NCBI GenBank assembly: GCA_024228555.1
Contig: JAAETI010000583.1
Location: 1 to 64,000, forward strand
Direction of reading: 5' to 3'
Length of the DNA stretch: 64,000 nucleotides
Source of the DNA: a bacterium
GTDB taxonomy: Bacteria > Actinomycetota > Acidimicrobiia > Spongiisociales > UBA5794
A model generated the notes under the pieces. That model did not search any database, was not told the origin of the DNA, and saw only the letters and a program-made list of their open reading frames with translations. The position numbers and the translations under genes are program-made. Shown here piece by piece: positions 1-64,000 of the stretch (positions are counted from its first letter, which is position 1; every line of letters begins with the position of its first letter).

Positions 1-1
1 A

Positions 2-289
2 GCCAACGGCCTGACCCATCGCCGGGTAGCCAATCTGATCCGGGGCGAAACGATGTTGCTCACCGCGATGGGTGTGATCCCGGGATTGCTGGTTGGGTAC
101 CTGGCAGCGGTTGCCTTCATGAACTCGTTCTCCAGCGACCAATTCCCCATCTCCGCTGAACTGCGGCCGGCCAGCTTCGCTGGGGCGGCACTGGCGATGT
201 TCATCGTTGCCGGTCTGTCCCTGGTTCCGGCGATCCGCGCGGTGAAACGGATCAAAGTCGGTGAGATCGTCAGGGAGCGCGCCGTCTAG
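2..289 (+). CDS. FtsX-type ABC transporter permease, C-terminal part (cut by window edge)
   Basis: The frame is open from the left edge and ends at 289, so only the last 95 residues are seen. They form a hydrophobic segment (LLTAMGVIPGLLVGYLAA), a short extracellular loop, a second hydrophobic segment (FAGAALAMFIVAGLSLVPA) and the basic tail AIRAVKRIKVGEIVRERAV. This matches the end of FtsX/MacB-type permeases, whose last helix is followed by a tail like PARRAARLDPVEALR. The protein would sit in the cytoplasmic membrane with a separate ATPase as lipoprotein, peptide or drug exporter. The ATPase is not visible, so the substrate cannot be named. Confidence 0.7.
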   Translation, partial: ANGLTHRRVANLIRGETMLLTAMGVIPGLLVGYLAAVAFMNSFSSDQFPISAELRPASFAGAALAMFIVAGLSLVPAIRAVKRIKVGEIVRERAV

Positions 290-337
290 CGCCTGCCTTT
301 GTGTACCGCTGGTGCTTCGGACGGACCGCTCGTGCAC

Positions 338-706
338 TCAGTCCCAGCGAAAGAGCCGGACGGCTAGTAGGCCGGCGACGACGACATATACCGCCATGAC
401 AAAAAGACTGGACATCTCGGGAACCGTTCCCGCCCAGCTATCCGAAAGGGCCTGGACGGCAGCGCCAGCTGGTGTGTAGCTGCTGATGGTTTGGATGCCC
501 TGGGGCATCACAGGGAGCGGGATGTATACCCCGGCGAAGAAGAGGAGTGGGAAATACAACAGCATCCCGACGGCCTGCCCCGAGGACGCCGTGGGCACTA
601 CGGCCCCGACCAGCAACCCAACGGCGAGCAGCGAGACAGCACCCAGTACGTAGGCGACGATGAACCACCCGGGGCTGCCAGGGAAAGACCTTCGATTGGG
701 TCCTGG
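338..706 (-). pseudogene. ABC-2 exporter permease, 5'-truncated remnant
   Basis: From an in-frame stop at 707-709 the minus strand reads about 120 residues that match the C-terminal half of ABC-2 (DrrB-like) permeases: VAYVLGAVSLLAVGLLVGA, PTASSGQAVGMLLYFPLLFF, then YTPAGAAVQALSDSWAG and the end RLFRWD. These proteins usually have 240-280 residues with six membrane helices, so roughly the first half is missing. No credible start exists. The first possible start (TTG at 616) lies inside a membrane helix. The neighbouring ATPase remnant at 728-973 is its expected partner and is also truncated, so the exporter operon has probably been lost by deletion and decay. Confidence 0.7.
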
Positions 707-727
707 TCAACGCAACTAACGCCGCCA

Positions 728-973
728 TCACGCCACCTCCTCATCCTCAGAGGTCCCGAACCGGCGTCCCGTAATGGCCACAAAGGCATCGTCGAGCGTG
801 GTCTGATCTACTTGGAATCGACCGGGGACGATCTCGAGTCTGCTCAACAGGGAAACGACTGAGAAGAGCATCCTCTCGTTGCCCGTCACAATGATCTCGC
901 CGTTGGAGCGAGAGATCCCCGTCACCTCCGGGAGACTTGTCAGCAGGTCATCGTCAATTGTGTCCGAGGTCGT
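728..973 (-). pseudogene. ABC exporter ATPase, C-terminal remnant
   Basis: About 82 codons are open downstream of an in-frame TAG at 974-976. The end, TTLDDAFVAITGRRF, matches the conserved C-terminus of DrrA-type ATPases (TLEDVFLALTGR). The preceding residues resemble their regulatory tail. Walker A, the signature motif and Walker B are all missing, since the intact protein has about 310-330 residues. It lies directly upstream, in transcription order, of the truncated ABC-2 permease. I read the pair as a dead exporter operon. Sequencing error could explain single shifts but not the loss of both 5' halves. Confidence 0.65.
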
Positions 974-1189
974 CTATCTCGTTGGAAGTCGACTCGGTGC
1001 AGGATCGCTCCTGGCTCCAAACGCGAGCAGGCGATCAATGTGGGTGCGACGCTAGCGTCGCCGAGAGAGCTGGCAAGCAAGGGGACTGCTCTGAGGACCG
1101 CCCTCCACCTCGGGGGTCAGATCGAATTTGCGGCGGCGTTGCTGCCTGGCATCATCGGATCAGATACGATTCCTTGGGGCCATCAATGA
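968..1189 (+). pseudogene. Possible decayed gene translationally coupled to acr3
   Basis: A plus-strand frame ends with TGA at 1187-1189, overlapping the acr3 ATG (1186) in an ATGA arrangement. Its last 56 residues look protein-like (REQAINVGATLASPREL, then TALRTALHLGGQIEFAAALL). Upstream, the protein-like text continues in a different frame (VVYLVGSRLGAGSLLAPN at about 972-1022), suggesting a frameshift near 1020. I do not recognise the family. The coupling suggests a former cotranscribed gene ahead of acr3. It could equally be chance open frame in GC-rich DNA. Confidence 0.3.
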
Positions 1190-2259
1190 CTGATCCTTCG
1201 ACAGCCGAGGCGCCGGTCCTTGACCAGCTCTCCCGACTCGACCGGTACCTCCCGGTGTGGATCATTGCTGCCATGGCACTCGGTTTGGCCCTCGGAAGGC
1301 TGATCCCCGACCTGAACGACTGGCTCGACACGGTCAAGATCGGCACGGTGTCACTGCCCATCGCCGTCGGGCTGCTGGCGATGATGTACCCCGTACTGGC
1401 CAAGGTGCGCTATTCCCAGGTCGGCGAGATCGCAGCCGATCGCTCTCTCTTGGTCACGTCCCTCGTACTCAATTGGGTGATCGGCCCTGCCCTCATGTTC
1501 GCCCTCGCCTGGCTACTACTCCCTGATCTACCCGAATACAGAACCGGGCTGATCATTGTTGGTCTGGCCCGCTGTATTGCCATGGTGTTGATCTGGAACG
1601 ACCTCGCTTGCGGCGATAGCGAGGCAGCGGCCGTTCTTGTTGCTCTCAACTCGCTGTTCCAGATCTTCGCTTACGCAGTTCTCGGCTACTTCTACCTCGA
1701 ACTCCTCCCCGGGTGGCTGGGGCTGGACACCGCTTCCTTGGATGTGTCGATGTGGGAGATCGCCAAGATCGTCCTCATCTTCCTTGGCATACCGCTGGCC
1801 GCCGGCTATCTCACGCGGCAGTGGGGCGAACGCACCCGCGGTGTCGAGTGGTACGAGGGTCAATTCCTCCCCAAGATCGGCCCCTGGGCCCTCTACGGAC
1901 TGCTATTCACGATCGTGATCCTGTTCGCACTGCAAGGCGAGACCATCACATCTCAACCCGTTGATGTGGCCCGCATTGCCCTGCCACTGCTCGCCTACTT
2001 CGCACTGATGTGGGGGCTGTCATTCGCCCTTGGTCTCCGCCTCGGGTTCTCATATGGGAAGAACACCACCATCGCGTTCACAGCCGCAGGTAACAACTTC
2101 GAACTCGCCATCGCCGTCGCCATCGGTGTCTTTGGCGTCACCTCAGGCCAAGCACTGGCAGGGGTGGTCGGCCCGCTCATCGAGGTGCCCGTCTTGGTCG
2201 GTCTCGTCTACGTGGCCCTGTGGGCTCGCAAGCGCTTCTACGCACAGCCGCCGGGATAG
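1186..2259 (+). CDS. acr3: Acr3-type arsenite efflux permease
   Basis: This 357-residue membrane protein expels arsenite, As(III), from the cytoplasm as a secondary carrier of the bile/arsenite/riboflavin (BASS) superfamily. About ten hydrophobic segments run from RYLPVWIIAAMALGLALG to the end. The Acr3 hallmarks are visible: GLARCIAMVLIWNDLACG in the middle, with the conserved Cys thought to bind arsenite, and FTAAGNNFELAIAVAIG near the C-terminus with its Asn-Asn-Glu pair. I chose the ATG at 1186 because the polypeptide upstream of it in the same frame has no family character. No arsR or arsC is visible beside it, so control by arsenite may act from elsewhere or be lost with the decayed sequence upstream. 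Confidence 0.93.
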   Translation: MTDPSTAEAPVLDQLSRLDRYLPVWIIAAMALGLALGRLIPDLNDWLDTVKIGTVSLPIAVGLLAMMYPVLAKVRYSQVGEIAADRSLLVTSLVLNWVIGPALMFALAWLLLPDLPEYRTGLIIVGLARCIAMVLIWNDLACGDSEAAAVLVALNSLFQIFAYAVLGYFYLELLPGWLGLDTASLDVSMWEIAKIVLIFLGIPLAAGYLTRQWGERTRGVEWYEGQFLPKIGPWALYGLLFTIVILFALQGETITSQPVDVARIALPLLAYFALMWGLSFALGLRLGFSYGKNTTIAFTAAGNNFELAIAVAIGVFGVTSGQALAGVVGPLIEVPVLVGLVYVALWARKRFYAQPPG

Positions 2260-2281
2260 GGTTTCAAGGGGGTGGTGCAAC

Positions 2282-2920
2282 ATGCCACGGAGGAACCGGG
2301 TCGATCCGTGGGGTGACCTTCATGCGGTGCCCGCCCGCGGTACGTTCACCGGCAATCGTGGCTGCCTGGTCGACGACGCAGGCAAGCTGGTGCGTCATCA
2401 CAACGGATCGTTGTGGATTGCCTGCCGCACCGAGTTCCGCGACTGGAAGCACCCACTCGACCAACCGAGGACTTGGACACCGCTCTTCTTCCTAGACGAC
2501 GCGGTGGCCCTCGCTGCAGGCCATCGCCCATGCGGCTTGTGCCGGCGGACCGACTACATGACCTACCGCGATGCGGTAACTGTTGCGACGGGGTCTACAT
2601 CGCCGGTGCTTGCAACTGAGCTAGACCGCCGGTTGGCGGCCGAGCGACACCGTCGGGGTCGAGGCCTGGCTCGGGCGACGGATAGGCTCACATGGAACTG
2701 CGACGTTGACGAACTGCCCACCGGCGTTGTCATCGTGGACATAGTCACTGATGTCCCACAGCTTGTTACCGAGCGCCATCTCCAGCCGTTTGCCTTCGAC
2801 GGATGGGGACCGCCAATCGTGCGGCCCCGCCGGATCCAGGTCGATGTCCTCACTCCACCAACCTCCGTTGCCGCGCTGAGCAAAGGGTTCGTGCCGACGT
2901 TGCACCCGAGTGCAGCCTGA
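2282..2920 (+). CDS. Conserved actinobacterial hypothetical protein with CxxC motif
   Basis: A 212-residue soluble protein. The N-terminus (MPRRNRVDPWGDLHA, ARGTFTGNRGCLVD) and a central GHRPCGLCRRTDY are, from memory, typical of a widespread actinobacterial family of unknown function. The Cys-x-x-Cys within GHRPCGLCRR, together with an earlier Cys in WIACRTEFR, suggests a structural metal site, but no enzyme motif is evident. It begins 22 bases after the acr3 stop on the same strand and could be cotranscribed with it. No signal peptide or membrane helix is seen. Confidence 0.75.
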   Translation: MPRRNRVDPWGDLHAVPARGTFTGNRGCLVDDAGKLVRHHNGSLWIACRTEFRDWKHPLDQPRTWTPLFFLDDAVALAAGHRPCGLCRRTDYMTYRDAVTVATGSTSPVLATELDRRLAAERHRRGRGLARATDRLTWNCDVDELPTGVVIVDIVTDVPQLVTERHLQPFAFDGWGPPIVRPRRIQVDVLTPPTSVAALSKGFVPTLHPSAA

Positions 2921-2923
2921 GCC

Positions 2924-3586
2924 CTAGTCGTCCTCATCCATTCCCGGAGTCAGCTGTAGCCCGGCGATGAGATCGGCAATCTCCTGGTCACTCAACTTCG
3001 CCTCGGGATGCAGGCCAAACACCGTGTAGTAGCTGGGCGGCATCTCTCCTTCGCGGATCGTCTCGATGGTCTCTTCAGCCTCTCCCTGGTCGACGGTGAA
3101 CTCCGAGTAGTTGACCTCGTCACGACCCTCATCGACATGCTGGGTGACCACCCACGAGATTGGTGCAATGCTCGAGTACCAAGGCCACTCGACCTCGTTG
3201 CTGTGACAGCCAAAGCATGCATTGACCATGAGTTCCCGGGTCTGCGGAGAGGACCAGGCGGGTTCACCGATAGTTGGCGGATTGCTGTGGTCCCGGCCGT
3301 ACGGAACCAGCTGTATGAGACCGAGAGTCAACACCGTAGCCAGGGCGAAGGAGCCAACCGCAGCGGCGCCGCCAACCGCCGCATGCGTGCGCCGGCCGTG
3401 CCAGGCCAACAGCGCCAACGCAACGAGGACGACTCCGACACCGACCAGCCCCAACAGCAGCGGGCCACCCATGATGATGCCAACGCCTACCGCGCCTACG
3501 AACACAACGAGCCCAAGAATCGCAGCCCATCGGTTCGCCAAGAGCGAGTTCCGAAGACGATTGAAAAGCGTCTCTACCGTTGGCAT
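2924..3586 (-). CDS. Membrane-anchored haem-binding domain protein (CxxCH)
   Basis: About 220 residues. Three hydrophobic segments in the first 100 residues anchor the protein. They are followed by an outward-facing domain containing VNACFGCHSNEVEWPWYSS, a CxxCH c-type haem site, then WVVTQHVDEGRDEVNYSEF and GEMPPSYYTVFGLHPEAKLS. This order matches the haem-binding domain family PF14376, in which a Met-Pro near the C-terminus may give the distal ligand. A role in electron transfer or redox sensing is plausible but not shown. I prefer the ATG at 3586, preceded by a GAGGGTGG ribosome site, over an upstream in-frame start at 3607. A possible -10 (TAGAAT on the minus strand, 3623-3628) lies upstream. 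Confidence 0.8.
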   Translation of the reverse strand: MPTVETLFNRLRNSLLANRWAAILGLVVFVGAVGVGIIMGGPLLLGLVGVGVVLVALALLAWHGRRTHAAVGGAAAVGSFALATVLTLGLIQLVPYGRDHSNPPTIGEPAWSSPQTRELMVNACFGCHSNEVEWPWYSSIAPISWVVTQHVDEGRDEVNYSEFTVDQGEAEETIETIREGEMPPSYYTVFGLHPEAKLSDQEIADLIAGLQLTPGMDEDD

Positions 3587-3658
3587 TGTTCCCACCCTCT
3601 GGAACACGTCCTTACAGAGCCGATTCTACGCTTGCGACGGCTACACGAATGCTGACAG

Positions 3659-4297
3659 CTATCGATCAAGACCGAACAGTCTCGTTACCGCACAGGCGGC
3701 TCCGTAGCCGTTGTCGATGTTCACAGCCACGATGCCCTGCGCACACGACGCAAGTGCAGCGTGCAAAGCAGTCTCCCCGTCTCGTGACACGCCGTATCCA
3801 ATTGACGTGGGTACCGCAACGACGACCCCCGGGACCAAACCGCTGAGGACCGTGAACATCGCACCATCCATTCCGGCGACAGCAATGATCGCCCGGTATT
3901 CCGCCAATTCTTCGCTGATGTCGAGCAACCGCCACAATCCAGCCACACCGACATCTGCATACTCGGCAGCCGGAATACCGTGGTAGGCCAACGTGCGCAG
4001 CGCTTCCCGCGCCACCCTCAGATCGGAGGTTCCGGCAGCAACCACAGCTACTCGTGGCTCCCCGGCGGGTGGTTCCCAAGTGCCGGCGATCCCGGTCCAC
4101 GACTCCTCGTCGTAGTCGGAGATCGACAGTTCCTCGGCGATGGCCGGAACCAGTCGGGTGAGGAGAACGTTGTCGGCGCCTTGCAGCGCCTGATCGATCG
4201 CTGCTGCGATCTGCTCAGGCGACTTGCCTTCACAAAGGATGGCCTCGGGCATACCGATCCGATCAGGACGATCACGGTCGTAGATCACATCAGCCAT
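3659..4297 (-). CDS. larB: LarB: pyridinium-3,5-biscarboxylic acid mononucleotide synthase
   Basis: LarB carboxylates and hydrolyses nicotinic acid adenine dinucleotide, the first step to the nickel-pincer nucleotide (NPN) cofactor of LarA. The 212-residue product has a PurE-like C-terminal domain: VAVVAAGTSDLRVAREA around 83-99, VAGMDGAMFTVLSGLVPG around 140-157, and SCAQGIVAVNIDNGYGAA around 184-201. The Cys of SCAQ (185) is at the same distance from the C-terminus as the reactive Cys221 of the Lactiplantibacillus enzyme. The ATG at 4297 overlaps the larE stop by 8 bases. It is the last gene of the 19-gene operon. Confidence 0.9.
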   Translation of the reverse strand: MADVIYDRDRPDRIGMPEAILCEGKSPEQIAAAIDQALQGADNVLLTRLVPAIAEELSISDYDEESWTGIAGTWEPPAGEPRVAVVAAGTSDLRVAREALRTLAYHGIPAAEYADVGVAGLWRLLDISEELAEYRAIIAVAGMDGAMFTVLSGLVPGVVVAVPTSIGYGVSRDGETALHAALASCAQGIVAVNIDNGYGAACAVTRLFGLDR

Positions 4298-5090
4298 TGA
4301 CATGCACCACCGAGCTACCCATTCGATACGAGGCAAAACGCACCGCCCGGTCCTGCCGTGCGGCTACGAAGCTCCGGAGTTCGCCAACCAGAGTCTCGGA
4401 CCCGCGCACCCGCTCCAGCGTTGCCGCATCTAGCTGGATTTCGATCCGTTCCATAAAGACTCGGCACCGGACTGTCCGTGGTGAGAGCAGCTCCTTGGCG
4501 AACTCCTCTACGTCATCGATGAAGCGCAACCGAGTCGGGGTGACAGTGATCCCGGTCTCCAAGCGGCTCGACAGGCAGGGGGCGGCCGGTAGCTCGGCGA
4601 CGGCACCAAGCCCGAGATGCCTGGCTATCGCTCTGATGGCGGTCTTGCCAAGGCCCGCTTCCACAAATGGGTGCCGAACTCCGTGCTCGTCGGCCGCAGC
4701 GAGACCCGGTCGGAAATCCGAGAGGTCATCCGTGTTTGCTCCGGAAACTATCTGTAGGTCGGTCGCTGCTGCGATTCGGTCGTACAAACTGGACTTGCAG
4801 TGGTAACAACGATTCACCTGATTGGCCAGGTAGCTCTCGTTGCTGAACTCACCAGCGTCGACCACCCGTAGAGGCCAGCCACGCTCGGCAGCCAGCAATT
4901 CAACGCGTTCCGTCGCCTTCGGCGGCACGGCAGGTGAGACGGCATGGAATGCGACAAACTGGGAACCGAAGACATCGTGGGCCTCCGCAGCGAGTGTCAG
5001 ACTGTCGACGCCCCCGCTCACGGCCACCGCCACCGGCCCCATTGATACCAAGATCGCCGCCAGATCCGCGTGGAGTCGATCACTGTTCAT
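4290..5090 (-). CDS. larE: LarE: NPN sulfur-transfer synthase
   Basis: LarE activates the LarB product with ATP and inserts sulfur to give the dithiocarboxylate form of the nickel-pincer precursor. The PP-loop SGGVDS lies at 25-30. Three cysteines fall in conserved places: NRCYHCK (95 and 98) and PCLSSR (172). In characterised LarE proteins the lone PCLSSR-type Cys is sacrificed as sulfur donor, while three-Cys proteins bind a [4Fe-4S] cluster and act catalytically. This one belongs to the three-Cys type by sequence. I chose ATG 5090, preceded by GGAGGG at about 4 bases, over start codons further upstream. It overlaps the larC end by 11 bases. Confidence 0.92.
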   Translation of the reverse strand: MNSDRLHADLAAILVSMGPVAVAVSGGVDSLTLAAEAHDVFGSQFVAFHAVSPAVPPKATERVELLAAERGWPLRVVDAGEFSNESYLANQVNRCYHCKSSLYDRIAAATDLQIVSGANTDDLSDFRPGLAAADEHGVRHPFVEAGLGKTAIRAIARHLGLGAVAELPAAPCLSSRLETGITVTPTRLRFIDDVEEFAKELLSPRTVRCRVFMERIEIQLDAATLERVRGSETLVGELRSFVAARQDRAVRFASYRMGSSVVHVNG

Positions 5091-6306
5091 CGAACCCTCC
5101 ATCGGTTGCTCTGGTCTCAACCTCACGCCGCAATAGCTGCCGCCCCTGGTGCCCGGAGGCGTTCTGTCCGAGATCGCCCATGTCGGCTTTCACTGTCGCC
5201 GCACCGCTGGGACGAACCACAGCCTTTACGGAGACCCCCTGCACGCCCGCCGCCTCTGCGCGGGCCAGCACCTTGCGGTGCTCAAACCGATAGCGAAGAC
5301 CAATGGTTGTGGTCTGCTCGAAGCATGCCCGCACGGTCTCGTCGAAGGTGTCCACCATTGTGAGCACCTGGATCGCATGACCGATCCGACCCTTCTTGGT
5401 GCCTACCGCGCTCTGGAGTACTTCCAATACCCCGGACAGTTCTCTTACGGCATCCAATCCGACCGCCAGATCTTCCGGAGTCTGGTCATCGACCATGAAC
5501 TCGAGGACCGCAACCTGCTCGTCGGAAATGGAGTCACCGTCGGAGACGTAGCAACGGGCCCTGAGCACATTGGCCACCCCCGGCAGTTCCCTGGTACCGA
5601 ACCCGTGTCCGGTCTCGGCAGATCGGTGCACCCCGTAGGGCAACTGGAAGGAGGGGTCTAGGTAGCGCAGGATCGCCGCACCGGTTGGGGTGATCCGCTC
5701 CCCACTGATCCCATCATCCACAAAGGGGAAATTGCTCAGTAGCCGCTGCGTGGCCGGGGCAGGCACAGGGAGACGGCCGTGAGCGGTATCGATGAAGCCA
5801 CCGCCGACGGGCAACGGGCTGGTCGACCAACTGGCAGGAGAGAGTTCCTCGATCAGGTGCGCCGCGCCAACGACATCGGCGACGGAATCGATCGCCCCCA
5901 ACTCATGCAGGACAACGTCATCAACTGGAACACCGTGTATCTCCGCTTCCGTCTCGGCGATCAGCCCCACGATGCCCAACGCCCTGTCGCGCACCGTCGG
6001 CTCCAACTCAGCAGCACGGATGTCGCTCTCGATCGACGCGTACGTGCGATGCTGGCTATCGAATTCGTGATCCTCGGGAGGGTCGATCCGCATCCGACTC
6101 CCCACCAAGCCGGCGCCGGCAAAGGGCTCCGGACCAACAACCCAGTCGGCGGGCACTCCGGCTGAGCGGATTGCGGCAATCGTGCCTTTGGCGAGATTTG
6201 GGTGTGCGTCCAACAGGGCGGCGATGAACATATCGCCCGCGATCCCACCAAGGACATCGAGGTGGACATGTCGCGGACGCTCCATTGCGGTATCCAGATC
6301 AGCCAT
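5080..6306 (-). CDS. larC: LarC: nickel-pincer cofactor nickel insertase
   Basis: LarC uses CTP to insert nickel into the LarE product, finishing the NPN cofactor. The protein of about 408 residues starts with HLDVLGGIAGDMFIAALLDA, the LarC family opening, and contains VVLHELGAIDSVADVVGAA and PTGAAILRYL. The C-terminal half (VLEFMVDDQTPEDLAVGLDA, then a basic GTKKGR stretch) is the LarC2 region. In some bacteria larC1 and larC2 need programmed frameshifting to be joined. Here one uninterrupted frame carries both. ATG 6306 lies 11 bases after the larA stop. Confidence 0.93.
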   Translation of the reverse strand: MADLDTAMERPRHVHLDVLGGIAGDMFIAALLDAHPNLAKGTIAAIRSAGVPADWVVGPEPFAGAGLVGSRMRIDPPEDHEFDSQHRTYASIESDIRAAELEPTVRDRALGIVGLIAETEAEIHGVPVDDVVLHELGAIDSVADVVGAAHLIEELSPASWSTSPLPVGGGFIDTAHGRLPVPAPATQRLLSNFPFVDDGISGERITPTGAAILRYLDPSFQLPYGVHRSAETGHGFGTRELPGVANVLRARCYVSDGDSISDEQVAVLEFMVDDQTPEDLAVGLDAVRELSGVLEVLQSAVGTKKGRIGHAIQVLTMVDTFDETVRACFEQTTTIGLRYRFEHRKVLARAEAAGVQGVSVKAVVRPSGAATVKADMGDLGQNASGHQGRQLLRREVETRATDGGFDEQ

Positions 6307-6317
6307 TGCCCGTAACT

Positions 6318-7748
6318 CTACGATCGTGCCGAGAGATTGGGCGCCAGGCCACCAGAGAAGGATTCGGGGGTGCACAGGATTCTCGGGTTCTTGCCGACGT
6401 AACGCTCAGCGTCCTTCAGCGCAGCGTCGAGATTCGGCAGCGTCCGATAGCCCATGCCTCGAGCATGGCCCGGACTTTGGGCGCCTACCAGGTAGACCTG
6501 GGAGCACCACTTGAAGGGAACAGCACCACCGGCGGTCATCGACATCGCATGGAACGGGTGATAGGTGTAGCTGTTTGAGTAGCTGAAGCAGTAGCCGTTG
6601 TCGGTTGAGATACGATGCGCATCAGCCGACTCAAGGAACGCCTGCTGGCTGTCGTACTTTTGCAGCGCCTCGTATGTCTCCTCGTATGACGGGAACCACA
6701 CGTCGTTGAACCAACCATCACACCAGGAAACCGCGATGACCACTGCATTGGGCCGCAACGCCCGAGCACACCGTGAAAACTGAGCCCCGATACCAAGGCT
6801 CATGAGGATTGGATTCGTGCCCATTCCGGGGCCGTAGTGGAAGTCTCGTGGCACTCCGACCAGGAGCACGTCGGCCGGTTCGTCCAGCTCATTGAGAACG
6901 ATGTTGGACCGCTGCCCGGCCAGCGGCCAGGTCGCCTTCTCCACAGAACGTATACGCCCAGCTTTGACGTCGAGCACGTCGCCCTTCTGTCCGATGACTG
7001 CATCGACGGCGAAGTACTGCTTCCCGGTGCGTTCCTCGATTGCCTCGCCGATTGACTTGAACTGATGTCGCATATGGGAGCCAATCGCCCCGCCCAGCCA
7101 GTCCTCACGCAGCATCGTCTTTGGTGAATGGTGGCTCGCTATGGATTCTCGGCCGGCCATCCCGGTCACGAGCATTTTGTAGCCACCCGAGTAGCCGCCG
7201 TAAGGATTGGCGGCGCAGTGGCCGACGAGGATCGGGATATCGACTTCGGCGACCATCTGACTGGTTTGCACCGAATTCCCCATGTCGTCGGTCCCCAGGT
7301 CCAACAAGTCAGATCCCTCCGCATCATGATTAACGATGCGGCTCGGCCAGAACTGGTCAACGATCTCGGGGCCGAGATACCAGAGCCATTCCTCGTAGGT
7401 GTTCTTGCGATGCAAGCCCTGGGCACACACCAGCGTTATGTCTGCGAGGCGGCATCCACCCTCGAGCAGGTCGGCGACGATCATCGGAATCGAGACGCGG
7501 CGATGCGCCAGCGGATGGGCACCACCCTTGACCCTGTCGGGGAAGACGATCGCAGCCGTCTTGCCGGGACCGGCCAACTCTCGGAGCGGAGGCATATCGA
7601 GCGGAGAGTCGAGCGCAGCCCTGGTCACTGCCACCGGGTCCACTGTCGGCGGGTCAAGGTACGTTTCGCCGTATCGAACCACCACCGCCGAATCCGGCAG
7701 TTCTACGGACATCTGTTGCAGCCCATAGTCAAGATCAACTGGCTTCAC
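6318..7748 (-). CDS. larA: LarA-family nickel-dependent 2-hydroxyacid racemase/epimerase
   Basis: A 476-residue member of the LarA superfamily, which interconverts stereoisomers of 2-hydroxyacids by hydride transfer on an NPN cofactor bound to a lysine. Visible motifs are AQGLHRKNT (His113, equal to His108 of lactate racemase), YGGYSGGYKMLV (Lys191, equal to the NPN-bound Lys184) and SIASHHSPK (His207, equal to nickel ligand His200). At the place of the second catalytic base (His174) I see Asn181 (HCAANPYGGYSG). His177 lies four residues earlier. Family members act on lactate, malate, phenyllactate or sugar acids, so lactate is only one option. The start is GTG 7748 after an AAGGAG/GGAG ribosome site, overlapping the preceding reductase gene. 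Confidence 0.88.
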   Translation of the reverse strand: MKPVDLDYGLQQMSVELPDSAVVVRYGETYLDPPTVDPVAVTRAALDSPLDMPPLRELAGPGKTAAIVFPDRVKGGAHPLAHRRVSIPMIVADLLEGGCRLADITLVCAQGLHRKNTYEEWLWYLGPEIVDQFWPSRIVNHDAEGSDLLDLGTDDMGNSVQTSQMVAEVDIPILVGHCAANPYGGYSGGYKMLVTGMAGRESIASHHSPKTMLREDWLGGAIGSHMRHQFKSIGEAIEERTGKQYFAVDAVIGQKGDVLDVKAGRIRSVEKATWPLAGQRSNIVLNELDEPADVLLVGVPRDFHYGPGMGTNPILMSLGIGAQFSRCARALRPNAVVIAVSWCDGWFNDVWFPSYEETYEALQKYDSQQAFLESADAHRISTDNGYCFSYSNSYTYHPFHAMSMTAGGAVPFKWCSQVYLVGAQSPGHARGMGYRTLPNLDAALKDAERYVGKNPRILCTPESFSGGLAPNLSARS

Positions 7749-8628
7749 TTCTCCGCTCCTTGCTTATGAGCGCCTTGAACACGGCGGCGGTGTCCTCGTC
7801 ACCTAGACCGGCCGCCTGGGCTTTCTCGTTCAATCGCTGACCCGCCTTGCTGAATTCGAGATCGATACCGGCCGCATCGGCCATGGCCAGACCTAGCCCG
7901 ACGTCCTTGTGCAGATTGCTGACGGTGAAGTTCGGCGTGAACTCTTCCGCGACAACTTTGGGACCGAGTTCCTTGAACAGGTTGCTGACGGTGCCCGCCC
8001 CGCTGTGGACAATGGTGTCGAACAGGAGGCCGGGCTCCATCCCCACTCGCTCGGCCAAGGCGAACATCTCGGCGGTGACCGAGTTGATCGCCCCGAACAT
8101 CAGATTGTTCAGCAACTTCAGGGTATTGCCATGGCCGGATGGACCGATATGAACAACCCTCGAAGCAAATGCCTCGAGGATGGGCGTCACCGTTCGCAGG
8201 TGTTCCGGATCTCCGCCTGCCGGCAGCGTCCAATTTCCGCACCCCGCGGGTCGGCCCAGGATCGGGCAGTCGAGATAGCCGACCCCCAGCTCCGCAGCAG
8301 CCCTGGCATTCTCCTTCGAAGTCGTTGGATCAACCGTGCTGGTGTCAACGATCACCGACCCGGCTGCCATACCAGCGAGAAGGCAGTCCTCGCTGCCCCG
8401 GACTACGTCTGTAACGTGCTCGGGCCGGGGCAGGGAGATGAGGACTACTCGGCTGGTTTCCGCGACCTGGCGAGGCGAGACAGCCGTGGCGCACCCGATA
8501 CTGTGCGCGGACTCCAAGGCTGCGGCGCTCTTATCGAAGACCACCACGTTGTAGCCGTAGTCAACCAGCCTGGCCGCGATTGGGGCGCCCATAAGACCGC
8601 ACCCGACAAGACCAACCTGCCTCTTCAT
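7735..8628 (-). CDS. 3-hydroxyisobutyrate dehydrogenase-family reductase
   Basis: An NAD(P)-dependent oxidoreductase of about 297 residues from the beta-hydroxyacid dehydrogenase family. The Rossmann motif GLVGCGLMGAP is at 6-16. The family catalytic Lys is in GHGNTLKLLNNLMFG (Lys171). The substrate loop normally reading DAPVSGG is altered to DCPILGRPAG. The family includes 3-hydroxyisobutyrate dehydrogenase, tartronate semialdehyde reductase GarR and sulfolactaldehyde reductase YihU. Beside an aldolase and LarA, a role in reducing or oxidising a short aldehyde/hydroxyacid made by the pathway is likely. ATG 8628, with GGA seven bases upstream, is preferred to the GTG at 8631. Confidence 0.85.
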   Translation of the reverse strand: MKRQVGLVGCGLMGAPIAARLVDYGYNVVVFDKSAAALESAHSIGCATAVSPRQVAETSRVVLISLPRPEHVTDVVRGSEDCLLAGMAAGSVIVDTSTVDPTTSKENARAAAELGVGYLDCPILGRPAGCGNWTLPAGGDPEHLRTVTPILEAFASRVVHIGPSGHGNTLKLLNNLMFGAINSVTAEMFALAERVGMEPGLLFDTIVHSGAGTVSNLFKELGPKVVAEEFTPNFTVSNLHKDVGLGLAMADAAGIDLEFSKAGQRLNEKAQAAGLGDEDTAAVFKALISKERRSEAS

Positions 8629-8641
8629 CACAGTTTCCGTC

Positions 8642-9673
8642 TCAGCTCCTCGCCATCTCGAATTGGCTCTTCACGGCCTCCACGATCTGCCCCGCGTCGG
8701 GGATGAAAGCATCCTCGAGCGGCGGGCTGAATGGGATCGGCGTGTGGGGCCCGGTGACCATCTTGATCGGGCTGCGCAGCGAGGCGAACCCCTTGTCGGC
8801 GACCAGCGCACTGATGTCGGTCGGCAGAGAGCAGCGCGGGTGTGACTCATCGACGATGACCAGCCGGCCGGTCTTCTCCACCGATCCAAGAATCGTGTCC
8901 TCGTCCAGCGGCGAGTACGTGCGGGGATCGATGACCTCAGCCTCGATGCCCTCCTCGGCGAGGAGCTTGGCTGCATCCAACGCAGTGTGCACCATCTTCT
9001 GCACGCCAACGATAGTCACGTCCTTGCCCTCACGAGCGATACGCGCCACCCCAAACGGGATGGTGTACGGCTCTTCGGGAACATCGTCATCGAGCAGATA
9101 CAGGCGCTTGTGTTCCATGAATATGACCGGGTTGGGATCACGAATGGCGCTGAGCATCAGTCCCTTTGCGTCGCGTGCGGTGGAAGGTGCAACGACCTTC
9201 AGCCCGGGCACGTGGGTGTACAGCGAGTACAGGGTCTGCGAGTGCTCGGCACCCGCCCGGAAGCCTGCACCGGTAACAGTCCTGACCACGATCGGAACCG
9301 AGACCTTCCCGCCGTACATGTAGCGCAGCTTGGCCGCATGGTTGAGAAGCTGGTCAAACGAAGTGCCAATGAAGTCGGCGAACATGATCTCGACGATGGG
9401 CCGCATACCGACGAGCGAGGCGCCAATGGCGGCACCGACAAACCCGGTTTCCGCAATGGCTGTGTCGACGACCCGATCGCGGCCGAACTGGCCGAGCAGG
9501 TCTTTGGTAACGCCGAAGACCCCACCCCAGCAGTCGGTACCGTCCGGGTTGATGTCGTCACGGCCTGCACCGCCGGCGATGTCTTCGCCCATCAGCACGA
9601 TTCGACTGTCGGCCTCCATCTCCTGACGGAGAGCCTCGTTCAGAGCATCTTTGATATTGAGAGTACGTGTCAC
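8642..9673 (-). CDS. 2-oxoacid/acetoin dehydrogenase E1 beta subunit
   Basis: A 343-residue beta subunit of a thiamine-diphosphate-dependent E1 component. It carries LMGEDIAGGAG near the N-terminus, VVDTAIAETGFVGAAIGASL, EIMFADFIGTSFDQLLNHAA and GAEHSQTLYSLYTHVPGLKV, and ends with a typical transketolase C-domain (GRLVIVDESHPRCSL). The start is GTG 9673 after TAAGGAG. The alpha subunit precedes it by 9 bases. No E2 acyltransferase or E3 accompanies the pair, so it may borrow an E2/E3 from elsewhere or act on an aldehyde or ketol donor without forming an acyl-CoA. The substrate (acetoin, pyruvate or a branched 2-oxoacid) cannot be decided from motifs. Confidence 0.88.
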   Translation of the reverse strand: MTRTLNIKDALNEALRQEMEADSRIVLMGEDIAGGAGRDDINPDGTDCWGGVFGVTKDLLGQFGRDRVVDTAIAETGFVGAAIGASLVGMRPIVEIMFADFIGTSFDQLLNHAAKLRYMYGGKVSVPIVVRTVTGAGFRAGAEHSQTLYSLYTHVPGLKVVAPSTARDAKGLMLSAIRDPNPVIFMEHKRLYLLDDDVPEEPYTIPFGVARIAREGKDVTIVGVQKMVHTALDAAKLLAEEGIEAEVIDPRTYSPLDEDTILGSVEKTGRLVIVDESHPRCSLPTDISALVADKGFASLRSPIKMVTGPHTPIPFSPPLEDAFIPDAGQIVEAVKSQFEMARS

Positions 9674-9682
9674 GTCAGCTCC

Positions 9683-10645
9683 TTATGCGATCGGTGCGTA
9701 TACGTCGGTCGTCAGCTCCGACACGTCGGGCCACGGTGCCGCTATTGCGATATCGAACGCAGCTGCGACATCGGCAGCAGCCTGCTCGTCGATCGCATCC
9801 AGCTCGGCCGAGTCGATGATCCCTTCGACCGTCGCCCTGAACCTGAGCAAAGGATCCTGCTCCCGCCACCAGGCCTCTTCCTTCGCCGGCTTATACAGCT
9901 GGTTGTCGCCCTCGTACTGACCGCCATAGCGATACGTCATCGCCTCGATCAGGCTGGGTCCACCACCGCTGCGACCCCTGTCAATCGCTTCCTCCATGGC
10001 GTCGCGCACAGCAAGGACATCCATGCCGTCAACCTGCACCGCAGGTATGCCGTACGGAGCAGCCATCGCCGAGATCGACTCAGCGTTGAGGTGGTACTCG
10101 ATGTAGGTGCTTTCGGCATAGAGGTTGTTCTCGCAGACGAAGATCACCGGGCACTCGAAGAGTGCGGCAAAATCCAACGACTCGTGCCAAGCGCCTTGAT
10201 GGACGGCACCGTCGCCAAAAAAGGCAGCGGAGACGTTGTCCTTGCCGAGGTACTTGTAACCGTAGGCGACCCCGGTCGCGATCGGCAGACCTCCCGCCAC
10301 GATTCCCATGCCACCAATCATCCCGTAGTCCTGGTCGGCGACATGCATCGAGCCGCCTTTGCCACGGCACACGCCGTTGGCCTTGCCATAGACCTCACCT
10401 GCGAGCCCGTCGAGCGGGATATTGCGGGCAATGGCGTGCCCATGATTGCGGTAGGTGGACGTGAACCAGTCTTCATCGCGAAGCGGCGGAAGCACCCCAC
10501 AAGCCACTGCCTCCTGCCCTGAGTAGGTGTGGAGGAAGCCGTCAGCTTCGTTGTTGGCGGCCACGGTGGCCACACGATCCTCAAAACGGCGGATGCGCAC
10601 CATTCGAGTCCATAGATCGATAAGGGTGTCTCTTCCAACGGTCAT
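9683..10645 (-). CDS. 2-oxoacid/acetoin dehydrogenase E1 alpha subunit
   Basis: The alpha subunit carries the thiamine diphosphate site: GDGAVHQGAWHESL at about 144-157, closing with CENN at 171-174. Other conserved parts are RIRRFEDRV, HTYSGQEAVACGV, RNHGHAIAR and CRGKGGSMHVAD, the last typical of acetoin and pyruvate dehydrogenase alpha chains. ATG 10663 overlaps the phosphorylase stop (ATGA), but ATG 10645 has a clear GAAGGAG six bases upstream, so I chose it. With the beta gene it forms a heterotetrameric E1. Placement between nucleoside-processing and LarA genes suggests it handles a carbon fragment from the same pathway. Confidence 0.88.
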   Translation of the reverse strand: MTVGRDTLIDLWTRMVRIRRFEDRVATVAANNEADGFLHTYSGQEAVACGVLPPLRDEDWFTSTYRNHGHAIARNIPLDGLAGEVYGKANGVCRGKGGSMHVADQDYGMIGGMGIVAGGLPIATGVAYGYKYLGKDNVSAAFFGDGAVHQGAWHESLDFAALFECPVIFVCENNLYAESTYIEYHLNAESISAMAAPYGIPAVQVDGMDVLAVRDAMEEAIDRGRSGGGPSLIEAMTYRYGGQYEGDNQLYKPAKEEAWWREQDPLLRFRATVEGIIDSAELDAIDEQAAADVAAAFDIAIAAPWPDVSELTTDVYAPIA

Positions 10646-10659
10646 CGTGTTCTCCTTCG

Positions 10660-11418
10660 TCATAGTCCGTCCACCAGCTGCAGAGCGGTGGAAAAAATGG
10701 CTTCGTAGCTTCGGTCGAATTCCTCCTGGTGCGCCGGCTCGAGCGGATCGAGGAAGCTGCGACCACGGAGCAGCTCGTCCCAGACGACCAGCATTGAAAC
10801 GGCTGCCATGTCGAAGTAGGTGGCAGCTGCCAGGGTGGTGGCCGTTTCCATGTCCACAGAGCGATAGCCGGCTTGGTGCCAGTCCTCAACCATTCGTCCA
10901 TCTTGCGCAAAGATCGAATACCAGGTGAGGTGGGTGCCACCGTGCACCACGTGGCCCTGATTGGCGAGCAACGCCCGCGCTGTGTCGCTCCACTGGGGAG
11001 TCGACCGGATGCTGTCGCCCGCACCGTAGATGTGGGCAATCCCTTCCTCGCAGACGGCCGTGTCGGGGACGACAATGTCGCCGGGATTCAAATCTCCCTG
11101 CAGACCCCCGCACGAGCCAATCTGTATGGCCAAGTCGGCACCGAGCGCCCCGAACAGATGGGCAACCTCGACGGCTCGAGGGGCTCCGTAGGCGCAGCAG
11201 TAGGCAACCGGTTTGCCATGCCACCTGCCCAAAAAAATGTCGGGAAAAGGTAGCTCGATGACATTCTCGAGAAGAGACAGGCGCTCCCCGGTCCGCAGTT
11301 CCCGCCACCAGGTCCCTTCACTGATCACCGCAACGGGGAGTTCATGGTCTTCGAGACCGAGCGCAGCCTGCCACTGGTCTGCGGTCAGATCCATGATCGA
11401 CCGATACGCTCCACTCAC
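10660..11418 (-). CDS. Nucleoside phosphorylase-family protein
   Basis: This 252-residue PNP/UDP phosphorylase-superfamily protein would split a nucleoside with phosphate into base and sugar-1-phosphate. Support: LPFPDIFLGRWHGKPVAYCC, then ADLAIQIGSCGGLQ and GDIVVPDTAVCEEGIAHIYG, and YRSVDMETATTLAAATYFDM, where the Met-Glu pair normally contacts the ribose hydroxyls. The position that is usually VSD, which reads the base in purine enzymes, is VVWDELL here, so base preference is unclear. GTG 11418 shares its first base with the TAG of the upstream gene (TAGTG). It stands next to a nucleoside hydrolase, an unusual double provision for the same bond. Confidence 0.8.
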   Translation of the reverse strand: MSGAYRSIMDLTADQWQAALGLEDHELPVAVISEGTWWRELRTGERLSLLENVIELPFPDIFLGRWHGKPVAYCCAYGAPRAVEVAHLFGALGADLAIQIGSCGGLQGDLNPGDIVVPDTAVCEEGIAHIYGAGDSIRSTPQWSDTARALLANQGHVVHGGTHLTWYSIFAQDGRMVEDWHQAGYRSVDMETATTLAAATYFDMAAVSMLVVWDELLRGRSFLDPLEPAHQEEFDRSYEAIFSTALQLVDGL

Positions 11419-12521
11419 TACCGGTTCTCCTCCAGCTTCCGGAAGAAGTCTCGGAAGATCGCATCGCGGTCGATGTCATATGACTCGAGCATGAGCCGCT
11501 CCGGTCCGGGTGCCGGCACCCAGAACAGACCCTCGTCAAGGGTCGGTGTCGGGGCCAGCTCGGAGGGGACCCAGGCGGGGTTCAGCAGCCAGGCGATGGT
11601 GATCAGATCCCACATCACCCAGGTCCGCCCGAAATGGTCGTAGATACCGCGCTGGGCATGAAGCGGATTGTTGGTATACAGGTGATAGAGGTAGTCACCA
11701 ATCGCACCCCTGCCTCGGACCCATTCCTCCATCTCAGGTAGCGAGATCCGGAGTTGCGCGCCCATGTAGAAGCCAGGGAAGTAGATGAGCGGAACTCCGC
11801 TGTCAAAGAGGACATGCGTTGCAGCAACGTCCTGTTCAAGGTTCAGACCACCTCGATTGGATCGCGGGCACCAACTGGGATAGCTGGCAGTCCACATCAC
11901 GACGATGCGCTCGATGATTCTGGGCTCCTTGACGATCGCCGAGGCGACGTTGGTGACACAACCGATTGCCACCACATACAGCGGGTCATCAGCAGGGCTG
12001 CTCATTGCCAACTCGATCAGCCGATCCACAGCGGGGCTTTCCACCGGCGTGTCGACTGACGTCATGTAGCCGGGTGAGCCGCGAAAGACCATACCCTCCG
12101 CCGAAGCACCGACGAGGTCGTAGATCTTCAGGATCTCCTCGTAGCTCTGCTCCATGCCCTCATCGGGACCGACGAACTCGATCGTTGCGGGATCGACTCC
12201 GGCGGCCCGCAGCCTGGTTGCCCAGCTCAGGGACGAGTCGATCAGACCGGTCTCGGCGCTCTGGTCCGCGGCGCCCTGATCCAGCGCCGCAGATGCCTCG
12301 AGCAGGCCCGCTCGGCGATGGGCGAATGAGTAGGGCTCGGCCAGCACAGCCTGAATATCGAGGGCGTCGGTCGACTGCAACGCCCAGGCCAGCGTGAACT
12401 GGTCATCGATCTCGTTGGCCGTGTCGGTATCGATCACTACCCGGGGGCGTCCGCCTGGGATGGCGAGTCGTTGTGCCCTGAGCTCGGGCGAGATCGTGGG
12501 ATAAGTACTGGGAGAAGTCAC
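11418..12521 (-). CDS. Inosine-uridine-preferring nucleoside hydrolase-family protein
   Basis: This 367-residue protein of the calcium-dependent nucleoside hydrolase family cleaves N-glycosidic bonds to free base and sugar. The metal motif DTDTANEIDDQF lies near residues 31-42, the family DxDxxxxxDD. LYVVAIGCVTNVASAI and the later His-rich part (NNPLHAQRGIYDHFGRTW) also fit, although the C-terminal third is unlike the canonical IunH proteins. GTG 12521 overlaps the aldolase TGA (GTGA). Homologues of this subgroup can act on non-nucleoside ribosides, so the real substrate may be a modified glycoside imported by the operon's transporter. Confidence 0.78.
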   Translation of the reverse strand: MTSPSTYPTISPELRAQRLAIPGGRPRVVIDTDTANEIDDQFTLAWALQSTDALDIQAVLAEPYSFAHRRAGLLEASAALDQGAADQSAETGLIDSSLSWATRLRAAGVDPATIEFVGPDEGMEQSYEEILKIYDLVGASAEGMVFRGSPGYMTSVDTPVESPAVDRLIELAMSSPADDPLYVVAIGCVTNVASAIVKEPRIIERIVVMWTASYPSWCPRSNRGGLNLEQDVAATHVLFDSGVPLIYFPGFYMGAQLRISLPEMEEWVRGRGAIGDYLYHLYTNNPLHAQRGIYDHFGRTWVMWDLITIAWLLNPAWVPSELAPTPTLDEGLFWVPAPGPERLMLESYDIDRDAIFRDFFRKLEENR

Positions 12522-13456
12522 AACCCAATCCTCCTGTTGTCGTTGTTGTACCAATGTGTCCACGGGGTGGCGGCACCGCTCGCAATGTCGGTGAGGGTGG
12601 ACATCCTTCTTCTCGCCTCAGCGAATGCAGTGTCACCCTCGGCAGCGCCTTCTGCCACAAGGTTCTGCCATACCGCCCGCCCGGCTACGTAGCCCGAGGC
12701 ACCGGACTCACACGCAACCTCTAGCTGGGCGGCAAAGGTGTCGAAGTCGGTGCCGGCCGAGAGCAGCGTCCAGGGTCGCGGACTCGCCTCGCTGAGCTCC
12801 ACGCAGGCTTCACGCCACTCCGAGGGGACATCGGCTGTCGAGGGGAACTCCAGCTTCAGGACGTCTGGACCAAGAGCTCCGATCTGGCGTGCCGATTCGA
12901 CGACAATCGGCCGCCGATCCGCCTGCGATGACGGAACCGACAGCGGCTCGGCGAGCAGCGGGACATCCGCCTCAGCACATGCGGCGACGAGATCAGCAAC
13001 AAACTGGTCGGCTTCGTCAGTCGATCCGAAAGGGTCGTACCAGAAGGAGCATTTGATCGCCTTCGCTCCGGCATCGACTGCCCGAGCCACATCCCATCCG
13101 GCAAAGAGCCGCGGTGGCTTCCCGGGTGTGGCGTAGTCGCCATCCTCGACACCCAGCATCAACCCGGCGCCCGCAAGCAGGCTCGGGTCGTCGGAGAACG
13201 GCTGTAGCCCGATGACGGGATCGAGCAGGACTCCGGATGCACGACTACCCAGGGCATCGACCAACCGCACTTTGGTTTGGGCAAGCTCGTCGGAAGCAAC
13301 GCTACCGGGGTCTTCGGGACTGAGTAGCGCGGCGAGAGCCCCAAGGTGGTCGACTGCAAGAACCGCAAACACGCCAACCGAAGTGGACACCGCGCGGAGA
13401 CCTGCCTCTTTCCCTGTGGAACGTGAAGTTGCGCGAGGTTCCGGCTGGTCACTCAC
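12518..13456 (-). CDS. LacD/YihT-family class I aldolase
   Basis: A 312-residue TIM-barrel aldolase of the tagatose-1,6-bisphosphate (LacD)/sulfofructose-1-phosphate (YihT) family. LAVDHLGALAALL near 33-45, GVLLDPVIGL near 75-84 and DVLKLEFP near 198-205 are the family landmarks. Lys201 of DVLKLE is the expected Schiff-base residue. Family enzymes cut ketose 1-phosphates to dihydroxyacetone phosphate plus an aldehyde, which fits the isomerase, epimerase and DhaKL kinase upstream. The reductase at 7735-8628 could process the aldehyde. GTG 13456 overlaps the ATPase TGA (GTGA). Which aldehyde is released is unknown. Confidence 0.82.
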   Translation of the reverse strand: MSDQPEPRATSRSTGKEAGLRAVSTSVGVFAVLAVDHLGALAALLSPEDPGSVASDELAQTKVRLVDALGSRASGVLLDPVIGLQPFSDDPSLLAGAGLMLGVEDGDYATPGKPPRLFAGWDVARAVDAGAKAIKCSFWYDPFGSTDEADQFVADLVAACAEADVPLLAEPLSVPSSQADRRPIVVESARQIGALGPDVLKLEFPSTADVPSEWREACVELSEASPRPWTLLSAGTDFDTFAAQLEVACESGASGYVAGRAVWQNLVAEGAAEGDTAFAEARRRMSTLTDIASGAATPWTHWYNNDNRRIGL

Positions 13457-14526
13457 GAAGCAACGGCCCCCTCCTCGCTGGAATCGTCCCTGACAATCCA
13501 CAGGTGCTCACGGGGAAGGCGAAGCATGACGGTCTCGCCATCCTTGGGCATGAACGCGGCCGAAGTCTGCACGTTCCACGTTTCGTCACCGATGCGAGCT
13601 TCGAGCTGGGTGTAGCTACCCATATAGATCACCGACTCGATGGTGGCCGGCACGACGTTCCCCTCTGTCGAGCCGTCCAGCACCGGCTGCACTTCCTCGG
13701 GTCGGACTGTTAGGACAACATGCCCACTCCCCTCGGGAACTAGATCCGGGTCGACCTCAACATCTCCAACCGACGTTGTCACGACGTTCCCCGTGCGTTG
13801 CCCGGGCAAGAAGTTGGAGTTGCGGAAGAACTGGGCCACTCGGGCGGTTGCCGGGCGCTTGTAGAACGAGTTCGGCTCGCCTACTTGCTGGACCACGCCG
13901 TCAAACATGAGGGCAACCCGGTCGGCCAGCATCACGGCCTCTTCCTGATCGTGAGTCACGAATATCGCTGTGATCCCCAGCTCGCGCTGGATGGTCCGTA
14001 TCAGGTGTCGCATCGTGATCCGCAGATTCGCGTCGAGATTCGCCAACGGCTCGTCCAACAAGAGCACCTGGGGATGAACCACCAGGGCTCGCGCCAGCGC
14101 CACTCGCTGTTGCTGGCCGCCAGAAAGCTCATGTGCCTTGCGATCCCCCAAGCCCGGTAGTTCCACGAGCTCCAGGATCTCGTCGACCCGTCGCGCAATC
14201 TCCGGCTTCTCAACTCCGGCCATCTTGAGACCGAAGCCGACGTTGTCGGCAACGTTCATCGTCGGGAACAGCAGATGCTTCTGGAAGACCATGACTGCGC
14301 CACGGCGCTCGGTTGGTATTCCAACCACAGACTCACCGTCAAACAGCACGTCACCCGAGGTCGGCTGAATGAGACCGGTGATCATGCGGAGCGTTGTCGT
14401 CTTGCCACAACCGGATGGGCCGAGGAAGGCCACCATCTCACCCGAGGCGATTTCCAGATTCAGATCTCTGACGGCCAGATGGTCACCGAACCGTCGTGAT
14501 AGGTGTTTGAGTACTACGTTTGTCAT
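13453..14526 (-). CDS. YnjD-like ABC importer ATPase
   Basis: The ATP-binding subunit, about 357 residues, of the operon's importer. Walker A is GPSGCGKTT, the Q-loop follows, the signature is LSGGQQQRVALARAL, Walker B is VLLLDEPLANLD and the switch His is in FVTHDQEEAV. A C-terminal TOBE-like domain (VLTVRPEEVQPVLDG to the end) places it with the PotA/UgpC-type importers. ATG 14526 overlaps the permease stop as ATGA. Longer reading to an upstream start would overlap the permease gene and adds no domain. The two permeases and the binding protein lie directly upstream in order. Confidence 0.92.
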   Translation of the reverse strand: MTNVVLKHLSRRFGDHLAVRDLNLEIASGEMVAFLGPSGCGKTTTLRMITGLIQPTSGDVLFDGESVVGIPTERRGAVMVFQKHLLFPTMNVADNVGFGLKMAGVEKPEIARRVDEILELVELPGLGDRKAHELSGGQQQRVALARALVVHPQVLLLDEPLANLDANLRITMRHLIRTIQRELGITAIFVTHDQEEAVMLADRVALMFDGVVQQVGEPNSFYKRPATARVAQFFRNSNFLPGQRTGNVVTTSVGDVEVDPDLVPEGSGHVVLTVRPEEVQPVLDGSTEGNVVPATIESVIYMGSYTQLEARIGDETWNVQTSAAFMPKDGETVMLRLPREHLWIVRDDSSEEGAVAS

Positions 14527-15398
14527 ATTTTTCCAAAACCTCCCATGACACTTGACTCGCGGCTCAGCTGACGCGAAGTCATAATCAGAACGAGAATTGC
14601 CGGTGCCACGAACACGAGGCTGATCGCCGCAGCAACTGAGTGGTTGGCTCCGCTCAGGAACGGGAACAGCACCAACGGCAGCGTGATGAAGGATCCGCCA
14701 CCGATAAGCAGTGTTGTGACGTATTGGCTCCAAGAGATGAGGAACGTGAACATCGAAGCCACCAGCAACCCCGAAGAAATCGCTGGGAAAGTCACATACC
14801 TGAACACGTGCCACCGGTTGGCCCCGAGCGTTCGTGCTGTCTCCTCGAGCGCTGTGCCGTAGTTGGCGAAGACGCTCGCCATGACAAGGATGAAGTAGGG
14901 AATTGATGGGATCAGGTGAACCAGAGCGACTCCGAATAGTGAATCGGTCAGATTCATCCGAATGAATATCTGGTGGATTCCCATCGTGGCGACAAGTGGT
15001 GGAACGATGATGGGCATCATCAGAATCCATTCGACTGTCGACTTGGCGCGGAAATCATGCTGGCCCAGGGCACGCGCCGCCGGCAACCCCACGATGATGG
15101 CCAGGATCGTGACAAGAACCGCGGCCTGAGTGCTGTTCCACAAACCCTCGAGCACACGCGACGAGTCGTCAACAACATATGACCATGCCCGCATCGACCA
15201 TTCGGACGGAAGAAGGTCGGGGTAGTTCCAGCGGAAGGCGAAAGACCACACCAGAAGCGAAATCATCGGCAAGCCGACTGCGAGCAGGATCGAGACGATT
15301 GCTAGCCGCCTAGCCCATCGTGTCGCTATGGGTGGCTTCTCTTTCTCCTCGATGTACTCGGGAGCTGCTTGTGTGGTGTCTTTGACATCAGTAGTCAT
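14523..15398 (-). CDS. ABC importer permease 2 (YnjC second-half type)
   Basis: A 291-residue membrane protein with about six helices, the first at IVSILLAVGLPMISLLVWSF. The EAA loop that contacts the ATPase reads EETARTLGANRWHVFRYVTFP. The binding-protein-dependent permease fold is therefore clear. In E. coli the corresponding transporter has one fused protein, YnjC, with two such domains. Here the two domains are separate genes four bases apart. ATG 15398 begins directly after the first permease. Confidence 0.9.
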   Translation of the reverse strand: MTTDVKDTTQAAPEYIEEKEKPPIATRWARRLAIVSILLAVGLPMISLLVWSFAFRWNYPDLLPSEWSMRAWSYVVDDSSRVLEGLWNSTQAAVLVTILAIIVGLPAARALGQHDFRAKSTVEWILMMPIIVPPLVATMGIHQIFIRMNLTDSLFGVALVHLIPSIPYFILVMASVFANYGTALEETARTLGANRWHVFRYVTFPAISSGLLVASMFTFLISWSQYVTTLLIGGGSFITLPLVLFPFLSGANHSVAAAISLVFVAPAILVLIMTSRQLSRESSVMGGFGKI

Positions 15399-15402
15399 GA
15401 CA

Positions 15403-16314
15403 TCACCTCTTCACCGCGTACTGTGCCAATCGCCTGTATGCGATCAGCAGGAGCAACGCCACAATCGCCAGCACGACACTGATGGCCATGGCCTCTGGTC
15501 TCAGTGCGAGGTCTGGATCCTGGTACTGACGGAATGCGACGACCGGAAGCGTCGCGGGGAAACGTACTCCGAGAAGCAGAGGTATCTCATAGCTGGCGAA
15601 GGTAAACGCAAAGATGATGATCGAAGTCGAGAGAATCCCCGGCATGATCAGTGGTAGAAGCACATGGAAGAATCGCTGCCGCCCGTTGGCACCAAGTGTT
15701 CGCGCCTGCTCCTCGTACTGAGGGCCGACGCTCTGGAGAATCGCCAACACAACAAGGCCAACGAAAGGAATCTCCTTCCATAGGAAGGTCAGGATGATGG
15801 CAATGCCGGCCTCATCGAAAACCATGACCGGAAAGTCGGCCGGTACCTCGATTACGCCAAGCGAATAGGCAAGCCGGGCGAACAGACCGCTCTGGGTTAC
15901 CAGAAGGACGATCCCGCTCGCCGCTACCAGATGCGGTACCGGAAGAGGAATCTGAAATAGGAATGTTGCCAGCCGGCTGCCACGGAAGTTGTGGCGAAGC
16001 ACCAGAGCGAAGGCAACCGCAAGGATCGAGGACAGTACCGTTGCTGTGGCCGCGATTCGGAACGTGAGCCAGAGTGAGCGAAGGAAGTTGGGGTCGGTGA
16101 GCACCGACCTGTAGTAGTCGAAGGTGAACTCATTGAGCCCGATCGCCGGGAAGTAGCCGAAGCTCTGCCCCGCCCCGACCAGGATGCCCCCGCCAAAGAG
16201 CAGCAGGATTATCGCCAAAGCGGGCGTGAGCATCAGTGGGATCTTCAATCGGCTCCGCAGCGGCTCACGTCTCACCGCGCCGATCGGCTCGCTTGTCTCG
16301 ACCAGGTCGCTCAT
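15403..16314 (-). CDS. ABC importer permease 1 (YnjC first-half type)
   Basis: A 303-residue permease with about six membrane helices. The first is LTPALAIILLLFGGGILVGAG. A long outward loop follows (GLNEFTFDYYRSVLTDPNFL), and the EAA loop is EEQARTLGANGRQRFFHVLLP. It pairs with the next gene to form the channel. Its start at ATG 16314 lies after AAAGGGTG, which can pair with a nearby AAAGG/CCTTT arm (16325-16337), so initiation may be held back relative to the binding protein. Confidence 0.9.
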   Translation of the reverse strand: MSDLVETSEPIGAVRREPLRSRLKIPLMLTPALAIILLLFGGGILVGAGQSFGYFPAIGLNEFTFDYYRSVLTDPNFLRSLWLTFRIAATATVLSSILAVAFALVLRHNFRGSRLATFLFQIPLPVPHLVAASGIVLLVTQSGLFARLAYSLGVIEVPADFPVMVFDEAGIAIILTFLWKEIPFVGLVVLAILQSVGPQYEEQARTLGANGRQRFFHVLLPLIMPGILSTSIIIFAFTFASYEIPLLLGVRFPATLPVVAFRQYQDPDLALRPEAMAISVVLAIVALLLLIAYRRLAQYAVKR

Positions 16315-16324
16315 CGTCTTTCAC

Positions 16325-16337
16325 CCTTTCGCAAAGG
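16325..16337 (-). promoter_or_regulatory. Small hairpin over the permease ribosome site
   Basis: CCTTT (16325-16329), loop CGC, AAAGG (16333-16337). On the minus strand the arm nearest the permease start is the AAAGG ribosome site itself. Pairing would lower translation of the permease. The stem is only five base pairs, so this is tentative. Confidence 0.3.
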
Positions 16338-16342
16338 AGGGT

Positions 16343-16368
16343 CTGGGGGCACCCGAAGGTGCCCCCAG
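16343..16368 (-). promoter_or_regulatory. Strong intra-operon stem-loop after the binding-protein gene
   Basis: CTGGGGGCACC (16343-16353), loop CGAA, GGTGCCCCCAG (16358-16368): a perfect 11-base-pair stem, nine bases past the binding-protein stop. No T tract follows on the minus strand, so it is not a classic terminator. In many ABC importers such structures protect the 3' end of binding-protein mRNA and raise its level over the permeases. That role is inferred here. Confidence 0.7.
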
Positions 16369-16377
16369 GAATTGGAC

Positions 16378-17736
16378 TTACTTCTCGAGAACGTTCTCGA
16401 TCCAGCCAGCCTCCATTGCCGTCACCCAGTCGCCTTGCGGCTCGGGCAGGGCATGGGAGTTGAGTACGTCTGCCGGGAGCGTGGCTGCTCCCGAGGCGTA
16501 CGAGTTGAACGTGTCCTGTGCCGCTGCCGGCCAGGTGGTCACGTCTTGCGAGGTCATCCAACCCCAGCGGTCCGGGTCCGTCATGATGAGCTGATACTCA
16601 GGTGACGCGATGTAGTTGGCTACAACCATTGCCCCGGCCGGATTCGATGCATTGAACGGGATCGCTACGAAGTGGTTGTTCGAAAGCGTTCCAGTGTCGA
16701 ACACAAAGGTCCGTACCGACTCGGGATAGGTGCCCTCACTGATGTAGGTCGAAGCCCGCGACGGGTCATAGCTCATGTTGAAGTGGACCTCCTGATTGGC
16801 CATCAGGTCGGCCATGGCTCCACCCTCGGGGTATGTCTGGCCGCCACGCCACAGATCGGGCTCGATGTCGTTCAGGTACTCCCACACCTGCGGGGCGTAC
16901 TGATCGAATACTGCCTGATCGAACTCGCCAAGGAACGGCTCAGGACCGCCGGCCGCCCAGAAGAACAGATGGCGGACAAAGACGCTACCGGTGAAGTCCG
17001 GAATTGCCGGATAGGTGAACTGACCAGGATTCTCATGTACCCAGGTCTGCAACGACTCGAACGAAGTTGGTGGCTCAGACACAAACTCGCTGTTGTACTC
17101 CACCACGAACTGGGCGTGGCCCCAGGGGGATTCGAGGCCCTCAACGGGCTCACCAAAGTCGTTGGCAACTGACGGATCGTCCCACGGAACGTACTGAGCG
17201 TTCGGGATACCCTCGGACCATGGTCCAAAGAGCAGATCGGCCGTCTTCAGCGTGGCGAAGTTCTCACCGTTGATCCACATGAGATCGATCGAGCCGCCTT
17301 CGGTCTTGCCGGCTGCCGATTCATCGAGAACCTTGTTGACGAAGTCAGCCGCATCCGCCGGAACTCGGTTGATCGTGATGTTGTACTGGTCCTTCACCAG
17401 GGCAACGATGTACTCGTCAACGTTGCTGTTGACGGTGTCACTACCGCCCCACATGAACCAGTTGACGGTTGTGCCGTCAGCTGCTGCCAGGACCTCTTCC
17501 CAGGTGCCGTATCCGGGAACGTCGACGGGTGTACCGGCAGGAGCTGCCGTCGTCTCCGCCGGAGCTGCTGTCGTTTCAGCTGCACCCGCGGTTGTTTCCG
17601 TAGCTCCTGCAGTTGTCTCTGCCGGCGCTGCCGTCGTGCTGGCATCGTCGTCGTCACCGCCGCACGCAGCTGCAATCAACGCAAATGCCATCAACGCCAA
17701 CAGCCATCGCCAGCTGCTGCCTTTCAGATGTTTCAT
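16378..17736 (-). CDS. YnjB-like ABC importer substrate-binding lipoprotein
   Basis: A 452-residue extracytoplasmic binding protein. The signal peptide ends in LIAAAC with lipidation Cys25, followed by an acidic GGDDDD and a Thr/Ala/Pro linker (about residues 32-65). The mature part matches E. coli YnjB: NWFMWGGSDTVNSNVDEYI, then NKVLDESAAGKTEGGSIDLMWINGENF split over about residues 120-150, and LLFGPWSEGIPN. The YnjBCD substrate is not firmly established. Here it probably feeds the pathway's sugar or nucleoside-like compound to the cell. I chose ATG 17736, preceded by GAGGAG, because residues upstream of it do not form a signal peptide. Confidence 0.88.
   Translation of the reverse strand: MKHLKGSSWRWLLALMAFALIAAACGGDDDDASTTAAPAETTAGATETTAGAAETTAAPAETTAAPAGTPVDVPGYGTWEEVLAAADGTTVNWFMWGGSDTVNSNVDEYIVALVKDQYNITINRVPADAADFVNKVLDESAAGKTEGGSIDLMWINGENFATLKTADLLFGPWSEGIPNAQYVPWDDPSVANDFGEPVEGLESPWGHAQFVVEYNSEFVSEPPTSFESLQTWVHENPGQFTYPAIPDFTGSVFVRHLFFWAAGGPEPFLGEFDQAVFDQYAPQVWEYLNDIEPDLWRGGQTYPEGGAMADLMANQEVHFNMSYDPSRASTYISEGTYPESVRTFVFDTGTLSNNHFVAIPFNASNPAGAMVVANYIASPEYQLIMTDPDRWGWMTSQDVTTWPAAAQDTFNSYASGAATLPADVLNSHALPEPQGDWVTAMEAGWIENVLEK
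17528..17645 (-). repeat. Degenerate Ala/Thr/Pro linker repeat in the binding-protein gene
   Basis: Imperfect tandem units encode TTAAPAETTAGATETT-like text between the lipidation cysteine and the folded domain. Such linkers are common in actinobacterial, especially acidimicrobial, lipoproteins and hold the protein away from the membrane. Repeat units differ at third codon positions, so the repeat is old or under protein-level selection. Confidence 0.6.
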
Positions 17737-17859
17737 GTACCTTCTCCTCGTTTCATTCGAACTGGATTGAGTCCGATCCTTGGCGGTGGCCTCAACCGTT
17801 GCGCTGAGCCCCAAACCTCTTTCCCTCCCGGTGGTCATGCCGGCCGGGTCACTTCGTCG

Positions 17860-19314
17860 TCAGCAGTTCACCCCCGGTCTCTGTAGATGCCGGGCTGTGC
17901 CGACGCGTTCAACTGTGCGCATGCCTAACCAGGCTGCAACTTCCAACAACTCATCGCTCAGGTTGCCCTGGCCAACGGCATAGTGATGCTCGTGGCCACG
18001 AACGACGAGGGTGTTGACAAGATCTGTGAGGTCGATCGGCTCCCCGTTGAGTTCGAATCCGCCGAACCATCCTCTGGTCCCAACGAATCCTTTGGCGGGG
18101 TGGTCTTCGATACGGGCACGGACGACCAACATCTCCGAGGCGTTGTCGCCGATGTAGGTCATCGTCGTGTCCTGGGGAGCAAACACTTGGTCCCCCGCTA
18201 CACCGAATACCTCGGGAGACTTCCGACCAAGGGTCGGGTGGTCGATCCAGGTGATCCCATCCTCGTTGGCGAAGTGACGGGGGCTGACTCCGCAATGCCA
18301 CATCAACATCGTGCTAGACGTTGGATCCATGGCGGTCACATCGAGCAGCGTCGATGAGCCGGAGCGGTGGCTGAGTTCGTTGAGCAGCAGCATCGAGAGG
18401 GCGCCAGGAACATCGCCCTCACAAGAGACCGCAAACCCGTCTTCGGAGCCGAGCCAGCTGTAGGCCATGCACGGGGCGACACCGAGGATCTCCTGAAACT
18501 TCGGCCAGCACTGGACTGCGAGAGCGGAGTAGCCGTTGGAAACGGCCAAGTCCTTGATGGCAAGGTAGAGGCGCGCTCCCCGCTTCATGGCGTCGGCACC
18601 GGCGGTCACATCTGCGGCAGCTGCGGTGAGGTCGGCAACCACCTGTTCGGCTTTTTGCTCGTCGACGGCTTTGGTTAGTTCAGCCAATTCGCCGAACTCG
18701 TGAGCAACAACCCTCGTGCCAAACCGCGACCTGATCTGCGTCTCCTCAAAGTTCATGTTGTAGAAGCCAGGTGAGTTCCCGCCAATCCACCCGATCCGGG
18801 CGGTCGACATCTTCTTGAGGGCTCGCAGTGAGCGCGCTGTCACCTCGAAGCGCTCCACGAACTCGGGTTCGTCAACGTGCCCGAAGAACCACTTGTAGAC
18901 AGGGGCGTCATCACGGAGGTAGCGAGTGAGGATCGATGCGTAGTGGTTCACAGACACCAGCGAGTGCAACTGGATGTCGCCTTCCTGGTGTGGGTCCGGG
19001 GTGCCCCAGATACCGACGCGGGGAGCTACCTCGGCTAGAGGCAAGACGAGCTCACCCGAAGCACATGTCGCCAGCTCGATCATCAGGAAGTCAACCTGCT
19101 GCGCCACAAGCTCCCGAGCCGCACTCCCTGCCTGCTCGAGATCATTGACGGGTTCTTCGATTGCGACCAGTTCAAAGTCGAGCCGGTCGGCCAGGCCTCG
19201 CAAACCGTCGATTGCCCTGCCGTACTGATTGTGCTCGGTGCCGTAGAACGAGGGGAATGCCACCCCGACATAGCCAATTCGGAGCCTCGGCCCTGTGGAA
19301 TTCACATCTGTCAT
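17860..19314 (-). CDS. L-fucose/L-arabinose isomerase-family protein
   Basis: This 484-residue protein has the FucI/AraA fold pattern: LRIGYVGVAFPSFYG at the N-terminus, the middle RIGWIGGNSPGFYNMNFEE, and a C-terminal barrel. Candidate metal ligands are Glu in SCEGDVPGAL, Asp in LLDVTAMDPTSS and His in VRGHEHHYAVG, in the order Glu-Asp-His known from fucose isomerase. It should convert an aldose to a ketose in the cytoplasm. Some homologues act on unusual sugars, so the substrate is open. ATG 19314 overlaps the dhaL stop (ATGA). A 123-base gap without a clear promoter separates it from the binding-protein gene. Confidence 0.82.
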   Translation of the reverse strand: MTDVNSTGPRLRIGYVGVAFPSFYGTEHNQYGRAIDGLRGLADRLDFELVAIEEPVNDLEQAGSAARELVAQQVDFLMIELATCASGELVLPLAEVAPRVGIWGTPDPHQEGDIQLHSLVSVNHYASILTRYLRDDAPVYKWFFGHVDEPEFVERFEVTARSLRALKKMSTARIGWIGGNSPGFYNMNFEETQIRSRFGTRVVAHEFGELAELTKAVDEQKAEQVVADLTAAAADVTAGADAMKRGARLYLAIKDLAVSNGYSALAVQCWPKFQEILGVAPCMAYSWLGSEDGFAVSCEGDVPGALSMLLLNELSHRSGSSTLLDVTAMDPTSSTMLMWHCGVSPRHFANEDGITWIDHPTLGRKSPEVFGVAGDQVFAPQDTTMTYIGDNASEMLVVRARIEDHPAKGFVGTRGWFGGFELNGEPIDLTDLVNTLVVRGHEHHYAVGQGNLSDELLEVAAWLGMRTVERVGTARHLQRPGVNC

Positions 19315-19970
19315 GCGTCGTTCCTCTCGACGATCGTGGCTGCCCAGGTTTCAAAGATGATCGCTACCGTTGTCGCACCGGCATCGGGCACACCAACTGC
19401 TTTGTCACCGGCGTACTTGGCGCGACCCCGAAAAGCAGGCATAGACGTTGTGGCCTCGACGCCACTGCGAGCGGCGGCCGCCACGGCGGCGAGCGCATCT
19501 TTAACGTCGGCACCGGCTTCCGCCGACTCTGTTGCCGCGGCCGCAGCTGGTACGAGGGCGTCGACCATCGTCTTGTCACCAGGGCTCGTTTGGCCCCGAA
19601 GCATGACAGTCTCGACACCACTTCCAAGCGCCTCAGCGAGCTGAGTCACATCCGTGGCATCCGCATCCCGAAAGCCGCGACCCACGACCCGGAATAGGCT
19701 GCCAAAGAGTGCACCTGCCGCCCCACCCATCTCATCGAGAAACCCACGGGCAAGGATCTTCATCACATCGCCGGGTGACGGGTCGTCAGTTGTGTTCAGC
19801 TCGTTACGGGCGTAGCTCATCGCGGTAACGACATTCACGCCGTGGTCTCCGTCGCCGACTGCGGCGTCAAGACGGGAGAGCTCATCGACCTGCTGCTCGA
19901 CTGCGTCCGCCGCTGCGATCACCATCGCCTTCCAGTCCCGACCGTCGAGCTGAGTCCCGTTGCTTGTCAT
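19311..19970 (-). CDS. dhaL: DhaL-family kinase subunit (nucleotide-binding)
   Basis: A 219-residue ADP/ATP-binding domain of dihydroxyacetone-type kinases. DAAVGDGDHGVNV supplies the Asp residues that hold Mg-nucleotide. GGAAGALFGSLFRVVGRG and VDALVPAAAAA are the helical-barrel hallmarks. With DhaK it makes a complete kinase. No DhaM is visible, so it could be ATP-dependent like the ketotetrose and ketose kinases of other bacteria rather than PTS-driven. The TGATG junction with dhaK suggests coupled translation. Phosphorylation of a ketose at C1 before aldol cleavage is the likely job. Confidence 0.88.
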   Translation of the reverse strand: MTSNGTQLDGRDWKAMVIAAADAVEQQVDELSRLDAAVGDGDHGVNVVTAMSYARNELNTTDDPSPGDVMKILARGFLDEMGGAAGALFGSLFRVVGRGFRDADATDVTQLAEALGSGVETVMLRGQTSPGDKTMVDALVPAAAAATESAEAGADVKDALAAVAAAARSGVEATTSMPAFRGRAKYAGDKAVGVPDAGATTVAIIFETWAATIVERNDA

Positions 19971-20992
19971 CAGCCTGCCTCCCTCTCGGGAGCCATGAAC
20001 TGGACCGACGCTCCCAGTGCCGGGGCGTCATAGAGAGCCTTCATCTCCGCATCCATGCGGCAGAGAGAAATGGCAAACCCTGCAGATTCCTGTGTGGTTG
20101 CGTACGGCCCCATCCAGACGCGATGCACGGCGATGTCGGCTGCAGCAAGGACCTGTGCGATCCGTCTGTAGAGAATCGACAACTCCATGAGCGTCATCGA
20201 ACCCGAGTTGTTGACCAGAACGCATACCTCGTCACCTGCCGCGTAAGGAAGATCCTCGATCAGTCGCGGCATCATCATGTCTACGGTGTTGTCGGCAGTG
20301 GTGACTTCCAGGGCACCGTCCCCGGTCTCTCCGTGGACTCCGACGCCAATGGCAATTTGCCCATCACTTATGTCGCCAATGGTTTCTCCCGAGACGGGAT
20401 GCGAGCAGTTGCCGAGGGTTGCAGAAAGGGTCCTCGTGTTGTCGCGAACCTTCTCGGCCATCTGCCGACACTCGGACAGAGTCGCTCCAGCTTCGGCGTA
20501 TGCACCAACGATCTTCCATGCGAAGAACAGCCCGGCGGAGCCGCGGCGGTTGGGCTCGTCGCCTTGGGGTGCGGAATCGATGTCGTCATACAGAATGACC
20601 GATTCGACGTCGGTGATTCCCTCATCCTTTAGATCCTCGAGCGCCATCTCGGCGTTGAGGACATCACCAGAGTGGTTGGAGACACAGACAAGGACCCCAC
20701 CGCCGGCGTTGGCCGCCTTGACCCCGTTGGCCAGCTTGGAAGGACCGGGTGCGGTGAAGATTGGCCCTGGCACGTTGACATCAAACAGACCCGGTCCCAC
20801 CCAGCCGATCATTGCCGGTTCGTGACCAGATCCGTTACCGATGACAAGACCAACCTTGGCAGGGTCCTTCGGGGTGGCCCTGACGATCAATCCATCCTCG
20901 TAGCGAATGATGTCGGGGTACGCGGCCGCGAATCCTTCGAGCATCTCGGGCACAATATCCGCAAGACCGTTGATCATCTTCGTGGCTCTCAC
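19970..20992 (-). CDS. dhaK: DhaK-family kinase subunit (substrate-binding)
   Basis: A 340-residue substrate-binding subunit. The first signature is GNGSGHEPAMIGWVGPG and the second IGVGVHGETGDG. The His of VHGE is equivalent to the residue that covalently holds dihydroxyacetone as a hemiaminal in E. coli DhaK. The family also phosphorylates L- and D-erythrulose and other ketoses in polyol pathways. GTG 20992 overlaps the epimerase TGA (GTGA). Together with the epimerase, isomerase and aldolase it argues for a ketose 1-phosphate intermediate. Confidence 0.88.
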   Translation of the reverse strand: MRATKMINGLADIVPEMLEGFAAAYPDIIRYEDGLIVRATPKDPAKVGLVIGNGSGHEPAMIGWVGPGLFDVNVPGPIFTAPGPSKLANGVKAANAGGGVLVCVSNHSGDVLNAEMALEDLKDEGITDVESVILYDDIDSAPQGDEPNRRGSAGLFFAWKIVGAYAEAGATLSECRQMAEKVRDNTRTLSATLGNCSHPVSGETIGDISDGQIAIGVGVHGETGDGALEVTTADNTVDMMMPRLIEDLPYAAGDEVCVLVNNSGSMTLMELSILYRRIAQVLAAADIAVHRVWMGPYATTQESAGFAISLCRMDAEMKALYDAPALGASVQFMAPEREAG

Positions 20993-21906
20993 AGCTCTTG
21001 CCCCTCTCCGGCAGGTCCGGCCGCTGAACCAAAGTGGGACCGGACAAACGACTCAGCCTCGATAGCCTCTGCGTGCAGATCAGCAACAAGCGGCCGGAAG
21101 GCATGGGTAGAGCGTCCCGTTTCGACTTCGGGATTGGGGAACGTCTCGACGACAACCCAACCCTGATAACGGACGTCGTCGAGGGCTGCGGCCAAACCAG
21201 CCCAGTCGATGTGCCCTTTGCCCGGCATGGACCTGTTGCTGGCAGCTACCTGGAAGTGACCGAGACGGCTCCCGGTATTCCGTACTGCAGCCGCTAGGTC
21301 GGACTCCTCGACATTCATGTGGAACGTGTCGAGTTCGATCTTCACCGAGGGATGATCGACGAGTGCCAGGTAGTCATTCGCCTGCTCAACCGTGTTGAAC
21401 ATGAATGACTCGAACCGGTTGAGCACTTCAACACACACATCTACGCCGACCGCATCGGCAGCGATGGCCACCTCGTGCAACGATTGTGCGGATCGGAATC
21501 GTCGCTCTTGGAGATCATCGTCGGGAAAGCCAAACCACGGGGCATAGGTGACGCCACCAAGGATCGGACTCCGCATTTGGTGAGCGGTATCGAGACAGCG
21601 CTTCAAGAACTCGATGCCGGCCCGACGCACTGCCGGATCGGGATGAGAGATGTCTGTCTCGGGACTGAGCCCGGTACTGCACAGGATCGCAAGATCGAGC
21701 CGATCTGCCTCCGCCAGTATCCGCTGATGTTCATCAAGGACGTGGGGCATCAGCGAGATCTCGACACCGTCGTAACCGCACTCCTTTGCTGTTGCGAAGT
21801 ACGCAGCCTGGTCATCCATCCAGCGATCCATGAAGTAGAAGATCTCAATGCCAATCGACCGGATCGATGTCGCTGCTCCACTCGTCGGTGCAATTGGAGG
21901 CGTCAT
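20989..21906 (-). CDS. D-tagatose 3-epimerase-family sugar isomerase/epimerase
   Basis: A 305-residue TIM-barrel protein of the ketose 3-epimerase branch. The typical metal-site text is present: CVEVLNRFESFMFNT (Glu), KIELDTFHMNVEE (Asp and His), GHFQVAASNR (His) and WVVVETFPNPEVE (Glu). These enzymes invert C3 of free ketoses. Relatives isomerise L-erythrulose phosphate or hydroxypyruvate. ATG 21906 overlaps the regulator stop (ATGA). In this operon it probably turns the isomerase product into the ketose accepted by the DhaKL kinase. Confidence 0.87.
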   Translation of the reverse strand: MTPPIAPTSGAATSIRSIGIEIFYFMDRWMDDQAAYFATAKECGYDGVEISLMPHVLDEHQRILAEADRLDLAILCSTGLSPETDISHPDPAVRRAGIEFLKRCLDTAHQMRSPILGGVTYAPWFGFPDDDLQERRFRSAQSLHEVAIAADAVGVDVCVEVLNRFESFMFNTVEQANDYLALVDHPSVKIELDTFHMNVEESDLAAAVRNTGSRLGHFQVAASNRSMPGKGHIDWAGLAAALDDVRYQGWVVVETFPNPEVETGRSTHAFRPLVADLHAEAIEAESFVRSHFGSAAGPAGEGQEL

Positions 21907-22904
21907 CGCTCGTCTCCATGGGTGGCAATAAGACACGCCGCAGTGATGTCGTCGGTGATGAGCGTGTTGAAGTAGCCGCCTCTCAAGCCACCGATAATCG
22001 CTGGGACCTTGGCGGCGCCCCCTGCCACAAGAACGCTCCATGGCACCTTGCGCACGTCGTCGAGGTTGATCCCGATCAGATTGGGATCGGTCCGCGACTG
22101 AACATGGTTGCCGTCGATATCGAAGTAGTAGCCGAGAGCATCGCCGACGGCACCTCGCTCGCGGAGGTCGGTCAAGTCGTCGGCGGTAAGCACGCCGTAT
22201 TGGAAAAGGATCGCACTCGTATCAACCGGTCCGACGCTCTGCACCATGATGTCCGACTGCCGAGTTCGATCAAGAGTGCTGGCAATAGAGGGCTCCAATG
22301 CCAGGCGTGAGCCCAGGTCCGGATCGGTGACAAACCCGGGAACCTGCAAAGCCTCGCGGGTCCCGCCTGCCAGCTCCGCCATCTTGAAGCTGACATCGAA
22401 TCGCGCCCAATCGCGGTTGTAGGCGGCGCCGATGAGTTCGATGAAGGCACAATCAACGGGGCGTTCGGGACGGAAGCGCTCAGGTAGGTATGCCATCGTC
22501 CTGCCGATACCGAGCCCGATACGAAGTCCGGGTCGCAGTTGATCGGTCAGAAACTGAGCTGCACCCTCAGCGAGGACGGATTCGAGCGATCGACCAGATT
22601 GGTCTGACGACACAACGACGGCATCGCGCAGTCCAAATCCCCTGATCAGTTCGGTCTCGAGTTCGATATGCCAGCCGGCAGGTACTTTGACTCGGATCTC
22701 GAGGATGCCGTGGGTCCTTGCCAAACCGAGCACACGATTGATTTTGATCCGTGAGTAGCCAAGACGGTCGCCGATCTCGCTCTGGGTCAGCCCGGCTTGG
22801 TAGTAGAGCATCGCCGCACGCACTGCCAGGCGATAGTCGGCCTCGGAGATGCCGGGTGGGATCCCAGCAACATCCGGATGAACATCTGTTCGTACAACGT
22901 TCAT
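21903..22904 (-). CDS. SorC/DeoR-type sugar-binding transcriptional regulator
   Basis: A 333-residue regulator with an N-terminal helix-turn-helix (GLTQSEIGDRLGYSRIKINR) and a C-terminal sugar-phosphate-sensing domain (RPGLRIGLGIGRTMAYL, then KVPAIIGGLRGGYFNTLITD). It is the first gene of the operon and should respond to a phosphorylated pathway intermediate. I chose ATG 22904. No ribosome site precedes it, but a promoter (22913-22941) places the transcript start at the ATG, so a leaderless mRNA is likely. A GTG at 22961 would add residues with no family resemblance. Confidence 0.88.
   Translation of the reverse strand: MNVVRTDVHPDVAGIPPGISEADYRLAVRAAMLYYQAGLTQSEIGDRLGYSRIKINRVLGLARTHGILEIRVKVPAGWHIELETELIRGFGLRDAVVVSSDQSGRSLESVLAEGAAQFLTDQLRPGLRIGLGIGRTMAYLPERFRPERPVDCAFIELIGAAYNRDWARFDVSFKMAELAGGTREALQVPGFVTDPDLGSRLALEPSIASTLDRTRQSDIMVQSVGPVDTSAILFQYGVLTADDLTDLRERGAVGDALGYYFDIDGNHVQSRTDPNLIGINLDDVRKVPWSVLVAGGAAKVPAIIGGLRGGYFNTLITDDITAACLIATHGDER
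22880..22891. promoter_or_regulatory. Inverted repeat inside the first codons of the regulator
   Basis: GAACA-TC-TGTTC, perfect arms of five bases. It lies 13 bases into the regulator gene, close to the palindrome at 22899-22910 and about one helical turn and a half away. It could be a second operator half of a looped repressor. It may also be coincidence. Confidence 0.35.
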
Positions 22905-22910
22905 ATGAAC
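22899..22910. promoter_or_regulatory. Candidate SorC operator palindrome at the transcript start
   Basis: GTTCATATGAAC is a perfect 12-base palindrome containing the regulator's ATG (22904-22902) and lying just below the -10. A repressor bound here would block initiation of the whole 19-gene operon, so autoregulation is the natural reading. Confidence 0.55.
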
Positions 22911-22912
22911 GC

Positions 22913-22941
22913 ACCGTAGTCCCGACGAACTCTGATTACAA
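22913..22941 (-). promoter_or_regulatory. Operon promoter, leaderless
   Basis: Minus strand: -35 TTGTAA (22941-22936), 17-base spacer, -10 TACGGT (22918-22913), then eight bases to the ATG at 22904. Spacing is ideal for a sigma-70-type promoter firing at the start codon. The second SorC gene of the window has the same geometry. Confidence 0.6.
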
Positions 22942-22985
22942 CTGAGCGAATCCTCGCCCACTGGCCGGTGTCTTAGAGTGCATCC

Positions 22986-23606
22986 ATGACATCAACTGAC
23001 ATCAAGGCCATCGTGTTCGACTTGGGTGGCGTACTCATCGACTGGAACCCGCGCCACATGTACCGCACGGTCTTTGAAGACGAGGCCGAGATGGAACACT
23101 TTCTCGGTGAGATTGCGACCCTCGAGTGGAACAGCCAACACGACGCCGGGGTCCGCTGGGCCGACGGTGTCGCCCAGCTCAGCGAGCAACACCCGGAGTA
23201 CGCCGGTCTTATCGAGATGTACATGACTCGCTGGACCGAGATGCTCAATGGACCCATCGACGGAACCGTGGCGATCCTCGCCGAACTCAAGAAAGCCGGC
23301 TACGAAGTTCATGCGCTGACCAACTGGTCTTCCGAAACCTTCCCGATCGCACTTGAGCGCTACGACTTCCTTGGCTGGTTCGAAGACATCGTTGTGTCGG
23401 GTGACGAGAAGATCATCAAACCCGACCCCCGCATCTACGAGATCCTGCTGGAGAGGGTCGGCCGCAACGCATACGAGTGTGTCTTTATCGATGACAGCCC
23501 CGCCAACATCGAGGCCGCCCGTAAACTTGGCTTGGTCGGCATCCCCTTCCATAGCCCCGAGCAACTCGCCGGTGAACTGGCGGCCCTCGGGGTTACCACC
23601 GACTGA
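22986..23606 (+). CDS. HAD-superfamily hydrolase
   Basis: A 206-residue haloacid dehalogenase-like phosphatase. Motif I is FDLGGVLIDWNP, with the nucleophile Asp and with a Gly-Gly-Val-Leu-Ile stretch typical of subfamily IA. Motif II is ALTNWSSETF, motif III includes SGDEKIIKPDPRIYE, and motif IV is CVFIDDSPANIEAA. These are the features of sugar or nucleotide phosphatases and of 2-haloacid dehalogenases. The substrate cannot be told. It starts 82 bases from the divergent regulator and is followed after 8 bases by an EamA transporter. Confidence 0.88.
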   Translation: MTSTDIKAIVFDLGGVLIDWNPRHMYRTVFEDEAEMEHFLGEIATLEWNSQHDAGVRWADGVAQLSEQHPEYAGLIEMYMTRWTEMLNGPIDGTVAILAELKKAGYEVHALTNWSSETFPIALERYDFLGWFEDIVVSGDEKIIKPDPRIYEILLERVGRNAYECVFIDDSPANIEAARKLGLVGIPFHSPEQLAGELAALGVTTD

Positions 23607-23614
23607 CGGTCGCG

Positions 23615-24520
23615 GTGCGTCCTCGTCTCAACACCACACCCGGCAGTAGAGCTCACGCCTACGGTGCGGTGGAGTGGGGCCTACTTGCGGCCACCGCACT
23701 CATCTGGGGCTCGTCCTTCATATTCGTCGCCGAAGCGCTCGAATCGTTCCGCCCGCCCGTAATCGCCGCCAGCCGGCTCATCCTTGGTTTCCTTGTCCTC
23801 GCAGCTTTCCCACCGGCGCGCCGTCCCGTGGCGCGTCGCGACTGGCCAACCATCGCCGTTCTTGGCGTGATCTGGATGGCGATCCCGCTCCTGCTCATTC
23901 CCACCGCACAACAGTGGATTGCCTCCTCGCTGGCGGCCATGATCAACGGAGCCGTCCCGCTATTCGCAGCCCTCATCGCGGCAATCATGCTGAGCAGGGC
24001 TCCGGGCAAGATCCAACTGCTAGGCCTGGCAATCGGTTTCACGGGCGTCGCCCTCATATCGCTTGGTGGCGATGGCTCCGGAACCCAGCTGGGTGGCGTG
24101 CTCCTCATGCTGCTGGCGTCGATGCTCGAGGGACTTGCAATGAACGTGGCTGTCCCACTCCAGCAGAAGTACGGAGCGCTCCCTGTGCTACTCCGTTCGG
24201 TCGGCGTCGCTGCCGTCGTCACTCTCCCCATTGCGCTCTTGAGCCTCCCCTCAGCAGACGTCCAGCTGTCGTCTGTCGCTGCTGTCGCCTCAATAGGGCT
24301 GCTCGGGACCGGTGTTGCCTATATCGCCATGGTGACGCTGGTCGGAAGGATGGGGGCGACTCGTGGTGCGGTCGCCATCTACCTGATGCCCGTGGTCGCT
24401 CTGATCCTCGGCGTAGTGGTGCGCGACGAAACGATCACCATCGGCGCCGGGCTCGGCATCATCCTCATCTTGCTCGGCGCCTGGCTGACCACAAGGCGTG
24501 ATTCCTCGATCAGCGAGTGA
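23615..24520 (+). CDS. EamA/DMT-family transporter
   Basis: A 301-residue integral membrane protein with about ten helices in two EamA repeats. The first begins LLAATALIWGSSFIFVAEAL. RPPVIAASRLILGFLVLAA and IASSLAAMINGAVPLFAAL are typical. The second repeat runs from LGGVLLMLLASMLEG to the end. Members export amino acids, metabolites or drugs. No specificity is visible. It starts at GTG 23615, 8 bases after the HAD gene, so both are probably one transcript. Confidence 0.88.
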   Translation: MRPRLNTTPGSRAHAYGAVEWGLLAATALIWGSSFIFVAEALESFRPPVIAASRLILGFLVLAAFPPARRPVARRDWPTIAVLGVIWMAIPLLLIPTAQQWIASSLAAMINGAVPLFAALIAAIMLSRAPGKIQLLGLAIGFTGVALISLGGDGSGTQLGGVLLMLLASMLEGLAMNVAVPLQQKYGALPVLLRSVGVAAVVTLPIALLSLPSADVQLSSVAAVASIGLLGTGVAYIAMVTLVGRMGATRGAVAIYLMPVVALILGVVVRDETITIGAGLGIILILLGAWLTTRRDSSISE

Positions 24521-24558
24521 TCCGGAGCGGTACCCTCTGAATACGAGAGAGGGGTGCA

Positions 24559-25416
24559 ATGAAGAAGCAGCTTGCAACGGTTCTAGGCAAGAAGATGGCC
24601 TATGTGGAGGTCGGCTCCGGCGACCCGATCCTGTTCCTGCACGGCAACCCCACCTCGTCCTATTTGTGGCGCAACATCATTCCTCATCTGACCGAGGTGG
24701 GCCGTTGCATCGCCCCCGACCTGATCGGCATGGGCGACTCCGAACCTGTGGATAACAGCGGACCCGATAGCTACCGGTTCGTCGAGCACCGCCGCTACCT
24801 GGATGCGCTCATTGACCAGCTCGATCTTGGTGACCGCGTCACGTTCGTCATCCACGATTGGGGCAGCGGTCTTGGCTTCGACTGGGCCAACCGACACCGC
24901 GACCGAGTCAAGGGCATCGCCTACATGGAGGCAATCGTCCGACCCGTCACCTGGGATGCATGGCCAGAGGCGGCGCGCGGCATCTTCGAAGCCATGCGCT
25001 CACCAGCCGGCGAATCGATCGTCATCGAGAAGAACGTATTTGTGGAACGGATTCTGCCTTCATCCATACTGCGGGATTTGACGGATGAGGAAATGGCCGT
25101 CTATCGCGCCCCATATGTCGACGGCGGAGAACGACGCCGCCCTACTTTGACTTGGCCGCGGCAGATCCCGATCGATGGCGAACCCGACGATGTAGCCCAA
25201 ATCATTGCCGACTACGGCGTATGGCTGGAAACTGCGAATGTGCCCAAGCTGTTCATCAATGCCACCCCGGGGAGCATTCTCACCGGACCACAACGCGACT
25301 ACTGCCGAACCTGGCCCAACCAGACTGAAGTCACGGTACCGGGGCTGCACTTCATCCAAGAGGACAGTCCCGATGAGATTGGGACCGCCATCCGCAAGTG
25401 GTATCGAGGTATCTAG
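24559..25416 (+). CDS. dhaA: Haloalkane dehalogenase (DhaA/LinB type)
   Basis: A 285-residue alpha/beta hydrolase that splits carbon-halogen bonds of haloalkanes with water. The full catalytic pentad is visible: nucleophile Asp100 and halide-binding Trp101 in [14 protein letters not shown], second halide ligand Asn30 in [13 protein letters not shown], acid Glu124 in AYMEAIVRP and base His264 in PGLHFIQED. Glu after strand six plus the Asn-Trp halide pair define subfamily II (DhaA, LinB). The cap domain [18 protein letters not shown] fits. ATG 24559 follows GAGAGGGGTGCA. Natural substrate is unknown, as for most environmental homologues. Confidence 0.9.
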
Positions 25417-25473
25417 CGGCGCTCGGGAACCCAGGGTCGACCTTGAATCGTCATAGATCAAAGGAACGGACTC

Positions 25474-25953
25474 ATGAAGAAGCTCTTGCTGTTGATTGCC
25501 ACGCTTGTATTGCTGGCAACCGCCTGTGGCGGCGGTGACGATAATGCAGCGGCACTACCGGCCAACGATGGCGCCGAGCCGGCCATCGACACAACCTGCC
25601 TCGCCGATGAGCCAGAGTGCGACGACATTCCCGGCGGAGAACCACAGGATCTGCCTGCCCCTGGGGACGTCGAGCCGATGGTGGCCGTGCCGGTTGCCGA
25701 CGCTGTCGATATGGTCGGCAACGTGAGTGTTACAGGCTTCATGGTTGACGTGGATGGCGTAATCCGGCTTTGCGAAGCACTCGCAGAGTCGTTCCCGCCG
25801 CAGTGCGGGGGGGCGAGCATCACGATCACCAGCAGCGAGCAGATCGATCCAGATGACCTTCAGAACGAAGGGTCATTGACGTGGACCGACAAGGGGGTGA
25901 CCGTCTTCGGCGAGATGGTTGACGGCACCTTGGTAGTCACGCCGATCGAGTAG
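25474..25953 (+). CDS. Small lipoprotein of unknown function
   Basis: 159 residues with a lipoprotein signal peptide (MKKLLLLIATLVLLATAC, lipidation Cys18), an acidic Gly/Asp tail, and a compact exported domain from about residue 68. Paired cysteines at the front (TTCLADEPECDD) and later (RLCEALAESFPPQCGG) could form disulfides. I do not recognise the family. It ends eight bases before the convergent lutC gene. Confidence 0.7.
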   Translation: MKKLLLLIATLVLLATACGGGDDNAAALPANDGAEPAIDTTCLADEPECDDIPGGEPQDLPAPGDVEPMVAVPVADAVDMVGNVSVTGFMVDVDGVIRLCEALAESFPPQCGGASITITSSEQIDPDDLQNEGSLTWTDKGVTVFGEMVDGTLVVTPIE

Positions 25954-25961
25954 GCCGCGAC

Positions 25962-26618
25962 CTAACCGACAACGACGATGTGGAGACGGCGCGGGCCGTG
26001 CACACCCAAGGTGAGGATTGATTCAATGTCACCGGTCCGGCTCGGGCCGGTGACCACCGCGATGTTGGATGTGTCCTCCCAACTGACCCTCTCCATGACT
26101 TCAGCGATCGAGTTGATGATTAGGGCGGCGGGCAGCAACACAACATGATGCTCGACCAGCAACGAAGCCGACCGCGGGCGGCCCGGCCCGTGACACAGCA
26201 CCACCGAGCCGGAAGCGGCAATACCCCAGTCGGCACCGGTGACACCGACCGAAACACCACCAACCGTTGCAGTGTCGTCCGGCCGCTGATCAGGATCGAC
26301 ACTTATCGTTGCATCGACACGGGTGTAGCCAGACTCGGCAACCCAAGCATCCCAGCCAGGAGCGACAGCCCCGAGTTCGTCCCAGGCTATGTAAGACGAG
26401 GTCTCTGCCAGACTGAATACGGCGCCCACGGCGGCAAGCGCCGCCGCTACGTCGGGGACACGCGTCACGTCGGCTGCCACCGCTTCGGCCTCGGTCATAA
26501 AACGCTCGACTGGATCGGCGAACATCAGGGTGGGAGCGAACTTCGACCCGACGATGTTGGGGATCTCTGCGCCGCGGAGCGCCGACTTCACCCGCCCGAG
26601 GAATTGCTTACGCTCCAC
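25962..26618 (-). CDS. lutC: LutC-type lactate utilisation protein (LUD domain)
   Basis: A 218-residue LUD-domain protein, third subunit of the LutABC complex that oxidises L-lactate to pyruvate. Visible family text is VGVTGADWGIAASGSVVLCHG and RPRSASLLVEHHVVLLPAALI, ending with TGPSRTGDIESILTLGVHGP. GTG 26618 follows GGAGGA and overlaps the lutB end by 11 bases. The order lutA-lutB-lutC is the standard one. Confidence 0.9.
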   Translation of the reverse strand: MERKQFLGRVKSALRGAEIPNIVGSKFAPTLMFADPVERFMTEAEAVAADVTRVPDVAAALAAVGAVFSLAETSSYIAWDELGAVAPGWDAWVAESGYTRVDATISVDPDQRPDDTATVGGVSVGVTGADWGIAASGSVVLCHGPGRPRSASLLVEHHVVLLPAALIINSIAEVMERVSWEDTSNIAVVTGPSRTGDIESILTLGVHGPRRLHIVVVG

Positions 26619-28002
26619 GCTTCCTCCACCAGTCGTTGAAGGTCTCGGGAGCTGGGGCGGGGAGCTCACGAGACTCCGTCCAACCTTTGAGAACGAACGG
26701 AATCCTCCGTAGCCAGCCGTCCCGGCCAAGCACGCGTCCGACCCATCCGCCCATGCGGGTCACGAACCGGAATAGCGACGGACGGGTAGAAATCCTGGCG
26801 TACCAGACAACACCCTGGCGCAGCCCCCACGGCATGTGGTCGGTGGTTTGGTTGCGCAGCTCAACCAGAAGTTTCGGAATCTGGATACGGACGGGACACA
26901 CCTCTTCACAAGCACCGCAAAGCGGTGAGGCCGCCGGGAGCTCATGCCACTGTTCGAGACCAAACAGCGAAGGTGTGACCACCTTGCCGATCGGGCCCGG
27001 GTACACCGATCCATAGGCGTGACCACCGACGTGCCGATATACAGGACAGGCGTTGAGACATGCGCCGCAACGGATACACAGCAGAATCTCGGCAACTGAC
27101 GATCCGAGCGTCGCGCTACGGCCGTTATCGACGATCACCACGTGGAACTGATCAGGTCCGTCCGGCTCGCCCGGCCTTCGTGGCCCGGAGACGATATTCG
27201 AGTAGACCGAGAGCTTCTGGCCGGTAGCGGAACGTGCCAGGACCTCGAACATCACCGCAAGGTCCTCACGGTCGCGGACCAGACGCTCCATCCCAACCAT
27301 TGCGATATGGATTCGTGGTGTTGAGGTCGAGATGCGGCCATTGCCCTCGTTGGTAACGAGTGCGATCGCACCATCCTCAGCGACCGCAAAGTTGGCGCCG
27401 CTAATCCCCATCTCGGCAGTCAGGAAGCGCTCTCGCAGATAGCCGCGAGCGATGTCATTCAGCTCCGTCGGTTCGTCGGTGTATTCGACGCCTAGGTGCT
27501 CAGCGAAAGTCTCGCCAACGGCTTGGCGGTTCTTGTGCAATACCGGAGCAATGATGTGGGAAGGGGTCTCCCCAGCGAGCTGGATGATGAACTCACCCAG
27601 ATCGGTCTCCACTACATCCATCCCTGCCGCTTCGAGTGCGGCGTTGAGACGCAGCTCCTCGGTCACCATCGATTTCACCTTGACGATGCGATTGACCTTC
27701 TCCGCCTCGGCGAGACTCACGACGTAGTCGTTCGCCTCAGCGGCGTCTGCGGCGAAGAAGACCGACCCACCTCGGCTCTCCACCGAGTCGGCGAACTGGG
27801 CGAGGTACTGGTCGAGCTTGCTCAGAGTCTCGGCGCGGATCAGACGAGCCCGATCTCGCATCTCCTCCATCTCTTGGAAAGCCGCGGATGCCTCGACTCG
27901 CTTGTTGTAGTGACCACGTGCCCCCCGGTCGATGGCGATAGGCACACCCTCGTCGAAGGCTTCCCTGATCCGACCACGAAAGGTCACTGGCTTGGTCGTC
28001 AC
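26608..28002 (-). CDS. lutB: LutB-type iron-sulfur lactate utilisation protein
   Basis: A 464-residue protein with an N-terminal LUD domain and a ferredoxin-like part. The LUD domain shows ISGANFAVAEDGAIALVTNEG around 210-230. The clusters are CIRCGACLNACPVY near 313 and CGACEEVCPVRIQIPKL near 359, each able to hold [4Fe-4S]. It passes electrons from lactate, with LutA, to the respiratory chain. GTG 28002 overlaps the lutA TGA (GTGA). No LutR-type regulator or LutP permease is visible beside it. Confidence 0.93.
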   Translation of the reverse strand: MTTKPVTFRGRIREAFDEGVPIAIDRGARGHYNKRVEASAAFQEMEEMRDRARLIRAETLSKLDQYLAQFADSVESRGGSVFFAADAAEANDYVVSLAEAEKVNRIVKVKSMVTEELRLNAALEAAGMDVVETDLGEFIIQLAGETPSHIIAPVLHKNRQAVGETFAEHLGVEYTDEPTELNDIARGYLRERFLTAEMGISGANFAVAEDGAIALVTNEGNGRISTSTPRIHIAMVGMERLVRDREDLAVMFEVLARSATGQKLSVYSNIVSGPRRPGEPDGPDQFHVVIVDNGRSATLGSSVAEILLCIRCGACLNACPVYRHVGGHAYGSVYPGPIGKVVTPSLFGLEQWHELPAASPLCGACEEVCPVRIQIPKLLVELRNQTTDHMPWGLRQGVVWYARISTRPSLFRFVTRMGGWVGRVLGRDGWLRRIPFVLKGWTESRELPAPAPETFNDWWRKRGA

Positions 28003-28733
28003 GTCAAGTCCTCGACTAGGACTTCGGCGATGTGCTTCGTGGTGACGTTGCTCTTGCGACGCTGTAGCCCGCCACCGATATGCATCAGGCAGCTGACATC
28101 GACACCGACGACAACATCGGCACCGCTCGCTTCGATGCTCTTGATCTTGGTGTCCATCATCGCCGCCGATACCTCAGGCATCTTGACCGAGAACAGCCCC
28201 CCGAAGCCGCAACACTCATCTTCACCCTCGAGATCCACCCTTGGGATCTCGGCATCGTCAAGCAGTTTCTTTGGCTGCGTGAGCACGTTCAACCCGCGCA
28301 GACCATGACATGAGGCGTGGTAGGTGGTGGTACATCCGCCACAGTCGGCCGCAGCAGGGTCGAAGTCTGCGTCATCAACGAGGAACTGGGTGAGCTCACG
28401 GGTCCGGGCACCAACTCGGTCCGCCTTGGCCGCGTACTCAGGGTCGTGCTCCATAAGCTCTGGGGTGTGCTGGATGATCATCGCCGCACACGATCCGGAG
28501 GGGACAACGATCGTCCCTTCTGTAGCGTCGAGCACATCCAGGGTCTGTCGCGCCTGCGCCCTTGCCTCGTCGGCGAACCCTCCATTGAAGGCAGGTTGGC
28601 CACAACACGTCTGATCAAGGGGGAACTCGACGTCACAACCGGCCTGCTCCAACAGAGTCACCGTCGCCTTACCCACATTTGGATAAAGGCTGTTGACCAG
28701 GCATGTCACGAATAGTTGAACGGGCGCCGACAT
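27999..28733 (-). CDS. lutA: LutA-type CCG-domain lactate utilisation protein
   Basis: A 244-residue protein with two CCG domains: FVTCLVNSLYPNVGKA with QTCCGQPAFNGG, then CHGLRGLN with DECCGFGGLFSVKMPE. These cysteine sets bind iron-sulfur clusters in LutA/GlpC/GlcF/heterodisulfide reductase proteins. It is the first gene of lutABC. I chose ATG 28733 because the CCG domain starts directly after it. It touches the divergent dead permease gene, which leaves almost no room for a promoter, so the lut promoter probably lies inside that remnant. Confidence 0.92.
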   Translation of the reverse strand: MSAPVQLFVTCLVNSLYPNVGKATVTLLEQAGCDVEFPLDQTCCGQPAFNGGFADEARAQARQTLDVLDATEGTIVVPSGSCAAMIIQHTPELMEHDPEYAAKADRVGARTRELTQFLVDDADFDPAAADCGGCTTTYHASCHGLRGLNVLTQPKKLLDDAEIPRVDLEGEDECCGFGGLFSVKMPEVSAAMMDTKIKSIEASGADVVVGVDVSCLMHIGGGLQRRKSNVTTKHIAEVLVEDLT

Positions 28734-29196
28734 GGCCGACACCCTAACGACCCAACTCAACCGCTCTGGTGCGGCAATCCTGATGACCGTCTCGATCACT
28801 GACGTCGCCGACGTCAATCTCAGCGCACTGAGTCTGGAGACCCTGGCGTCGCTGGTCCTGTGGTACCTGCTCGGCTACGCCTTCTACAGCTTCATGTACG
28901 GTGCACTCGGCGCCACCATCTCCCGCCAAAAGGACATGCAGGGGGGCGCCATACTCCCCGTCCTGCTGATCCTTCCCGGGTTCCTCCTCGGCCAGATGGC
29001 ACTACCGGAACCCGATAGCTGACTCACCGAGGTTGCCTCGTTCGTCCCCTTGTGGTCACCGAATGTGATGGCGGTCCGCTCGACCAACGCTGTGGTTACT
29101 TGGTGGCACCTGGTGATTTCCGTGTTTCTGCTGGTTCTGACAACGGCGATACTGATCAAGCTCGGGGGCCGCATCGACCGCGGCGCCATCCCGTAG
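28732..29196 (+). pseudogene. NatB/ABC-2 type permease remnant with in-frame stop
   Basis: The open frame starts at ATG 28732 and meets TGA at 29020-29022. The same frame continues past it as LTEVASFVPLWSPNVMAV, a membrane helix (LVISVFLLVLTTAILIKLGG) and the natural-looking end RIDRGAIP at 29196. The two parts together match the last 150 residues of Na+/drug efflux ABC-2 permeases (NatB, PF12698), in which FxPxxSPxxMPxR follows two helices. The first 250 or so residues are missing, with a stop directly upstream of 28732. Truncation plus nonsense codon argue for a dead gene. Confidence 0.75.
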
Positions 29197-29238
29197 AGCG
29201 GATCAAAGACCAAGATGCGCAAGGCAGCAGCCGACTGA

Positions 29239-32004
29239 TCAACCGGTGTTGCGCAAACCAGCGGCCAAACCATTGACGGTGAGCAGCAAGGCACGGCGCA
29301 GGTCGGGATCCTGATCGCCCCCAGCTCGGGACCTCTCCAGCAGCGCAACCTGCAGGTAGCTGATCGGATCGAGATAGGTGTCGCGGATCGCCAGTGTCCG
29401 CTTCAGCACCGGGTACCGAGCAAGAAGCTCAGCGTCGCCGGTAATCCGCAGCACCTCGGCGACGGTCAGCTTGTACTCAGCCTTGATGACCTCGAAGAGG
29501 TTGCGATTCTCGGCGGGAACCAAGGAGTCGACATAGTGGGCGGCGACAGTGAGGTCGGTCTTGGAGAGCGTCATCTCTACGTTTGAAATGAAGGCTCTGA
29601 AGAAGGGCCAGTCCTGGTACATCGATGCCGCGGCATCGGCGCCACCTGCGGATCGAGCCGCCGCCAACCCATATCCCACACCAAACCAGCCGGGCACGAC
29701 CTGGCGAGATTGGGTCCAACCAAAAACCCACGGGATGGCACGAAGCCCGTCAAGCCCGACGTTGTCATCGCCCCCTCCGGGCCGACGCGCCGGACGCGAC
29801 CCGATGTTCATCGCACCCAGCTCCTCCACGGGTGTCGAGGTGAGGAAGTAGTCCACCAGCCCCGGAGTCTCGATCAGCTCGCGGTAGCGCTGGTAGGCGG
29901 CACCGCTGACCGTATCCATCACCTGATCCCAGTCATCGAGAACTGCACCTGGCTGCCTCGAACTGCGGTGCAGCAGGGATGCCTCGAGAGTCGCGGCAAC
30001 CTGCACCTCGAGGTTCGTCGACGCCAGCTCGGGAAGGCCGTATTTGTCGGCGATGACTTCACCTTGCTCGGTGATCTTGATTCGCCCATCGATCGTGCCC
30101 CACGGCTGCGCCATGATTGCCTCGCCGGTGGGCCCGCCACCGCGCCCCACTGTGCCGCCGCGACCGTGGAACAGCCGCAGCTCGACGCCATGGTGGTGTG
30201 CCGAGTCACGCAACGCTCGCGAGGCTCGATAGAGCTCCCACTGCGATGTCGCCAATCCACCGTGCTTGCTCGAATCGGAGTAGCCGAGCATCACCTCTTG
30301 GATGTCACCACGGGCCGCGACCAGCGACCGGTAGGCCGCGCTGGAGAGCAACTGGTCAAGCAATTCGCCGGCCGCACGCACCTCATCGATCGTCTCGAAC
30401 AGTGGAACAAAGCCAACCCTTGCAATACCGGAATGGAGATCGACCAGACCCGCTTCGCGGGCCAGCACAACCGCAGCCAGGACATCATCAGCCCCCCGAG
30501 TCTCCGAGATCACGTAGCTCTCGATCACCGTGCTCCCGAAACGATCCAGCGCCTCCCTGATGCCATGGAACGTCTCGAGGGTGCGCTCCGGTTCTCCTTC
30601 TAGGGCTGTCACCACAGGAGCCAGGGGACGTCGCCCCGCCAGCTCCAAGTCGAGCCGAGTGAGACGCTCCGCCTGATTCAGTGAGGCGTAGCCGTCCTCA
30701 CCAAGCCTGGCGTAGAGGTCGGTCAACGCGGCGTGGTGTTTCGTCGAGTGTTCGCGAACGTCCATCGTTGCGAGGTGGAACCCGAAAGCGGCGACGCGAC
30801 GGATCAAACGCATCAGCATGCCAGCAGCAATCAGACTTCCCTTGGCTTGTTCGAGTGAGCGATACATCACCGCCAGCTCATCGAGCAACTCACCAGACGT
30901 CGCATAGTCCAGACCGGGCTGATGCAGCGCACCATCGCCGATCCGCTGGCGGGTGTTCTGCAATCGCTGATAGATGTAGGCGCACTTCTGGCGATAGGCC
31001 TCACCAGCCGAGAGCCGGCTGAATCGTTGATGAACCTGAGGCATCGAATCCGCATCCGTAACCAACGACTCCGCCAACTCCTCGCTGATCCCAACCAATC
31101 GCTGGGAAGGACTCAGTTCGGTCGATAGCTCTTCGACCGCCGCTATCAATTCCCGAAGGGCGTGCTCGTGCTGAGCCTCGAGCACCGCAAGCGTTGTCGC
31201 TGCTGTTACCGACGGGTTGCCATCACGGTCACCGCCGACCCAGGTCCCGAAGTTGAGCGGTCGTGCGTCCAGCGCCAGCGTCGCCCCAGTCCGTTGCAGC
31301 TGGAACTCGAGTTCATCGAAGAGATCCGGGGCCACATCCCGGAAGATCTCATCGAAAAAGTCGAGCACAGTACGCGCTTCGTCGATTGGGGTGGGCCGTT
31401 CCCGGCGCAGCTCGTCGGTCTGCCAGATGAGGTCGATGAGTTCGGCGACGTAACGTTCGGTGCGGGCGAGCGCCGACTCACTGATCCGTGGATCAGCACG
31501 TTCCTCGAGCAACTCGGCCAACCTGACAATCTTGGTACGGATCGAACGGCGTGCCGCCTCGGTTGGGTGGGCGGTGAAGACCGGACGAACATCCAGACGG
31601 TCCACCACTTCCTGAACAACCTCCAGCGCTGCCGGATCGGCAAGCACCCGGTCGACCGTTCCTGCCAACAGTCCGTGATGTTGTCCGCGGCGCGCTGCTT
31701 CGTGGTCGAGGCGATGGGTTTGCTCGGCCACATTCGCAAGGTAGAAATACGTGGTGAAGGCTCGAACCAACGAAATAATGGTCTTCAGATCGAGGTCCTG
31801 GAGTATCTCGATGAGCTCGGATCTGGCCGCAACGGCGACGTCTGATCCTTCTGCATTTCTTACCTGTTTGACGAGGGCTCGCACCTGCTCGACCAATTCG
31901 AGCAGCTCCGCACCTTCCTGACGCACAAGGGTTTGCCCGAGCAGATTGCCGAGAAGACGGATCTCAGATCTGAGTTCTGCGCTTGAATCCGATTGGGTAG
32001 CCAT
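29239..32004 (-). CDS. ppc: Phosphoenolpyruvate carboxylase
   Basis: A 921-residue enzyme that adds bicarbonate to PEP to make oxaloacetate, replenishing the TCA cycle. The catalytic signatures are VFTAHPTEAARR near 145 (catalytic His), VMLGYSDSSKHGG near 575 and FHGRGGTVGRGGGP near 615. The invariant C-terminus NTG is intact. I chose ATG 32004 (MATQSDSS) because PEPC alignments begin with the RSEIRLLGNLLG region that follows. It converges with the dead permease. Confidence 0.95.
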   Translation of the reverse strand: MATQSDSSAELRSEIRLLGNLLGQTLVRQEGAELLELVEQVRALVKQVRNAEGSDVAVAARSELIEILQDLDLKTIISLVRAFTTYFYLANVAEQTHRLDHEAARRGQHHGLLAGTVDRVLADPAALEVVQEVVDRLDVRPVFTAHPTEAARRSIRTKIVRLAELLEERADPRISESALARTERYVAELIDLIWQTDELRRERPTPIDEARTVLDFFDEIFRDVAPDLFDELEFQLQRTGATLALDARPLNFGTWVGGDRDGNPSVTAATTLAVLEAQHEHALRELIAAVEELSTELSPSQRLVGISEELAESLVTDADSMPQVHQRFSRLSAGEAYRQKCAYIYQRLQNTRQRIGDGALHQPGLDYATSGELLDELAVMYRSLEQAKGSLIAAGMLMRLIRRVAAFGFHLATMDVREHSTKHHAALTDLYARLGEDGYASLNQAERLTRLDLELAGRRPLAPVVTALEGEPERTLETFHGIREALDRFGSTVIESYVISETRGADDVLAAVVLAREAGLVDLHSGIARVGFVPLFETIDEVRAAGELLDQLLSSAAYRSLVAARGDIQEVMLGYSDSSKHGGLATSQWELYRASRALRDSAHHHGVELRLFHGRGGTVGRGGGPTGEAIMAQPWGTIDGRIKITEQGEVIADKYGLPELASTNLEVQVAATLEASLLHRSSRQPGAVLDDWDQVMDTVSGAAYQRYRELIETPGLVDYFLTSTPVEELGAMNIGSRPARRPGGGDDNVGLDGLRAIPWVFGWTQSRQVVPGWFGVGYGLAAARSAGGADAAASMYQDWPFFRAFISNVEMTLSKTDLTVAAHYVDSLVPAENRNLFEVIKAEYKLTVAEVLRITGDAELLARYPVLKRTLAIRDTYLDPISYLQVALLERSRAGGDQDPDLRRALLLTVNGLAAGLRNTG

Positions 32005-32054
32005 TGTGGCGAGCGTAGCGGGGCCAGCCAGTGACAAAACGCAGAAGCCCGTGC

Positions 32055-32807
32055 CTAATTGGCAAAGGCCAAGGACTGCAGTCTGCCCCAGCGACGGGCG
32101 ACGTTGCCGTAGAACGCTCCCGCCTCGTCGAAATTCCCTTGCTGCAAGGCCAGCAGACTCGCTGCGGTGTCGGCGGCAGACTCGTCAAGAGCCAAATCCC
32201 CCTCCGAGAAAAGCTCGCCAACGCTGCTGTAGTCAAGCTCGAGCATTCCCTCCGCTGGAAATCCGTCGAGCCAAGAGGCCAGCGCCCGAACTTGGTCGAC
32301 AACCCCCGACTCAAAGCCAGCACCTTCGACGATCTGGGCAGCTCTCTCTACACGCTCTTGCGCATCACCGAGTCCAGTGCGATATCGCACCGACATCGAC
32401 CCGTTGCGTTCGTACAGCTCGCGCTCGTCGTGCAGAAACGCTGAGAACCACCTGATGGGAACATGCCACGGCGAAGTCAGAATGTAAGACCGCATCAACG
32501 ACGATTGGCTTCGCAGCTCTTCTAATTGGGTGCTCGCATCCATGACCTGTGGCTCTGGGATCAGACCGGTGTCGGGGAAAGCGTTGCTGAATGCGAGGAC
32601 TCCCTCCAGCATTCGCAGTCGAGAATGCCGGGGACAGACGAAGATGGTGTCGTCCCATGTGATCTGATATGCGTCATCCATCACCGGCTCTCTCCACAGA
32701 AAGTTCTCGTTTCCGCGAATGATGCCGGAGCCGGGGCCGGCATGCTCCAGGTATTGCGGAAGGCTCCCCTGCGGGAGGTAGGAACGGAGAAAGGCCGAAA
32801 CAATCAT
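32055..32807 (-). CDS. Conserved actinobacterial hypothetical protein (possibly DUF8083)
   Basis: A 250-residue soluble protein. LRSYLPQGSLPQYLEH at the start and WHVPIRWFSAFLHDERELY in the middle are reminiscent of an actinobacterial family I recall as DUF8083. No catalytic motif, signal peptide or membrane helix is seen. It is cocoded with ppc (51 bases upstream), a pairing that may be conserved. The function is unknown. Confidence 0.65.
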   Translation of the reverse strand: MIVSAFLRSYLPQGSLPQYLEHAGPGSGIIRGNENFLWREPVMDDAYQITWDDTIFVCPRHSRLRMLEGVLAFSNAFPDTGLIPEPQVMDASTQLEELRSQSSLMRSYILTSPWHVPIRWFSAFLHDERELYERNGSMSVRYRTGLGDAQERVERAAQIVEGAGFESGVVDQVRALASWLDGFPAEGMLELDYSSVGELFSEGDLALDESAADTAASLLALQQGNFDEAGAFYGNVARRWGRLQSLAFAN

Positions 32808-32986
32808 GCAGCGATCCTACCGGCGCCAAAAGGTAACTACCGCACCGATGACCACAAACGGCGTGGTCAACGGGTACGGCGCTCATCGTTGGGAGTGCCC
32901 AGCTGCTCGGCTGTAAACCGTCTCAATCCACTAGAATTCATAGGCCAGCCAATCGCGTCCGTGCTGATTCGGAAAGGAGCACCCTG
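32808..32986. promoter_or_regulatory. Divergent intergenic region with a candidate -10 for the amino-acid dehydrogenase
   Basis: 179 bases between two divergent genes. TAGAAT at 32932-32937 on the plus strand is a fair -10 box about 50 bases before the TTG start. The expected -35 region (GGCTGT or nearby) is poor. AAAGGAG at 32973-32979 is a strong ribosome site that decides the unusual TTG start at 32987. Nothing else recognisable was seen. Confidence 0.4.
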
Positions 32987-34063
32987 TTGGGAGTATTCGA
33001 GGCAATAGCCTCCGACACCCACGAAGAGGTCCTGTACGGCCATGACCCTATGTCCGGCCTGAGGGCGATCATTGCAATCCATTCCACGGCACTCGGTCCC
33101 GCTCTCGGTGGGACTCGCTTCTATCCGTATGCGTCGGAGGAGGATGCGCTATGCGACGCACTGCGACTAGCCAAGGGCATGACCTACAAGTCTGCAGCAG
33201 CTGGTCTAGACCTGGGTGGGGGCAAGGCCGTCATCATCGGCGACCCGTCGACAATCAAGACCGAACGACTGCTTCGTGCATTCGCCAGGGTGATTGATTC
33301 TCTCGGTGGGCGCTATGTCACCGCCGAGGACGTCGGAACCACGACCGCCGACATGATCACGATTGCGAGTGAAACGGAGTGGGTGACGGGGCTTCCCCTG
33401 GTTCACGGCGGATCGGGCGATCCTTCGCCCGCCACCGCCCGGGGCGTCATGGGCGCTATGCGAGCCGTCGCCGAATACTTGTGGGGCAGCGACGACCTCT
33501 CGGGAAAGACCGTCGCTGTCCAAGGCGTCGGCAAGGTTGGTGCCAGCCTTGTTGAGCGACTCACCAAACAGGGTGCCAAGACCATCGTCGCCGACGTCAA
33601 CGCCGCAGCAGTCACCGAGATGGTGGCACACCATGGATCCGTAACAGTTGGCGTCGACGAGATCTTCGATGTCGACTGCGACATATTCGCCCCATGTGCG
33701 ATGGGTGGTGCGCTCAGCGAATCGACCGTTGACCGCCTCAGGTGCCAAGCTGTCGTCGGCTCGGCCAACAACCAACTGGAGACCGAGGCGCAAGCCGATC
33801 AATTGGTGGAGCAGGGAATCCTCTACGCACCCGACTTCGTGGTGAACGCCGGCGGGATCATCAACATCGCCGACGAGTTTCAAAATTACGACTGGAAAAG
33901 GGCGATCACAGCCATCGACCAGATATCCGACAACGTCCATCAAGTCCTCGAGACAGCTCGGCGGCGTGGGATCAAACCCACTACGGCAGCAATCGAGATG
34001 GCAGAAGAACGAATCAGCAGCATCGGCAGCATCAATCTGAAACGACGCGGCCACGCATCGTAG
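32987..34063 (+). CDS. Leucine dehydrogenase-family amino-acid dehydrogenase
   Basis: A 358-residue Glu/Leu/Phe/Val dehydrogenase that deaminates branched-chain amino acids with NAD. GPALGGTRFYPYASEEDAL is the family opening. Catalytic Lys are in AKGMTYKSAAAGLDLGGGK, the Rossmann motif is VQGVGKVGASLVE, and ANNQLE with YAPDFVVNAGGIIN closes the cofactor site. The start is TTG 32987, chosen because AAAGGAG lies seven bases upstream and the family N-terminus begins there. The next gene, 11 bases on, is a fused branched-chain E1, which fits Leu/Val/Ile degradation. Confidence 0.92.
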   Translation: MGVFEAIASDTHEEVLYGHDPMSGLRAIIAIHSTALGPALGGTRFYPYASEEDALCDALRLAKGMTYKSAAAGLDLGGGKAVIIGDPSTIKTERLLRAFARVIDSLGGRYVTAEDVGTTTADMITIASETEWVTGLPLVHGGSGDPSPATARGVMGAMRAVAEYLWGSDDLSGKTVAVQGVGKVGASLVERLTKQGAKTIVADVNAAAVTEMVAHHGSVTVGVDEIFDVDCDIFAPCAMGGALSESTVDRLRCQAVVGSANNQLETEAQADQLVEQGILYAPDFVVNAGGIINIADEFQNYDWKRAITAIDQISDNVHQVLETARRRGIKPTTAAIEMAEERISSIGSINLKRRGHAS

Positions 34064-34074
34064 AAGGAGACGGC

Positions 34075-36102
34075 ATGTTGGAGTTAGACAACGTACGGGA
34101 TCACAGCGCCCTGGGCTTGTCCGAAGATCAACTGATCGACATGTACAGGAAGATGCTGCTTGCCAGGAAGCTTGATGAGCGCGTATGGGCGCTCAATCGA
34201 CAAGGACGAGTCCCATTTGTCGTGTCAGTGGCCGGACACGAAGGTACCCAGGTCGGTGCGGCCTTTGCACTTGACCCCACCAAAGACTGGAGCCTCCCCT
34301 ACTACCGCGATGTCGCCTTCAATCTGGCAATGGGATCAACTCCCGCCGATCTATTCCTGGCTGTGTTCGCCAAGGGCACCGATCCAGCCAATGCCGGACG
34401 GCAAATGCCAAACCATTGGAGCGAGCCGGATCTCAACATCTTCTCGCACTCGTCGGTGATCGCCACCCAGTTCCCCCATGCTTGTGGCATCGCCCACCAA
34501 TTGAAGACGTCGGGACAGCCGGGTGTGGTGATGGTCTCGTCAGGGGAAGGGGCTACCTCAGAGGGTGACTGGCACGAGGCAATGAACTTTGCGGGAGTCC
34601 ACAAGCTCCCGATCATCTTCCTGGTTGAGAACAACCTCTATGCAATCTCCACACCGACCAAGCAAGAAGTAGCAGGAACGGTGGCTGAGCGAGCGGTTGG
34701 CTACGGAATGCCGGGGGTAGTCGTTGACGGCAACGATGTGCTGGCCGTTTACGGCGTGATGTCCGCTGCGGTGCAGCGGGCCAGAGCCGGCGAGGGTCCA
34801 TCGCTTATCGAGGCTAAGACCTACCGCTACTACGCACACACCTCAGATGACGATGACAAGGTCTATCGATCAGCAGAAGAGGTCGAACTGTGGCGCCGCA
34901 AGGATCCGATCCTCGTCCTCAAGCAGTACCTAGTTGAGTCTCGCCTCCTGGGCGAAGAGCTCGAGCTCGAGATCGAAACCGGGGTCACCAACGAGATCGC
35001 GGCCGCGGTGAAAGAGGCCGACGAAGCGCCTGAGGCACTCGATTGGGAAACCAATGTCTACGGCAAGGTGATCGTTCCCAACGATCCAGCGACCGAGGTT
35101 GAACCCGAGCCGGTCGGCGAGTCGCTGAACATGATCACGTCGATCAACCGCACCCTCCACAACATATTCGAGGAGTACGACGACACCTCGATCTTTGGCG
35201 AAGATGTTGGCGACCCCAAGGGTGGCGTTTTTAAGGCAACGGTTGGCCTTACCGACAAGTTCGGCGCCAATCGGAGCTTCAATACGCCGCTGGCCGAGGC
35301 TCTGATCATCGGTCTTGGTGTCGGCATCGGCGCTGCCGGCGGCCGTCCCATTGCCGAAATCCAGTTCGCCGATTTCATCCATCCCGGATTCGATCAGATC
35401 CTCTCTGAGGTTGCCAAGCTTCGCTATCGCACCAACGGACGTTGGGCGTCGCCACTGGTGATCAGGACGCCCTACGGCGGCGGGATCCATGGTGCCTTGT
35501 ATCACTCGCAGTCCATCGAGGCGTTCTACGCCCACATCCCAGGGCTCAAGGTCGTGGTGCCATCTACGCCGGCAGATGCGGCTGGACTCCTGTGGTCGGC
35601 CGTCGAGGATCCCGACCCGGTGATGATCCTCGAGCCAAAGAAGCTCTACCGGCTCTCCACCGGGCCGTGTCCCGAGGGTGCCCACCGAGTTCCGATCGGG
35701 AAGGCGGCGCTGCGTCGGATCGGCGACGATCTAACCATCATTGCGTACGGCACGATGGCCCACTTCGCAGTCGAGGCCGCCGATCGGCTGCTCACCGAGG
35801 ACATCGAGGCATCGGTTCTCGATCTGCGTTCCATCAGGCCGCTTGATTGGCCCTCGATCGAACGAGCAGTTCGGCGCAATGGCAAGGTGCTGATCGTCCA
35901 TGAGGATACGAAGTTCGCCGGGTTCGGTGCGGAAATCGCCGCACAGATCGTCGAGAAGTCACTGGATTGGCTCGACGCTCCGGTCCGACGCTACTGCTCA
36001 CCGGAGATTCCCACCTTCCCGTATTCGAGCACTCTGGAGGAGCAGGTGTTCCCCTCGGTCGATGGCATTATCGAAGAAGCCCGCAGCCTGGCTGCGTACT
36101 AG
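34075..36102 (+). CDS. Branched-chain 2-oxoacid dehydrogenase E1, alpha-beta fusion
   Basis: A 675-residue fusion. Alpha part (about 1-340): MLLARKLDERVWALNRQG, then VSVAGHEGTQVGAAFAL and the thiamine site GEGATSEGDWHEAMNFAG closing with VENNLY. A short acidic Pro linker (EVEPEPVGESLN) leads to the beta part: IFGEDVGDPKGGVFKAT, FNTPLAEALIIGLGVGIGA, FADFIHPGFDQILSE and HSQSIEAFYAHIPGLKV. It decarboxylates 2-oxoacids made by the dehydrogenase upstream. E2 and E3 are not in the window. ATG 34075 follows GAAGGAG. The open frame extends far upstream but overlaps the previous gene, so that part is not coding. Confidence 0.93.
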   Translation: MLELDNVRDHSALGLSEDQLIDMYRKMLLARKLDERVWALNRQGRVPFVVSVAGHEGTQVGAAFALDPTKDWSLPYYRDVAFNLAMGSTPADLFLAVFAKGTDPANAGRQMPNHWSEPDLNIFSHSSVIATQFPHACGIAHQLKTSGQPGVVMVSSGEGATSEGDWHEAMNFAGVHKLPIIFLVENNLYAISTPTKQEVAGTVAERAVGYGMPGVVVDGNDVLAVYGVMSAAVQRARAGEGPSLIEAKTYRYYAHTSDDDDKVYRSAEEVELWRRKDPILVLKQYLVESRLLGEELELEIETGVTNEIAAAVKEADEAPEALDWETNVYGKVIVPNDPATEVEPEPVGESLNMITSINRTLHNIFEEYDDTSIFGEDVGDPKGGVFKATVGLTDKFGANRSFNTPLAEALIIGLGVGIGAAGGRPIAEIQFADFIHPGFDQILSEVAKLRYRTNGRWASPLVIRTPYGGGIHGALYHSQSIEAFYAHIPGLKVVVPSTPADAAGLLWSAVEDPDPVMILEPKKLYRLSTGPCPEGAHRVPIGKAALRRIGDDLTIIAYGTMAHFAVEAADRLLTEDIEASVLDLRSIRPLDWPSIERAVRRNGKVLIVHEDTKFAGFGAEIAAQIVEKSLDWLDAPVRRYCSPEIPTFPYSSTLEEQVFPSVDGIIEEARSLAAY

Positions 36103-36146
36103 CAACTCAGGTTGGGATGATCCAGGCTCGGATCTAGTCTCGGAGG

Positions 36147-37016
36147 ATGAGCTTCTCTATCCGCCCGGCGCGGGCTAACGACATCGCGGACATCGCGGTG
36201 TTTACCGCAAACACGTTCGAGTGGGGCGACTATGTCGCGGATGAGTTGCCGGGGTGGCTTGCCGACGTCAACGGCCAAGTCATGGTTGCCGCCGACCACG
36301 ATGACGTTGCAGTGGCGATGGGGAGAGGTCTGCTACTGAGCCCCACCGAGATGTGGTTCCAAGGAGCTCGGGTCAGTGAGCCGTGGCGTCGTCGCGGCAT
36401 CGCGTCTGCGATTGGCGATGCTCTCGGCGAGTGGGCCAAGGAACGCCAAGCCCGAGTCGCACGGCTGGTCACCGAATCGTGGAACACACCGGCACAACGC
36501 CAGGTCGAGGCAATCGGGTTCAAAGCACGAGGCAATTGGGTCATGGCCAGTCGCCAGACAACCGATGTCGGCCCAACCACTGCAACCAACGGAGGACAGC
36601 GAGCCAAAGCGCATCGCAAGCTGGAGTTGGCGCATTCCTCAGAGGCGATACCAGCCTGGGTGTCATGGCGGTCGGGACCACTTGCAGGGCCCTCCCGCGG
36701 TCTCCACGTCCACAGCTGGCGGTGGGCACAGTTGACTGTCGATGCCCTCGAGGCTGCTGCCAAGGAAGGGGCGCTGTGGTCATCGCAGACCGGTTGGGTC
36801 ACCGCACGGCGAAACGAAGACCGTCTCAGCGTCGGGTGGCTCGACTGCGGACCGGATGATGCAAGAGACATGATCAAGTCTCTGGTCGATCTTGCGTTCG
36901 AGACAAGGGCGGAGCGACTCCAAGTCACAGTCCCAGAACTCGACTGGCTGGTCGCCGGGCTGCAGAGCTCGGGCTGTGAACTCCATCCCATGATCGTGTA
37001 CGAACGCCCGCTGTAG
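36147..37016 (+). CDS. GNAT-family N-acetyltransferase
   Basis: A 289-residue protein. The first half is a GNAT domain: FSIRPARANDIADIAVF at the start, and the acetyl-CoA loop VSEPWRRRGIASAIGDAL (the R/Q-x-x-G-x-G/A pattern). The second half (from about residue 160) has weaker GNAT-like character and ends VAGLQSSGCELHPMIVYERPL, so this may be a two-domain enzyme with a degenerate second copy. The acceptor is unknown. It follows the E1 fusion by 44 bases. Confidence 0.82.
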   Translation: MSFSIRPARANDIADIAVFTANTFEWGDYVADELPGWLADVNGQVMVAADHDDVAVAMGRGLLLSPTEMWFQGARVSEPWRRRGIASAIGDALGEWAKERQARVARLVTESWNTPAQRQVEAIGFKARGNWVMASRQTTDVGPTTATNGGQRAKAHRKLELAHSSEAIPAWVSWRSGPLAGPSRGLHVHSWRWAQLTVDALEAAAKEGALWSSQTGWVTARRNEDRLSVGWLDCGPDDARDMIKSLVDLAFETRAERLQVTVPELDWLVAGLQSSGCELHPMIVYERPL

Positions 37017-37023
37017 TCCGGAC

Positions 37024-38226
37024 CTAGACGTTGAGAGCTTCCCAGTAGAGCTCGATCGGGTGGAGAACCCGGTACCCATTGTCGAGATGCGCCCGGAGCT
37101 GGATTTCACAACCGGAGTTCGCCGATACAACCGTGGTCGGTCCTGCTCCGCGGATCTGAGCAGCCTTCATGATGCCGAGCTCCTCCGCAGTGTCATGCTC
37201 ATAGACCATGTAGAGCCCTGCCGCACCGCAGCAAAGGCCATCGGGATCTATCTCCACTGGGGTGTACCCAGCAGCCCGCACGATCGCCCGCGGCTCGTTG
37301 ACAATGCCTTGGGCATGACGCAAGTGGCACGGATCGTGCACGGCAACTTGCTCACCCGTGTCATCTAGCGACGGCAGCCTCCCCGCTCCGATGAGCTCGG
37401 CGACCAACTCGGTGACATCCTTGGTCCGTTCTGCCACCGAAGAACCGTCCTTCGCCCATTCGGCGTAATCCTTGAGATGAGCAGAACAACCTGCGGCATC
37501 GGCAACGATGAAATCGAAGCCGGCGAAGGCGCCCACGTTTCTGGCGGCCATTCGTTGCGCATCGCCCGCACCCCCTTCGTGAGCGGCCAAGGCCCCGCAG
37601 CACTGCTGACTCTCGGGGCTGTGCACCTCCAAACCTGCCATCTGCAGCACGCCGCGAGTGGCGTCGTGAACTTCAGGAAACCACTCGTCCATGATGCAAC
37701 CGGCGAGCAAAGCCACCGAGCCGGCCGGCTCCGCTGGTGCGTTGTCGTGGACACCGACAACGGTATGCGGAAAGATACGCTGTGGCCTGAGACCGCGAGC
37801 CAACCGGACCTGTTTGGGGAGCAGCCGCATCACGCCGAGGCGCTGCACCAGGCCGATACTGCTGGTAACCAGCGCCAGCAGCCATTTCATGTTGAGAACC
37901 CGCCCGACCAGAAACCGCCGCAGACGCCCGCGCCACGAGGGCTGATCCTTGGCCAGCCTGGCCCTCGCCCCCTCCATCATCTGGCCAAACGGGACATGGG
38001 AAGGGCAGGCCGCCTCACAGGCACGGCATTGCAGACAGAACGACATCATCCCTGCATAGGTCTCGTCGCTGGGAACCAGCCCAGCCGCAACGGCACCCAT
38101 CGCAGCAATCCTCCCGCGTGGCGAGGCGACTTCGTCACCGGTCAGGCGAAACGTCGGGCAATGGGGCAGGCACAATCCGCAGGTCACACAAGCCGATAGC
38201 TGTGCTTCAGTCGGAACCAAGTCCAT
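37024..38226 (-). CDS. glcF: GlcF-type glycolate/D-lactate oxidase iron-sulfur subunit
   Basis: A 400-residue iron-sulfur subunit of glycolate oxidase. Two ferredoxin clusters: CVTCGLCLPHCPTF at 13-26 and CLQCRACEAACPSH near 64-77. Two CCG domains follow: ESQQCCGALAAHEGG and DGLCCGAAGLYMVYE. Electrons from the FAD subunits GlcD and GlcE pass through it to the membrane. ATG 38226 overlaps the glcE stop as TGATG. Confidence 0.92.
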   Translation of the reverse strand: MDLVPTEAQLSACVTCGLCLPHCPTFRLTGDEVASPRGRIAAMGAVAAGLVPSDETYAGMMSFCLQCRACEAACPSHVPFGQMMEGARARLAKDQPSWRGRLRRFLVGRVLNMKWLLALVTSSIGLVQRLGVMRLLPKQVRLARGLRPQRIFPHTVVGVHDNAPAEPAGSVALLAGCIMDEWFPEVHDATRGVLQMAGLEVHSPESQQCCGALAAHEGGAGDAQRMAARNVGAFAGFDFIVADAAGCSAHLKDYAEWAKDGSSVAERTKDVTELVAELIGAGRLPSLDDTGEQVAVHDPCHLRHAQGIVNEPRAIVRAAGYTPVEIDPDGLCCGAAGLYMVYEHDTAEELGIMKAAQIRGAGPTTVVSANSGCEIQLRAHLDNGYRVLHPIELYWEALNV

Positions 38227-39338
38227 CAGATGCCTCCAGGGAGAATGCCAGCATTGGCGGCGCCTCGCGGGTCAAAGGCCGCCTTGACTCGGCGCTGCAG
38301 CTCAATCGAGCCAGGGGGGCTCCCCCATCGCTCGATCGTCGAATCGTCAGGGGCTCGCGCCACGACTAGAGCACCTCCCAGGGACTCCGCAGTCTTGCGC
38401 AATGCACCGATCTCATCAACGATTCCATCTGCGACAAAACGGATCTCGCCAACGCCGTGGGCGGCCTGGAACGCTACGCCAAGCGGGCGGATCATCGCAA
38501 CGATTGCCGACACCGCGCTCGCCGGTACCCGGATCACGGCCTCGGTTCGTCCAGGGAGGGGGTCTGGCCAATGATGGCCGGCGCTCGGCTCGCCACCGAT
38601 TGCGCTTGCCTGAGCTGCTATCTCCTCAGCCGACCCGGCCAGGTAGACCGTTGCCAAGTCATTCGACTCAATAACCGCATCGGGTCGATACGAAGCGGCG
38701 AGGGCGGCTGCGGGGTCATCGACGTGCACCATTGCGCGCTCTGTCGTCAGCGGCCACAACTTGAGACACACCTCGCTGATGAGCCCAAGTGAGCCAAACG
38801 AACCGGTGACGAGCCGGGGCAGGTCGTATCCGGTCACATTCTTAACGAGTCGGCCCCCGCCACGTACAACGCGACCGTCGCCCGTTGCGAGCCGGACCTC
38901 GAGCATTCGATCCCGTGTTGGGCCATACCGAAGACGACGCCACCCGGACAACCCGGCCGCAATGGTGCCCCCTACGGTTGACACGCCAGGAGATTCGGGG
39001 AGAATCGCGGTCTGTCCCTGCTGTTCCAGTTTCGCCTCGAGATCCACAATCAAGACACCCGGCTGAACAACGACCGTCAGATCCTCGGGCTGCCAGTCAA
39101 CAACCTGATCGAGAGCTGCAGTCGTCATGATCAGATCCGGCGTCACCAGATTCCCCATTGCCTGGTGGGCGCCTGAACCCCACAACAGCACTCGCAGCCC
39201 GTACTCGGAGGCAAAGCGGAACACCGCAGCCGCTTCCTCGGCCAAGGTCGGTGCAATTGTGTGCTCAACCGGAGGAGCTCCGGGTATGGGCTCTGCAAAG
39301 AGGCCTTTGGCGAGACGAGCCAGCTCTTGCTTCAGCAT
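38226..39338 (-). CDS. glcE: GlcE-type glycolate oxidase FAD subunit
   Basis: A 370-residue FAD_binding_4 protein. GVLIVDLEAKLEQQGQTAILPE near 95, then STVGGTIAAGLSGWRRLRYG and VVRGGGRLVKNVTGYDLPRL near 160-180 are the GlcE hallmarks. It is shorter than GlcD and lacks its C-terminal domain, as expected. ATG 39338 starts two bases after the glcD stop. Confidence 0.92.
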   Translation of the reverse strand: MLKQELARLAKGLFAEPIPGAPPVEHTIAPTLAEEAAAVFRFASEYGLRVLLWGSGAHQAMGNLVTPDLIMTTAALDQVVDWQPEDLTVVVQPGVLIVDLEAKLEQQGQTAILPESPGVSTVGGTIAAGLSGWRRLRYGPTRDRMLEVRLATGDGRVVRGGGRLVKNVTGYDLPRLVTGSFGSLGLISEVCLKLWPLTTERAMVHVDDPAAALAASYRPDAVIESNDLATVYLAGSAEEIAAQASAIGGEPSAGHHWPDPLPGRTEAVIRVPASAVSAIVAMIRPLGVAFQAAHGVGEIRFVADGIVDEIGALRKTAESLGGALVVARAPDDSTIERWGSPPGSIELQRRVKAAFDPRGAANAGILPGGI

Positions 39339-39340
39339 CT

Positions 39341-40753
39341 CTACTCCTCACCCTCAGACAGAACGGCCATTCCGTAGTCGTAGCACCGCGAACCGCGGGG
39401 CAGAATCTTGCCGGGGTTGAGAACACCATCAGGATCGAACGCCTCGCGCAGTCGGGCCTGCGCATCAAGATCAACCGGATCGAATACAAGCGTCATCAAA
39501 TCCCGCTTCTCGAGTCCGACACCGTGTTCCCCCGTCAACGAACCGCCGGCCGCAACCGATATCCGAACCATCTCCTCAGCCGCCGCTCTGACCTTCTCCG
39601 CCATGCCGGGCTCACGAGCGTCGTAGGCAACCAGCGGATGCAGATTCCCATCGCCTGCGTGAAACACATTGAGCATCTTGATCCCGTGGGTGTCTCCAAT
39701 CTCGTAGATCTTGGCCATGACCTCGACGAGGCGAGTTCGGGGGACCACAGTGTCATGCAGGTAGTAGTCGGGGGCAGCCTGGGCAACTGCGCCAAAGGCA
39801 TTCTTCCTGGCCTTCCACAAGAGTGCCCTTTCCTCCTCATCAGCAGCAACCTTGACTGAGGTCGCCCCTTGCTCAACCGCAATGCGTTCGATCGTCGCTG
39901 CTTCTGCCGCAACACCGGCGTCAAGGCCAACTACCTCAGCAATCAGCACTGCCGCAGCATCGACGGGCAGGCCACCCCTGGTAAAGGCCTCAACGGCGAT
40001 CACCATTGGTTGGTCCATCATCTCGAGGGCGGCAGGAACGATGCCGGACGCGATTGTGGCCGACACGGTTGCCGCCGCGTCACGGATGGTCTCAAAGGTC
40101 AGCAGCAATGTACGCACCGCTGGCGGGTTCTCGGTCAGCTTGACAAGGACCTTGGTGACGATGCCAAGTGTGCCTTCTGAGCCAACAACGACGCCGCGCA
40201 GGTCCAGACCGATTGGATCTGGGGACTGCCCTCCCAAGTGCACGACGTCACCGTCGGCGGTGACCATCTCCATGCCAAGAATGTGGGCAACAGTGGTGCC
40301 TTCGGCCAGGCAATGTGGGCCACCGGCATTCGTTGCGACATTGCCACCGATGGTGCAAGCAGCCTGCGAGGACGGATCAGGCGCATAGTGCAGACCCTTG
40401 TCTGCGGTGTGGCGGGACAGATCAAGATTGAGGACACCGGGTCCTATCCACGCTGTCGTTCCGTCAAGATCCCAGACCTGATTCATTCGGGTCAGGACCA
40501 CCAACAGTGCAGGCTCGGTGGGGACCGCACCTCCCGCCAGACCGGTGCCGGCGCCGCGGGCTACGACAGGCACGCCATGCCGACGAGCGGTACGCACACA
40601 AGCGGCGACCTCCTGGGTCGTTTCGGGGAGGACGGCGGCAGCGACTGCGCCGGTCGTGACCCCGGCATCCTTGTTGTACACAAGGAGTTCGAGTGGATGT
40701 GAGTGCACACGATCTGAACCGAGGATCGCCTTCAGCTCTTCGACCAGGGACAT
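39341..40753 (-). CDS. glcD: GlcD-type glycolate/D-lactate oxidase FAD subunit
   Basis: A 470-residue flavoprotein. FAD-binding: VPVVARGAGTGLAGGAVP, DPSSQAACTIGGNVATNAGGP. Substrate domain: FHAGDGNLHPLVAYDAREPG and GGSLTGEHGVGLEKRDLM, with the His residues of the active site. It oxidises glycolate or D-lactate. Two ATG codons stand side by side (40756 and 40753). AGGAG is better spaced for 40753. It lies 55 bases after hyuB, so the two probably share a transcript. Confidence 0.93.
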   Translation of the reverse strand: MSLVEELKAILGSDRVHSHPLELLVYNKDAGVTTGAVAAAVLPETTQEVAACVRTARRHGVPVVARGAGTGLAGGAVPTEPALLVVLTRMNQVWDLDGTTAWIGPGVLNLDLSRHTADKGLHYAPDPSSQAACTIGGNVATNAGGPHCLAEGTTVAHILGMEMVTADGDVVHLGGQSPDPIGLDLRGVVVGSEGTLGIVTKVLVKLTENPPAVRTLLLTFETIRDAAATVSATIASGIVPAALEMMDQPMVIAVEAFTRGGLPVDAAAVLIAEVVGLDAGVAAEAATIERIAVEQGATSVKVAADEEERALLWKARKNAFGAVAQAAPDYYLHDTVVPRTRLVEVMAKIYEIGDTHGIKMLNVFHAGDGNLHPLVAYDAREPGMAEKVRAAAEEMVRISVAAGGSLTGEHGVGLEKRDLMTLVFDPVDLDAQARLREAFDPDGVLNPGKILPRGSRCYDYGMAVLSEGEE

Positions 40754-40808
40754 CATCACTCCTGTTCGGTCAATCACACGATGGTAACGCGGGCTTGCGG
40801 TCGGCTCA

Positions 40809-42350
40809 CTAGCTGCCCCACCCACCACCGCCGGGGGTCAGCACCAAGAGTCGATCGCCCGGCTCAACCGCAAACGTGGTCTTTCCCTCAAGCCGGTCTC
40901 GCGATCCGGTGCGACGGATCAGCCAATCCTCTCCTGTTGCCCCCGGCATTCCCCCGGCAAGACCCCAGGGTCGGTTCCGCCGTCTCTCCCCAATCAGAGA
41001 GACCGATGCGGGGGTCAGGAACTCGATCTCGCGCTCGATGCCCTCACCGCCCGGATAGCGTCCCAGACCGCCGCTCCCGGTGCGGAGGCCGTACCCAACC
41101 ACGCGAAACGGGTAGTGAGCTTCCAGCGACTCGATCGGTGTGTTCTTTGTGTTCGTCATGCCGGTGTGGATCCCGGATTGACCGGCGCGCCCCGGACGCC
41201 CTCCCTGACCGCCACCAAGGGTCTCGTAGTACGCAAACTCGTCGTTCCCGATGAGGACGTTGTTCATGGTCCCCTGGCTGGCGGCAGGCACCAGATCTGG
41301 GGCGGCCTTGGCAAGCGCCCCGAGCAGAGTGTCGGCAATGCGTTGGCTGGTCTCAACGTTGCCAGCGGCAACAGCGGCCGGCGGGTTTGCGTTGACCAGC
41401 GAGCCGGCGGGAGCGGACAAACCCATGGGTCGGTAGCAGCCCCCGTTGGCTGGGATCGTGGGATCAGTGGCGACCCGCACCGCGTAGTAGAGACATGACC
41501 GGGTGACAGCATCGACCGCATTGATATTGCCGGCGATCTGTTCGTGGGTGCCGGCGAAATCGGCAATGAGCTCAGACCCGTCGATGGTGACCGCGGCATG
41601 GATCGGCAGGTCATCGCCTCGCCATTCCATGTAGTCGGTGAATTCGAAACGGCCGTTGGGCAGCGCGGCAACCGCCGATCGCATCCGCCGTTCCCCATAG
41701 TCCAAGAGCGCGGCAACAATCGATTGATAGCGCTCGGGACCTTCGGCATCGGCAAGTTGCGAGATGCGAAGGGCCCCGGCCTCATTGGCGCCGAGCTGTG
41801 CCGACAGATCACCAAGACGCTCGGCGGGAGTTCGAGTCGCCTCCAAGAACGGTTCGACAAAACTGTCCAGCCATACGCCCTTGTACACAGCCGGTGTCGG
41901 TGCGACCCGGTGCCCCTCCTGGTCAACATCGATGGCATGAGCCGGCATCGACCCTGGTGCTTCTCCGCCGACATCGGCATGGTGGGCGCGGTTGGCAACC
42001 CAGCCGATCAGCACTCCATCGCGGTGTACGGGCCGCACCAGGGTGAGGTCGTTGAGATGAGTGCCGCCGTGATAGGGATCGTTAACGGCGTATTGCGTGC
42101 TCGGCTCCATCCGATCGCCAAACGTGTCCAGCACCGCGGCAACCGAAGCCGGCATCGAACCGAGGTGAACCGGGATGTGTTCGGCTTGGGCGAGCATCTC
42201 TCCTGAAGGGACAAACACCGCTGCCGAGCAGTCGGCCCGTTCCTTGATGTTTGGCGAGTAAGCCGTGCGTCGCAGCACAACCCCCATCTCTGTGGCGATT
42301 GCCGCCAATCGATTGCGAGCAACCTCGAGAGTGATCGGATCTACGGTCAC
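40809..42350 (-). CDS. HyuB-type hydantoinase/oxoprolinase B subunit
   Basis: A 513-residue protein of the hydantoinase B/oxoprolinase family. [55 protein letters not shown] and [20 protein letters not shown] are typical. With HyuA it hydrolyses a cyclic amide (hydantoin, 5-oxoproline) at the cost of ATP. Acetone carboxylase subunits belong to the same families. GTG 42350 overlaps the hyuA TGA as GTGA, which decides the start over upstream frame. Confidence 0.92.
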
Positions 42351-44287
42351 CACTCCACCTCCAGCGCTCCGCTGGCATGGACCACTGCCCGTTCTCCGGG
42401 AGCCAGATACGTTGTAGCTTCCGCCTCTTCGACGATGGCGGGCCCGACGATTTCCATCCCGGTACCGAGAGCGGTGCGATTCACCACCCGAGCCGTCAAC
42501 TCCTCGGAGTCCGTCAAGACTTGGCGCGGAGGTCGCTCCAGCTCTCCCCGTGGTCCGACCTCGGGGAGGTCCGACCACTGCAGCAGCGGCTGCCCAACAC
42601 TCTCGGCACGAACGGTCACGACCTCGACCGGATCATTGCGTCGGGCAAACCCGTTGCGTTCCAGGTGCATTTCATGGAAGCGATCTACCAGCGCCCCCCA
42701 TCCCTCGCCCTGGGCATACTGCACCGTGGTCTCGTGGGATTGGCCGTGGTAGCGGACATCGGCGAATGCCGTCGTCGCTTCTACCGACGCCCGACCAGCC
42801 CGCAGCCTCCGCTCGGCGCCTTCGATGACTTCCGCAATCTCGGTGTCGAGACGGCCACCGTCTTCGAGGAGGTTCGAGCGAGCTGCATCGGCTCGTGGTG
42901 GGCTCAGCAGCAGACCGAGCGCCGAGAACACCCCGGCAAATGGCGGGATGATCACACCGGCCATGTCGAGACGGCGTGCCAGCGCCGTGGCGTGAAGACC
43001 CCCAGCTCCCCCGAACGCGACGAGATACCCCGACCGGGGATCGGCGCCCTGCTCAATCGACACTGCCCTGATTGCCCCCGCCATGATCTCTTCGACAACC
43101 GTCGCTATACCAAGGGCGGTCGCGGCAGCACTCAACCCGAGCTCATCGCCGACCGCCCGCAGAGCAGTGTCCGCCAGCGCACTCTGAACACTCAGGGAAC
43201 CGGCGAGGATTCCTGTCGGATTGATCCGGCCGAGCGCGACGTTGGCATCGGTGACCGCAGGCTCGACACCACCGTGCCCGTAGCAAGCGGGTCCAGGAGT
43301 GGCACCTGACGATCGGGGACCTACCCGCAACGATCCACCGTCATCAACCCACGCGATGGAACCACCCCCCGCCCCAACGGTGTGAATCGCCACCGACGGC
43401 ATCCGGCACGGGTAGCCGGCAACCGGTCGCTCGTACAGCACTTCGGGCCGGCCGTTCTCGATACGACAGACATCGGTCGATGTGCCTCCCATGTCAAACG
43501 AAACCAACCGATCCCGACCCAACACTTCACCCATCGCACCGGCCGCAACCACACCCGCCGCCGGCCCCGACAGCAGAATTGACGCGGGCAGACGCGAGGC
43601 CTGGGCGATGGGGATCAGGCCACCCGACGATCGCATTACCTCGATGTCGGAAGGAAGACCGGCGTCTTCTGCCCTTCCGGCGAGCCCGTCCAGATAGCGT
43701 CGGGTTTCCGGCGACAGATATGCGTTGAGGATCGTCGTTGAGGTGCGCTCGAATTCACGAAACTCGGGAGCCACGTCGCTTGACAGAGACACGGAGAGGT
43801 GCGGCCAGCGTTGCGCAATCGCATCGGCCAATTCCTGTTCGGCAGCAGCGTTCTCGAATCCGTAGAGAAGAGATATGGCAACTGCTTCAACCTCGCCAGG
43901 CAGCCCGTCGAGATCGACGCTCGTTGCCGCCTCAAACCGGTGACGGCGTTCGACCAGCGGGACCGGTCTATCCGCAAAGCTGTCATAGAGCGAAGGGCGA
44001 TCCTGGCGACCGATTTCGATCACATCTTTGAAGCCGGGACTCGTCACCAATGCGGTCACTGCACCGCGACGTTCGAGCAAGCCATTGGTGGCAACCGTCG
44101 TGCCGTGTAAGAACCGGCTCGGATTCCCGCCGAGGGTCCGGGCCCCCGCAACCACGCCGACACTCTGATCCGCGGTCGTCGACGCAACCTTTCCCGTCTG
44201 CACCTGCGCACCATCCCAGCCCACCAGATCGGTGAAGGTGCCGCCCACATCCACCGCCAATGCGCCTGGGGATCGGGATTGCTTCAT
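42347..44287 (-). CDS. HyuA-type hydantoinase/oxoprolinase A subunit
   Basis: A 646-residue ATPase-fold subunit. ALAVDVGGTFTDLVGWDG at the start is the phosphate-binding motif. FLHGTTVATNGLLERRGA, RLVSFDMGGTSTDVCRIE and VGAGGGSIAWVDDGGSLRVGP follow in order. The exact substrate among hydantoins, 5-oxoproline and related lactams is not visible. It opens an operon hyuA-hyuB-glcD-glcE-glcF and diverges from the Nfu-domain gene by 33 bases. Confidence 0.93.
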   Translation of the reverse strand: MKQSRSPGALAVDVGGTFTDLVGWDGAQVQTGKVASTTADQSVGVVAGARTLGGNPSRFLHGTTVATNGLLERRGAVTALVTSPGFKDVIEIGRQDRPSLYDSFADRPVPLVERRHRFEAATSVDLDGLPGEVEAVAISLLYGFENAAAEQELADAIAQRWPHLSVSLSSDVAPEFREFERTSTTILNAYLSPETRRYLDGLAGRAEDAGLPSDIEVMRSSGGLIPIAQASRLPASILLSGPAAGVVAAGAMGEVLGRDRLVSFDMGGTSTDVCRIENGRPEVLYERPVAGYPCRMPSVAIHTVGAGGGSIAWVDDGGSLRVGPRSSGATPGPACYGHGGVEPAVTDANVALGRINPTGILAGSLSVQSALADTALRAVGDELGLSAAATALGIATVVEEIMAGAIRAVSIEQGADPRSGYLVAFGGAGGLHATALARRLDMAGVIIPPFAGVFSALGLLLSPPRADAARSNLLEDGGRLDTEIAEVIEGAERRLRAGRASVEATTAFADVRYHGQSHETTVQYAQGEGWGALVDRFHEMHLERNGFARRNDPVEVVTVRAESVGQPLLQWSDLPEVGPRGELERPPRQVLTDSEELTARVVNRTALGTGMEIVGPAIVEEAEATTYLAPGERAVVHASGALEVEW

Positions 44288-44320
44288 GTACCATCACCAC
44301 CAGTCGCAAGTGAGGTATCG

Positions 44321-44578
44321 ATGTCGGTAACAGTCAGCTCTACACCCAACCCCAACGCAGTGAAGTTCACCGTTGGCGTTGACGTCGGCGGGCCGACCAC
44401 CTTCGTGCCCAGCCAACCAACAGACGACCCGCTCGGCCAAGCGTTGCTCGGCCTGCCCGGTGTCGCCAGTGTCTTCATGAGCGCTGATTTCGTCACGTTG
44501 AACAAGTTACCCGACGCCAGCTGGGAACCCGTTATCGGACCCGCTACCGAGATCCTCGAGTCCCACTTCTCCGACTAG
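44321..44578 (+). CDS. Nfu/NifU N-terminal domain small protein
   Basis: An 85-residue protein made only of the Nfu_N domain: VSSTPNPNAVKFTVGVDVGG at the front, DPLGQALLGLPGVASVFMSADFV split across the middle, and ILESHF at the end. In Nfu scaffold proteins this domain precedes a CxxC cluster domain, which is missing here. It may modulate iron-sulfur delivery. ATG 44321 follows GTGAGG. It converges with the ABC-F gene, overlapping by four bases. Confidence 0.82.
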   Translation: MSVTVSSTPNPNAVKFTVGVDVGGPTTFVPSQPTDDPLGQALLGLPGVASVFMSADFVTLNKLPDASWEPVIGPATEILESHFSD

Positions 44579-46068
44579 TCGACCAGCAGCGCTCCGTCGG
44601 TGAGGGTCCACTTGATCTGGGTGGTCTCGACGGCAAAGTCTTCGTCGTGAGTCACTACAACCATCGCTCCCGGATAGCCGGCGAGCGCCGCCTCGAGACG
44701 CTCGATGGAGGGCAGGTCGAGATGGTTGGTCGGCTCATCGAGCAGCAATACCCATGCGCTGCGCCCCAAGCCGGTCGCGATGAGGAGCTTGCGGGCCTCA
44801 CCGGGCGATGGCAGGTCGGTCGCGAGTACCCGCTTCGGGTCGGAGCCGAGCACGCCAACGATGCCCAGGACCCTCCCTCTGGTGACCGGGTCGAGAGAGC
44901 GGACCTCGAGGACGAGATCCCTGGTCTGTTGCTCGCTGAGTTCCTGCGGCACGTGAAGGATCCGGTGTTGCTCGAGGGTGGCGGTCTCGAGAAGTGCAGC
45001 GAGCAGCGTTGACTTGCCGGCCCCATTGGGGCCGGCAAGCCGCACGCGGTCACTGCGGTCCACCCCGACATTGATCTGATCGACCAGGGTGTGACCGCTA
45101 ACCGTGAGCGCACCCGTGTACGAAAGCAGCCGGGAGCGGCGTGCCGGCTCGTACTCAAAGTACAGATTTCCTCCGAGGCTGCGGCCAACGTCGTAGCCAC
45201 TGGCGGTCTCCTGAAGCCGGGCCGCTTCGTCGCGGAGAAGGCTCATCTCATGCGAGCCTTGCTTCTGGCCGCCTTCGAACCGACCCTTCTTCTCCATCGA
45301 GCGGGCATCCTTGTCCTTGATTCCCGCCTGACGGAGTTCACGTTTATGGCGGGCAGCTTTGGTGGCGGACGCTCGTCTCTTGTCGGCGAGTCTCCTTTGC
45401 ACCTTCTTCTGTTCGGTGCGGACCCGCTGGTAGGCATCAATCTCCTGCTGCTCGAGTTCCTCCCACGCAGCCCGCGCTGTCTCGTACCCGCCCTGCCACA
45501 TCGTGAGCGATCCGCGGTTAATCCGAAGAGTCCGCCGACAGAGCCTCGTGAGCACGGTGCGGTCATGGGAAACGACGATGCCGGTGCCGCGATAGCTCCG
45601 CAGCGCTCTCAACAGCAGGTCGCGGGCAGCCGCATCGAGGTGGTTCGTCGGTTCGTCGAGGAGCAGTATGTCGGGACGTTGGTAGAGGGCACCACCGACT
45701 TGCCACCGCTTACGTTCCCCAGGGGACAGCGTCGACCAGCGATCCAGATCGTCGTGATTCAGATCGAGTCTGCCCAGCAGAGCCTGCGCTTCACCGTCCC
45801 ACGCTGCTGCCAGCGCCTCGATATTGACGTCAACAGTGTCTGCGGTCTGCGGGCAGTGGACGATCAGCCCCTGGGGTGGGTCCAGCACTACAACACCGGC
45901 GTCTGCCGTAAGCGTGCCATCGACAAGGCGGAGCACCGTGGTCTTGCCAGCACCGTTGATACCAACGACACCAGTCCATCCGTCTCCAATGGAACAGCTG
46001 ACATCGGCGAGGATCGGCACCGCGGCGGTATATGAGAAAGAAAGGTCTCGGAAATGGACGGCTGACAT
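44575..46068 (-). CDS. ABC-F family ATPase
   Basis: A 497-residue protein with two ATP-binding domains and no membrane part. Walker A motifs: GINGAGKTT and GPNGAGKST. Signature regions: LSPGERKR and PSPGEARK, both with Pro where Gly is usual. Walker B: LLLDEPTNHLD twice. A charged linker between the domains (about 210-270, KKVQRRLADKRRASATKAA) is the P-site tRNA interaction motif region. Members protect the ribosome from antibiotics or tune translation. Which applies here is unknown. Confidence 0.9.
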   Translation of the reverse strand: MSAVHFRDLSFSYTAAVPILADVSCSIGDGWTGVVGINGAGKTTVLRLVDGTLTADAGVVVLDPPQGLIVHCPQTADTVDVNIEALAAAWDGEAQALLGRLDLNHDDLDRWSTLSPGERKRWQVGGALYQRPDILLLDEPTNHLDAAARDLLLRALRSYRGTGIVVSHDRTVLTRLCRRTLRINRGSLTMWQGGYETARAAWEELEQQEIDAYQRVRTEQKKVQRRLADKRRASATKAARHKRELRQAGIKDKDARSMEKKGRFEGGQKQGSHEMSLLRDEAARLQETASGYDVGRSLGGNLYFEYEPARRSRLLSYTGALTVSGHTLVDQINVGVDRSDRVRLAGPNGAGKSTLLAALLETATLEQHRILHVPQELSEQQTRDLVLEVRSLDPVTRGRVLGIVGVLGSDPKRVLATDLPSPGEARKLLIATGLGRSAWVLLLDEPTNHLDLPSIERLEAALAGYPGAMVVVTHDEDFAVETTQIKWTLTDGALLVD

Positions 46069-46184
46069 GGCTCTCCTAGGAACAGCGGCGCATACTGGCG
46101 CCGGTGAGGTGTGATTCCTGGAGCTACTTGCGCATCCTGACCTTTGCTCGACCCGCTAAATGTAACAGTTCGGGGTCACCGCGA
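46069..46184 (-). promoter_or_regulatory. Leader of the ABC-F gene with a short hairpin
   Basis: 116 bases without a gene. CGGCGC (46086-46091) pairs with GCGCCG (46098-46103) just upstream of the ribosome site TAGGAGAG. Some ABC-F genes are induced by ribosome-targeting drugs through attenuation in the leader. This leader is short and I see no convincing leader peptide, so the role is only possible. Confidence 0.3.
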
Positions 46185-47084
46185 CTACGCAACCAGAGGC
46201 TGCGGTTGAATCCGGCGGTGACGCATGAGACTGTGCGCTGAGTAGATGGCCAAACCCGCCCAAACCAGCACAAACCCGATCAATTCATCTCTCGTCACCA
46301 CTTCGTCATAAATGAAGACGCCGAGCAGAAACTGCATCGTCGGAGCGATGTACTGCAACAGACCGATGGTCGACAACCTGATCCGACGGGCGGCAGCTCC
46401 GAACAAGGCAAGCGGAACCGCGGTCGCAACCCCTGTGAGAACCAGCAGGATGGAGATTTGCGGCCCGGCAGCTCCGAACGATCCCTCGCTACCGATGCCA
46501 ACGAACGTCAGGAACACCAAGGCGGGTATTGAGATCAGCGCAACCTCGACAGTCAGGCTTTCAATCGGGCCGACGTCGGTCATCTGCTTCTTGAGGAGCG
46601 CATAGGCCGCAAAGGTGCTCGCCAGAACCAACGCGATCCACGGCAGCGTCCCCAGGCTGACCGTCATGTAACCGACGCCGAGCGCGGCAACCCCGACTGC
46701 AACCCACTGCACCGGCTCGAGTCGCTCTCGCAAGACAAGCACCCCAAGAACCACATTGAAGAGCGGGTTGATGAAGTATCCCAAGCTGCTCTCGACGATG
46801 TGGCCGTTGTTGACCGCCCATATGTAGGTGAGCCAGTTGACCGCCAGCAGTGACCCCGCCACGAGCAGCAGGCCAATCGCTCGACCCGACAGCCCGCAAA
46901 TCCGGTTCTGCGAATGGCGGATCGCAACCATGGCCACGAGAAACACGACAGACCAGACCACACGGTGAGCCAGAATCTCCAGGGGATCGACCGTCGCCAG
47001 GGTCTTCCAAAAGATCGGAAGGATCCCCCACACCAGGTAGGCGCCGATCCCAAGTGCAATGCCTCGATTCATCCGTGCATTCAA
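46185..47084 (-). CDS. rarD: RarD/EamA-type transporter
   Basis: A 299-residue membrane protein with about ten helices. The RarD hallmark GIGAYLVWGILPIFWK starts it, with ILAHRVVWSVVFL, VNWLTYIWAVNNGHIVESSLGYFINPL (here split: WAVNNGHIVESSLGY and FINPLFNVVLG) and QYIAPTMQFLLGVFIYDE. RarD proteins are related to chloramphenicol-sensitivity exporters of unclear substrate. ATG 47084 or 47072 could be the start. Confidence 0.9.
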   Translation of the reverse strand: MNARMNRGIALGIGAYLVWGILPIFWKTLATVDPLEILAHRVVWSVVFLVAMVAIRHSQNRICGLSGRAIGLLLVAGSLLAVNWLTYIWAVNNGHIVESSLGYFINPLFNVVLGVLVLRERLEPVQWVAVGVAALGVGYMTVSLGTLPWIALVLASTFAAYALLKKQMTDVGPIESLTVEVALISIPALVFLTFVGIGSEGSFGAAGPQISILLVLTGVATAVPLALFGAAARRIRLSTIGLLQYIAPTMQFLLGVFIYDEVVTRDELIGFVLVWAGLAIYSAHSLMRHRRIQPQPLVA

Positions 47085-47116
47085 ACAGCCACAGAGAACC
47101 GCGGCGCCAGATTGGC

Positions 47117-47797
47117 CTAGCCCGCGGCGGTATCCATTCCTTCGATGGCGGGCAATGCAACCGCCTCGGGGAGCTGCAGCAGCTTTGCGGTGCCGTCAAC
47201 GTCGATACTCACCGCCACCGCCACAGCAGCGGCAGGCTCCCTGACAAACCCATCCTCGGTCCCGATCAGCAACCGATAGGCAACCTCGACCAGGTAGTCG
47301 CCCGGCGCCAGGGAATCGACGGCAAACGATTCAACCCACTCGACATACGACGAAGCAAGCCCCGGCACTTCCGCGTCGTGGGGCACCAGTTCGGCAATCC
47401 GCTCACCAATCGACTCGTCACCATCAACCGTGAAGTAGTCCCTTACAAACCACTCGGCATGCATCACTGCCAGGCGTTCTTCATCCTCGATACTGATCAG
47501 CATCAGGTCTGCCTCGGAGTACGTGGACGTAACAGGCAGCGTTTCTGGGGGAAGCGTCGTAGTGGTCGTTTCGGGAGGACTCCCGGTAGCGACGGGGACT
47601 GTCGCCGTTGGCTCCACGGTAAGCGGGGTAGGGCTCTCTCGACCCAACAGCACGCTGGCGGCAAGGACGCCGGCAACAACCGCCAGCAGTCCAACCGCGG
47701 TCAGCGCACCGATTCGCAGCCGTGGGTCGGGCCGCTTCGCCGCCAACGCCGCCCACGGGATGTGTTCCATCTCTTCAAATTCGGGTTCATCGGTCAT
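47117..47797 (-). CDS. Single-span membrane protein with Thr/Pro linker, unknown
   Basis: A 226-residue protein: an acidic cytoplasmic front (MTDEPEFEEMEHIPW), one helix (GALTAVGLLAVVAGVLAASVLL), a Pro/Thr linker (GSPPETTTTTLPPETLP) and an exported alpha/beta domain. No family recognised. The composition of the linker is frequent in Acidimicrobiia. ATG 47797 is chosen because residues upstream lack character. Confidence 0.7.
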   Translation of the reverse strand: MTDEPEFEEMEHIPWAALAAKRPDPRLRIGALTAVGLLAVVAGVLAASVLLGRESPTPLTVEPTATVPVATGSPPETTTTTLPPETLPVTSTYSEADLMLISIEDEERLAVMHAEWFVRDYFTVDGDESIGERIAELVPHDAEVPGLASSYVEWVESFAVDSLAPGDYLVEVAYRLLIGTEDGFVREPAAAVAVAVSIDVDGTAKLLQLPEAVALPAIEGMDTAAG

Positions 47798-47842
47798 GGC
47801 TCGAACGTACGGATTTGGCGACGTCAATTCAATAGGTCCGTA

Positions 47843-47861
47843 GCTGCCGCCTTGCGGCAGC
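47843..47861. terminator. Hairpin after moaA
   Basis: GCTGCCGC (47843-47850), loop CTT, GCGGCAGC (47854-47861), 19 bases beyond the moaA stop on the minus strand. Eight perfect base pairs with no clear T tract. A terminator or 3' end stabiliser. Confidence 0.5.
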
Positions 47862-47879
47862 CGAGCACCGCCCAACTGT

Positions 47880-48884
47880 CTAGCCGCCGATATAGCTCAT
47901 CTCGACCTTGGGTAGATCAACGGTCGCTTCCGAACGCAATTCGCTGTAGCGATCCGTGCGCTGCGTCCAGAGATCGGTGATCATCTGCTTGAGGTCATCA
48001 TCGGTCGCACCCGCCCGCAACGGAGCCCGAAAATCAATCCCGCCGACGGCGAACAGACATGTGTAGAGGACTCCTTCGGCCGACAGCCTCGCTCTTGTGC
48101 AGTCGCCGCAGAAGGGCTGCGAGATAGAGGTGATGACACCGATCTCGCCCGAACCATCCTTGTAACGCCAGCGTCCGGCGACTTCACCGGCGTAGTTGGG
48201 GTCAACGGGCTCTATCGGGTACTTGGCGGCGATCGTCTCCAGGATTTCCTGAGCCGGAACCACGTCATCGAGCCGCCACCCGTTGGAGCGCCCCACGTCC
48301 ATGAACTCGATGAAGCGAACGATGTGTCCCGTTCCCTTGGAGTACTCCGCCATCGGCAACACGCCGTCGGCGTTGACCCCTCGCTTCACCACCATGTTGA
48401 TCTTGATCGGCGTCAGCCCGGCGGCCGCGGCGGCTTCGATGCCACCAAGCACGTCCGTGACCGGAAAGTCCACATCGTTCATTGTGGCGAACACTTCCGG
48501 GTCCATCGAGTCGAGGCTGACGGTGACTCTGCGCAAGCCTGCGTCGGCAAGACCCTGCGCCTTGCGGGACAGCAGCGACCCATTCGTAGTCAAGGTGAGG
48601 TCTTGCAGCTCGAGCGCGGAGAGCTCCGCAATCAGTTCCTCGACCCCCTTGCGCAACAGCGGCTCTCCGCCGGTGATTCGCACCTTCTCGACCCCGAGGT
48701 CCTGAAATACGCCTGTCAGCCGAGTGATCTCCTCGAACGACAACAGCAGTTCTCTTTGCAGAAACTCGTACTCACGATTGAAGATCTCGCGCGGCATGCA
48801 ATAGCGGCACCGGAAATTGCATCGATCGGTGATCGAGATTCGGAGGTCGTGCAGGCTTCGGCCGCGAGTGTCAGCGAGGTTCAT
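47880..48884 (-). CDS. moaA: MoaA: GTP 3',8-cyclase
   Basis: A 334-residue radical SAM enzyme that starts molybdenum cofactor synthesis from GTP. The SAM cluster motif is CNFRCRYCMP, the GGE motif is RITGGEPLLRKG, and the C-terminal cluster is PFCGDCTRARLSAEG followed by YTCLF. It ends with IGG, as MoaA proteins with a functional Gly-Gly tail do. ATG 48884 begins MNLADTRG. No other moa gene is beside it. Confidence 0.94.
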   Translation of the reverse strand: MNLADTRGRSLHDLRISITDRCNFRCRYCMPREIFNREYEFLQRELLLSFEEITRLTGVFQDLGVEKVRITGGEPLLRKGVEELIAELSALELQDLTLTTNGSLLSRKAQGLADAGLRRVTVSLDSMDPEVFATMNDVDFPVTDVLGGIEAAAAAGLTPIKINMVVKRGVNADGVLPMAEYSKGTGHIVRFIEFMDVGRSNGWRLDDVVPAQEILETIAAKYPIEPVDPNYAGEVAGRWRYKDGSGEIGVITSISQPFCGDCTRARLSAEGVLYTCLFAVGGIDFRAPLRAGATDDDLKQMITDLWTQRTDRYSELRSEATVDLPKVEMSYIGG

Positions 48885-48968
48885 GGGTGCGGCCAGACTA
48901 CCCAGCCCCACATGCCCCCAATGCCGTTGCCGCTCAGATAGCAACCGAGCCCCAATACCCTTCTCTGT

Positions 48969-49199
48969 ATGAGTAGAGCCATCACAGTGTGGCTGGATGA
49001 CGAGGCAGACCTAGCGCTCTCTCAAATCGAGGCGAGTGGCCCAGGCGAGTCGGCGGCCGTGTGCAAAGCCATCATCGAGGCAGCAGCGCATACGAAACTC
49101 CACAGGAAAGTGACCGACGCCGACACGTTGGAAAGAGCCCTCGACAAGAGCCACGAGCTCGTCGCCCGTATCCTCACCACAGAACGTCCTCCGCGGTAA
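48969..49199 (+). CDS. Small ribbon-helix-helix-like protein
   Basis: A 76-residue protein. AITVWLDDEADLALSQIEAS followed by GESAAVCKAIIEAA resembles ribbon-helix-helix DNA-binding antitoxins (a beta strand, then two helices). No partner toxin is seen. The next gene is an esterase. It could be an orphan regulator. ATG 48969 is preceded only by a weak ribosome site. Confidence 0.55.
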   Translation: MSRAITVWLDDEADLALSQIEASGPGESAAVCKAIIEAAAHTKLHRKVTDADTLERALDKSHELVARILTTERPPR

Positions 49200-49277
49200 C
49201 CGCCTCAGCGAAGCTTCAGGCTCGCGGGCGGAGTACGAGCGCGCTACCTTGACCTGGGTCAAGCAAAGGAGCCGTCT

Positions 49278-50249
49278 GTGCAGTTCGATCTTCCACTTGC
49301 GGAGCTCGAGAGGTACCAGCCCGATGTTGCCGAACCAGAGGACTTCGATGACTTCTGGGATTCTCAGCTGGCTGAGGTTGGCTTCTTCGCCATCGATGCC
49401 AACTACGAGCAGATCGATAGCCCGCTCCGCACCGTTGATGTGTTCGACGTCACCTTCTGTGGTCACGGCAACAACCCGATCCGGGGCTGGTTGCTGCTCC
49501 CCCGCCACCGCAACGAGCCCCTGCCGACGATCGTCGAGTACATCGGGTACGGCGGCGGTCGCGGACTGCCCCACGAGTCCCTGGTCTGGAGCGCCGCCGG
49601 CTACGCCCATTTCATCATGGACACCCGCGGCCAAGGCTCCAGTTGGTCCACAGGCGCCAGTCCCGATCCCGGTGACCCGGGCGATCCAAGCGCACCCGGT
49701 TATCTGACCAAAGGGATTCAGGATCCCAATACCTACTACTACGTACGGCTCTATGTCGATGCGGTGCGGGCGGTCGAGGCCGCCGCCAGCCACCCAGCCG
49801 TCGACTCAACCAGGATCGCAGTGGCCGGGGCCAGCCAGGGCGGTGGGCTCGCCATCGCTGCTGCTCACCTAGCAACCGGAGTCAAGGCAGCGATGCCCGA
49901 CGTTCCCTTCCTCGCCCACTTCGAGAGAGCACTCCAGATAACCGACGCGACTCCCTATGCAGAGCTCGCCGAGTACTGCAGGACCCATCGCGATCAGGTC
50001 GAGCGTGCGTTTAGGACTCTGTCGTATGTCGATGTCGTGAATCACGCAAGGCGCAGCCAAGTCGCAGCCCTGTTTTCGGTCGGTCTTGCCGATGCCGTGA
50101 CACCTCCGTCAACGGTGTTCGCCGCCTACAACTGGTACCCGGGAGACAAGTCCATCGAGATCTACCCCTACAACGGTCACGAAGGGGGCGGTGCCCACCA
50201 TTTTGAGGCAAAGCTGGGATTCGCAGCACGGCAGCTGGGCTCCAGCTAG
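49278..50249 (+). CDS. Acetyl xylan esterase/cephalosporin deacetylase-family protein
   Basis: A 323-residue alpha/beta hydrolase (AXE1). [17 protein letters not shown] is the family opening. [20 protein letters not shown] and DTRGQGSSW follow. The nucleophile Ser is in [15 protein letters not shown], the Asp in [10 protein letters not shown], and the His in [10 protein letters not shown]. It removes acetyl groups from sugars or related esters. No signal peptide, so it works inside the cell. GTG 49278 follows AAAGGAG. Confidence 0.88.
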
Positions 50250-51367
50250 CGAGACAACTCGATGAATTCTGATCTGGTGCGGGGGTCGCTCTTGAAGGTA
50301 CCCCGCATGGCGCTGGTCACCGTCGAGCTGTCCTGCTTCTGGACGCCTCTCATCATCATGCAGAGATGTTGACCTTCGATCACGACGCCAACCCCATGAG
50401 GGCTGAGGATCTCAGAGATGGCATCGGCCACCTGGTTGGTCAGTCGCTCCTGAACCTGGAGCCTTCGTGCGTAGAGATCGACAACCCTGGCCACCTTCGA
50501 AAGACCAATGATCTTTCCTTTGGGTAGGTAGGCAACCGCGGCCTTTCCAAAGAAGGGAAGCATGTGGTGTTCGCACATCGAATAGAACTCGATGTCTTTG
50601 ACCAGCACCATTTCATCGGCACCCTCCGCATCGAACACGGCGTTGTTGACCACCTCGCTCAGCGACGTCGAGTAGCCATTGGTTAGGAAGTCGAGGGCCT
50701 TGGCCACTCGCAGCGGGGTCCGGACCAGACCTTCCCGATCAGGGTTCTCGCCAATCTCGAGCAGTTCGGCACGGATGATCGACTCCAGTTGCGGGGCGTA
50801 GACATCCCCTGTCTGATCGAACTCGTCGGGTCCGCGCGACTCGTACGGTGTCGCCAACGTGATGGATGTGACCGGGCGGACCGCCTCTGTCGCTGCGTCG
50901 ACTCCCAGCATGAGGTCGTACGCTGTCTTGCCGGTGACAGGATCGGTCCAGGTGGGGGCAACATCGGCGATCGGTATCGCAACGTGCGGTGCTTCTGAGG
51001 TTGCGGGGTCGGGAAGCTGCCAGTCATCGAACTCGGCAACCATGGAACCGTAGTAGGCGACATCGAGATCAATCGTGCGCGGGGCGTTCTTGTCCTCGCT
51101 GCGCTCCCGGCCCAACACTTCCTCGATCTGACGCAGAGCACTTCGCAGCTCTTGTGGGTCTAGATCGGTGCAGGCAAGCAGCGCCGCGTTGAAGAAATCG
51201 GGTGCGCTCTCGGGACCACCCACCGGAGCGCTCTCAAAGAAGCGGCTGACTTTCCTCACCTCTATCCGACGATGCCGACGCAACAGCCGTATCGCCTCAG
51301 GAAGGTGACGCTCTTTCTCGATATTGGAGCCAAGCGAGATGATGGTCTCCACGAATGCTTCACTCAT
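50246..51367 (-). CDS. FolK-FolE fusion: HPPK and GTP cyclohydrolase I
   Basis: A 373-residue bifunctional folate protein. The N-terminal part (1-165) is hydroxymethyl-dihydropterin pyrophosphokinase: [22 protein letters not shown] and the [12 protein letters not shown] motif. The C-terminal part (from about 185) is GTP cyclohydrolase [55 protein letters not shown] and [16 protein letters not shown], with the zinc ligands Cys, His and Cys present. It catalyses the first and fourth steps of the pathway. ATG 51367 overlaps folB as ATGA. Confidence 0.92.
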
Positions 51368-51753
51368 GTCTTCTCCTCCGGGCTTGGCGCTTCGCGGCGG
51401 TGCCGGCGGATAGTGATGCCAACCGATCGGGCGTGACGAAGCGCACCGGGCTTCTCTACGGTCATTTCTGCCTGCATGATTCGAGGTTCCATGGAAAAAC
51501 AGATGTCGACAAGCTCTTGGACCAACCGTTCCACCAGCATCGGCTTCCCACCCTGGATGTGGGTAATGAGCGCTTTCGTAACCGTTCGGTAATTGACTGC
51601 GTCGTCAATTGCGTCGCTCACCGCCGCCGGCCGAGTGTCGGCCCAGAGGATCGCGTTGACAAGGATCTCCTGCTCATTGATTCGTTCGTCGGGGTTGATG
51701 CCGATGATGCCGAATATGCTCAGATCTTTGATGAGGATTCTGTCGAGTTCCAT
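51364..51753 (-). CDS. folB: FolB/FolX-type dihydroneopterin aldolase
   Basis: A 129-residue pterin enzyme. [21 protein letters not shown] at the start, [18 protein letters not shown] and [16 protein letters not shown] are FolB text. The catalytic Lys is probably in [14 protein letters not shown]. It works between GTP cyclohydrolase and HPPK, both encoded by the next, overlapping gene. Confidence 0.9.
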
Positions 51754-51937
51754 ATATCCACAGTAGAGGCGTTGGCGTCACGGCAGCTACGTCCGGTATG
51801 GGTACTCCAACCAAGCGCAGCTTGGCCCCATTCCCACAAACCAGCCAATTCGACTGTTCTCCGAGAGCATTATCAGCGACGAACACAGGGGGAACTGGAG
51901 CAGGGTTCCCGTTCGTCGATCTCGAATTCAACCCGAA
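51754..51937. other. Intergenic region with a hairpin
   Basis: 184 bases between rbsD and folB, both on the minus strand. CCAAGC (51811-51816), loop GCA, GCTTGG (51820-51825), nested within an ATGGG/CCCAT pair, lies about 110 bases after the rbsD stop. It could be a terminator for rbsD. No gene or clear promoter was seen. Confidence 0.3.
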
Positions 51938-52390
51938 TCAGAACGGATCCGGCGCCCCGGGATGCAGCTTCTTGTAGAGATCAACTGCTTCTTCCAGGTA
52001 GTTGACCCCACAGACCAGTGCAACACTCGAATAGGCAGAGCATTCGCCCGTCTTCACATAGGCAAACGCCGTGCCGGCCATTTCGGCCATCAGATCCAGG
52101 TGGGGCTTGGCGTCCGGGTCAACTGGCAGTCGGGATACCACGTCTTGGTAGACATCGGGGTTCCAGTCCTCGAATTCCGTGGCAACGGTGGCGGCCTCAA
52201 TGACCAATTCCTGCTTCACCGCTTCGACTACCTGCGCCATGGTGGGCACGCCACATGTGATGGCCAAGTCGAGACGTGTGGTTGTCGGGGGAATGCGCAA
52301 ACCAGCGTCGGCGAGCACTATCACGTCACCGTGACCGGCCGCGGCGATAAGATCGAGGAGTTCGGGGTGGAGGATGCCATTTTGCTTCAT
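51938..52390 (-). CDS. rbsD: RbsD/FucU-family sugar mutarotase
   Basis: A 150-residue pyranase. LHPELLDLIAAAGHGDVIVLADAGLRIP (shown as two halves: LHPELLDLIAAAGHGD and VIVLADAGLRIP) is the RbsD/FucU front, with the catalytic His in GHGD. The end, CSAYSSVALVCGVNY, is also typical. It interconverts ring or anomeric forms of ribose, fucose or a related sugar. It diverges from the second SorC regulator, so it is probably controlled by it. ATG 52390 follows ACGGAG. Confidence 0.9.
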   Translation of the reverse strand: MKQNGILHPELLDLIAAAGHGDVIVLADAGLRIPPTTTRLDLAITCGVPTMAQVVEAVKQELVIEAATVATEFEDWNPDVYQDVVSRLPVDPDAKPHLDLMAEMAGTAFAYVKTGECSAYSSVALVCGVNYLEEAVDLYKKLHPGAPDPF

Positions 52391-52426
52391 TGCGGTTCTC
52401 CGTTCTCGCTTCTCGGCGATCAACTT

Positions 52427-52438
52427 GCACAATTGTGC
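52427..52438. promoter_or_regulatory. Candidate operator palindrome between rbsD and the SorC gene
   Basis: GCACAATTGTGC is a perfect 12-base palindrome located between divergent rbsD and the regulator, just upstream of the regulator's -35 (52444). Binding here could control both directions. Confidence 0.55.
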
Positions 52439-52443
52439 CGGGC

Positions 52444-52472
52444 TGGACAAATGCTCGCAAGGCGATGATACT
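52444..52472 (+). promoter_or_regulatory. Leaderless promoter of the second SorC gene
   Basis: -35 TGGACA (52444-52449), 17-base spacer, -10 GATACT (52467-52472), then eight bases to the ATG at 52481. No ribosome site is available before the ATG. Same architecture as the promoter at 22913-22941. Confidence 0.6.
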
Positions 52473-52480
52473 TCCTGCCA

Positions 52481-53416
52481 ATGGAGGAGAACAAAAACCG
52501 TCGGGAGCTAGCAATAAGGGCCTCGTGGCTCTACCACGAACGCGGCTTCAACCAGCAAGCCGTGGCAGATCGCCTCGGAATCTCACGCTCCACAATCAGT
52601 CGTCTACTCGCTGATGCCGAGAGGGAAGGCATCGTAAGGGTCATTGTCACCGAACCTCTCCCCGAGACGGCGCAGCTTGCCGAGGACCTGATCGAGAAAT
52701 ACCAGCTGGAGGGGGCAACCGTCGAGCTAGCGCTCGAGGATGAGAACCCGAGGGATGCCGCTGCAACTGCGATGGCACGCCGGCTCGAATCCATGGTTTC
52801 GGCTGGACCAGTGACTATCGCCGCCGGCTGGGGCCGCACCTTGGGGAGGGCCGCTCAGACCGCCCGGAGCCTGCACACGACCGGGGTGGTCCTGGTTGAC
52901 GCTTTTGGCCACACGACCACCGCAGATATCGCCCCTGCGGTCGAGGTCACCAACAACCTCGGCATCAAATACGGCGCCAAGGTGATGCATATCCCCTCCC
53001 CTGGGTTCGCTCCGAACGCCGAGATCGGTGGCAACTTCTACGACTCTGAACCTGTAGCCACTGCCCTCGAGCGGGCCAGGACTGCCGATGCGGTGCTGGT
53101 CGCAGTGGGAGTTGTTGGGCCAGAGTCCTTGCTCGTTGATGCGGGCTACATGAGCGCTGCCGCGATGGATCGGGTTATAGCCGCCGGTGGGGTGGGCGAG
53201 GTCTTCGGACTCTATTTCGATGCGGAAGGCAATGCGGTTGAACCGGAAACCCTCTACCCGATCTCGCTGTCGCTCGACGACTTGCGGGCCTCACGCAGGG
53301 TGATTGCGGCAGCCGGAGGACGTGACAAGACAATGGCCGTGAAGGGTGCCATCGCCGCCGGTATCGTCGATGAGCTGGCCATTGATCACACCCTCGCCGA
53401 AGCCTTGCTCGAATGA
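52481..53416 (+). CDS. SorC/DeoR-type sugar-binding transcriptional regulator
   Basis: A 311-residue regulator. The HTH is RGFNQQAVADRLGISRSTIS near 21-40. The effector domain starts at about 55 with PVTIAAGWGRTLGRA, NLGIKYGAKVMHIPSPGF and VLVAVGVVGPESLL, ending with KGAIAAGIVDELAIDHTLAEALL. It should sense a sugar phosphate of the second locus. It diverges from rbsD and is separated from the RuBisCO-like operon by one membrane-protein gene. Confidence 0.9.
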   Translation: MEENKNRRELAIRASWLYHERGFNQQAVADRLGISRSTISRLLADAEREGIVRVIVTEPLPETAQLAEDLIEKYQLEGATVELALEDENPRDAAATAMARRLESMVSAGPVTIAAGWGRTLGRAAQTARSLHTTGVVLVDAFGHTTTADIAPAVEVTNNLGIKYGAKVMHIPSPGFAPNAEIGGNFYDSEPVATALERARTADAVLVAVGVVGPESLLVDAGYMSAAAMDRVIAAGGVGEVFGLYFDAEGNAVEPETLYPISLSLDDLRASRRVIAAAGGRDKTMAVKGAIAAGIVDELAIDHTLAEALLE

Positions 53417-53428
53417 CCATCGGCCCGG

Positions 53429-53476
53429 CCCCGAGTTCTGCAAAGCAGAACTCGCAAGCTGCCCGCAGGGCAGCCG
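53429..53476. repeat. Double-hairpin repeat, copy 1 (terminator-like)
   Basis: Two adjacent perfect hairpins: GAGTTCTGC-AAA-GCAGAACTC (53433-53453) and GCTGCCC-GCA-GGGCAGC (53458-53474). The 48-base unit recurs at 54657-54703 with one deletion and a few substitutions. It abuts the stop of the minus-strand membrane gene and lies 12 bases after the convergent regulator, so it probably ends both transcripts. Confidence 0.7.
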
Positions 53477-54607
53477 TCAGGCCAAGTAGCGTGCTCGCAC
53501 TGCGAGGTTCTGGCGTACTTCTGTGATGATGTCCTCGTAGAACTCCTTACGAAGTGCTGATTCCGTAGTGGCATAAACGCTGAAGTACACGACAGCGAAC
53601 GCCGCGAGGAAACCGGAGACACGAAGCAGTTCCGCCGTGAGCTCGATGTCGATACCAAATAGAGTCGTCTCCCAGAGCTCTGTCGGCGGCAGTGTCGTCC
53701 ACAGCGTCACCGTCTCGGGTTGAATGATCAGTAGACCGAGGCCAACGAAGAACACCCCGATCAGCGTGCTGACAATCACCAGCCGAAAGCTCTGGCTGAT
53801 GAACACGAGCAACCATAAGTTGCCTCGCTCCCTCCGTGACAGCGGGGGCGATACCGGGGCTTCGCGCCCCTCGATCACGGGCCCAGGGGCGTCGTCGCAC
53901 AGCTGCTGGATCTCGTCCCACGAAGAGAATCGATTCAGGTCCCGAATCTCGCGTGGCACCTGAGTACCCAAAAAGACACCGCTTAGGACCGCAAACAACG
54001 CACCAACGGCAACCAGCAGCGAAGTGTCAAGCAACCCAGCTGACTGCCACGCCTCGGCGTTGATGAACAGGAACATAAAACCGATGAGAAGCAGTGGCAG
54101 AGCCCTCGTCAACAGACGCAGCGTCTGGCCGAGGGAATGTACGAGTTGCGCCGCCACCCACCATGAGATAGCGATCAAGCCAAAGCTGGTGACGGCATAG
54201 ACCAGGCCAAGGGTGGCAGCTTGGATCGCCAGCGTGATCAGGACTCCCGACCAATCCCAGCCGAAGATGATGGGGAGCAGCGCAGGTACGACCAGGAAGA
54301 CAGCAATCTCGACAGCGCCGACCCGCTCAGGGCGTCGTAGCAATGGACGGATCCCACGGAGGCGGTTGATAACGGCCCATGCGGCGATCAGGAACAGCAG
54401 ACCACAGAAGCTCGCCGCGACAATACCCCACGCCGGCCAGTCGAGATCAACTGCGCTTATCGAGCTGAACAGGAAGAACAGAACTAGCGCAGGCAAGGCG
54501 CGAGTAAGCACGTCCTCGCTGGCGTTGTATGACTCGATGAATTGAGGTACGCCTCGATCCACAAACCAATGCTCGGTATCGCTACGGACGTTGCTTGTAG
54601 TTTCCAC
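53477..54607 (-). CDS. Conserved actinobacterial integral membrane protein, unknown
   Basis: A 376-residue protein with about seven or eight helices. The front WFVDRGVPQFIESYNA precedes the first (ALPALVLFFLFSSISA). A soluble loop (EIRDLNRFSSWDEIQQLCDD) sits in the middle. It ends in a cytoplasmic tail. I recall similar proteins in many actinobacteria without assigned function. It is flanked on both sides by the double-hairpin repeat. Confidence 0.75.
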   Translation of the reverse strand: METTSNVRSDTEHWFVDRGVPQFIESYNASEDVLTRALPALVLFFLFSSISAVDLDWPAWGIVAASFCGLLFLIAAWAVINRLRGIRPLLRRPERVGAVEIAVFLVVPALLPIIFGWDWSGVLITLAIQAATLGLVYAVTSFGLIAISWWVAAQLVHSLGQTLRLLTRALPLLLIGFMFLFINAEAWQSAGLLDTSLLVAVGALFAVLSGVFLGTQVPREIRDLNRFSSWDEIQQLCDDAPGPVIEGREAPVSPPLSRRERGNLWLLVFISQSFRLVIVSTLIGVFFVGLGLLIIQPETVTLWTTLPPTELWETTLFGIDIELTAELLRVSGFLAAFAVVYFSVYATTESALRKEFYEDIITEVRQNLAVRARYLA

Positions 54608-54656
54608 TGCCCAAGATTATTGCAGCAGCCCAGCGACCGTTGTCTCGGCACTCACG

Positions 54657-54703
54657 CCCCCGAGTCTGCAAAGCAGAACTTGCAGGCTGTCCGCAGGGCA
54701 GCC
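54657..54703. repeat. Double-hairpin repeat, copy 2 (terminator-like)
   Basis: 47 bases, nearly the same as copy 1 at 53429-53476, in the same orientation. The second hairpin keeps GCTGTCC-GCA-GGGCAGC with one G-T pair. It begins two bases beyond the RuBisCO-like protein stop, so it probably ends the right-hand operon. Confidence 0.7.
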
Positions 54704-54705
54704 GA

Positions 54706-55842
54706 CTATCCAGATACGGCGGTCCTGAATCCGGCAGCGGTCTTGACTAGATCGTCACCGCGGTGAAGATCACCACCGATCAGTAGGGCGACATCATTGC
54801 CGTAGAACTCCTTGATCTCGACAACCCGGTCGAGCGTCATTCCGCCACCAGGTGACGGGAAGGCCGGCGTGATTGCCCCGAGCGGTTCAACCAGAGCTCT
54901 GGCAACGTCCTTGCATTCGGTTCTGGTGAAGCTGAACCGGCCCCCGTAGTTGGGGAACACCGACAGGTCGGCCCCAGCCAGCCTCATCAGAGTCCCATAA
55001 AGCCTGCCATGAGCGATGCCGTTCTCCGGCGAGGCTGAATAGGACCCGAGGAATGCGGGATGACCCATGATCGGGACCGCCACGTCCTCTTGCGAGGAGA
55101 CGTGTCGCATATGGTCGAAACCGGTAATACCGGGCAGGACCAGGAGCCCACCGGCTCCGGCGTCGATGGCGGCCCGAACTCGCTCATCGAGCAGGTGATA
55201 GGGAGCATTCACACTTGGCATGTAGATGGCCTTGCCACCCGTCTCCTCGTTTGCCTTGGCCACAGCTTCAGAGCACCGGCTCACCCTCTCGACAAATGGA
55301 GCAAAGGGCTGGTTGGCGAGGCTGTGATCATCTTTGATCATGTCCATGCCGCCTTTCGCCAACTCATATACGGTCTGCGCAAAGCGTTCCGACGATAGAC
55401 CCATCGGCTTGATTGCGGTCGCAAGCAGCGGCCGGTCCGGAGCATCGAACATCTCTCGCAAGCCGGCGATCCCGAATCGGGGCCCCACAAATCGAGCCAA
55501 TAGCGACTCCGGGAAACTGAAGTCGACGAGGCGGATCCCCGGCAGCAACGCACTGTTACCCCAGAGGACATTCAAGAGTTGGGGCAGCTCGTATCCGGTC
55601 GTCTCGACCGCGTAGCTAACCGTCGCTCGCACCTGACCGCTGTCGACAACATCAATCGACTCGACGCGCCCAACGATCTCCCTTTGGATGTCGTCGTCTG
55701 GGACCAGGTCGGCGGGGAACTCGATGGTTTGCTCAACGCGGAGCGCATTGACCCGAGACTCAGCCTCAGTCACGTCGCCGAAGAAGTCGTAGACCGCCAT
55801 GATCCGGTCCCCCGACAACGACAGAGTTGTTGGCTCGATCAC
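54706..55842 (-). CDS. RuBisCO-like protein (form IV, non-carboxylating)
   Basis: A 378-residue RuBisCO-superfamily protein. Lys145 in TAIKPMGLS keeps the first catalytic lysine of KPK, but the second (KPK third position) is Met. The carbamylated-Lys region reads GGMDMIKDDHSLANQ (Lys170, Asp172 kept, Glu replaced by His173). Loop 6, which holds the CO2-binding Lys in true RuBisCO, reads FPNYGGRFSF without Lys. So CO2 fixation is excluded. RLPs of this look act as enolase, isomerase or decarboxylase/transcarboxylase on ketose-phosphate-like substrates. GTG 55842 overlaps the upstream TAG (TAGTG). ATG 55800 is another start. Confidence 0.88.
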   Translation of the reverse strand: MIEPTTLSLSGDRIMAVYDFFGDVTEAESRVNALRVEQTIEFPADLVPDDDIQREIVGRVESIDVVDSGQVRATVSYAVETTGYELPQLLNVLWGNSALLPGIRLVDFSFPESLLARFVGPRFGIAGLREMFDAPDRPLLATAIKPMGLSSERFAQTVYELAKGGMDMIKDDHSLANQPFAPFVERVSRCSEAVAKANEETGGKAIYMPSVNAPYHLLDERVRAAIDAGAGGLLVLPGITGFDHMRHVSSQEDVAVPIMGHPAFLGSYSASPENGIAHGRLYGTLMRLAGADLSVFPNYGGRFSFTRTECKDVARALVEPLGAITPAFPSPGGGMTLDRVVEIKEFYGNDVALLIGGDLHRGDDLVKTAAGFRTAVSG

Positions 55843-56849
55843 TACAGCGCCTCCGCTTTGGCGAGGCTGTGGACGGCTTCGATACGCACCGCATCGAGGT
55901 CCGGCTCCGTGATACCGGTGGCCCGGCCGGTCAGCTTCTCAACGGCCCGCACCAGCGCCGGTGCATCCAACCCATATTCCTTCATCAGGTACGCCTGGCT
56001 GGCACCGTGGGCGTATGTGTCCTGTAGACCAAGCCGCACCAGCTTCTTGCCAATGGCGTTCTCCGCCATCAACTCAGCAACAGCCGACCCGAGACCGCCG
56101 ATGATGGTGTGATTCTCGAGTGTGATCACACCGTGGCGAGCCCCGAGGATTGCGTCGAGCACGACCGGGTCGCCAAATGGCTTGTGAGTTGAAACGTGAA
56201 GATGCTTCATCCCCACGCCGGCCGCCGCCAGCGGGGCGGCCGCTCGGACTGCCTCTTCGGTGGTGATTCCGGCAGTGAGGACAGTGACATCGTCTCCCTC
56301 GCTCAGTACACGGACCTCGTCGAGTCGCATCGGTTCAGCCTTGGGGAACAAGCGGGGCACTTCACCGCGCAACATCCTGATGTAAACCGGGCCGTCGACC
56401 GAATGTGCCACATCGAGAACGCTCTCGACCTCGGTGGCGTCACCGGTCTCGAGGACCGTCATGTTGGGAGTTGCCCGCATGATGGCGACGTCTTCGATGG
56501 CCTGGTGGGTCACCCCACCCGGAGTGGCTATCCCAGGCAGGAAAGCCACGAAACGCACCGGCAACTTCGGATAGGCGATCGACATCGCAAGCTGGTCGTA
56601 CGGACGCCGATAGATGAAGACGGCGAACGTATGGATGAAGGGCGTATAACCCTCGCGCGCCAAGCCGGCGGCGAAGCTCATCATGTTCTGCTCAGCCATC
56701 TTCATGGGGAAGAAACGATCGGGATAGGTGTCCCGCCACTTGCCAACCTCACTCGAATTCGTCAGGTCGGCGGTAAGCACGACAACCTCAGGCTTGTCCT
56801 TGCTCCACTCGATGAAGTTTTCGACGTGTGGTCGTTTCACGATTTCCAT
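55842..56849 (-). CDS. Transketolase, C-terminal half (split)
   Basis: A 335-residue subunit with the pyrimidine-binding and C-terminal domains: VVVLTADLTNSSEVGKWRD, PMKMAEQNMMSFAAGLA (the catalytic Glu of AEQN), GGVTHQAIEDVAIMRATPN and ENHTIIGGLGSAVAELM. Together with the next gene it forms a complete transketolase that moves two-carbon ketol units. Split forms occur in archaea, actinobacteria and in apulose-4-phosphate transketolase of apiose catabolism. Confidence 0.88.
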   Translation of the reverse strand: MEIVKRPHVENFIEWSKDKPEVVVLTADLTNSSEVGKWRDTYPDRFFPMKMAEQNMMSFAAGLAREGYTPFIHTFAVFIYRRPYDQLAMSIAYPKLPVRFVAFLPGIATPGGVTHQAIEDVAIMRATPNMTVLETGDATEVESVLDVAHSVDGPVYIRMLRGEVPRLFPKAEPMRLDEVRVLSEGDDVTVLTAGITTEEAVRAAAPLAAAGVGMKHLHVSTHKPFGDPVVLDAILGARHGVITLENHTIIGGLGSAVAELMAENAIGKKLVRLGLQDTYAHGASQAYLMKEYGLDAPALVRAVEKLTGRATGITEPDLDAVRIEAVHSLAKAEAL

Positions 56850-56850
56850 G

Positions 56851-57753
56851 TCACTTCACCATCTCTTCGTATGCCGCCTGATACTGAGCTCTCTCATCTG
56901 GCGAGGTGAACCTCAGATAGTGCAACAGGGGAGCCCGTTCGCCAAACAACGGCAAGCCGCGAACTGGATCGGTGCGCGCAATCACGAAGTGTGGCTTGCC
57001 TGTCGACATCGTCATGGCTTCCTCGAGCGTGCCCAGATCGTGCCCGTTGCTCTCCACTGCACTAGCACCGAACACGCGGATCCGGTTGGTGAGTGGGTCT
57101 CCGGTTTCGATCTCGTCGATACATCCGTCGCACTGCTGGCCGTTGGCGTCGACGATTACCCGCAAGTTGTCGAGTTCAAACCGTGCGGCTGATTCGATGG
57201 CTTCCCAGGTTTGGCCCTCCTGGAATTCCCCGTCGGACATCATCACCCACACGTCCCCGGTGTCGCCGCGCAACTTGCGGGCAAGTGCGATGCCACCGGC
57301 CTGACTGAGCGCCTGACCCAGCGATCCGGTGGTTGTCTCGACACCGGGCGAGTGTTCGCCTCCGATCATTTCGACAGTGCTGCCATCTTCGTTGAAGTGG
57401 TCAAGACCGCTCTCCGCCAATCGCCCGACCTCGATGAGCGCGGCGTAGAGCGCAAGCGCATAGTGAGCGGGCGAGAAGATGAAGCGATCGAATTGGGATT
57501 CCTTGGCGCCGTTGTAGTCACCGCCACTGAAGAACTCATGGCCAGGGGCACCGGGAACGCCGCCGAACTTGCGTGGTTCCAGCGGGGCAATGCTCGGGCC
57601 AAGGCGCAAGACTCGGGAGTAGAGCATCGCAAACATCTCAGCCGAGGAACATGCTTGGCTCATGTATCCGCCGTTGTTGCTCAACACATGTTCGAGGACC
57701 CGACGCCGAATACCATCGGCGATCTCTTGGGTCTGATCCTGCCAGTCGTTCAC
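56851..57753 (-). CDS. Transketolase, N-terminal half (split)
   Basis: A 300-residue subunit with the diphosphate-binding domain: GGYMSQACSSAEMFAMLYS, PAHYALALYAALIEVG, ETTTGSLGQALSQAGGIALA and the thiamine motif VMMSDGEFQEGQTWEAIE closing with DANGQQ. It pairs with the gene at 55842-56849. GTG 57753 follows AAAGGAG and overlaps the mtnA stop as GTGA. Confidence 0.88.
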   Translation of the reverse strand: MNDWQDQTQEIADGIRRRVLEHVLSNNGGYMSQACSSAEMFAMLYSRVLRLGPSIAPLEPRKFGGVPGAPGHEFFSGGDYNGAKESQFDRFIFSPAHYALALYAALIEVGRLAESGLDHFNEDGSTVEMIGGEHSPGVETTTGSLGQALSQAGGIALARKLRGDTGDVWVMMSDGEFQEGQTWEAIESAARFELDNLRVIVDANGQQCDGCIDEIETGDPLTNRIRVFGASAVESNGHDLGTLEEAMTMSTGKPHFVIARTDPVRGLPLFGERAPLLHYLRFTSPDERAQYQAAYEEMVK

Positions 57754-58832
57754 GAAACATCTCCTTTCTTGAAGGCGTCGCTTATCGACTCCTCAAACGG
57801 CGGCTTCAAAACACCAACCTCGGTGATGATTGCCGTGATTAGCTTCCCAGGGGTGACGTCAAAGGCGGGGTTCCACACCGAAATGTCCTGTGGCGCAGTG
57901 GGTTCGGAGCGCCACGATGTCATCTCGTGGTTGGGACGCAGCTCGATTTCGATCTCGGCGCCGGTCGCTATTGATGTATCAAACGTCGACAGTGGGGCGG
58001 CTACGTAGAACGGGATTCCCGCATAGTGGGCGTTGACGGCGTGAGTGAACGTGCCGATCTTGTTTGCGGTGTCTCCGTTGGCGGCGATCCGGTCGGCGCC
58101 AACGATCACTGCCTCGACCCGGCCCTCTGCCATCGCCGTTGCACTAGAGCCGTCCGGCATCAAAGTGACATCGATGCCGGCGTCTTGCAGCTCCCAAGTG
58201 GTGAGGCGGGCACCCTGCAGCAGCGGCCGGGTTTCGGATGCATATACCTTCACAGGTTCCCCCGAGGCTGCTTTGGCGTAGATCACCCCAAGGGCGGTCC
58301 CCCATCCCGCGGTGGCGAGACGACCCGTGTTGCAGTGCGTCATGATGTTGTTGATACCGGCGAGTTCCTTCATACCGAACAGACCCATCTGGGTGCACGC
58401 ATCGCGATCCTCACTCGTGATCAACTGGGCCTCGTTGAGGACCAGGCTGCGAATCGCAGCCACATCGGACCCTTTGCCGGCTGCGTCACGAACTCGGCTC
58501 ACCGCCCAGCTGAGGTTGACGGCGGTCGGGCGGGCATTCCCGATGGTTTCGACAAGATCATCCAGGACAGCCAGGGCGGCGGGCCGGTCGGCGGGTTGCC
58601 GTTCGTCCAAACCAACAACCATCCCGAATGCGCCGCAACTGCCGATTGATGGTGCGCCGCGCACCGCCAGCCGGTAGATCACATCAACGACTTCCTCGAC
58701 CGATCGCAGTTCGGCAATCGCCAGCTCGGCCGGAAGCTTGGTCTGGTCGATGATCTCAATGTGGTCGTCGACCCAGGTCACCGCCGGCCGCAGGTCGGCA
58801 AGAAATCCGTCGACCAGCGAAGCGTCGGTCAC
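57750..58832 (-). CDS. MtnA-family aldose-1-phosphate isomerase, paralogue 1
   Basis: A 360-residue protein with the canonical S-methyl-5-thioribose-1-phosphate isomerase motifs: AVRGAPSIGSCGAFGMV, SRPTAVNLSWAV-like text (NARPTAVNLSWAV), IMTHCNTGRLATAGWGTALG with catalytic Cys167, and VGADRIAANGDTANKIGT with catalytic Asp247. It turns aldose 1-phosphates into ketose 1-phosphates. GTG 58832 overlaps the kinase TGA as GTGA. Whether it acts on methylthioribose, 5-deoxyribose or another pentose is open. A second copy lies 4 kb away in the same operon. Confidence 0.9.
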   Translation of the reverse strand: MTDASLVDGFLADLRPAVTWVDDHIEIIDQTKLPAELAIAELRSVEEVVDVIYRLAVRGAPSIGSCGAFGMVVGLDERQPADRPAALAVLDDLVETIGNARPTAVNLSWAVSRVRDAAGKGSDVAAIRSLVLNEAQLITSEDRDACTQMGLFGMKELAGINNIMTHCNTGRLATAGWGTALGVIYAKAASGEPVKVYASETRPLLQGARLTTWELQDAGIDVTLMPDGSSATAMAEGRVEAVIVGADRIAANGDTANKIGTFTHAVNAHYAGIPFYVAAPLSTFDTSIATGAEIEIELRPNHEMTSWRSEPTAPQDISVWNPAFDVTPGKLITAIITEVGVLKPPFEESISDAFKKGDVS

Positions 58833-60046
58833 GATCCCAACACCTCTGCAGCCTTCGCATCGAAGACGGCACCCATGGCCGCGACGGATCCGAGAGAGTC
58901 GCGTTCCCTGATCCAGGTGCTTGCGGTGCGCAGCACGATGGTGGCGGCCTTGACATGCTCGTCATGAGGCAACTCCTGGATATCAGTTACCTTGGCAAGT
59001 CCGATGATGCGCCGGTTGGCTTTGCAGCCGGCGTATCCGATCGTGTCACGTGCAACCTGGTCGAGCCACTCCTCGAGGAAGCCGTCGGTCCAAGTCTTGT
59101 CAAGCCGGGTCGGCCAGAGCCGTCGCATCTCTGCCTCAAAGGCATCCCACGTTTCGACAGCCATCTCGGCAAGCCACTGCTGATACTCGGCGGGACGGTT
59201 GAGTACGATTGCTCGCGCTTGTGCGGCCAGGTAGTTCCCAATTAGAGCGCCGAGATCGAACCCAACCGGGCCGTAGTAACAGAACTCAGGATCGATAACC
59301 CGACACTGAGCACCGGTCGCGGTGTGCTTGACCATGACAGATCCAGAGTGCAGGTCGCCGTGCAGCAGCGCCTCGCCGGCAGTCATGAAGCGATACTTCA
59401 GCGATCCCGCCTCGGCAAGCAGCCGGGTGTCGGCGCGCATCGCGTCCACCTCGGGGATCAGCTCATCGACGTAGCTGTTGTTGTCGGCCTCGATGTAGGG
59501 CTCGGTGAAGACGAGGTCTTCCGTGATCTTGCATAGCTCGGGGTTGATCGCATCGGCGAGAAGCTGCTTCGCCTCGAGCTGATCAACCGAGAAGAACGAC
59601 GTGCTGAAGGCGTTGGCGGCAACGAAGCGGCCGAGATCTGCGCCGACTCCTGGGTGGGCGTTGCCCAGGTTGAGCTGACTACGCCACATGTCCCAACCCA
59701 TCAGATACTCCATGGCGAGGACGTAGTGCTCCCGATCCAGGTAGTACAGAGCAGGCACGAGTTCCGGCACGACCGCACCGGCAGCGCTGAGGCCACGGGC
59801 CTCCGCAAACACCCGCTCCGGGGTGAGCGGCCAACCTTCACCGACCAGACGCACGTAGGGAAGAGACTGCTTGAGGCAGATCCCGTCACCGTTGGCGTCT
59901 TTGCAGACGAAGACCAGATTGAGGTTGCCGTCGCCAACCTCAGAAACTTCGAGAGTGGCGGTGTCGACAATTCCCGCCAGTTGCGGGGTTCGGTCGATGT
60001 ATGCCGGAACAGTCTGCGGTGTCAGAATCTCGTACTTTGGGGCCAT
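58829..60046 (-). CDS. MtnK-like sugar kinase
   Basis: A 405-residue kinase of the methylthioribose kinase family. Signatures: EVGDGNLNLVFVCKDANG at the front, EALLHGDLHSGSVMVKHT (catalytic loop HGDLHSGS) and VIDPEFCYYGPVGFDLGALIGNYL (Mg-binding DPE). It phosphorylates C1 of the sugar, and the MtnA paralogues take the product. No 5'-methylthioadenosine nucleosidase is near, so methylthioribose is not the only possible substrate. Confidence 0.9.
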   Translation of the reverse strand: MAPKYEILTPQTVPAYIDRTPQLAGIVDTATLEVSEVGDGNLNLVFVCKDANGDGICLKQSLPYVRLVGEGWPLTPERVFAEARGLSAAGAVVPELVPALYYLDREHYVLAMEYLMGWDMWRSQLNLGNAHPGVGADLGRFVAANAFSTSFFSVDQLEAKQLLADAINPELCKITEDLVFTEPYIEADNNSYVDELIPEVDAMRADTRLLAEAGSLKYRFMTAGEALLHGDLHSGSVMVKHTATGAQCRVIDPEFCYYGPVGFDLGALIGNYLAAQARAIVLNRPAEYQQWLAEMAVETWDAFEAEMRRLWPTRLDKTWTDGFLEEWLDQVARDTIGYAGCKANRRIIGLAKVTDIQELPHDEHVKAATIVLRTASTWIRERDSLGSVAAMGAVFDAKAAEVLGS

Positions 60047-60061
60047 TGCTGCTCCTCCGCT

Positions 60062-60340
60062 CTAGGCCGGATCGAGCGCGTGTGCACTCAACGGCGTGAT
60101 CTGAATATCCATCCAGGGAAACAGTGGCAGCGAGCTGAGAACCTCATGGAGCTCCTCAAGACTGTCCACCCGATATAGGGCCATAACCGCCCGCCGTCCC
60201 GGAATCCTCCATATCCGACGAAGCTTGCCTGCGGCCACCAACTCCTCGCCACGAACCTTCTCCGCGGCTTTCACCTCGGCAAGTCGCACTGGATCCATGT
60301 CCGGAGAAATGTCCTGCTCGATGCGGGCGAGAAATTCCAT
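60062..60340 (-). CDS. Muconolactone isomerase-like small protein
   Basis: A 92-residue ferredoxin-fold protein of the muconolactone delta-isomerase family: MEFLARIEQDISPDMDP, ERVRGEELVAAGKLRRIWRIPGRRAV (here GEELVAAGKLRRIWRIPG), and SSLPLFPWMDIQITPLSAH. Such small proteins appear beside sugar lactone and aromatic lactone genes. I chose ATG 60340, after GGAGGG, because it matches the family front. A start at 60406 would add 22 odd residues. Confidence 0.82.
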   Translation of the reverse strand: MEFLARIEQDISPDMDPVRLAEVKAAEKVRGEELVAAGKLRRIWRIPGRRAVMALYRVDSLEELHEVLSSLPLFPWMDIQITPLSAHALDPA

Positions 60341-60429
60341 GGCTACCGGCCCTCCGTATTCCCTGACTCGGGTTTTGGTCAATTTCGTTGTTGTAACGGT
60401 CGCCACCAGCGGGTTGCGACCAGTCCTAT

Positions 60430-62397
60430 TCAGATCACTCGTTCGTTGCCACCATCAATGGGAACATGCGCACCGGTGATCGGTTGAAACACGTCTCCAA
60501 GCATGGTGGCGACGACTCGTCCGACAGCGGCACTTGTGATCTCGACACTCATCAGATTGCGCCGTTTGTACTCATCGATAGTCATGCCGTATCGATCAGC
60601 CCGTTCGGCAAGAAGCTCGGGTGTCCACAGCGCCGTATCGAACACGGCGTCTGGATGGACCGAGTTCACTCTGATCCCATCGTCCGCCCACTCAAGTGCG
60701 GCCACCCTGGCGATCTGATTGGCAGCGGTCTTCGATGCTGAGTAGGCGGATGCTCCCGGCCCGGGAGCGGCAACATTCTTTGAACCAATAACCACAACAC
60801 GACCACCGCCCGGCGCTTGCAGGAGGAGAGGGTGCATCAGCGACAGAAGCTGAACCAGACTGTCAACGTTGACGGACATGGCGATACGCCAGGCGGTTGG
60901 GTCGTGTGCGGAGATTGGGGAGGATTCGGGGAAGAGGCCTGCGGAAGCAACCAACATGTCGACGCCGCCAAAGCGGGCGACGCCGGCGTCGAGTGCGGCA
61001 GCCGTTGCTTCCATCGAGGTGAGATCGCATGGGACGCCGAGGTACGCCGGGTGGTCAGTCATTTCGACGACATTGGGGGCGATGTCAAGACCGATCACTG
61101 CGGCGCCACGGTCGAGCAGTTCGAGGGCACATCCTCTTCCGATACCTGAGGCAGCTCCGGTAACAACCGCAACCTCCCCAGTGAACTCGCCGTCGTCGCG
61201 GACGCGATCGAGCTTGGCCTGCTCCAGTTCCCAGTACTCGAGGTTGAATATGTCTCTTGGCGATAGTGCTGAGTACCCGCCAAGACCTTCGGCTTGCTCA
61301 ATGACGTTGATGATCTGCAGGTAGATGTCGCCTGCCGCCTCCTGGGCTGCCAAGTCGGGACCGACACTCAGCATCCCGAGTTCACTGTCGAGGATGACAC
61401 GGGGTGCAGCATCGAGCATCCGCAAATCCCTACCAACCGAGTGCTCGTCGAAGTACGCCTCGTAGTCCTTGGCGTATGTTGCGACATCCCGCCCGATCAT
61501 GGGAACCCGCTTCGTCCAAATGACATGGTCAGGGGTGGCTGGACCTTGCAGGGCGACGGCCTCCAGATCGGTGCGCTGGGCGAACGCCCAACTGGCTGGG
61601 TCGACGTGCCGCTGCACTACGACAGGCTTGCCGGCTATGGCAGAAAGCTCTTTGCGGAGTTTGGCGATCTCGGTGCGATCGATATAGCCGGGGCCTTCGG
61701 CAGGTTGTGGCGACCGGCCACCGACGGAGTTGCGAGCCAGGTAGGTCTCAGCCTCACTGACCAGTTCGACCATTCGGTGATAGGCATGGCGGGGAGTGTC
61801 ACCAAACGTGAACACACCATGGTTCATCAGAATGACACCCTGTGTCCTGTCAGTCGCTTCGCGTTGGAACGCATTGGCTGCGGCAGTGGCGGCACCAAAG
61901 CCCGACATGGCGTACGGAACGACAACGACGCGGTCACCGTAGAGATCCCGTACTTTGTCTTCGCCACCGACTGTGTTGGCGATCGCAAGCAGAGCGTTGG
62001 GGTGGGCATGCTGGACCGCCTTGTCAGGGATCACCGCGTGGAGGATTGCCTCCACCGAAGGTGTCGGCGCCGACGGGTCCAACAGCGACCCGCGGAGCTC
62101 GTTGAACATCTCGGTGTCAGACAACTCGGAGAGCTCCACGAGCTTGCGCACCCGATCGAGACGCAGCGGCGCAAACCCTGCGACGTCGATATCGACCAGG
62201 TCGAACCCGCTGGCCTTCACATAAAGGACGTCGACCGCATCGCCATAAAGATCGGTTCCCGTGATCTTGACCGACGTGTTGCCACCACCGTGGAGAACGA
62301 GAGCTGTGTCGGCACCAAGCAGCCGCGAGCCGTAGACGCACTCGTCGAGCAGTCCTTCACAGGTCGCTGCTTGATCGTCATCCCACAGGTTCTGCAT
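60430..62397 (-). CDS. Class II aldolase-short-chain dehydrogenase fusion
   Basis: A 655-residue fusion. The N-terminal class II aldolase/adducin domain (to about 380) has VLHGGGNTSVKITG, the zinc histidines in QHAHPNALLAIAN and MNHGVFTFGD. The C-terminal SDR domain (from about 405) has VVTGAASGIGRGCALELL, then VASAGLFPESSP and the YSASK catalytic pair near 580. This order matches the bifunctional rhamnulose-1-phosphate aldolase/lactaldehyde dehydrogenase type and the Ald2-like aldolases. It would cut a ketose 1-phosphate to DHAP plus an aldehyde and oxidise a product. ATG 62397. Confidence 0.9.
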   Translation of the reverse strand: MQNLWDDDQAATCEGLLDECVYGSRLLGADTALVLHGGGNTSVKITGTDLYGDAVDVLYVKASGFDLVDIDVAGFAPLRLDRVRKLVELSELSDTEMFNELRGSLLDPSAPTPSVEAILHAVIPDKAVQHAHPNALLAIANTVGGEDKVRDLYGDRVVVVPYAMSGFGAATAAANAFQREATDRTQGVILMNHGVFTFGDTPRHAYHRMVELVSEAETYLARNSVGGRSPQPAEGPGYIDRTEIAKLRKELSAIAGKPVVVQRHVDPASWAFAQRTDLEAVALQGPATPDHVIWTKRVPMIGRDVATYAKDYEAYFDEHSVGRDLRMLDAAPRVILDSELGMLSVGPDLAAQEAAGDIYLQIINVIEQAEGLGGYSALSPRDIFNLEYWELEQAKLDRVRDDGEFTGEVAVVTGAASGIGRGCALELLDRGAAVIGLDIAPNVVEMTDHPAYLGVPCDLTSMEATAAALDAGVARFGGVDMLVASAGLFPESSPISAHDPTAWRIAMSVNVDSLVQLLSLMHPLLLQAPGGGRVVVIGSKNVAAPGPGASAYSASKTAANQIARVAALEWADDGIRVNSVHPDAVFDTALWTPELLAERADRYGMTIDEYKRRNLMSVEITSAAVGRVVATMLGDVFQPITGAHVPIDGGNERVI

Positions 62398-62413
62398 TAC
62401 ACCCTGCTCTTCG

Positions 62414-63523
62414 TTACTTGGCGTCAGCAAACTCCGGGTACAAACCCAGAATCGCTTCCTCACTTGCTTCGCAAATTCCACGCTCGGAAATGATCCCCGT
62501 CACATAACGACGTGGCGTCACATCAAAGCCAAAGTTGGCTGCATTGGATCCGGGGGCAGCGGTCTCGGGTTCAACGTGCTCCCCATTGAGATAGCCAGTC
62601 GCCCGTGTTACCTCGGTGCCGTCCCGTTCTTCGATCGGGATCTCCGCCACACCGTCGTGGAGCAGCGGGTCGAGAGTGCTGGAGGGCAACGCTGCATAGA
62701 ACGGAACACCGTTCTCCTTGGCAACGACTGCCTTCATGTAGGTGCCGATCTTGTTGGCAACATCTCCGCTCACCGTCGTGCGGTCGCTACCAACGATCAC
62801 AAAGTCCACCTTGCCGTGCTGGAGGAGATGACCGGCGCTGTTGTCGGCGATCACGGTGCAGGGGACCCCGGCCTGGCGCAGCTCCCACGCGGTGAGCCGC
62901 GCTCCCTGATTGCGTGGTCGAGTTTCGGAGACGTACACGTGGATTGGGATGCCTCGTTTGTGTGCGGCATACATCGGTGCTGTCGCCGTTCCGTGCTCGA
63001 CAAAGGCAAGCCACCCGGCATTGCAGTGGGTCATGATGTTGACCGTTTCACCGGTGCGTTCATGGATCTCTTCGATGATGCCAAGCCCGTGCTGACCAAT
63101 GGCGGCGCAGTAGGCAACGTCTTCGTCAGCAATGGTCTCGGCAAGGGCCTTTGCGGCCGCGATGCGTTCTTCGCCATCTTCAATGCCGAGGATCGCACCC
63201 AATTGCCGTTGCACGGCCCAAGTGAGGTTCACTGCAGTGGGTCGGCTCGCCTCGAGCTCAGCACCGGCTCTGCGCAACGATTCATCGGCGGTCGTCACAT
63301 CCATGTGAGCCGTCGCAAGTGCGGCCAAGTACATGCCGTAGCCTGCGGACACGCCGATACAGCCTGCACCCCTTACAACCATGTCGGCGATGACTTGCGT
63401 CATCTCGCTGGAAGTACGGATGGGGACTTCCACATATTCAAACGGCAGAAGCCGCTGTTCGATCGCAACCACCACCGTCGGATCGTCGGAGTCGATCCAG
63501 ATGGTGCGGCTGGCCGGTGTCAT
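62414..63523 (-). CDS. MtnA-family aldose-1-phosphate isomerase, paralogue 2
   Basis: A 369-residue divergent paralogue. VVRGAGCIGVSAGYGMYLAA and SRPTAVNLTWAVQ replace the classic text. Catalytic Cys167 (IMTHCNAGWLAFVEHG) and Asp247 (IVGSDRTTVSGDVANKIGT) are kept at the same residue numbers as in paralogue 1. The changed RGAG loop and GSDRTTVSG are like those of 5-deoxyribose-1-phosphate isomerases (DrdI), from memory. Two bases separate its ATG (63523) from the permease stop. Confidence 0.88.
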   Translation of the reverse strand: MTPASRTIWIDSDDPTVVVAIEQRLLPFEYVEVPIRTSSEMTQVIADMVVRGAGCIGVSAGYGMYLAALATAHMDVTTADESLRRAGAELEASRPTAVNLTWAVQRQLGAILGIEDGEERIAAAKALAETIADEDVAYCAAIGQHGLGIIEEIHERTGETVNIMTHCNAGWLAFVEHGTATAPMYAAHKRGIPIHVYVSETRPRNQGARLTAWELRQAGVPCTVIADNSAGHLLQHGKVDFVIVGSDRTTVSGDVANKIGTYMKAVVAKENGVPFYAALPSSTLDPLLHDGVAEIPIEERDGTEVTRATGYLNGEHVEPETAAPGSNAANFGFDVTPRRYVTGIISERGICEASEEAILGLYPEFADAK

Positions 63524-63525
63524 GC

Positions 63526-64000
63526 TCACAGCGGGACCGCCGCCACGAAGCGCTGCTTCCTTCTCGAGAGAGTGAACGAGAAGATCAGAGCAACAACAAG
63601 AACCAGACCCTTTACGACGTCCTGCCAGTAGTACTGGAAGTTCATCATCGTGGTACCGGTGAGAAGGATCCCAATGAGAATCGCGCCGAGTGCAGTACCG
63701 AAAGCATTCGGCTTGGCCGCACCCAGTACCGACGTACCGACAAGAGCCACCGCGACTGCATCGAGCAATAGCGAGTTCCCTGCGGAGATGTCGCCCTGGC
63801 CGATTCGGGACGCAAGGATCAAACCCGCAATCGATGCGTAGACACCCGACAGCATGTAGGCGAACGCCTTGTAGCGACCAACCCTGGCTCCGGCGAGACG
63901 AGCAGCCTCGGGATTGGAGCCAATGGCGTACATGACCCGACCCCACTTGGTACGAGACAGAAGGAACCAGGTAAGAACGGCCAGGACCGCAAAAATGATC
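63526..64000 (-). CDS. RbsC-type sugar ABC importer permease (cut by window edge)
   Basis: About 158 C-terminal residues of a BPD_transp_2 permease. The family signature GRVMYAIGSNPEAARLAGARV is split here (GRVMYAIGSNPEAARLAG), followed by AYMLSGVYASIAGLILASR and NSLLLDAVAVALVGTSVLGG-like text (LLLDAVAVALVGTSVLG), then helices to VVALIFSFTLSRRKQRF. It should pass a pentose-like sugar to the operon's kinase. The start, ATPase and binding protein lie beyond the right edge. Confidence 0.9.
   Translation of the reverse strand, partial: IIFAVLAVLTWFLLSRTKWGRVMYAIGSNPEAARLAGARVGRYKAFAYMLSGVYASIAGLILASRIGQGDISAGNSLLLDAVAVALVGTSVLGAAKPNAFGTALGAILIGILLTGTTMMNFQYYWQDVVKGLVLVVALIFSFTLSRRKQRFVAAVPL

Follow-up and report, generated by a model that had tools for sequence, protein, structure and literature searches.

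The 64,000-nt window analysed here encodes, in a 476-aa open reading frame with a GTG start codon (6318-7748, minus strand), an NPN-dependent homologue of LarA that belongs to the Asn (single-histidine) subfamily; in this protein Asn181 takes the place of the catalytic His174 of lactate racemase. Sequence and structural comparisons establish its family, its cofactor-binding residues, the Asn substitution, and the operon in which it lies. The trait itself has already been described by Gatreddi et al. 2025 (PMC12611868), and this LarA is an ordinary member of the subfamily that brings a useful new genomic link.

Family placement and active-site residues

The Pfam model Lar_N covers residues 8-209 of the protein (E = 2.6e-34) and scores 118.7 bits against a curated cut-off of 23.3, and the region to which the initial annotation had pointed (7116-7748) is the N-terminal domain of this reading frame. 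Together with the LarA fold described below, and with the NPN-binding Lys191 and the nickel ligand His207 that are present in 88 of 88 aligned sequences, this assigns the protein to the LarA superfamily. A phmmer search of the PDB returned 9q2u (E = 9.7e-116) and 9q3j (E = 8.6e-105) as the best matches, with the malate racemase Mar2 (1e-16) and the lactate racemases far behind. An AlphaFold2 model built from a 66-sequence alignment (mean pLDDT 96.1, pTM 0.93) matched 9q3k at Z 55.6, with an rmsd of 1.5 Å over 469 residues and 41% identity, followed by 9q3j at Z 49.5 and the canonical LarAs at Z 32-37; matches below Z 6, such as lumazine synthase and methyltransferases, were set aside as shared general folds. 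By both sequence and fold, the closest solved structures are thus the two Asn-subfamily enzymes, LarA_Sp of Streptococcus plurextorum (9q2u, 9q3k) and LarA_Bw of Blautia wexlerae (9q3j) (PMC12611868). The 9q2u sequence coincides with the S. plurextorum locus in our tree (L098). None of the NCBIfam LarA models attains its cut-off with this protein. It scores 103.6 bits against a cut-off of 460 for NF033504 (Ni_dep_LarA), and even the best match, NF052592 (LarAH14/15/16), reaches 171.6 bits against a curated cut-off of 740; the protein is therefore not a member of that family, although H174 is likewise missing from LarA groups 14 and 15 (PMC12611868).

Members of the Asn subfamily have an invariant Asn at the His174 position, a lysine-bound NPN, and an octameric assembly, and identity within the published set reaches down to 29% (PMC12611868). 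The LarA studied here is only about 40% identical to LarA_Sp and LarA_Bw, but it shares with them the Asn, the equivalents of His113, Lys191, and His207, the length, the fold, and the C-domain motifs FHYG.GMG and HPFH. With LarA of Lactiplantibacillus plantarum (5huq, 6c1w) and LarA_Ip (9eia) it has in common the two-domain LarA fold, the NPN lysine, the nickel histidine, the first catalytic histidine, and Asp71, whereas the second catalytic histidine is replaced by Asn, Arg75/Arg73 by Lys74, the C-domain active-site residues differ, and identity is 17-19%. The greater length that the initial annotation had remarked on is real (476 aa, compared with 433 aa for the 5huq chain) and is normal within the Asn subfamily.

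The reading of the N-terminal active site in that annotation, in which His113, Lys191, and His207 are retained and the His174 position is occupied by Asn181, proved right in its residue numbering, and the motif GHCAANPYGGYSGGYK aligns without gaps. Its register is set by the GYSGGYK that follows, and it is gapless against both canonical LarAs and the solved structures. His113 (codon 7410-7412, as for all residues below on the minus strand) is the counterpart of the catalytic His108 of LarA_Lp and of His115 of LarA_Sp (alignment; PMC12611868), Lys191 (7176-7178) is the NPN thioamide lysine (Lys184 of LarA_Lp and Lys195 of LarA_Sp; PMC12611868), and His207 (7128-7130) is the nickel ligand (His200 of LarA_Lp). 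Asn181 (7206-7208), within GHxxGNPYGGYSGGYK, breaks the His108/His174 pair of a canonical two-histidine lactate racemase; it corresponds to Asn185 of LarA_Sp, which was reported to be the topological equivalent of the second catalytic histidine, with other active-site residues differing as well (PMC12611868). In all 15 canonical LarAs scored from the same phylum this column holds His. In the C-terminal domain, alignment to the PDB sequences gives His304-Tyr305 (6834-6839) as the counterparts of His306 and Tyr307, His400 of the His397-x-x-His400 motif (6549-6560) as the counterpart of His401, and Arg430 as the counterpart of Arg434. This arginine (Bw numbering; Arg431 in Sp) is conserved and belongs to the tail-to-tail dimer (PMC12611868).

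Conservation of these residues is very high among the 88 aligned relatives. His113, His177, Asn181, Lys191, His206, and His207 are each found in 88 of 88, and the NPN-binding residues are all invariant. Every relative with a residue at the positions of His304, Tyr305, and His400 keeps them, and His397 is nearly invariant. As NPYGGYSG and FHYG served as search patterns for 80 of the 88 rows, selection contributes to the counts for Asn181, His304, and Tyr305, but not to those for His177, His397, and His400, which lie outside the patterns. Arg430 is retained in 83 of the 87 relatives with a residue at that position. The Asn is also present in six orthologues (L009-L014) that were retrieved independently of any pattern. 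The substitution is therefore a trait of the whole subfamily and not, as it had first appeared, a peculiarity of one sequence, and the 88/88 conservation of active-site residues rules out chance or sequencing error.

Operon, partner genes, and origin

Directly downstream of larA, in the same operon and on the same minus strand as all operon genes described here, lie the three genes for NPN: larC (5080-6375; nickel insertion, a fused LarC1-LarC2 above the cut-offs of TIGR00299 and NF052512, whose true start is probably 3' of the ORF start), larE (4290-5126; sacrificial sulfur transferase, TIGR00268 at 245.7 bits with a cut-off of 150), and larB (3659-4336; NPN precursor carboxylase/hydrolase, NF033503 at 224 bits with a cut-off of 175). 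As the genome contains a single match each to Lar_N and LarC, we conclude that its NPN serves this LarA. On the other side, a beta-hydroxyacid (HIBADH-type) dehydrogenase (7735-8631; PF03446, PF14833) ends inside the start of larA and carries a GRPxxxGxW motif common to its LarA-adjacent relatives.

Further upstream, profile matches identify 2-oxoacid dehydrogenase E1 beta-like (8642-9673) and E1 alpha-like (9683-10663) proteins, a PNP_UDP_1 family nucleoside phosphorylase-like protein (10660-11418), an inosine-uridine nucleoside hydrolase family protein (11418-12563), a DeoC/LacD family aldolase (12518-13501), and an ABC transporter ATPase with two permeases (13453-16314). The 486-aa protein beside the permeases (16378-17838) has no Pfam match and, from its position, is possibly a solute-binding protein. 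It is followed by an AraA-like sugar isomerase recognised by a remote match (17860-19314; L-arabinose isomerase 9vf5 at E = 2.1e-5, with AraA_central below its cut-off), DhaL and DhaK-type subunits of the dihydroxyacetone kinase family (19311-20992), a xylose-isomerase-like TIM barrel protein (20989-22041), and, as the first gene of the operon, a transcriptional regulator with a sugar-binding domain of SorC/DeoR type (21903-22961; PF04198), the order being conserved in a congener. In this congener, whose contig breaks off within larA, gene content and order are unchanged as far as the contig reaches, with identities of 66-96%.

The E1 alpha and beta genes (8642-10663) stand without an E2 or E3 among the annotated operon genes, and E1 beta is the most conserved operon protein in the congener (96%). 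Homologues of the AraA-like protein also occur near Asn-type larA genes at L031, L059, L076, L084, and L096. LutABC-like lactate utilisation genes (25962-28817; a CCG domain protein, LutB with LUD and Fe-S domains, and a LUD protein), possibly a second link to 2-hydroxy acid metabolism, lie about 3 kb upstream of the regulator gene that opens the operon, with a divergent gene group in between. A literature search for pathways with a similar gene set, including those for apionate and erythrulose, returned nothing useful. Long frames run antisense to larA here (7128-7769, plus strand), at L065, and at other loci, reaching 751 aa in relatives; we judged them to be artefacts of codon usage at high G+C, and a 751-aa "conserved neighbour" that matched no family was discarded as one such frame over larA.

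To see which genes accompany larA across the subfamily, we surveyed 80 Asn-subfamily larA loci together with up to 10 kb of flanking sequence. In 27 of the 80 the dehydrogenase gene lies no more than 1.5 kb from larA and in the same orientation, and a triosephosphate-isomerase-like (TIM-like) gene is near larA in 24, while the two occur together in none of the 80. Compared with positions further out, gene density near larA is about 15-fold higher for the dehydrogenase and about 95-fold higher for the TIM-like gene. Both partner labels are clustered on a quick tree, with seven changes each, compared with about 17.5 after shuffling, and 0 of 500 shuffles were as low. The larA-adjacent dehydrogenases share an almost invariant D-x-P-[VI]-L-G-R-[PT]-x-x-x-G-x-W motif, even across distant phyla, and in a reciprocal search of 296 Actinomycetota genomes only two genomes besides its own had a close homologue of the dehydrogenase (E <= 1e-45), in both cases adjoining an Asn-type larA. 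The clade of LarA_Sp is linked to the TIM-like gene, PPi-PFK, FBP aldolase, and NagA, whereas the LarA described here is linked to the GRPxxxGxW dehydrogenase and larCEB. The survey extends the published context analysis, whose main text stresses glycolytic and carbohydrate neighbours (PMC12611868). An SDR related to D-erythronate dehydrogenase adjoins larA in 13 loci. Other recurrent neighbours of Asn-type larA genes are proteins of the phosphodiesterase/sulfatase family and a TauE sulfite exporter (L042:7973-9925, L059:19780-21237, L099:14706-15449), as well as NMT1-type and TRAP transporters, and a sulfated or sulfonated substrate is conceivable for some members.

The LarA groups with alphaproteobacterial sequences at 77-80% identity, and its identity to other members of its own phylum outside the genus is about 48% or less. 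That phylum was taken to be Actinomycetota because locus L011 is identical to L067, a named Rubrobacteraceae record. Horizontal transfer of the dehydrogenase-larA-larCEB block is likely, since its gene order recurs in Pelagibius and in a Rhizobiaceae bin. A mis-binned contig is an unlikely explanation, as the PEP carboxylase on the contig is 76-79% identical to those of congeners and the congener holds the operon. A search for plasmids gave no match.

Second base, reaction, and substrate

The initial annotation suggested altered acid/base chemistry, with a different base or substrate class, and this part agrees with the published work on the subfamily (PMC12611868); its proposal of His177 as the natural replacement is not supported. 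A comparison with a second group of actinomycetotal LarAs (L015-L024, e.g. L018:1492-2871), in which the His174 region is lost through a short deletion (CSTxR motif), bears on the choice of base. All ten members of this group keep the counterparts of Tyr305, His397, and His400 as well as the nickel histidine, but they have C, A, or V in place of His177 and lack His304. In canonical LarAs, Tyr305, His397, and His400 are absent from 9 of 9 sequences, a small set of which eight are closely related, and His177 and His304 are likewise missing. Because the three C-domain residues occur in each of the two H174-lacking groups examined but not in the canonical LarAs, while His177 is confined to the Asn group, they are better candidates for the second base. 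The C-domain alignment between groups is poor, as was also noted by Gatreddi et al. (PMC12611868), and because the two H174-lacking groups may have a common ancestor, their co-conservation does not count as independent evidence; this small, partly related sample points to C-domain residues rather than His177 as the putative replacement acid/base set.

Structural data on LarA_Sp, in which no lactate racemisation was detected, direct attention to an overlapping set of residues. A ligand of 316.5 Da, apparently covalent, lies near His115, His306, Tyr307, and His401 (PMC12611868), which are His113, His304, Tyr305, and His400 here. We tentatively favour, as the leading candidate though short of an even chance, an NPN-dependent net epimerisation in sugar-type catabolism, in which Tyr305 and/or His400 would form part of an asymmetric acid/base pair. 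NPN made by the larC, larE, and larB products would be tethered to Lys191, with the nickel held by His207, and His113 would deprotonate the substrate hydroxyl while the C-H hydride passes to C4 of NPN; the tethering and the His113-assisted hydride removal follow from homology. Asn181 would be unable to act as a base on the other face, where proton exchange would most likely fall to Tyr305 and/or His400, with His304 and His397 nearby. Return of the hydride to the opposite face would epimerise the carbon, and the neighbouring beta-hydroxyacid dehydrogenase would then act on one epimer. Tyr305 and His400 may also only bind the substrate. From the gene content we infer that this LarA takes part in breaking down an imported sugar or a sugar-derived hydroxy acid and, as a guess, that it probably acts on a sugar acid, or on a hydroxy acid of a related kind, derived from an imported sugar or nucleoside-like compound.

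A possible but less probable reading dispenses with inversion, NPN-dependent hydride chemistry being used for an internal redox isomerisation, a hydride shuttle, or something similar, with His113 as the single protein base. Desguin et al. 2020 (PMC7583248) proposed that a different hydride-mediated reaction may be catalysed by groups in which the equivalents of H174 and K298 are missing, and the sugar-type neighbours (AraA-like, xylose-isomerase-like, DhaKL, and aldolase) and the triosephosphate-isomerase-like partner of the other clade are in keeping with this. Such a reaction is without known precedent in any LarA, however, and leaves aside the second set of invariant acid/base-capable residues in the C-domain. 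In its broader form, which we consider slightly more doubtful still, Asn-type LarAs would not racemise at all but would act on a sugar or sugar-acid intermediate by a new kind of NPN-dependent hydride reaction, partnered by the GRPxxxGxW dehydrogenase here and by the TIM-like isomerase in the other clade.

The authors of the structures proposed a one-base enzyme by analogy with single-cysteine aspartate/glutamate racemases (PMC12611868), which would make this LarA a racemase or epimerase that is unidirectional in practice, with a base on the D-face only and, as we add here, solvent protonating the opposite face. We regard this as unlikely, since it does not account for the (near-)invariance of His304, Tyr305, His397, and His400 in the Asn group, which is partly common to the other H174-lacking group.

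That His177 (7218-7220) assumes the role of His174 is quite improbable. It is conserved in 88 of 88 sequences despite lying outside the search pattern, and at its column, position -4, the 15 canonical LarAs have Leu, Phe, or Asn. However, it does not sit one helical turn before the Asn, as had been supposed, but in the AlphaFold2 model ends the strand 171-178, before a loop; it is lost in the other H174-lacking group; and its counterpart is absent from the main-text list of residues near the ligand density, on which the C-domain residues His306, Tyr307, and His401 appear (PMC12611868). The published superposition places Asn on the second catalytic histidine, with His177 four residues upstream, and together with the motif register and the secondary structure this rules out an exact overlay of His177 on His174. 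A catalytically dead paralogue or cofactor carrier, suggested by the missing catalytic residue and the lack of lactate activity in LarA_Sp (PMC12611868), is very improbable given the strong conservation of the cofactor-binding and other active-site residues, the catabolic operon order kept in the congener, and the apparently covalent ligand in LarA_Sp (PMC12611868).

The locus offers a compact lead, in that a LarA and all three NPN genes share one operon with a specific dehydrogenase partner, which adjoins Asn-type LarAs in other phyla too. Because of this partner, a substrate screen of the dehydrogenase by a simple NAD(P)H assay would be a direct route to the substrate of the LarA, which the dehydrogenase may thus help to reveal.

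Follow-up and report, generated by a model that had tools for sequence, protein, structure and literature searches.

The RubisCO-like protein (RLP) encoded in the window, a 64,000-nucleotide stretch of an Acidimicrobiia contig (JAAETI010000583.1), is by its sequence a new member of the known DeepYkr clade, and its pairing with a split transketolase (TK) adds a new variation to a salvage pathway already described. At a probability of roughly 0.6, the RLP is a DeepYkr-type 1,3-isomerase within an operon that salvages 5-modified ribose, with the split TK replacing the cupin of characterised systems and cleaving the RLP product. Methylthioribose and 5-deoxyribose are by-products of polyamine synthesis and radical SAM enzymes, and the sugar phosphate that the window RLP would probably rearrange is a remnant of S-adenosylmethionine use, either sulfur-bearing or deoxy. 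Within this model, the substrate, the TK donor, the direction of the TK reaction and the fate of the two-carbon unit are what we infer.

The RLP gene and its operon

Table 1. Genes of the RLP operon and its flank, with positions in the window.
Feature	Position	Strand	Details
RbsD-family sugar mutarotase	51938..52450	minus	101 bits vs cut-off 93
SorC/DeoR-type sugar-responsive regulator	52481..53416	plus	
RubisCO-like protein (RLP), DeepYkr clade	54706..55842	minus	GTG start, 378 aa
Transketolase C-terminal half (TKC)	55842..56849	minus	pyrimidine + C domain, 335 aa
Transketolase N-terminal half (TKN)	56851..57753	minus	ThDP-binding, 300 aa
MtnA (1), S-methyl-5-thioribose-1-phosphate isomerase family	57750..58832	minus	413 bits vs cut-off 279
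MtnK, S-methyl-5-thioribose kinase family	58829..60046	minus	402 bits vs cut-off 275
Muconolactone-isomerase-like small protein	60062..60406	minus	114 aa; conserved in Acidimicrobiia relatives
Class II aldolase / short-chain dehydrogenase fusion	60430..62397	minus	655 aa (ATG 62397); 932 bits vs cut-off 831
MtnA (2), methylthioribose-1-phosphate isomerase family	62414..63523	minus	369 aa (ATG 63523)
Ribose-type ABC importer permease	63526..64000	minus	cut by window end

From downstream to upstream, the operon runs through the RLP, TKC, TKN, MtnA (1), MtnK, the small protein, the aldolase/dehydrogenase fusion, MtnA (2) and the ABC importer (Table 1). Between the RLP and MtnK, each gene either overlaps its neighbour by 1-4 bases or lies 1 base from it, and the split TK is translationally coupled to the RLP, the TKC gene overlapping the RLP gene by 1 base. 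Past the window end, on the L077 contig, lie the whole permease gene and open reading frames read as an ATPase and a solute-binding protein; the presence of both MtnK and an importer points to uptake of free sugar, which the window genome probably imports. The regulator also adjoins the RLP in L014, L015, L017 and L018, and the E. coli DHAP-shunt repressor MtnR has been described as a member of the DeoR family (PMC12632272). The two MtnA paralogues of this single operon perhaps serve two substrates or two branches. Elsewhere in the window, a second sugar/acid gene cluster (2924-22961, minus strand) encodes a SorC-type regulator, Dak1/Dak2 kinase halves, a xylose-isomerase-like barrel, an ABC importer, a DeoC/LacD aldolase, nucleoside hydrolase-like and phosphorylase-like proteins, a two-chain E1 dehydrogenase, a 3-hydroxyisobutyrate-type dehydrogenase, and a lactate-racemase-like protein with nickel-insertion and AIR-carboxylase-like partners.

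Placement and active site of the RLP

An RLP tree was built with IQ-TREE (LG+C20) from 84 rows, the partial or duplicate RLPs L058_12888, L070, L071, L073 and L075 having been dropped before the tree and the counts. In this tree, the window RLP, the solved structure 3qfw and the remaining KDDH/GGRF group formed one 65-row set at 100/100, and MtnW (2oek, 4nas and L084) formed a separate set, also at 100/100. The annotated OiaX L083, whose identity is that of its public annotation, grouped with L005, L012, L082, L085 and L086, and form I RubisCO and the Photo RLP 2qyg were placed apart from the DeepYkr set; the tree had no XiaX reference, 3nwr being present in the structure lists only. The window RLP therefore lies outside the MtnW, OiaX-type and Photo RLPs and within the DeepYkr clade. 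By sequence, its nearest solved structure was 3qfw, an RLP of Rhodopseudomonas palustris (267 bits vs 157 for the next). The AlphaFold model (mean pLDDT 92.1) also matched 3qfw best (Z 46.5, rmsd 1.4 over 346 residues, 40% identity), with MtnW structures second-best in VIA-align (Z 45.8, 29% identity) and within 1 Z unit, a tie that leaves clade membership to the sequence. According to the available part of PMC5893883, the two RLPs of R. palustris are RLP1 (DeepYkr) and RLP2 (Photo); as 2qyg is titled rlp2 and is distinct from 3qfw, the latter is taken as RLP1.

The window RLP carries the motifs AIK145-P-M147-G, MIK170-D-D172-H173 and NYGGR302F, in which M147 aligns with the KPK position, H173 with the Glu204 position and Arg302 with the loop-6 Lys of form I RubisCO. 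Residues K145, K170, D172 and H261 are invariant across 64 clade relatives and 19 other RLP/RubisCO rows, and R302 is likewise present in 65/65 clade rows. Position 173 is His in 63/65 clade rows, the exceptions being L031 (Gln) and L081 (Asp), vs Glu in 19/19 of the other rows; of the same 19 rows, 15 have Lys at position 302, 3 have Ser (MtnW type) and 1 has Arg. M147 is kept in 55/65 clade rows. Because it is conserved over the 65 clade rows, this residue pattern is neither chance nor error. Several observations of an earlier note on this DNA were borne out by the alignment, namely the retention of Lys145, Lys170 and Asp172, the KPM motif and His173. Its statement that the loop-6 Lys is absent also stood, with the correction that an invariant Arg302 takes the place of the Lys (65/65) and keeps a charge there. 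The proposal that KDDH is a signature of apionate-pathway RLPs had to be corrected: OiaX (L083) and its relatives L082, L085 and L086, the last three of which adjoin four-carbon-acid-sugar kinases, read KDDE and keep the loop-6 Lys. On these alignments, H173 together with the missing loop-6 Lys (KDDH with GGRF) is the mark of the DeepYkr RLP clade and not of apionate-pathway RLPs. In L031 (7135-9177), KDDQ replaces KDDH, and a search of that genome found neither an RLP-type TK nor the cupin.

Scores, tree and site residues led to the rejection of both alternative family assignments of the window RLP. Function as an MtnW-type 2,3-diketo-5-methylthiopentyl-1-phosphate enolase would suit the structural tie and the presence of MtnA and MtnK, and is nevertheless highly improbable, given the separate clade, the His in place of the metal-site Glu, and scores below both MtnW cut-offs (165 vs 513.6 bits and 220 vs 409 bits), in agreement with the earlier note, which had set this RLP apart from MtnW. 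Further, no acireductone dioxygenase was found over cut-off in the window genome, nor in any of the 32 genomes searched (0/32), such that canonical oxygen-dependent salvage appears absent. An apionate-type role, as decarboxylase or transcarboxylase/hydrolase of a 3-oxo sugar-acid phosphate, is more improbable still; it shares with the window RLP the superfamily only, the OiaX score is 77.4 bits against a cut-off of 700, the OiaX rows form a separate clade with their own metal site and loop 6, and no four-carbon acid sugar kinase was present among the operon proteins scanned.

In the available text of PMC5893883 and PMC4958253, the DeepYkr RLPs of R. rubrum and R. palustris convert 5-(methylthio)ribulose-1-phosphate to 1-(methylthio)xylulose-5-phosphate, a product obtained with R. 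palustris RLP1 and the R. rubrum RLP both in vitro and in vivo (PMC5893883, same portion), and a cupin (Rru_A2000; RPA2170) then converts it to 1-deoxyxylulose-5-phosphate (DXP) and methylthio-glutathione. By analogy with these relatives, from which the activity is known, the window RLP is probably a 1,3-isomerase of 5-substituted ribulose-1-phosphates. Site residues are alike in TK-linked and cupin-linked clade members, which argues for the same RLP reaction with either partner. KPM was considered as a marker of TK partnership and rejected, since the cupin-linked RLPs L029, L030, L033, L054, L061 and L065-L068 also carry it.

Split transketolase, cupin and donor site

Among 61 RLP loci from the scan of genome contigs, the stretches around the RLP contained a TKC homologue in 44 and a TKN homologue in 43. 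Adding the window and five more loci to these 44 gives 50 TK loci; in 47 of them, TKC is encoded on the strand of the RLP and within 500 nt of it, and the remaining three (L024, L049 and L076) have the order RLP-TKN-TKC. Carriers include Actinomycetota (among them the cultured Ornithinimicrobium cavernae KCTC 49018, L058), Chloroflexota, Thermaceae, a Thermotogae MAG, a Myxococcota MAG titled Deltaproteobacteria, a Rhizobiaceae plasmid (NT-25), Ponticoccus and Vibrio nigripulchritudo. Pairwise distances of RLP and TKC across 46 loci were correlated (r 0.94; 0/2000 permutations as high), and an RLP-type TKC (E <=1e-140) was found in exactly 3 of 198 class genomes, the same three that have a DeepYkr RLP, with the next TKC match, in G141, being 46% identical and in a genome with no RLP match; as these controls are related by descent, they do not count as independent trials. 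In G141, the PGG-type split TK (L114:678-2481) lies beside an E1-beta-like protein and a hydroxyisobutyrate-type dehydrogenase, both named by eye. L039, a MAG titled Bifidobacterium breve, has nearly the same RLP as L046 (Actinomycetes bacterium LBMAG bin), and the species label is probably wrong.

The methylthioadenosine (MTA)-isoprenoid shunt, with its cupin, is the only in vivo job of a DeepYkr RLP named in the accessible part of PMC5893883. By the pattern above, most clade members found (44/61 loci) use a different, uncharacterised partner, and no RLP-transketolase operon was described in the partial texts reached by a literature search that covered few subscription papers and no preprints. 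The TK-free loci L054 and L065-L068 carry a cupin matching 3jzv (Rru_A2000). In genome searches, the cupin was found in 12/15 RLP genomes without an RLP-type TK vs 4/48 with one, counts that exclude L079, L080, L081, L087 and 3qfw and in which the 49 TK genomes searched are taken as 48 distinct, as G168 and G224 apparently represent a single genome. The window genome (G000) had 0 matches to the Rru_A2000-type cupin (methylsulfurylase) at E 1e-10. The opposition of TK and cupin gave a Fisher p of 2.5e-7, which ignores kinship; independent tree pairs ran in the opposite direction in 3-5 cases and in the same direction in 0-1, too few pairs at a two-sided p of 0.06-0.375. Four genomes had both TK and cupin and three had neither, and the MAGs among them are incomplete. 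The TK-only label changed 10 times on the RLP tree, from which the trade between TK and cupin probably happened repeatedly, and the split TK seems to stand in for the cupin that finishes salvage elsewhere.

Both TK chains passed Pfam gathering scores for their ThDP-binding, pyrimidine and C-terminal domains, and all split-TK scores fell below the curated transketolase cut-offs. In the window TKN, EMIGGEHSPG replaces the GHP motif of transketolases (E. coli TK His100), and all 46 RLP-linked TKN read E(M/L)I(G/A)(A/G)EHSPG, vs GHP in the Carboxydothermus and human enzymes and in the genome's own other TKs. The window TKC has FLPGIATPGGVTHQ where TK and DXP synthase (DXS) references have GEDG/GADG, and 46/46 RLP-linked TKC read FLPGx.TPGGx(T/S)HQ; at this position, GEDG, GADG or EDG is found in the DXS reference, in the TK of Carboxydothermus and in L091, one of two further TKs of the genome, whereas the second, L090, which is also split, is likewise without EDG. 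His100 and the GEDG Asp, which we take to be a donor-site residue, are thus both replaced in every one of the 46 pairs, a set that leaves out L043 (partial TKN), L075, L090, L091 and TK loci without a kept RLP row; over all rows, the signatures were present in 48/49 TKN and 50/50 TKC.

According to the available text of PMC7661550, His66, His100, Gly114 and His473 of the E. coli enzyme are donor-binding, His100 is Phe in DXP synthase (DXPS), and the H100F/L exchange makes a Geobacillus TK active with pyruvate. Loss of the GHP His in the RLP-linked TK suggests a donor without a C1 hydroxyl, which would match the 1-methylthio or 1-deoxy product expected of a DeepYkr RLP. However, the local TKN alignment has a one-residue gap at the GHP site, where a neighbouring invariant His (H134) could serve instead, and the split TK of G141, with no RLP, likewise combines a PGG-type site with the lack of GHP, so the link between such substitutions and RLP products is not a strict one.

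Proposed salvage pathway and alternatives

The most likely role of the TK would be to cleave the RLP product in a cupin-free salvage of methylthioribose and/or 5-deoxyribose. The ABC importer would bring in 5-methylthioribose and/or 5-deoxyribose, MtnK would phosphorylate it, MtnA would convert the 1-phosphate to the ribulose-1-phosphate, and the RLP would shift the carbonyl to give a 1-substituted xylulose-5-phosphate, either 1-methylthioxylulose-5-phosphate or, from 5-deoxyribose, DXP. Attack of the TK thiamine diphosphate on the ketone would then split the sugar into glyceraldehyde-3-phosphate and a two-carbon fragment without a C1 hydroxyl. With the methylthio substrate, this fragment would expel methanethiol and depart as acetate, acetyl-phosphate or acetyl-CoA; with DXP, it would depart as acetaldehyde. 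The aldolase/dehydrogenase fusion would form a parallel branch to dihydroxyacetone phosphate (DHAP) and an aldehyde, as in the DHAP shunt. If the TK does act on the RLP product, this would constitute a second oxygen-independent finish to methylthioribose/5-deoxyribose salvage, possibly releasing methanethiol.

A bolder form of this proposal, possible yet doubtful when taken jointly with its route, is that the split TK is a new thiamine-dependent C-S bond-cleaving enzyme: 1-methylthioxylulose-5-phosphate would yield glyceraldehyde-3-phosphate and a methylthio-acetyl adduct, which would lose methanethiol in phosphoketolase fashion to leave acetyl-ThDP. If true, this would complete an oxygen- and glutathione-independent route for methionine salvage and carbon scavenging, carried by freshwater Actinomycetota, Acidimicrobiia, Chloroflexota, Deinococcota, Thermotogota and some Proteobacteria.

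An RbsD gene next to the operon would be expected for a sugar whose 5-OH is free rather than for a 5-modified ribose, and with the adjoining ribose-type importer it speaks for a plain ribose pathway, in which ribose or ribose-1-phosphate would pass through ribulose-1-phosphate (by an MtnA-like step) to xylulose-5-phosphate (by the RLP), the classic TK donor, which the split TK would use in the ordinary way. The Ponticoccus locus L080, with purine nucleoside phosphorylase, a deaminase-like amidohydrolase, MtnA, TK and RLP, would also fit. This pathway is unlikely, as MtnK and MtnA score as methylthioribose enzymes, the donor-binding His is missing from every RLP-linked TK, the TK trades with a methylthio-specific cupin, and xylulose-5-phosphate needs no dedicated TK. 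Somewhat less likely again is a TK that builds, transferring a two-carbon unit onto the aldolase-branch aldehyde or free 5-deoxyribose, with the RLP product used elsewhere, e.g. as DXP for isoprenoids. There is precedent in the promiscuous TK of Synechococcus elongatus, which converts 5-deoxyribose to 7-deoxysedoheptulose (PMC8102628, part of the text), and the aldolase fusion is frequent (29/61 RLP loci), but the TK is nearly always close to the RLP, co-varies with it and seldom occurs in genomes that have the cupin, all of which speak against a building role.

The cleavage pathway has in common with the MTA-isoprenoid shunt (R. rubrum Rru_A1998 RLP and Rru_A2000 cupin; R. palustris RLP1 and RPA2169/2170) a DeepYkr RLP downstream of MtnA, a predicted 1-substituted xylulose-5-phosphate product and oxygen independence. 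It differs in having a split TK and no cupin, in MtnK and an importer that suggest a scavenged free sugar, and in its predicted end products, glyceraldehyde-3-phosphate and a two-carbon unit instead of DXP. With the DHAP shunt (MtnK, MtnA and Ald2; DrdKIA; methylthioribose and 5-deoxyribose), the window operon shares the grouping of MtnK and MtnA with a class II aldolase and a DeoR/SorC-type regulator, whereas its predicted aldolase is fused to a dehydrogenase and it has the additional RLP-TK branch. The split-gene TK of Carboxydothermus hydrogenoformans (6yak/6yaj) is likewise two-chain and is the nearest solved relative of both halves, but retains the GHP His and GEDG Asp that the window TK lacks. 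MtnW and OiaX/XiaX RLPs have the RubisCO superfamily fold in common with the window RLP, and MtnW and OiaX differ from it in clade, in their KDDE metal site and in loop 6.

MTA phosphorylase (TIGR01694, E <1e-65) was found in 14/32 genomes (8/24 with TK and 6/8 without), with no strong match in the window genome; TIGR01694 was used in place of PF01048, which over 33 genomes was too broad to separate MTA phosphorylase from other phosphorylases. In the sister Acidimicrobiia, an LsrF-type thiolase, which presumably acts on 5-deoxyribulose-1-phosphate oxidised at C4, gives a hint of 5-deoxyribose, and one pathway may serve both this sugar and methylthioribose. Such a thiolase lies beside the RLP-TK operon in L016-L018, L051 and L056 (e.g. 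L018:4583-5458, 349.8 bits vs cut-off 297); in the window, the interval from MtnK to the aldolase fusion has none. Ponticoccus L080 combines RLP and TK with a nucleoside-type importer, purine nucleoside phosphorylase and MtnA, and its amidohydrolase scores best vs deaminase- or hydrolase-type models, below their cut-offs. A BisC-family molybdopterin S/N-oxide reductase, also below cut-off, lies inside the Ponticoccus RLP-TK operon (L080:5698-7974). The set suggests a 5'-modified nucleoside, perhaps a sulfoxide. On a plasmid of Vibrio nigripulchritudo (L081:8019-12638), TK-RLP adjoins an FGGY kinase and the RLP metal site reads KEDD; no MtnA or MtnK was found in the L081 stretch, and this RLP may use another ketose-1-phosphate.
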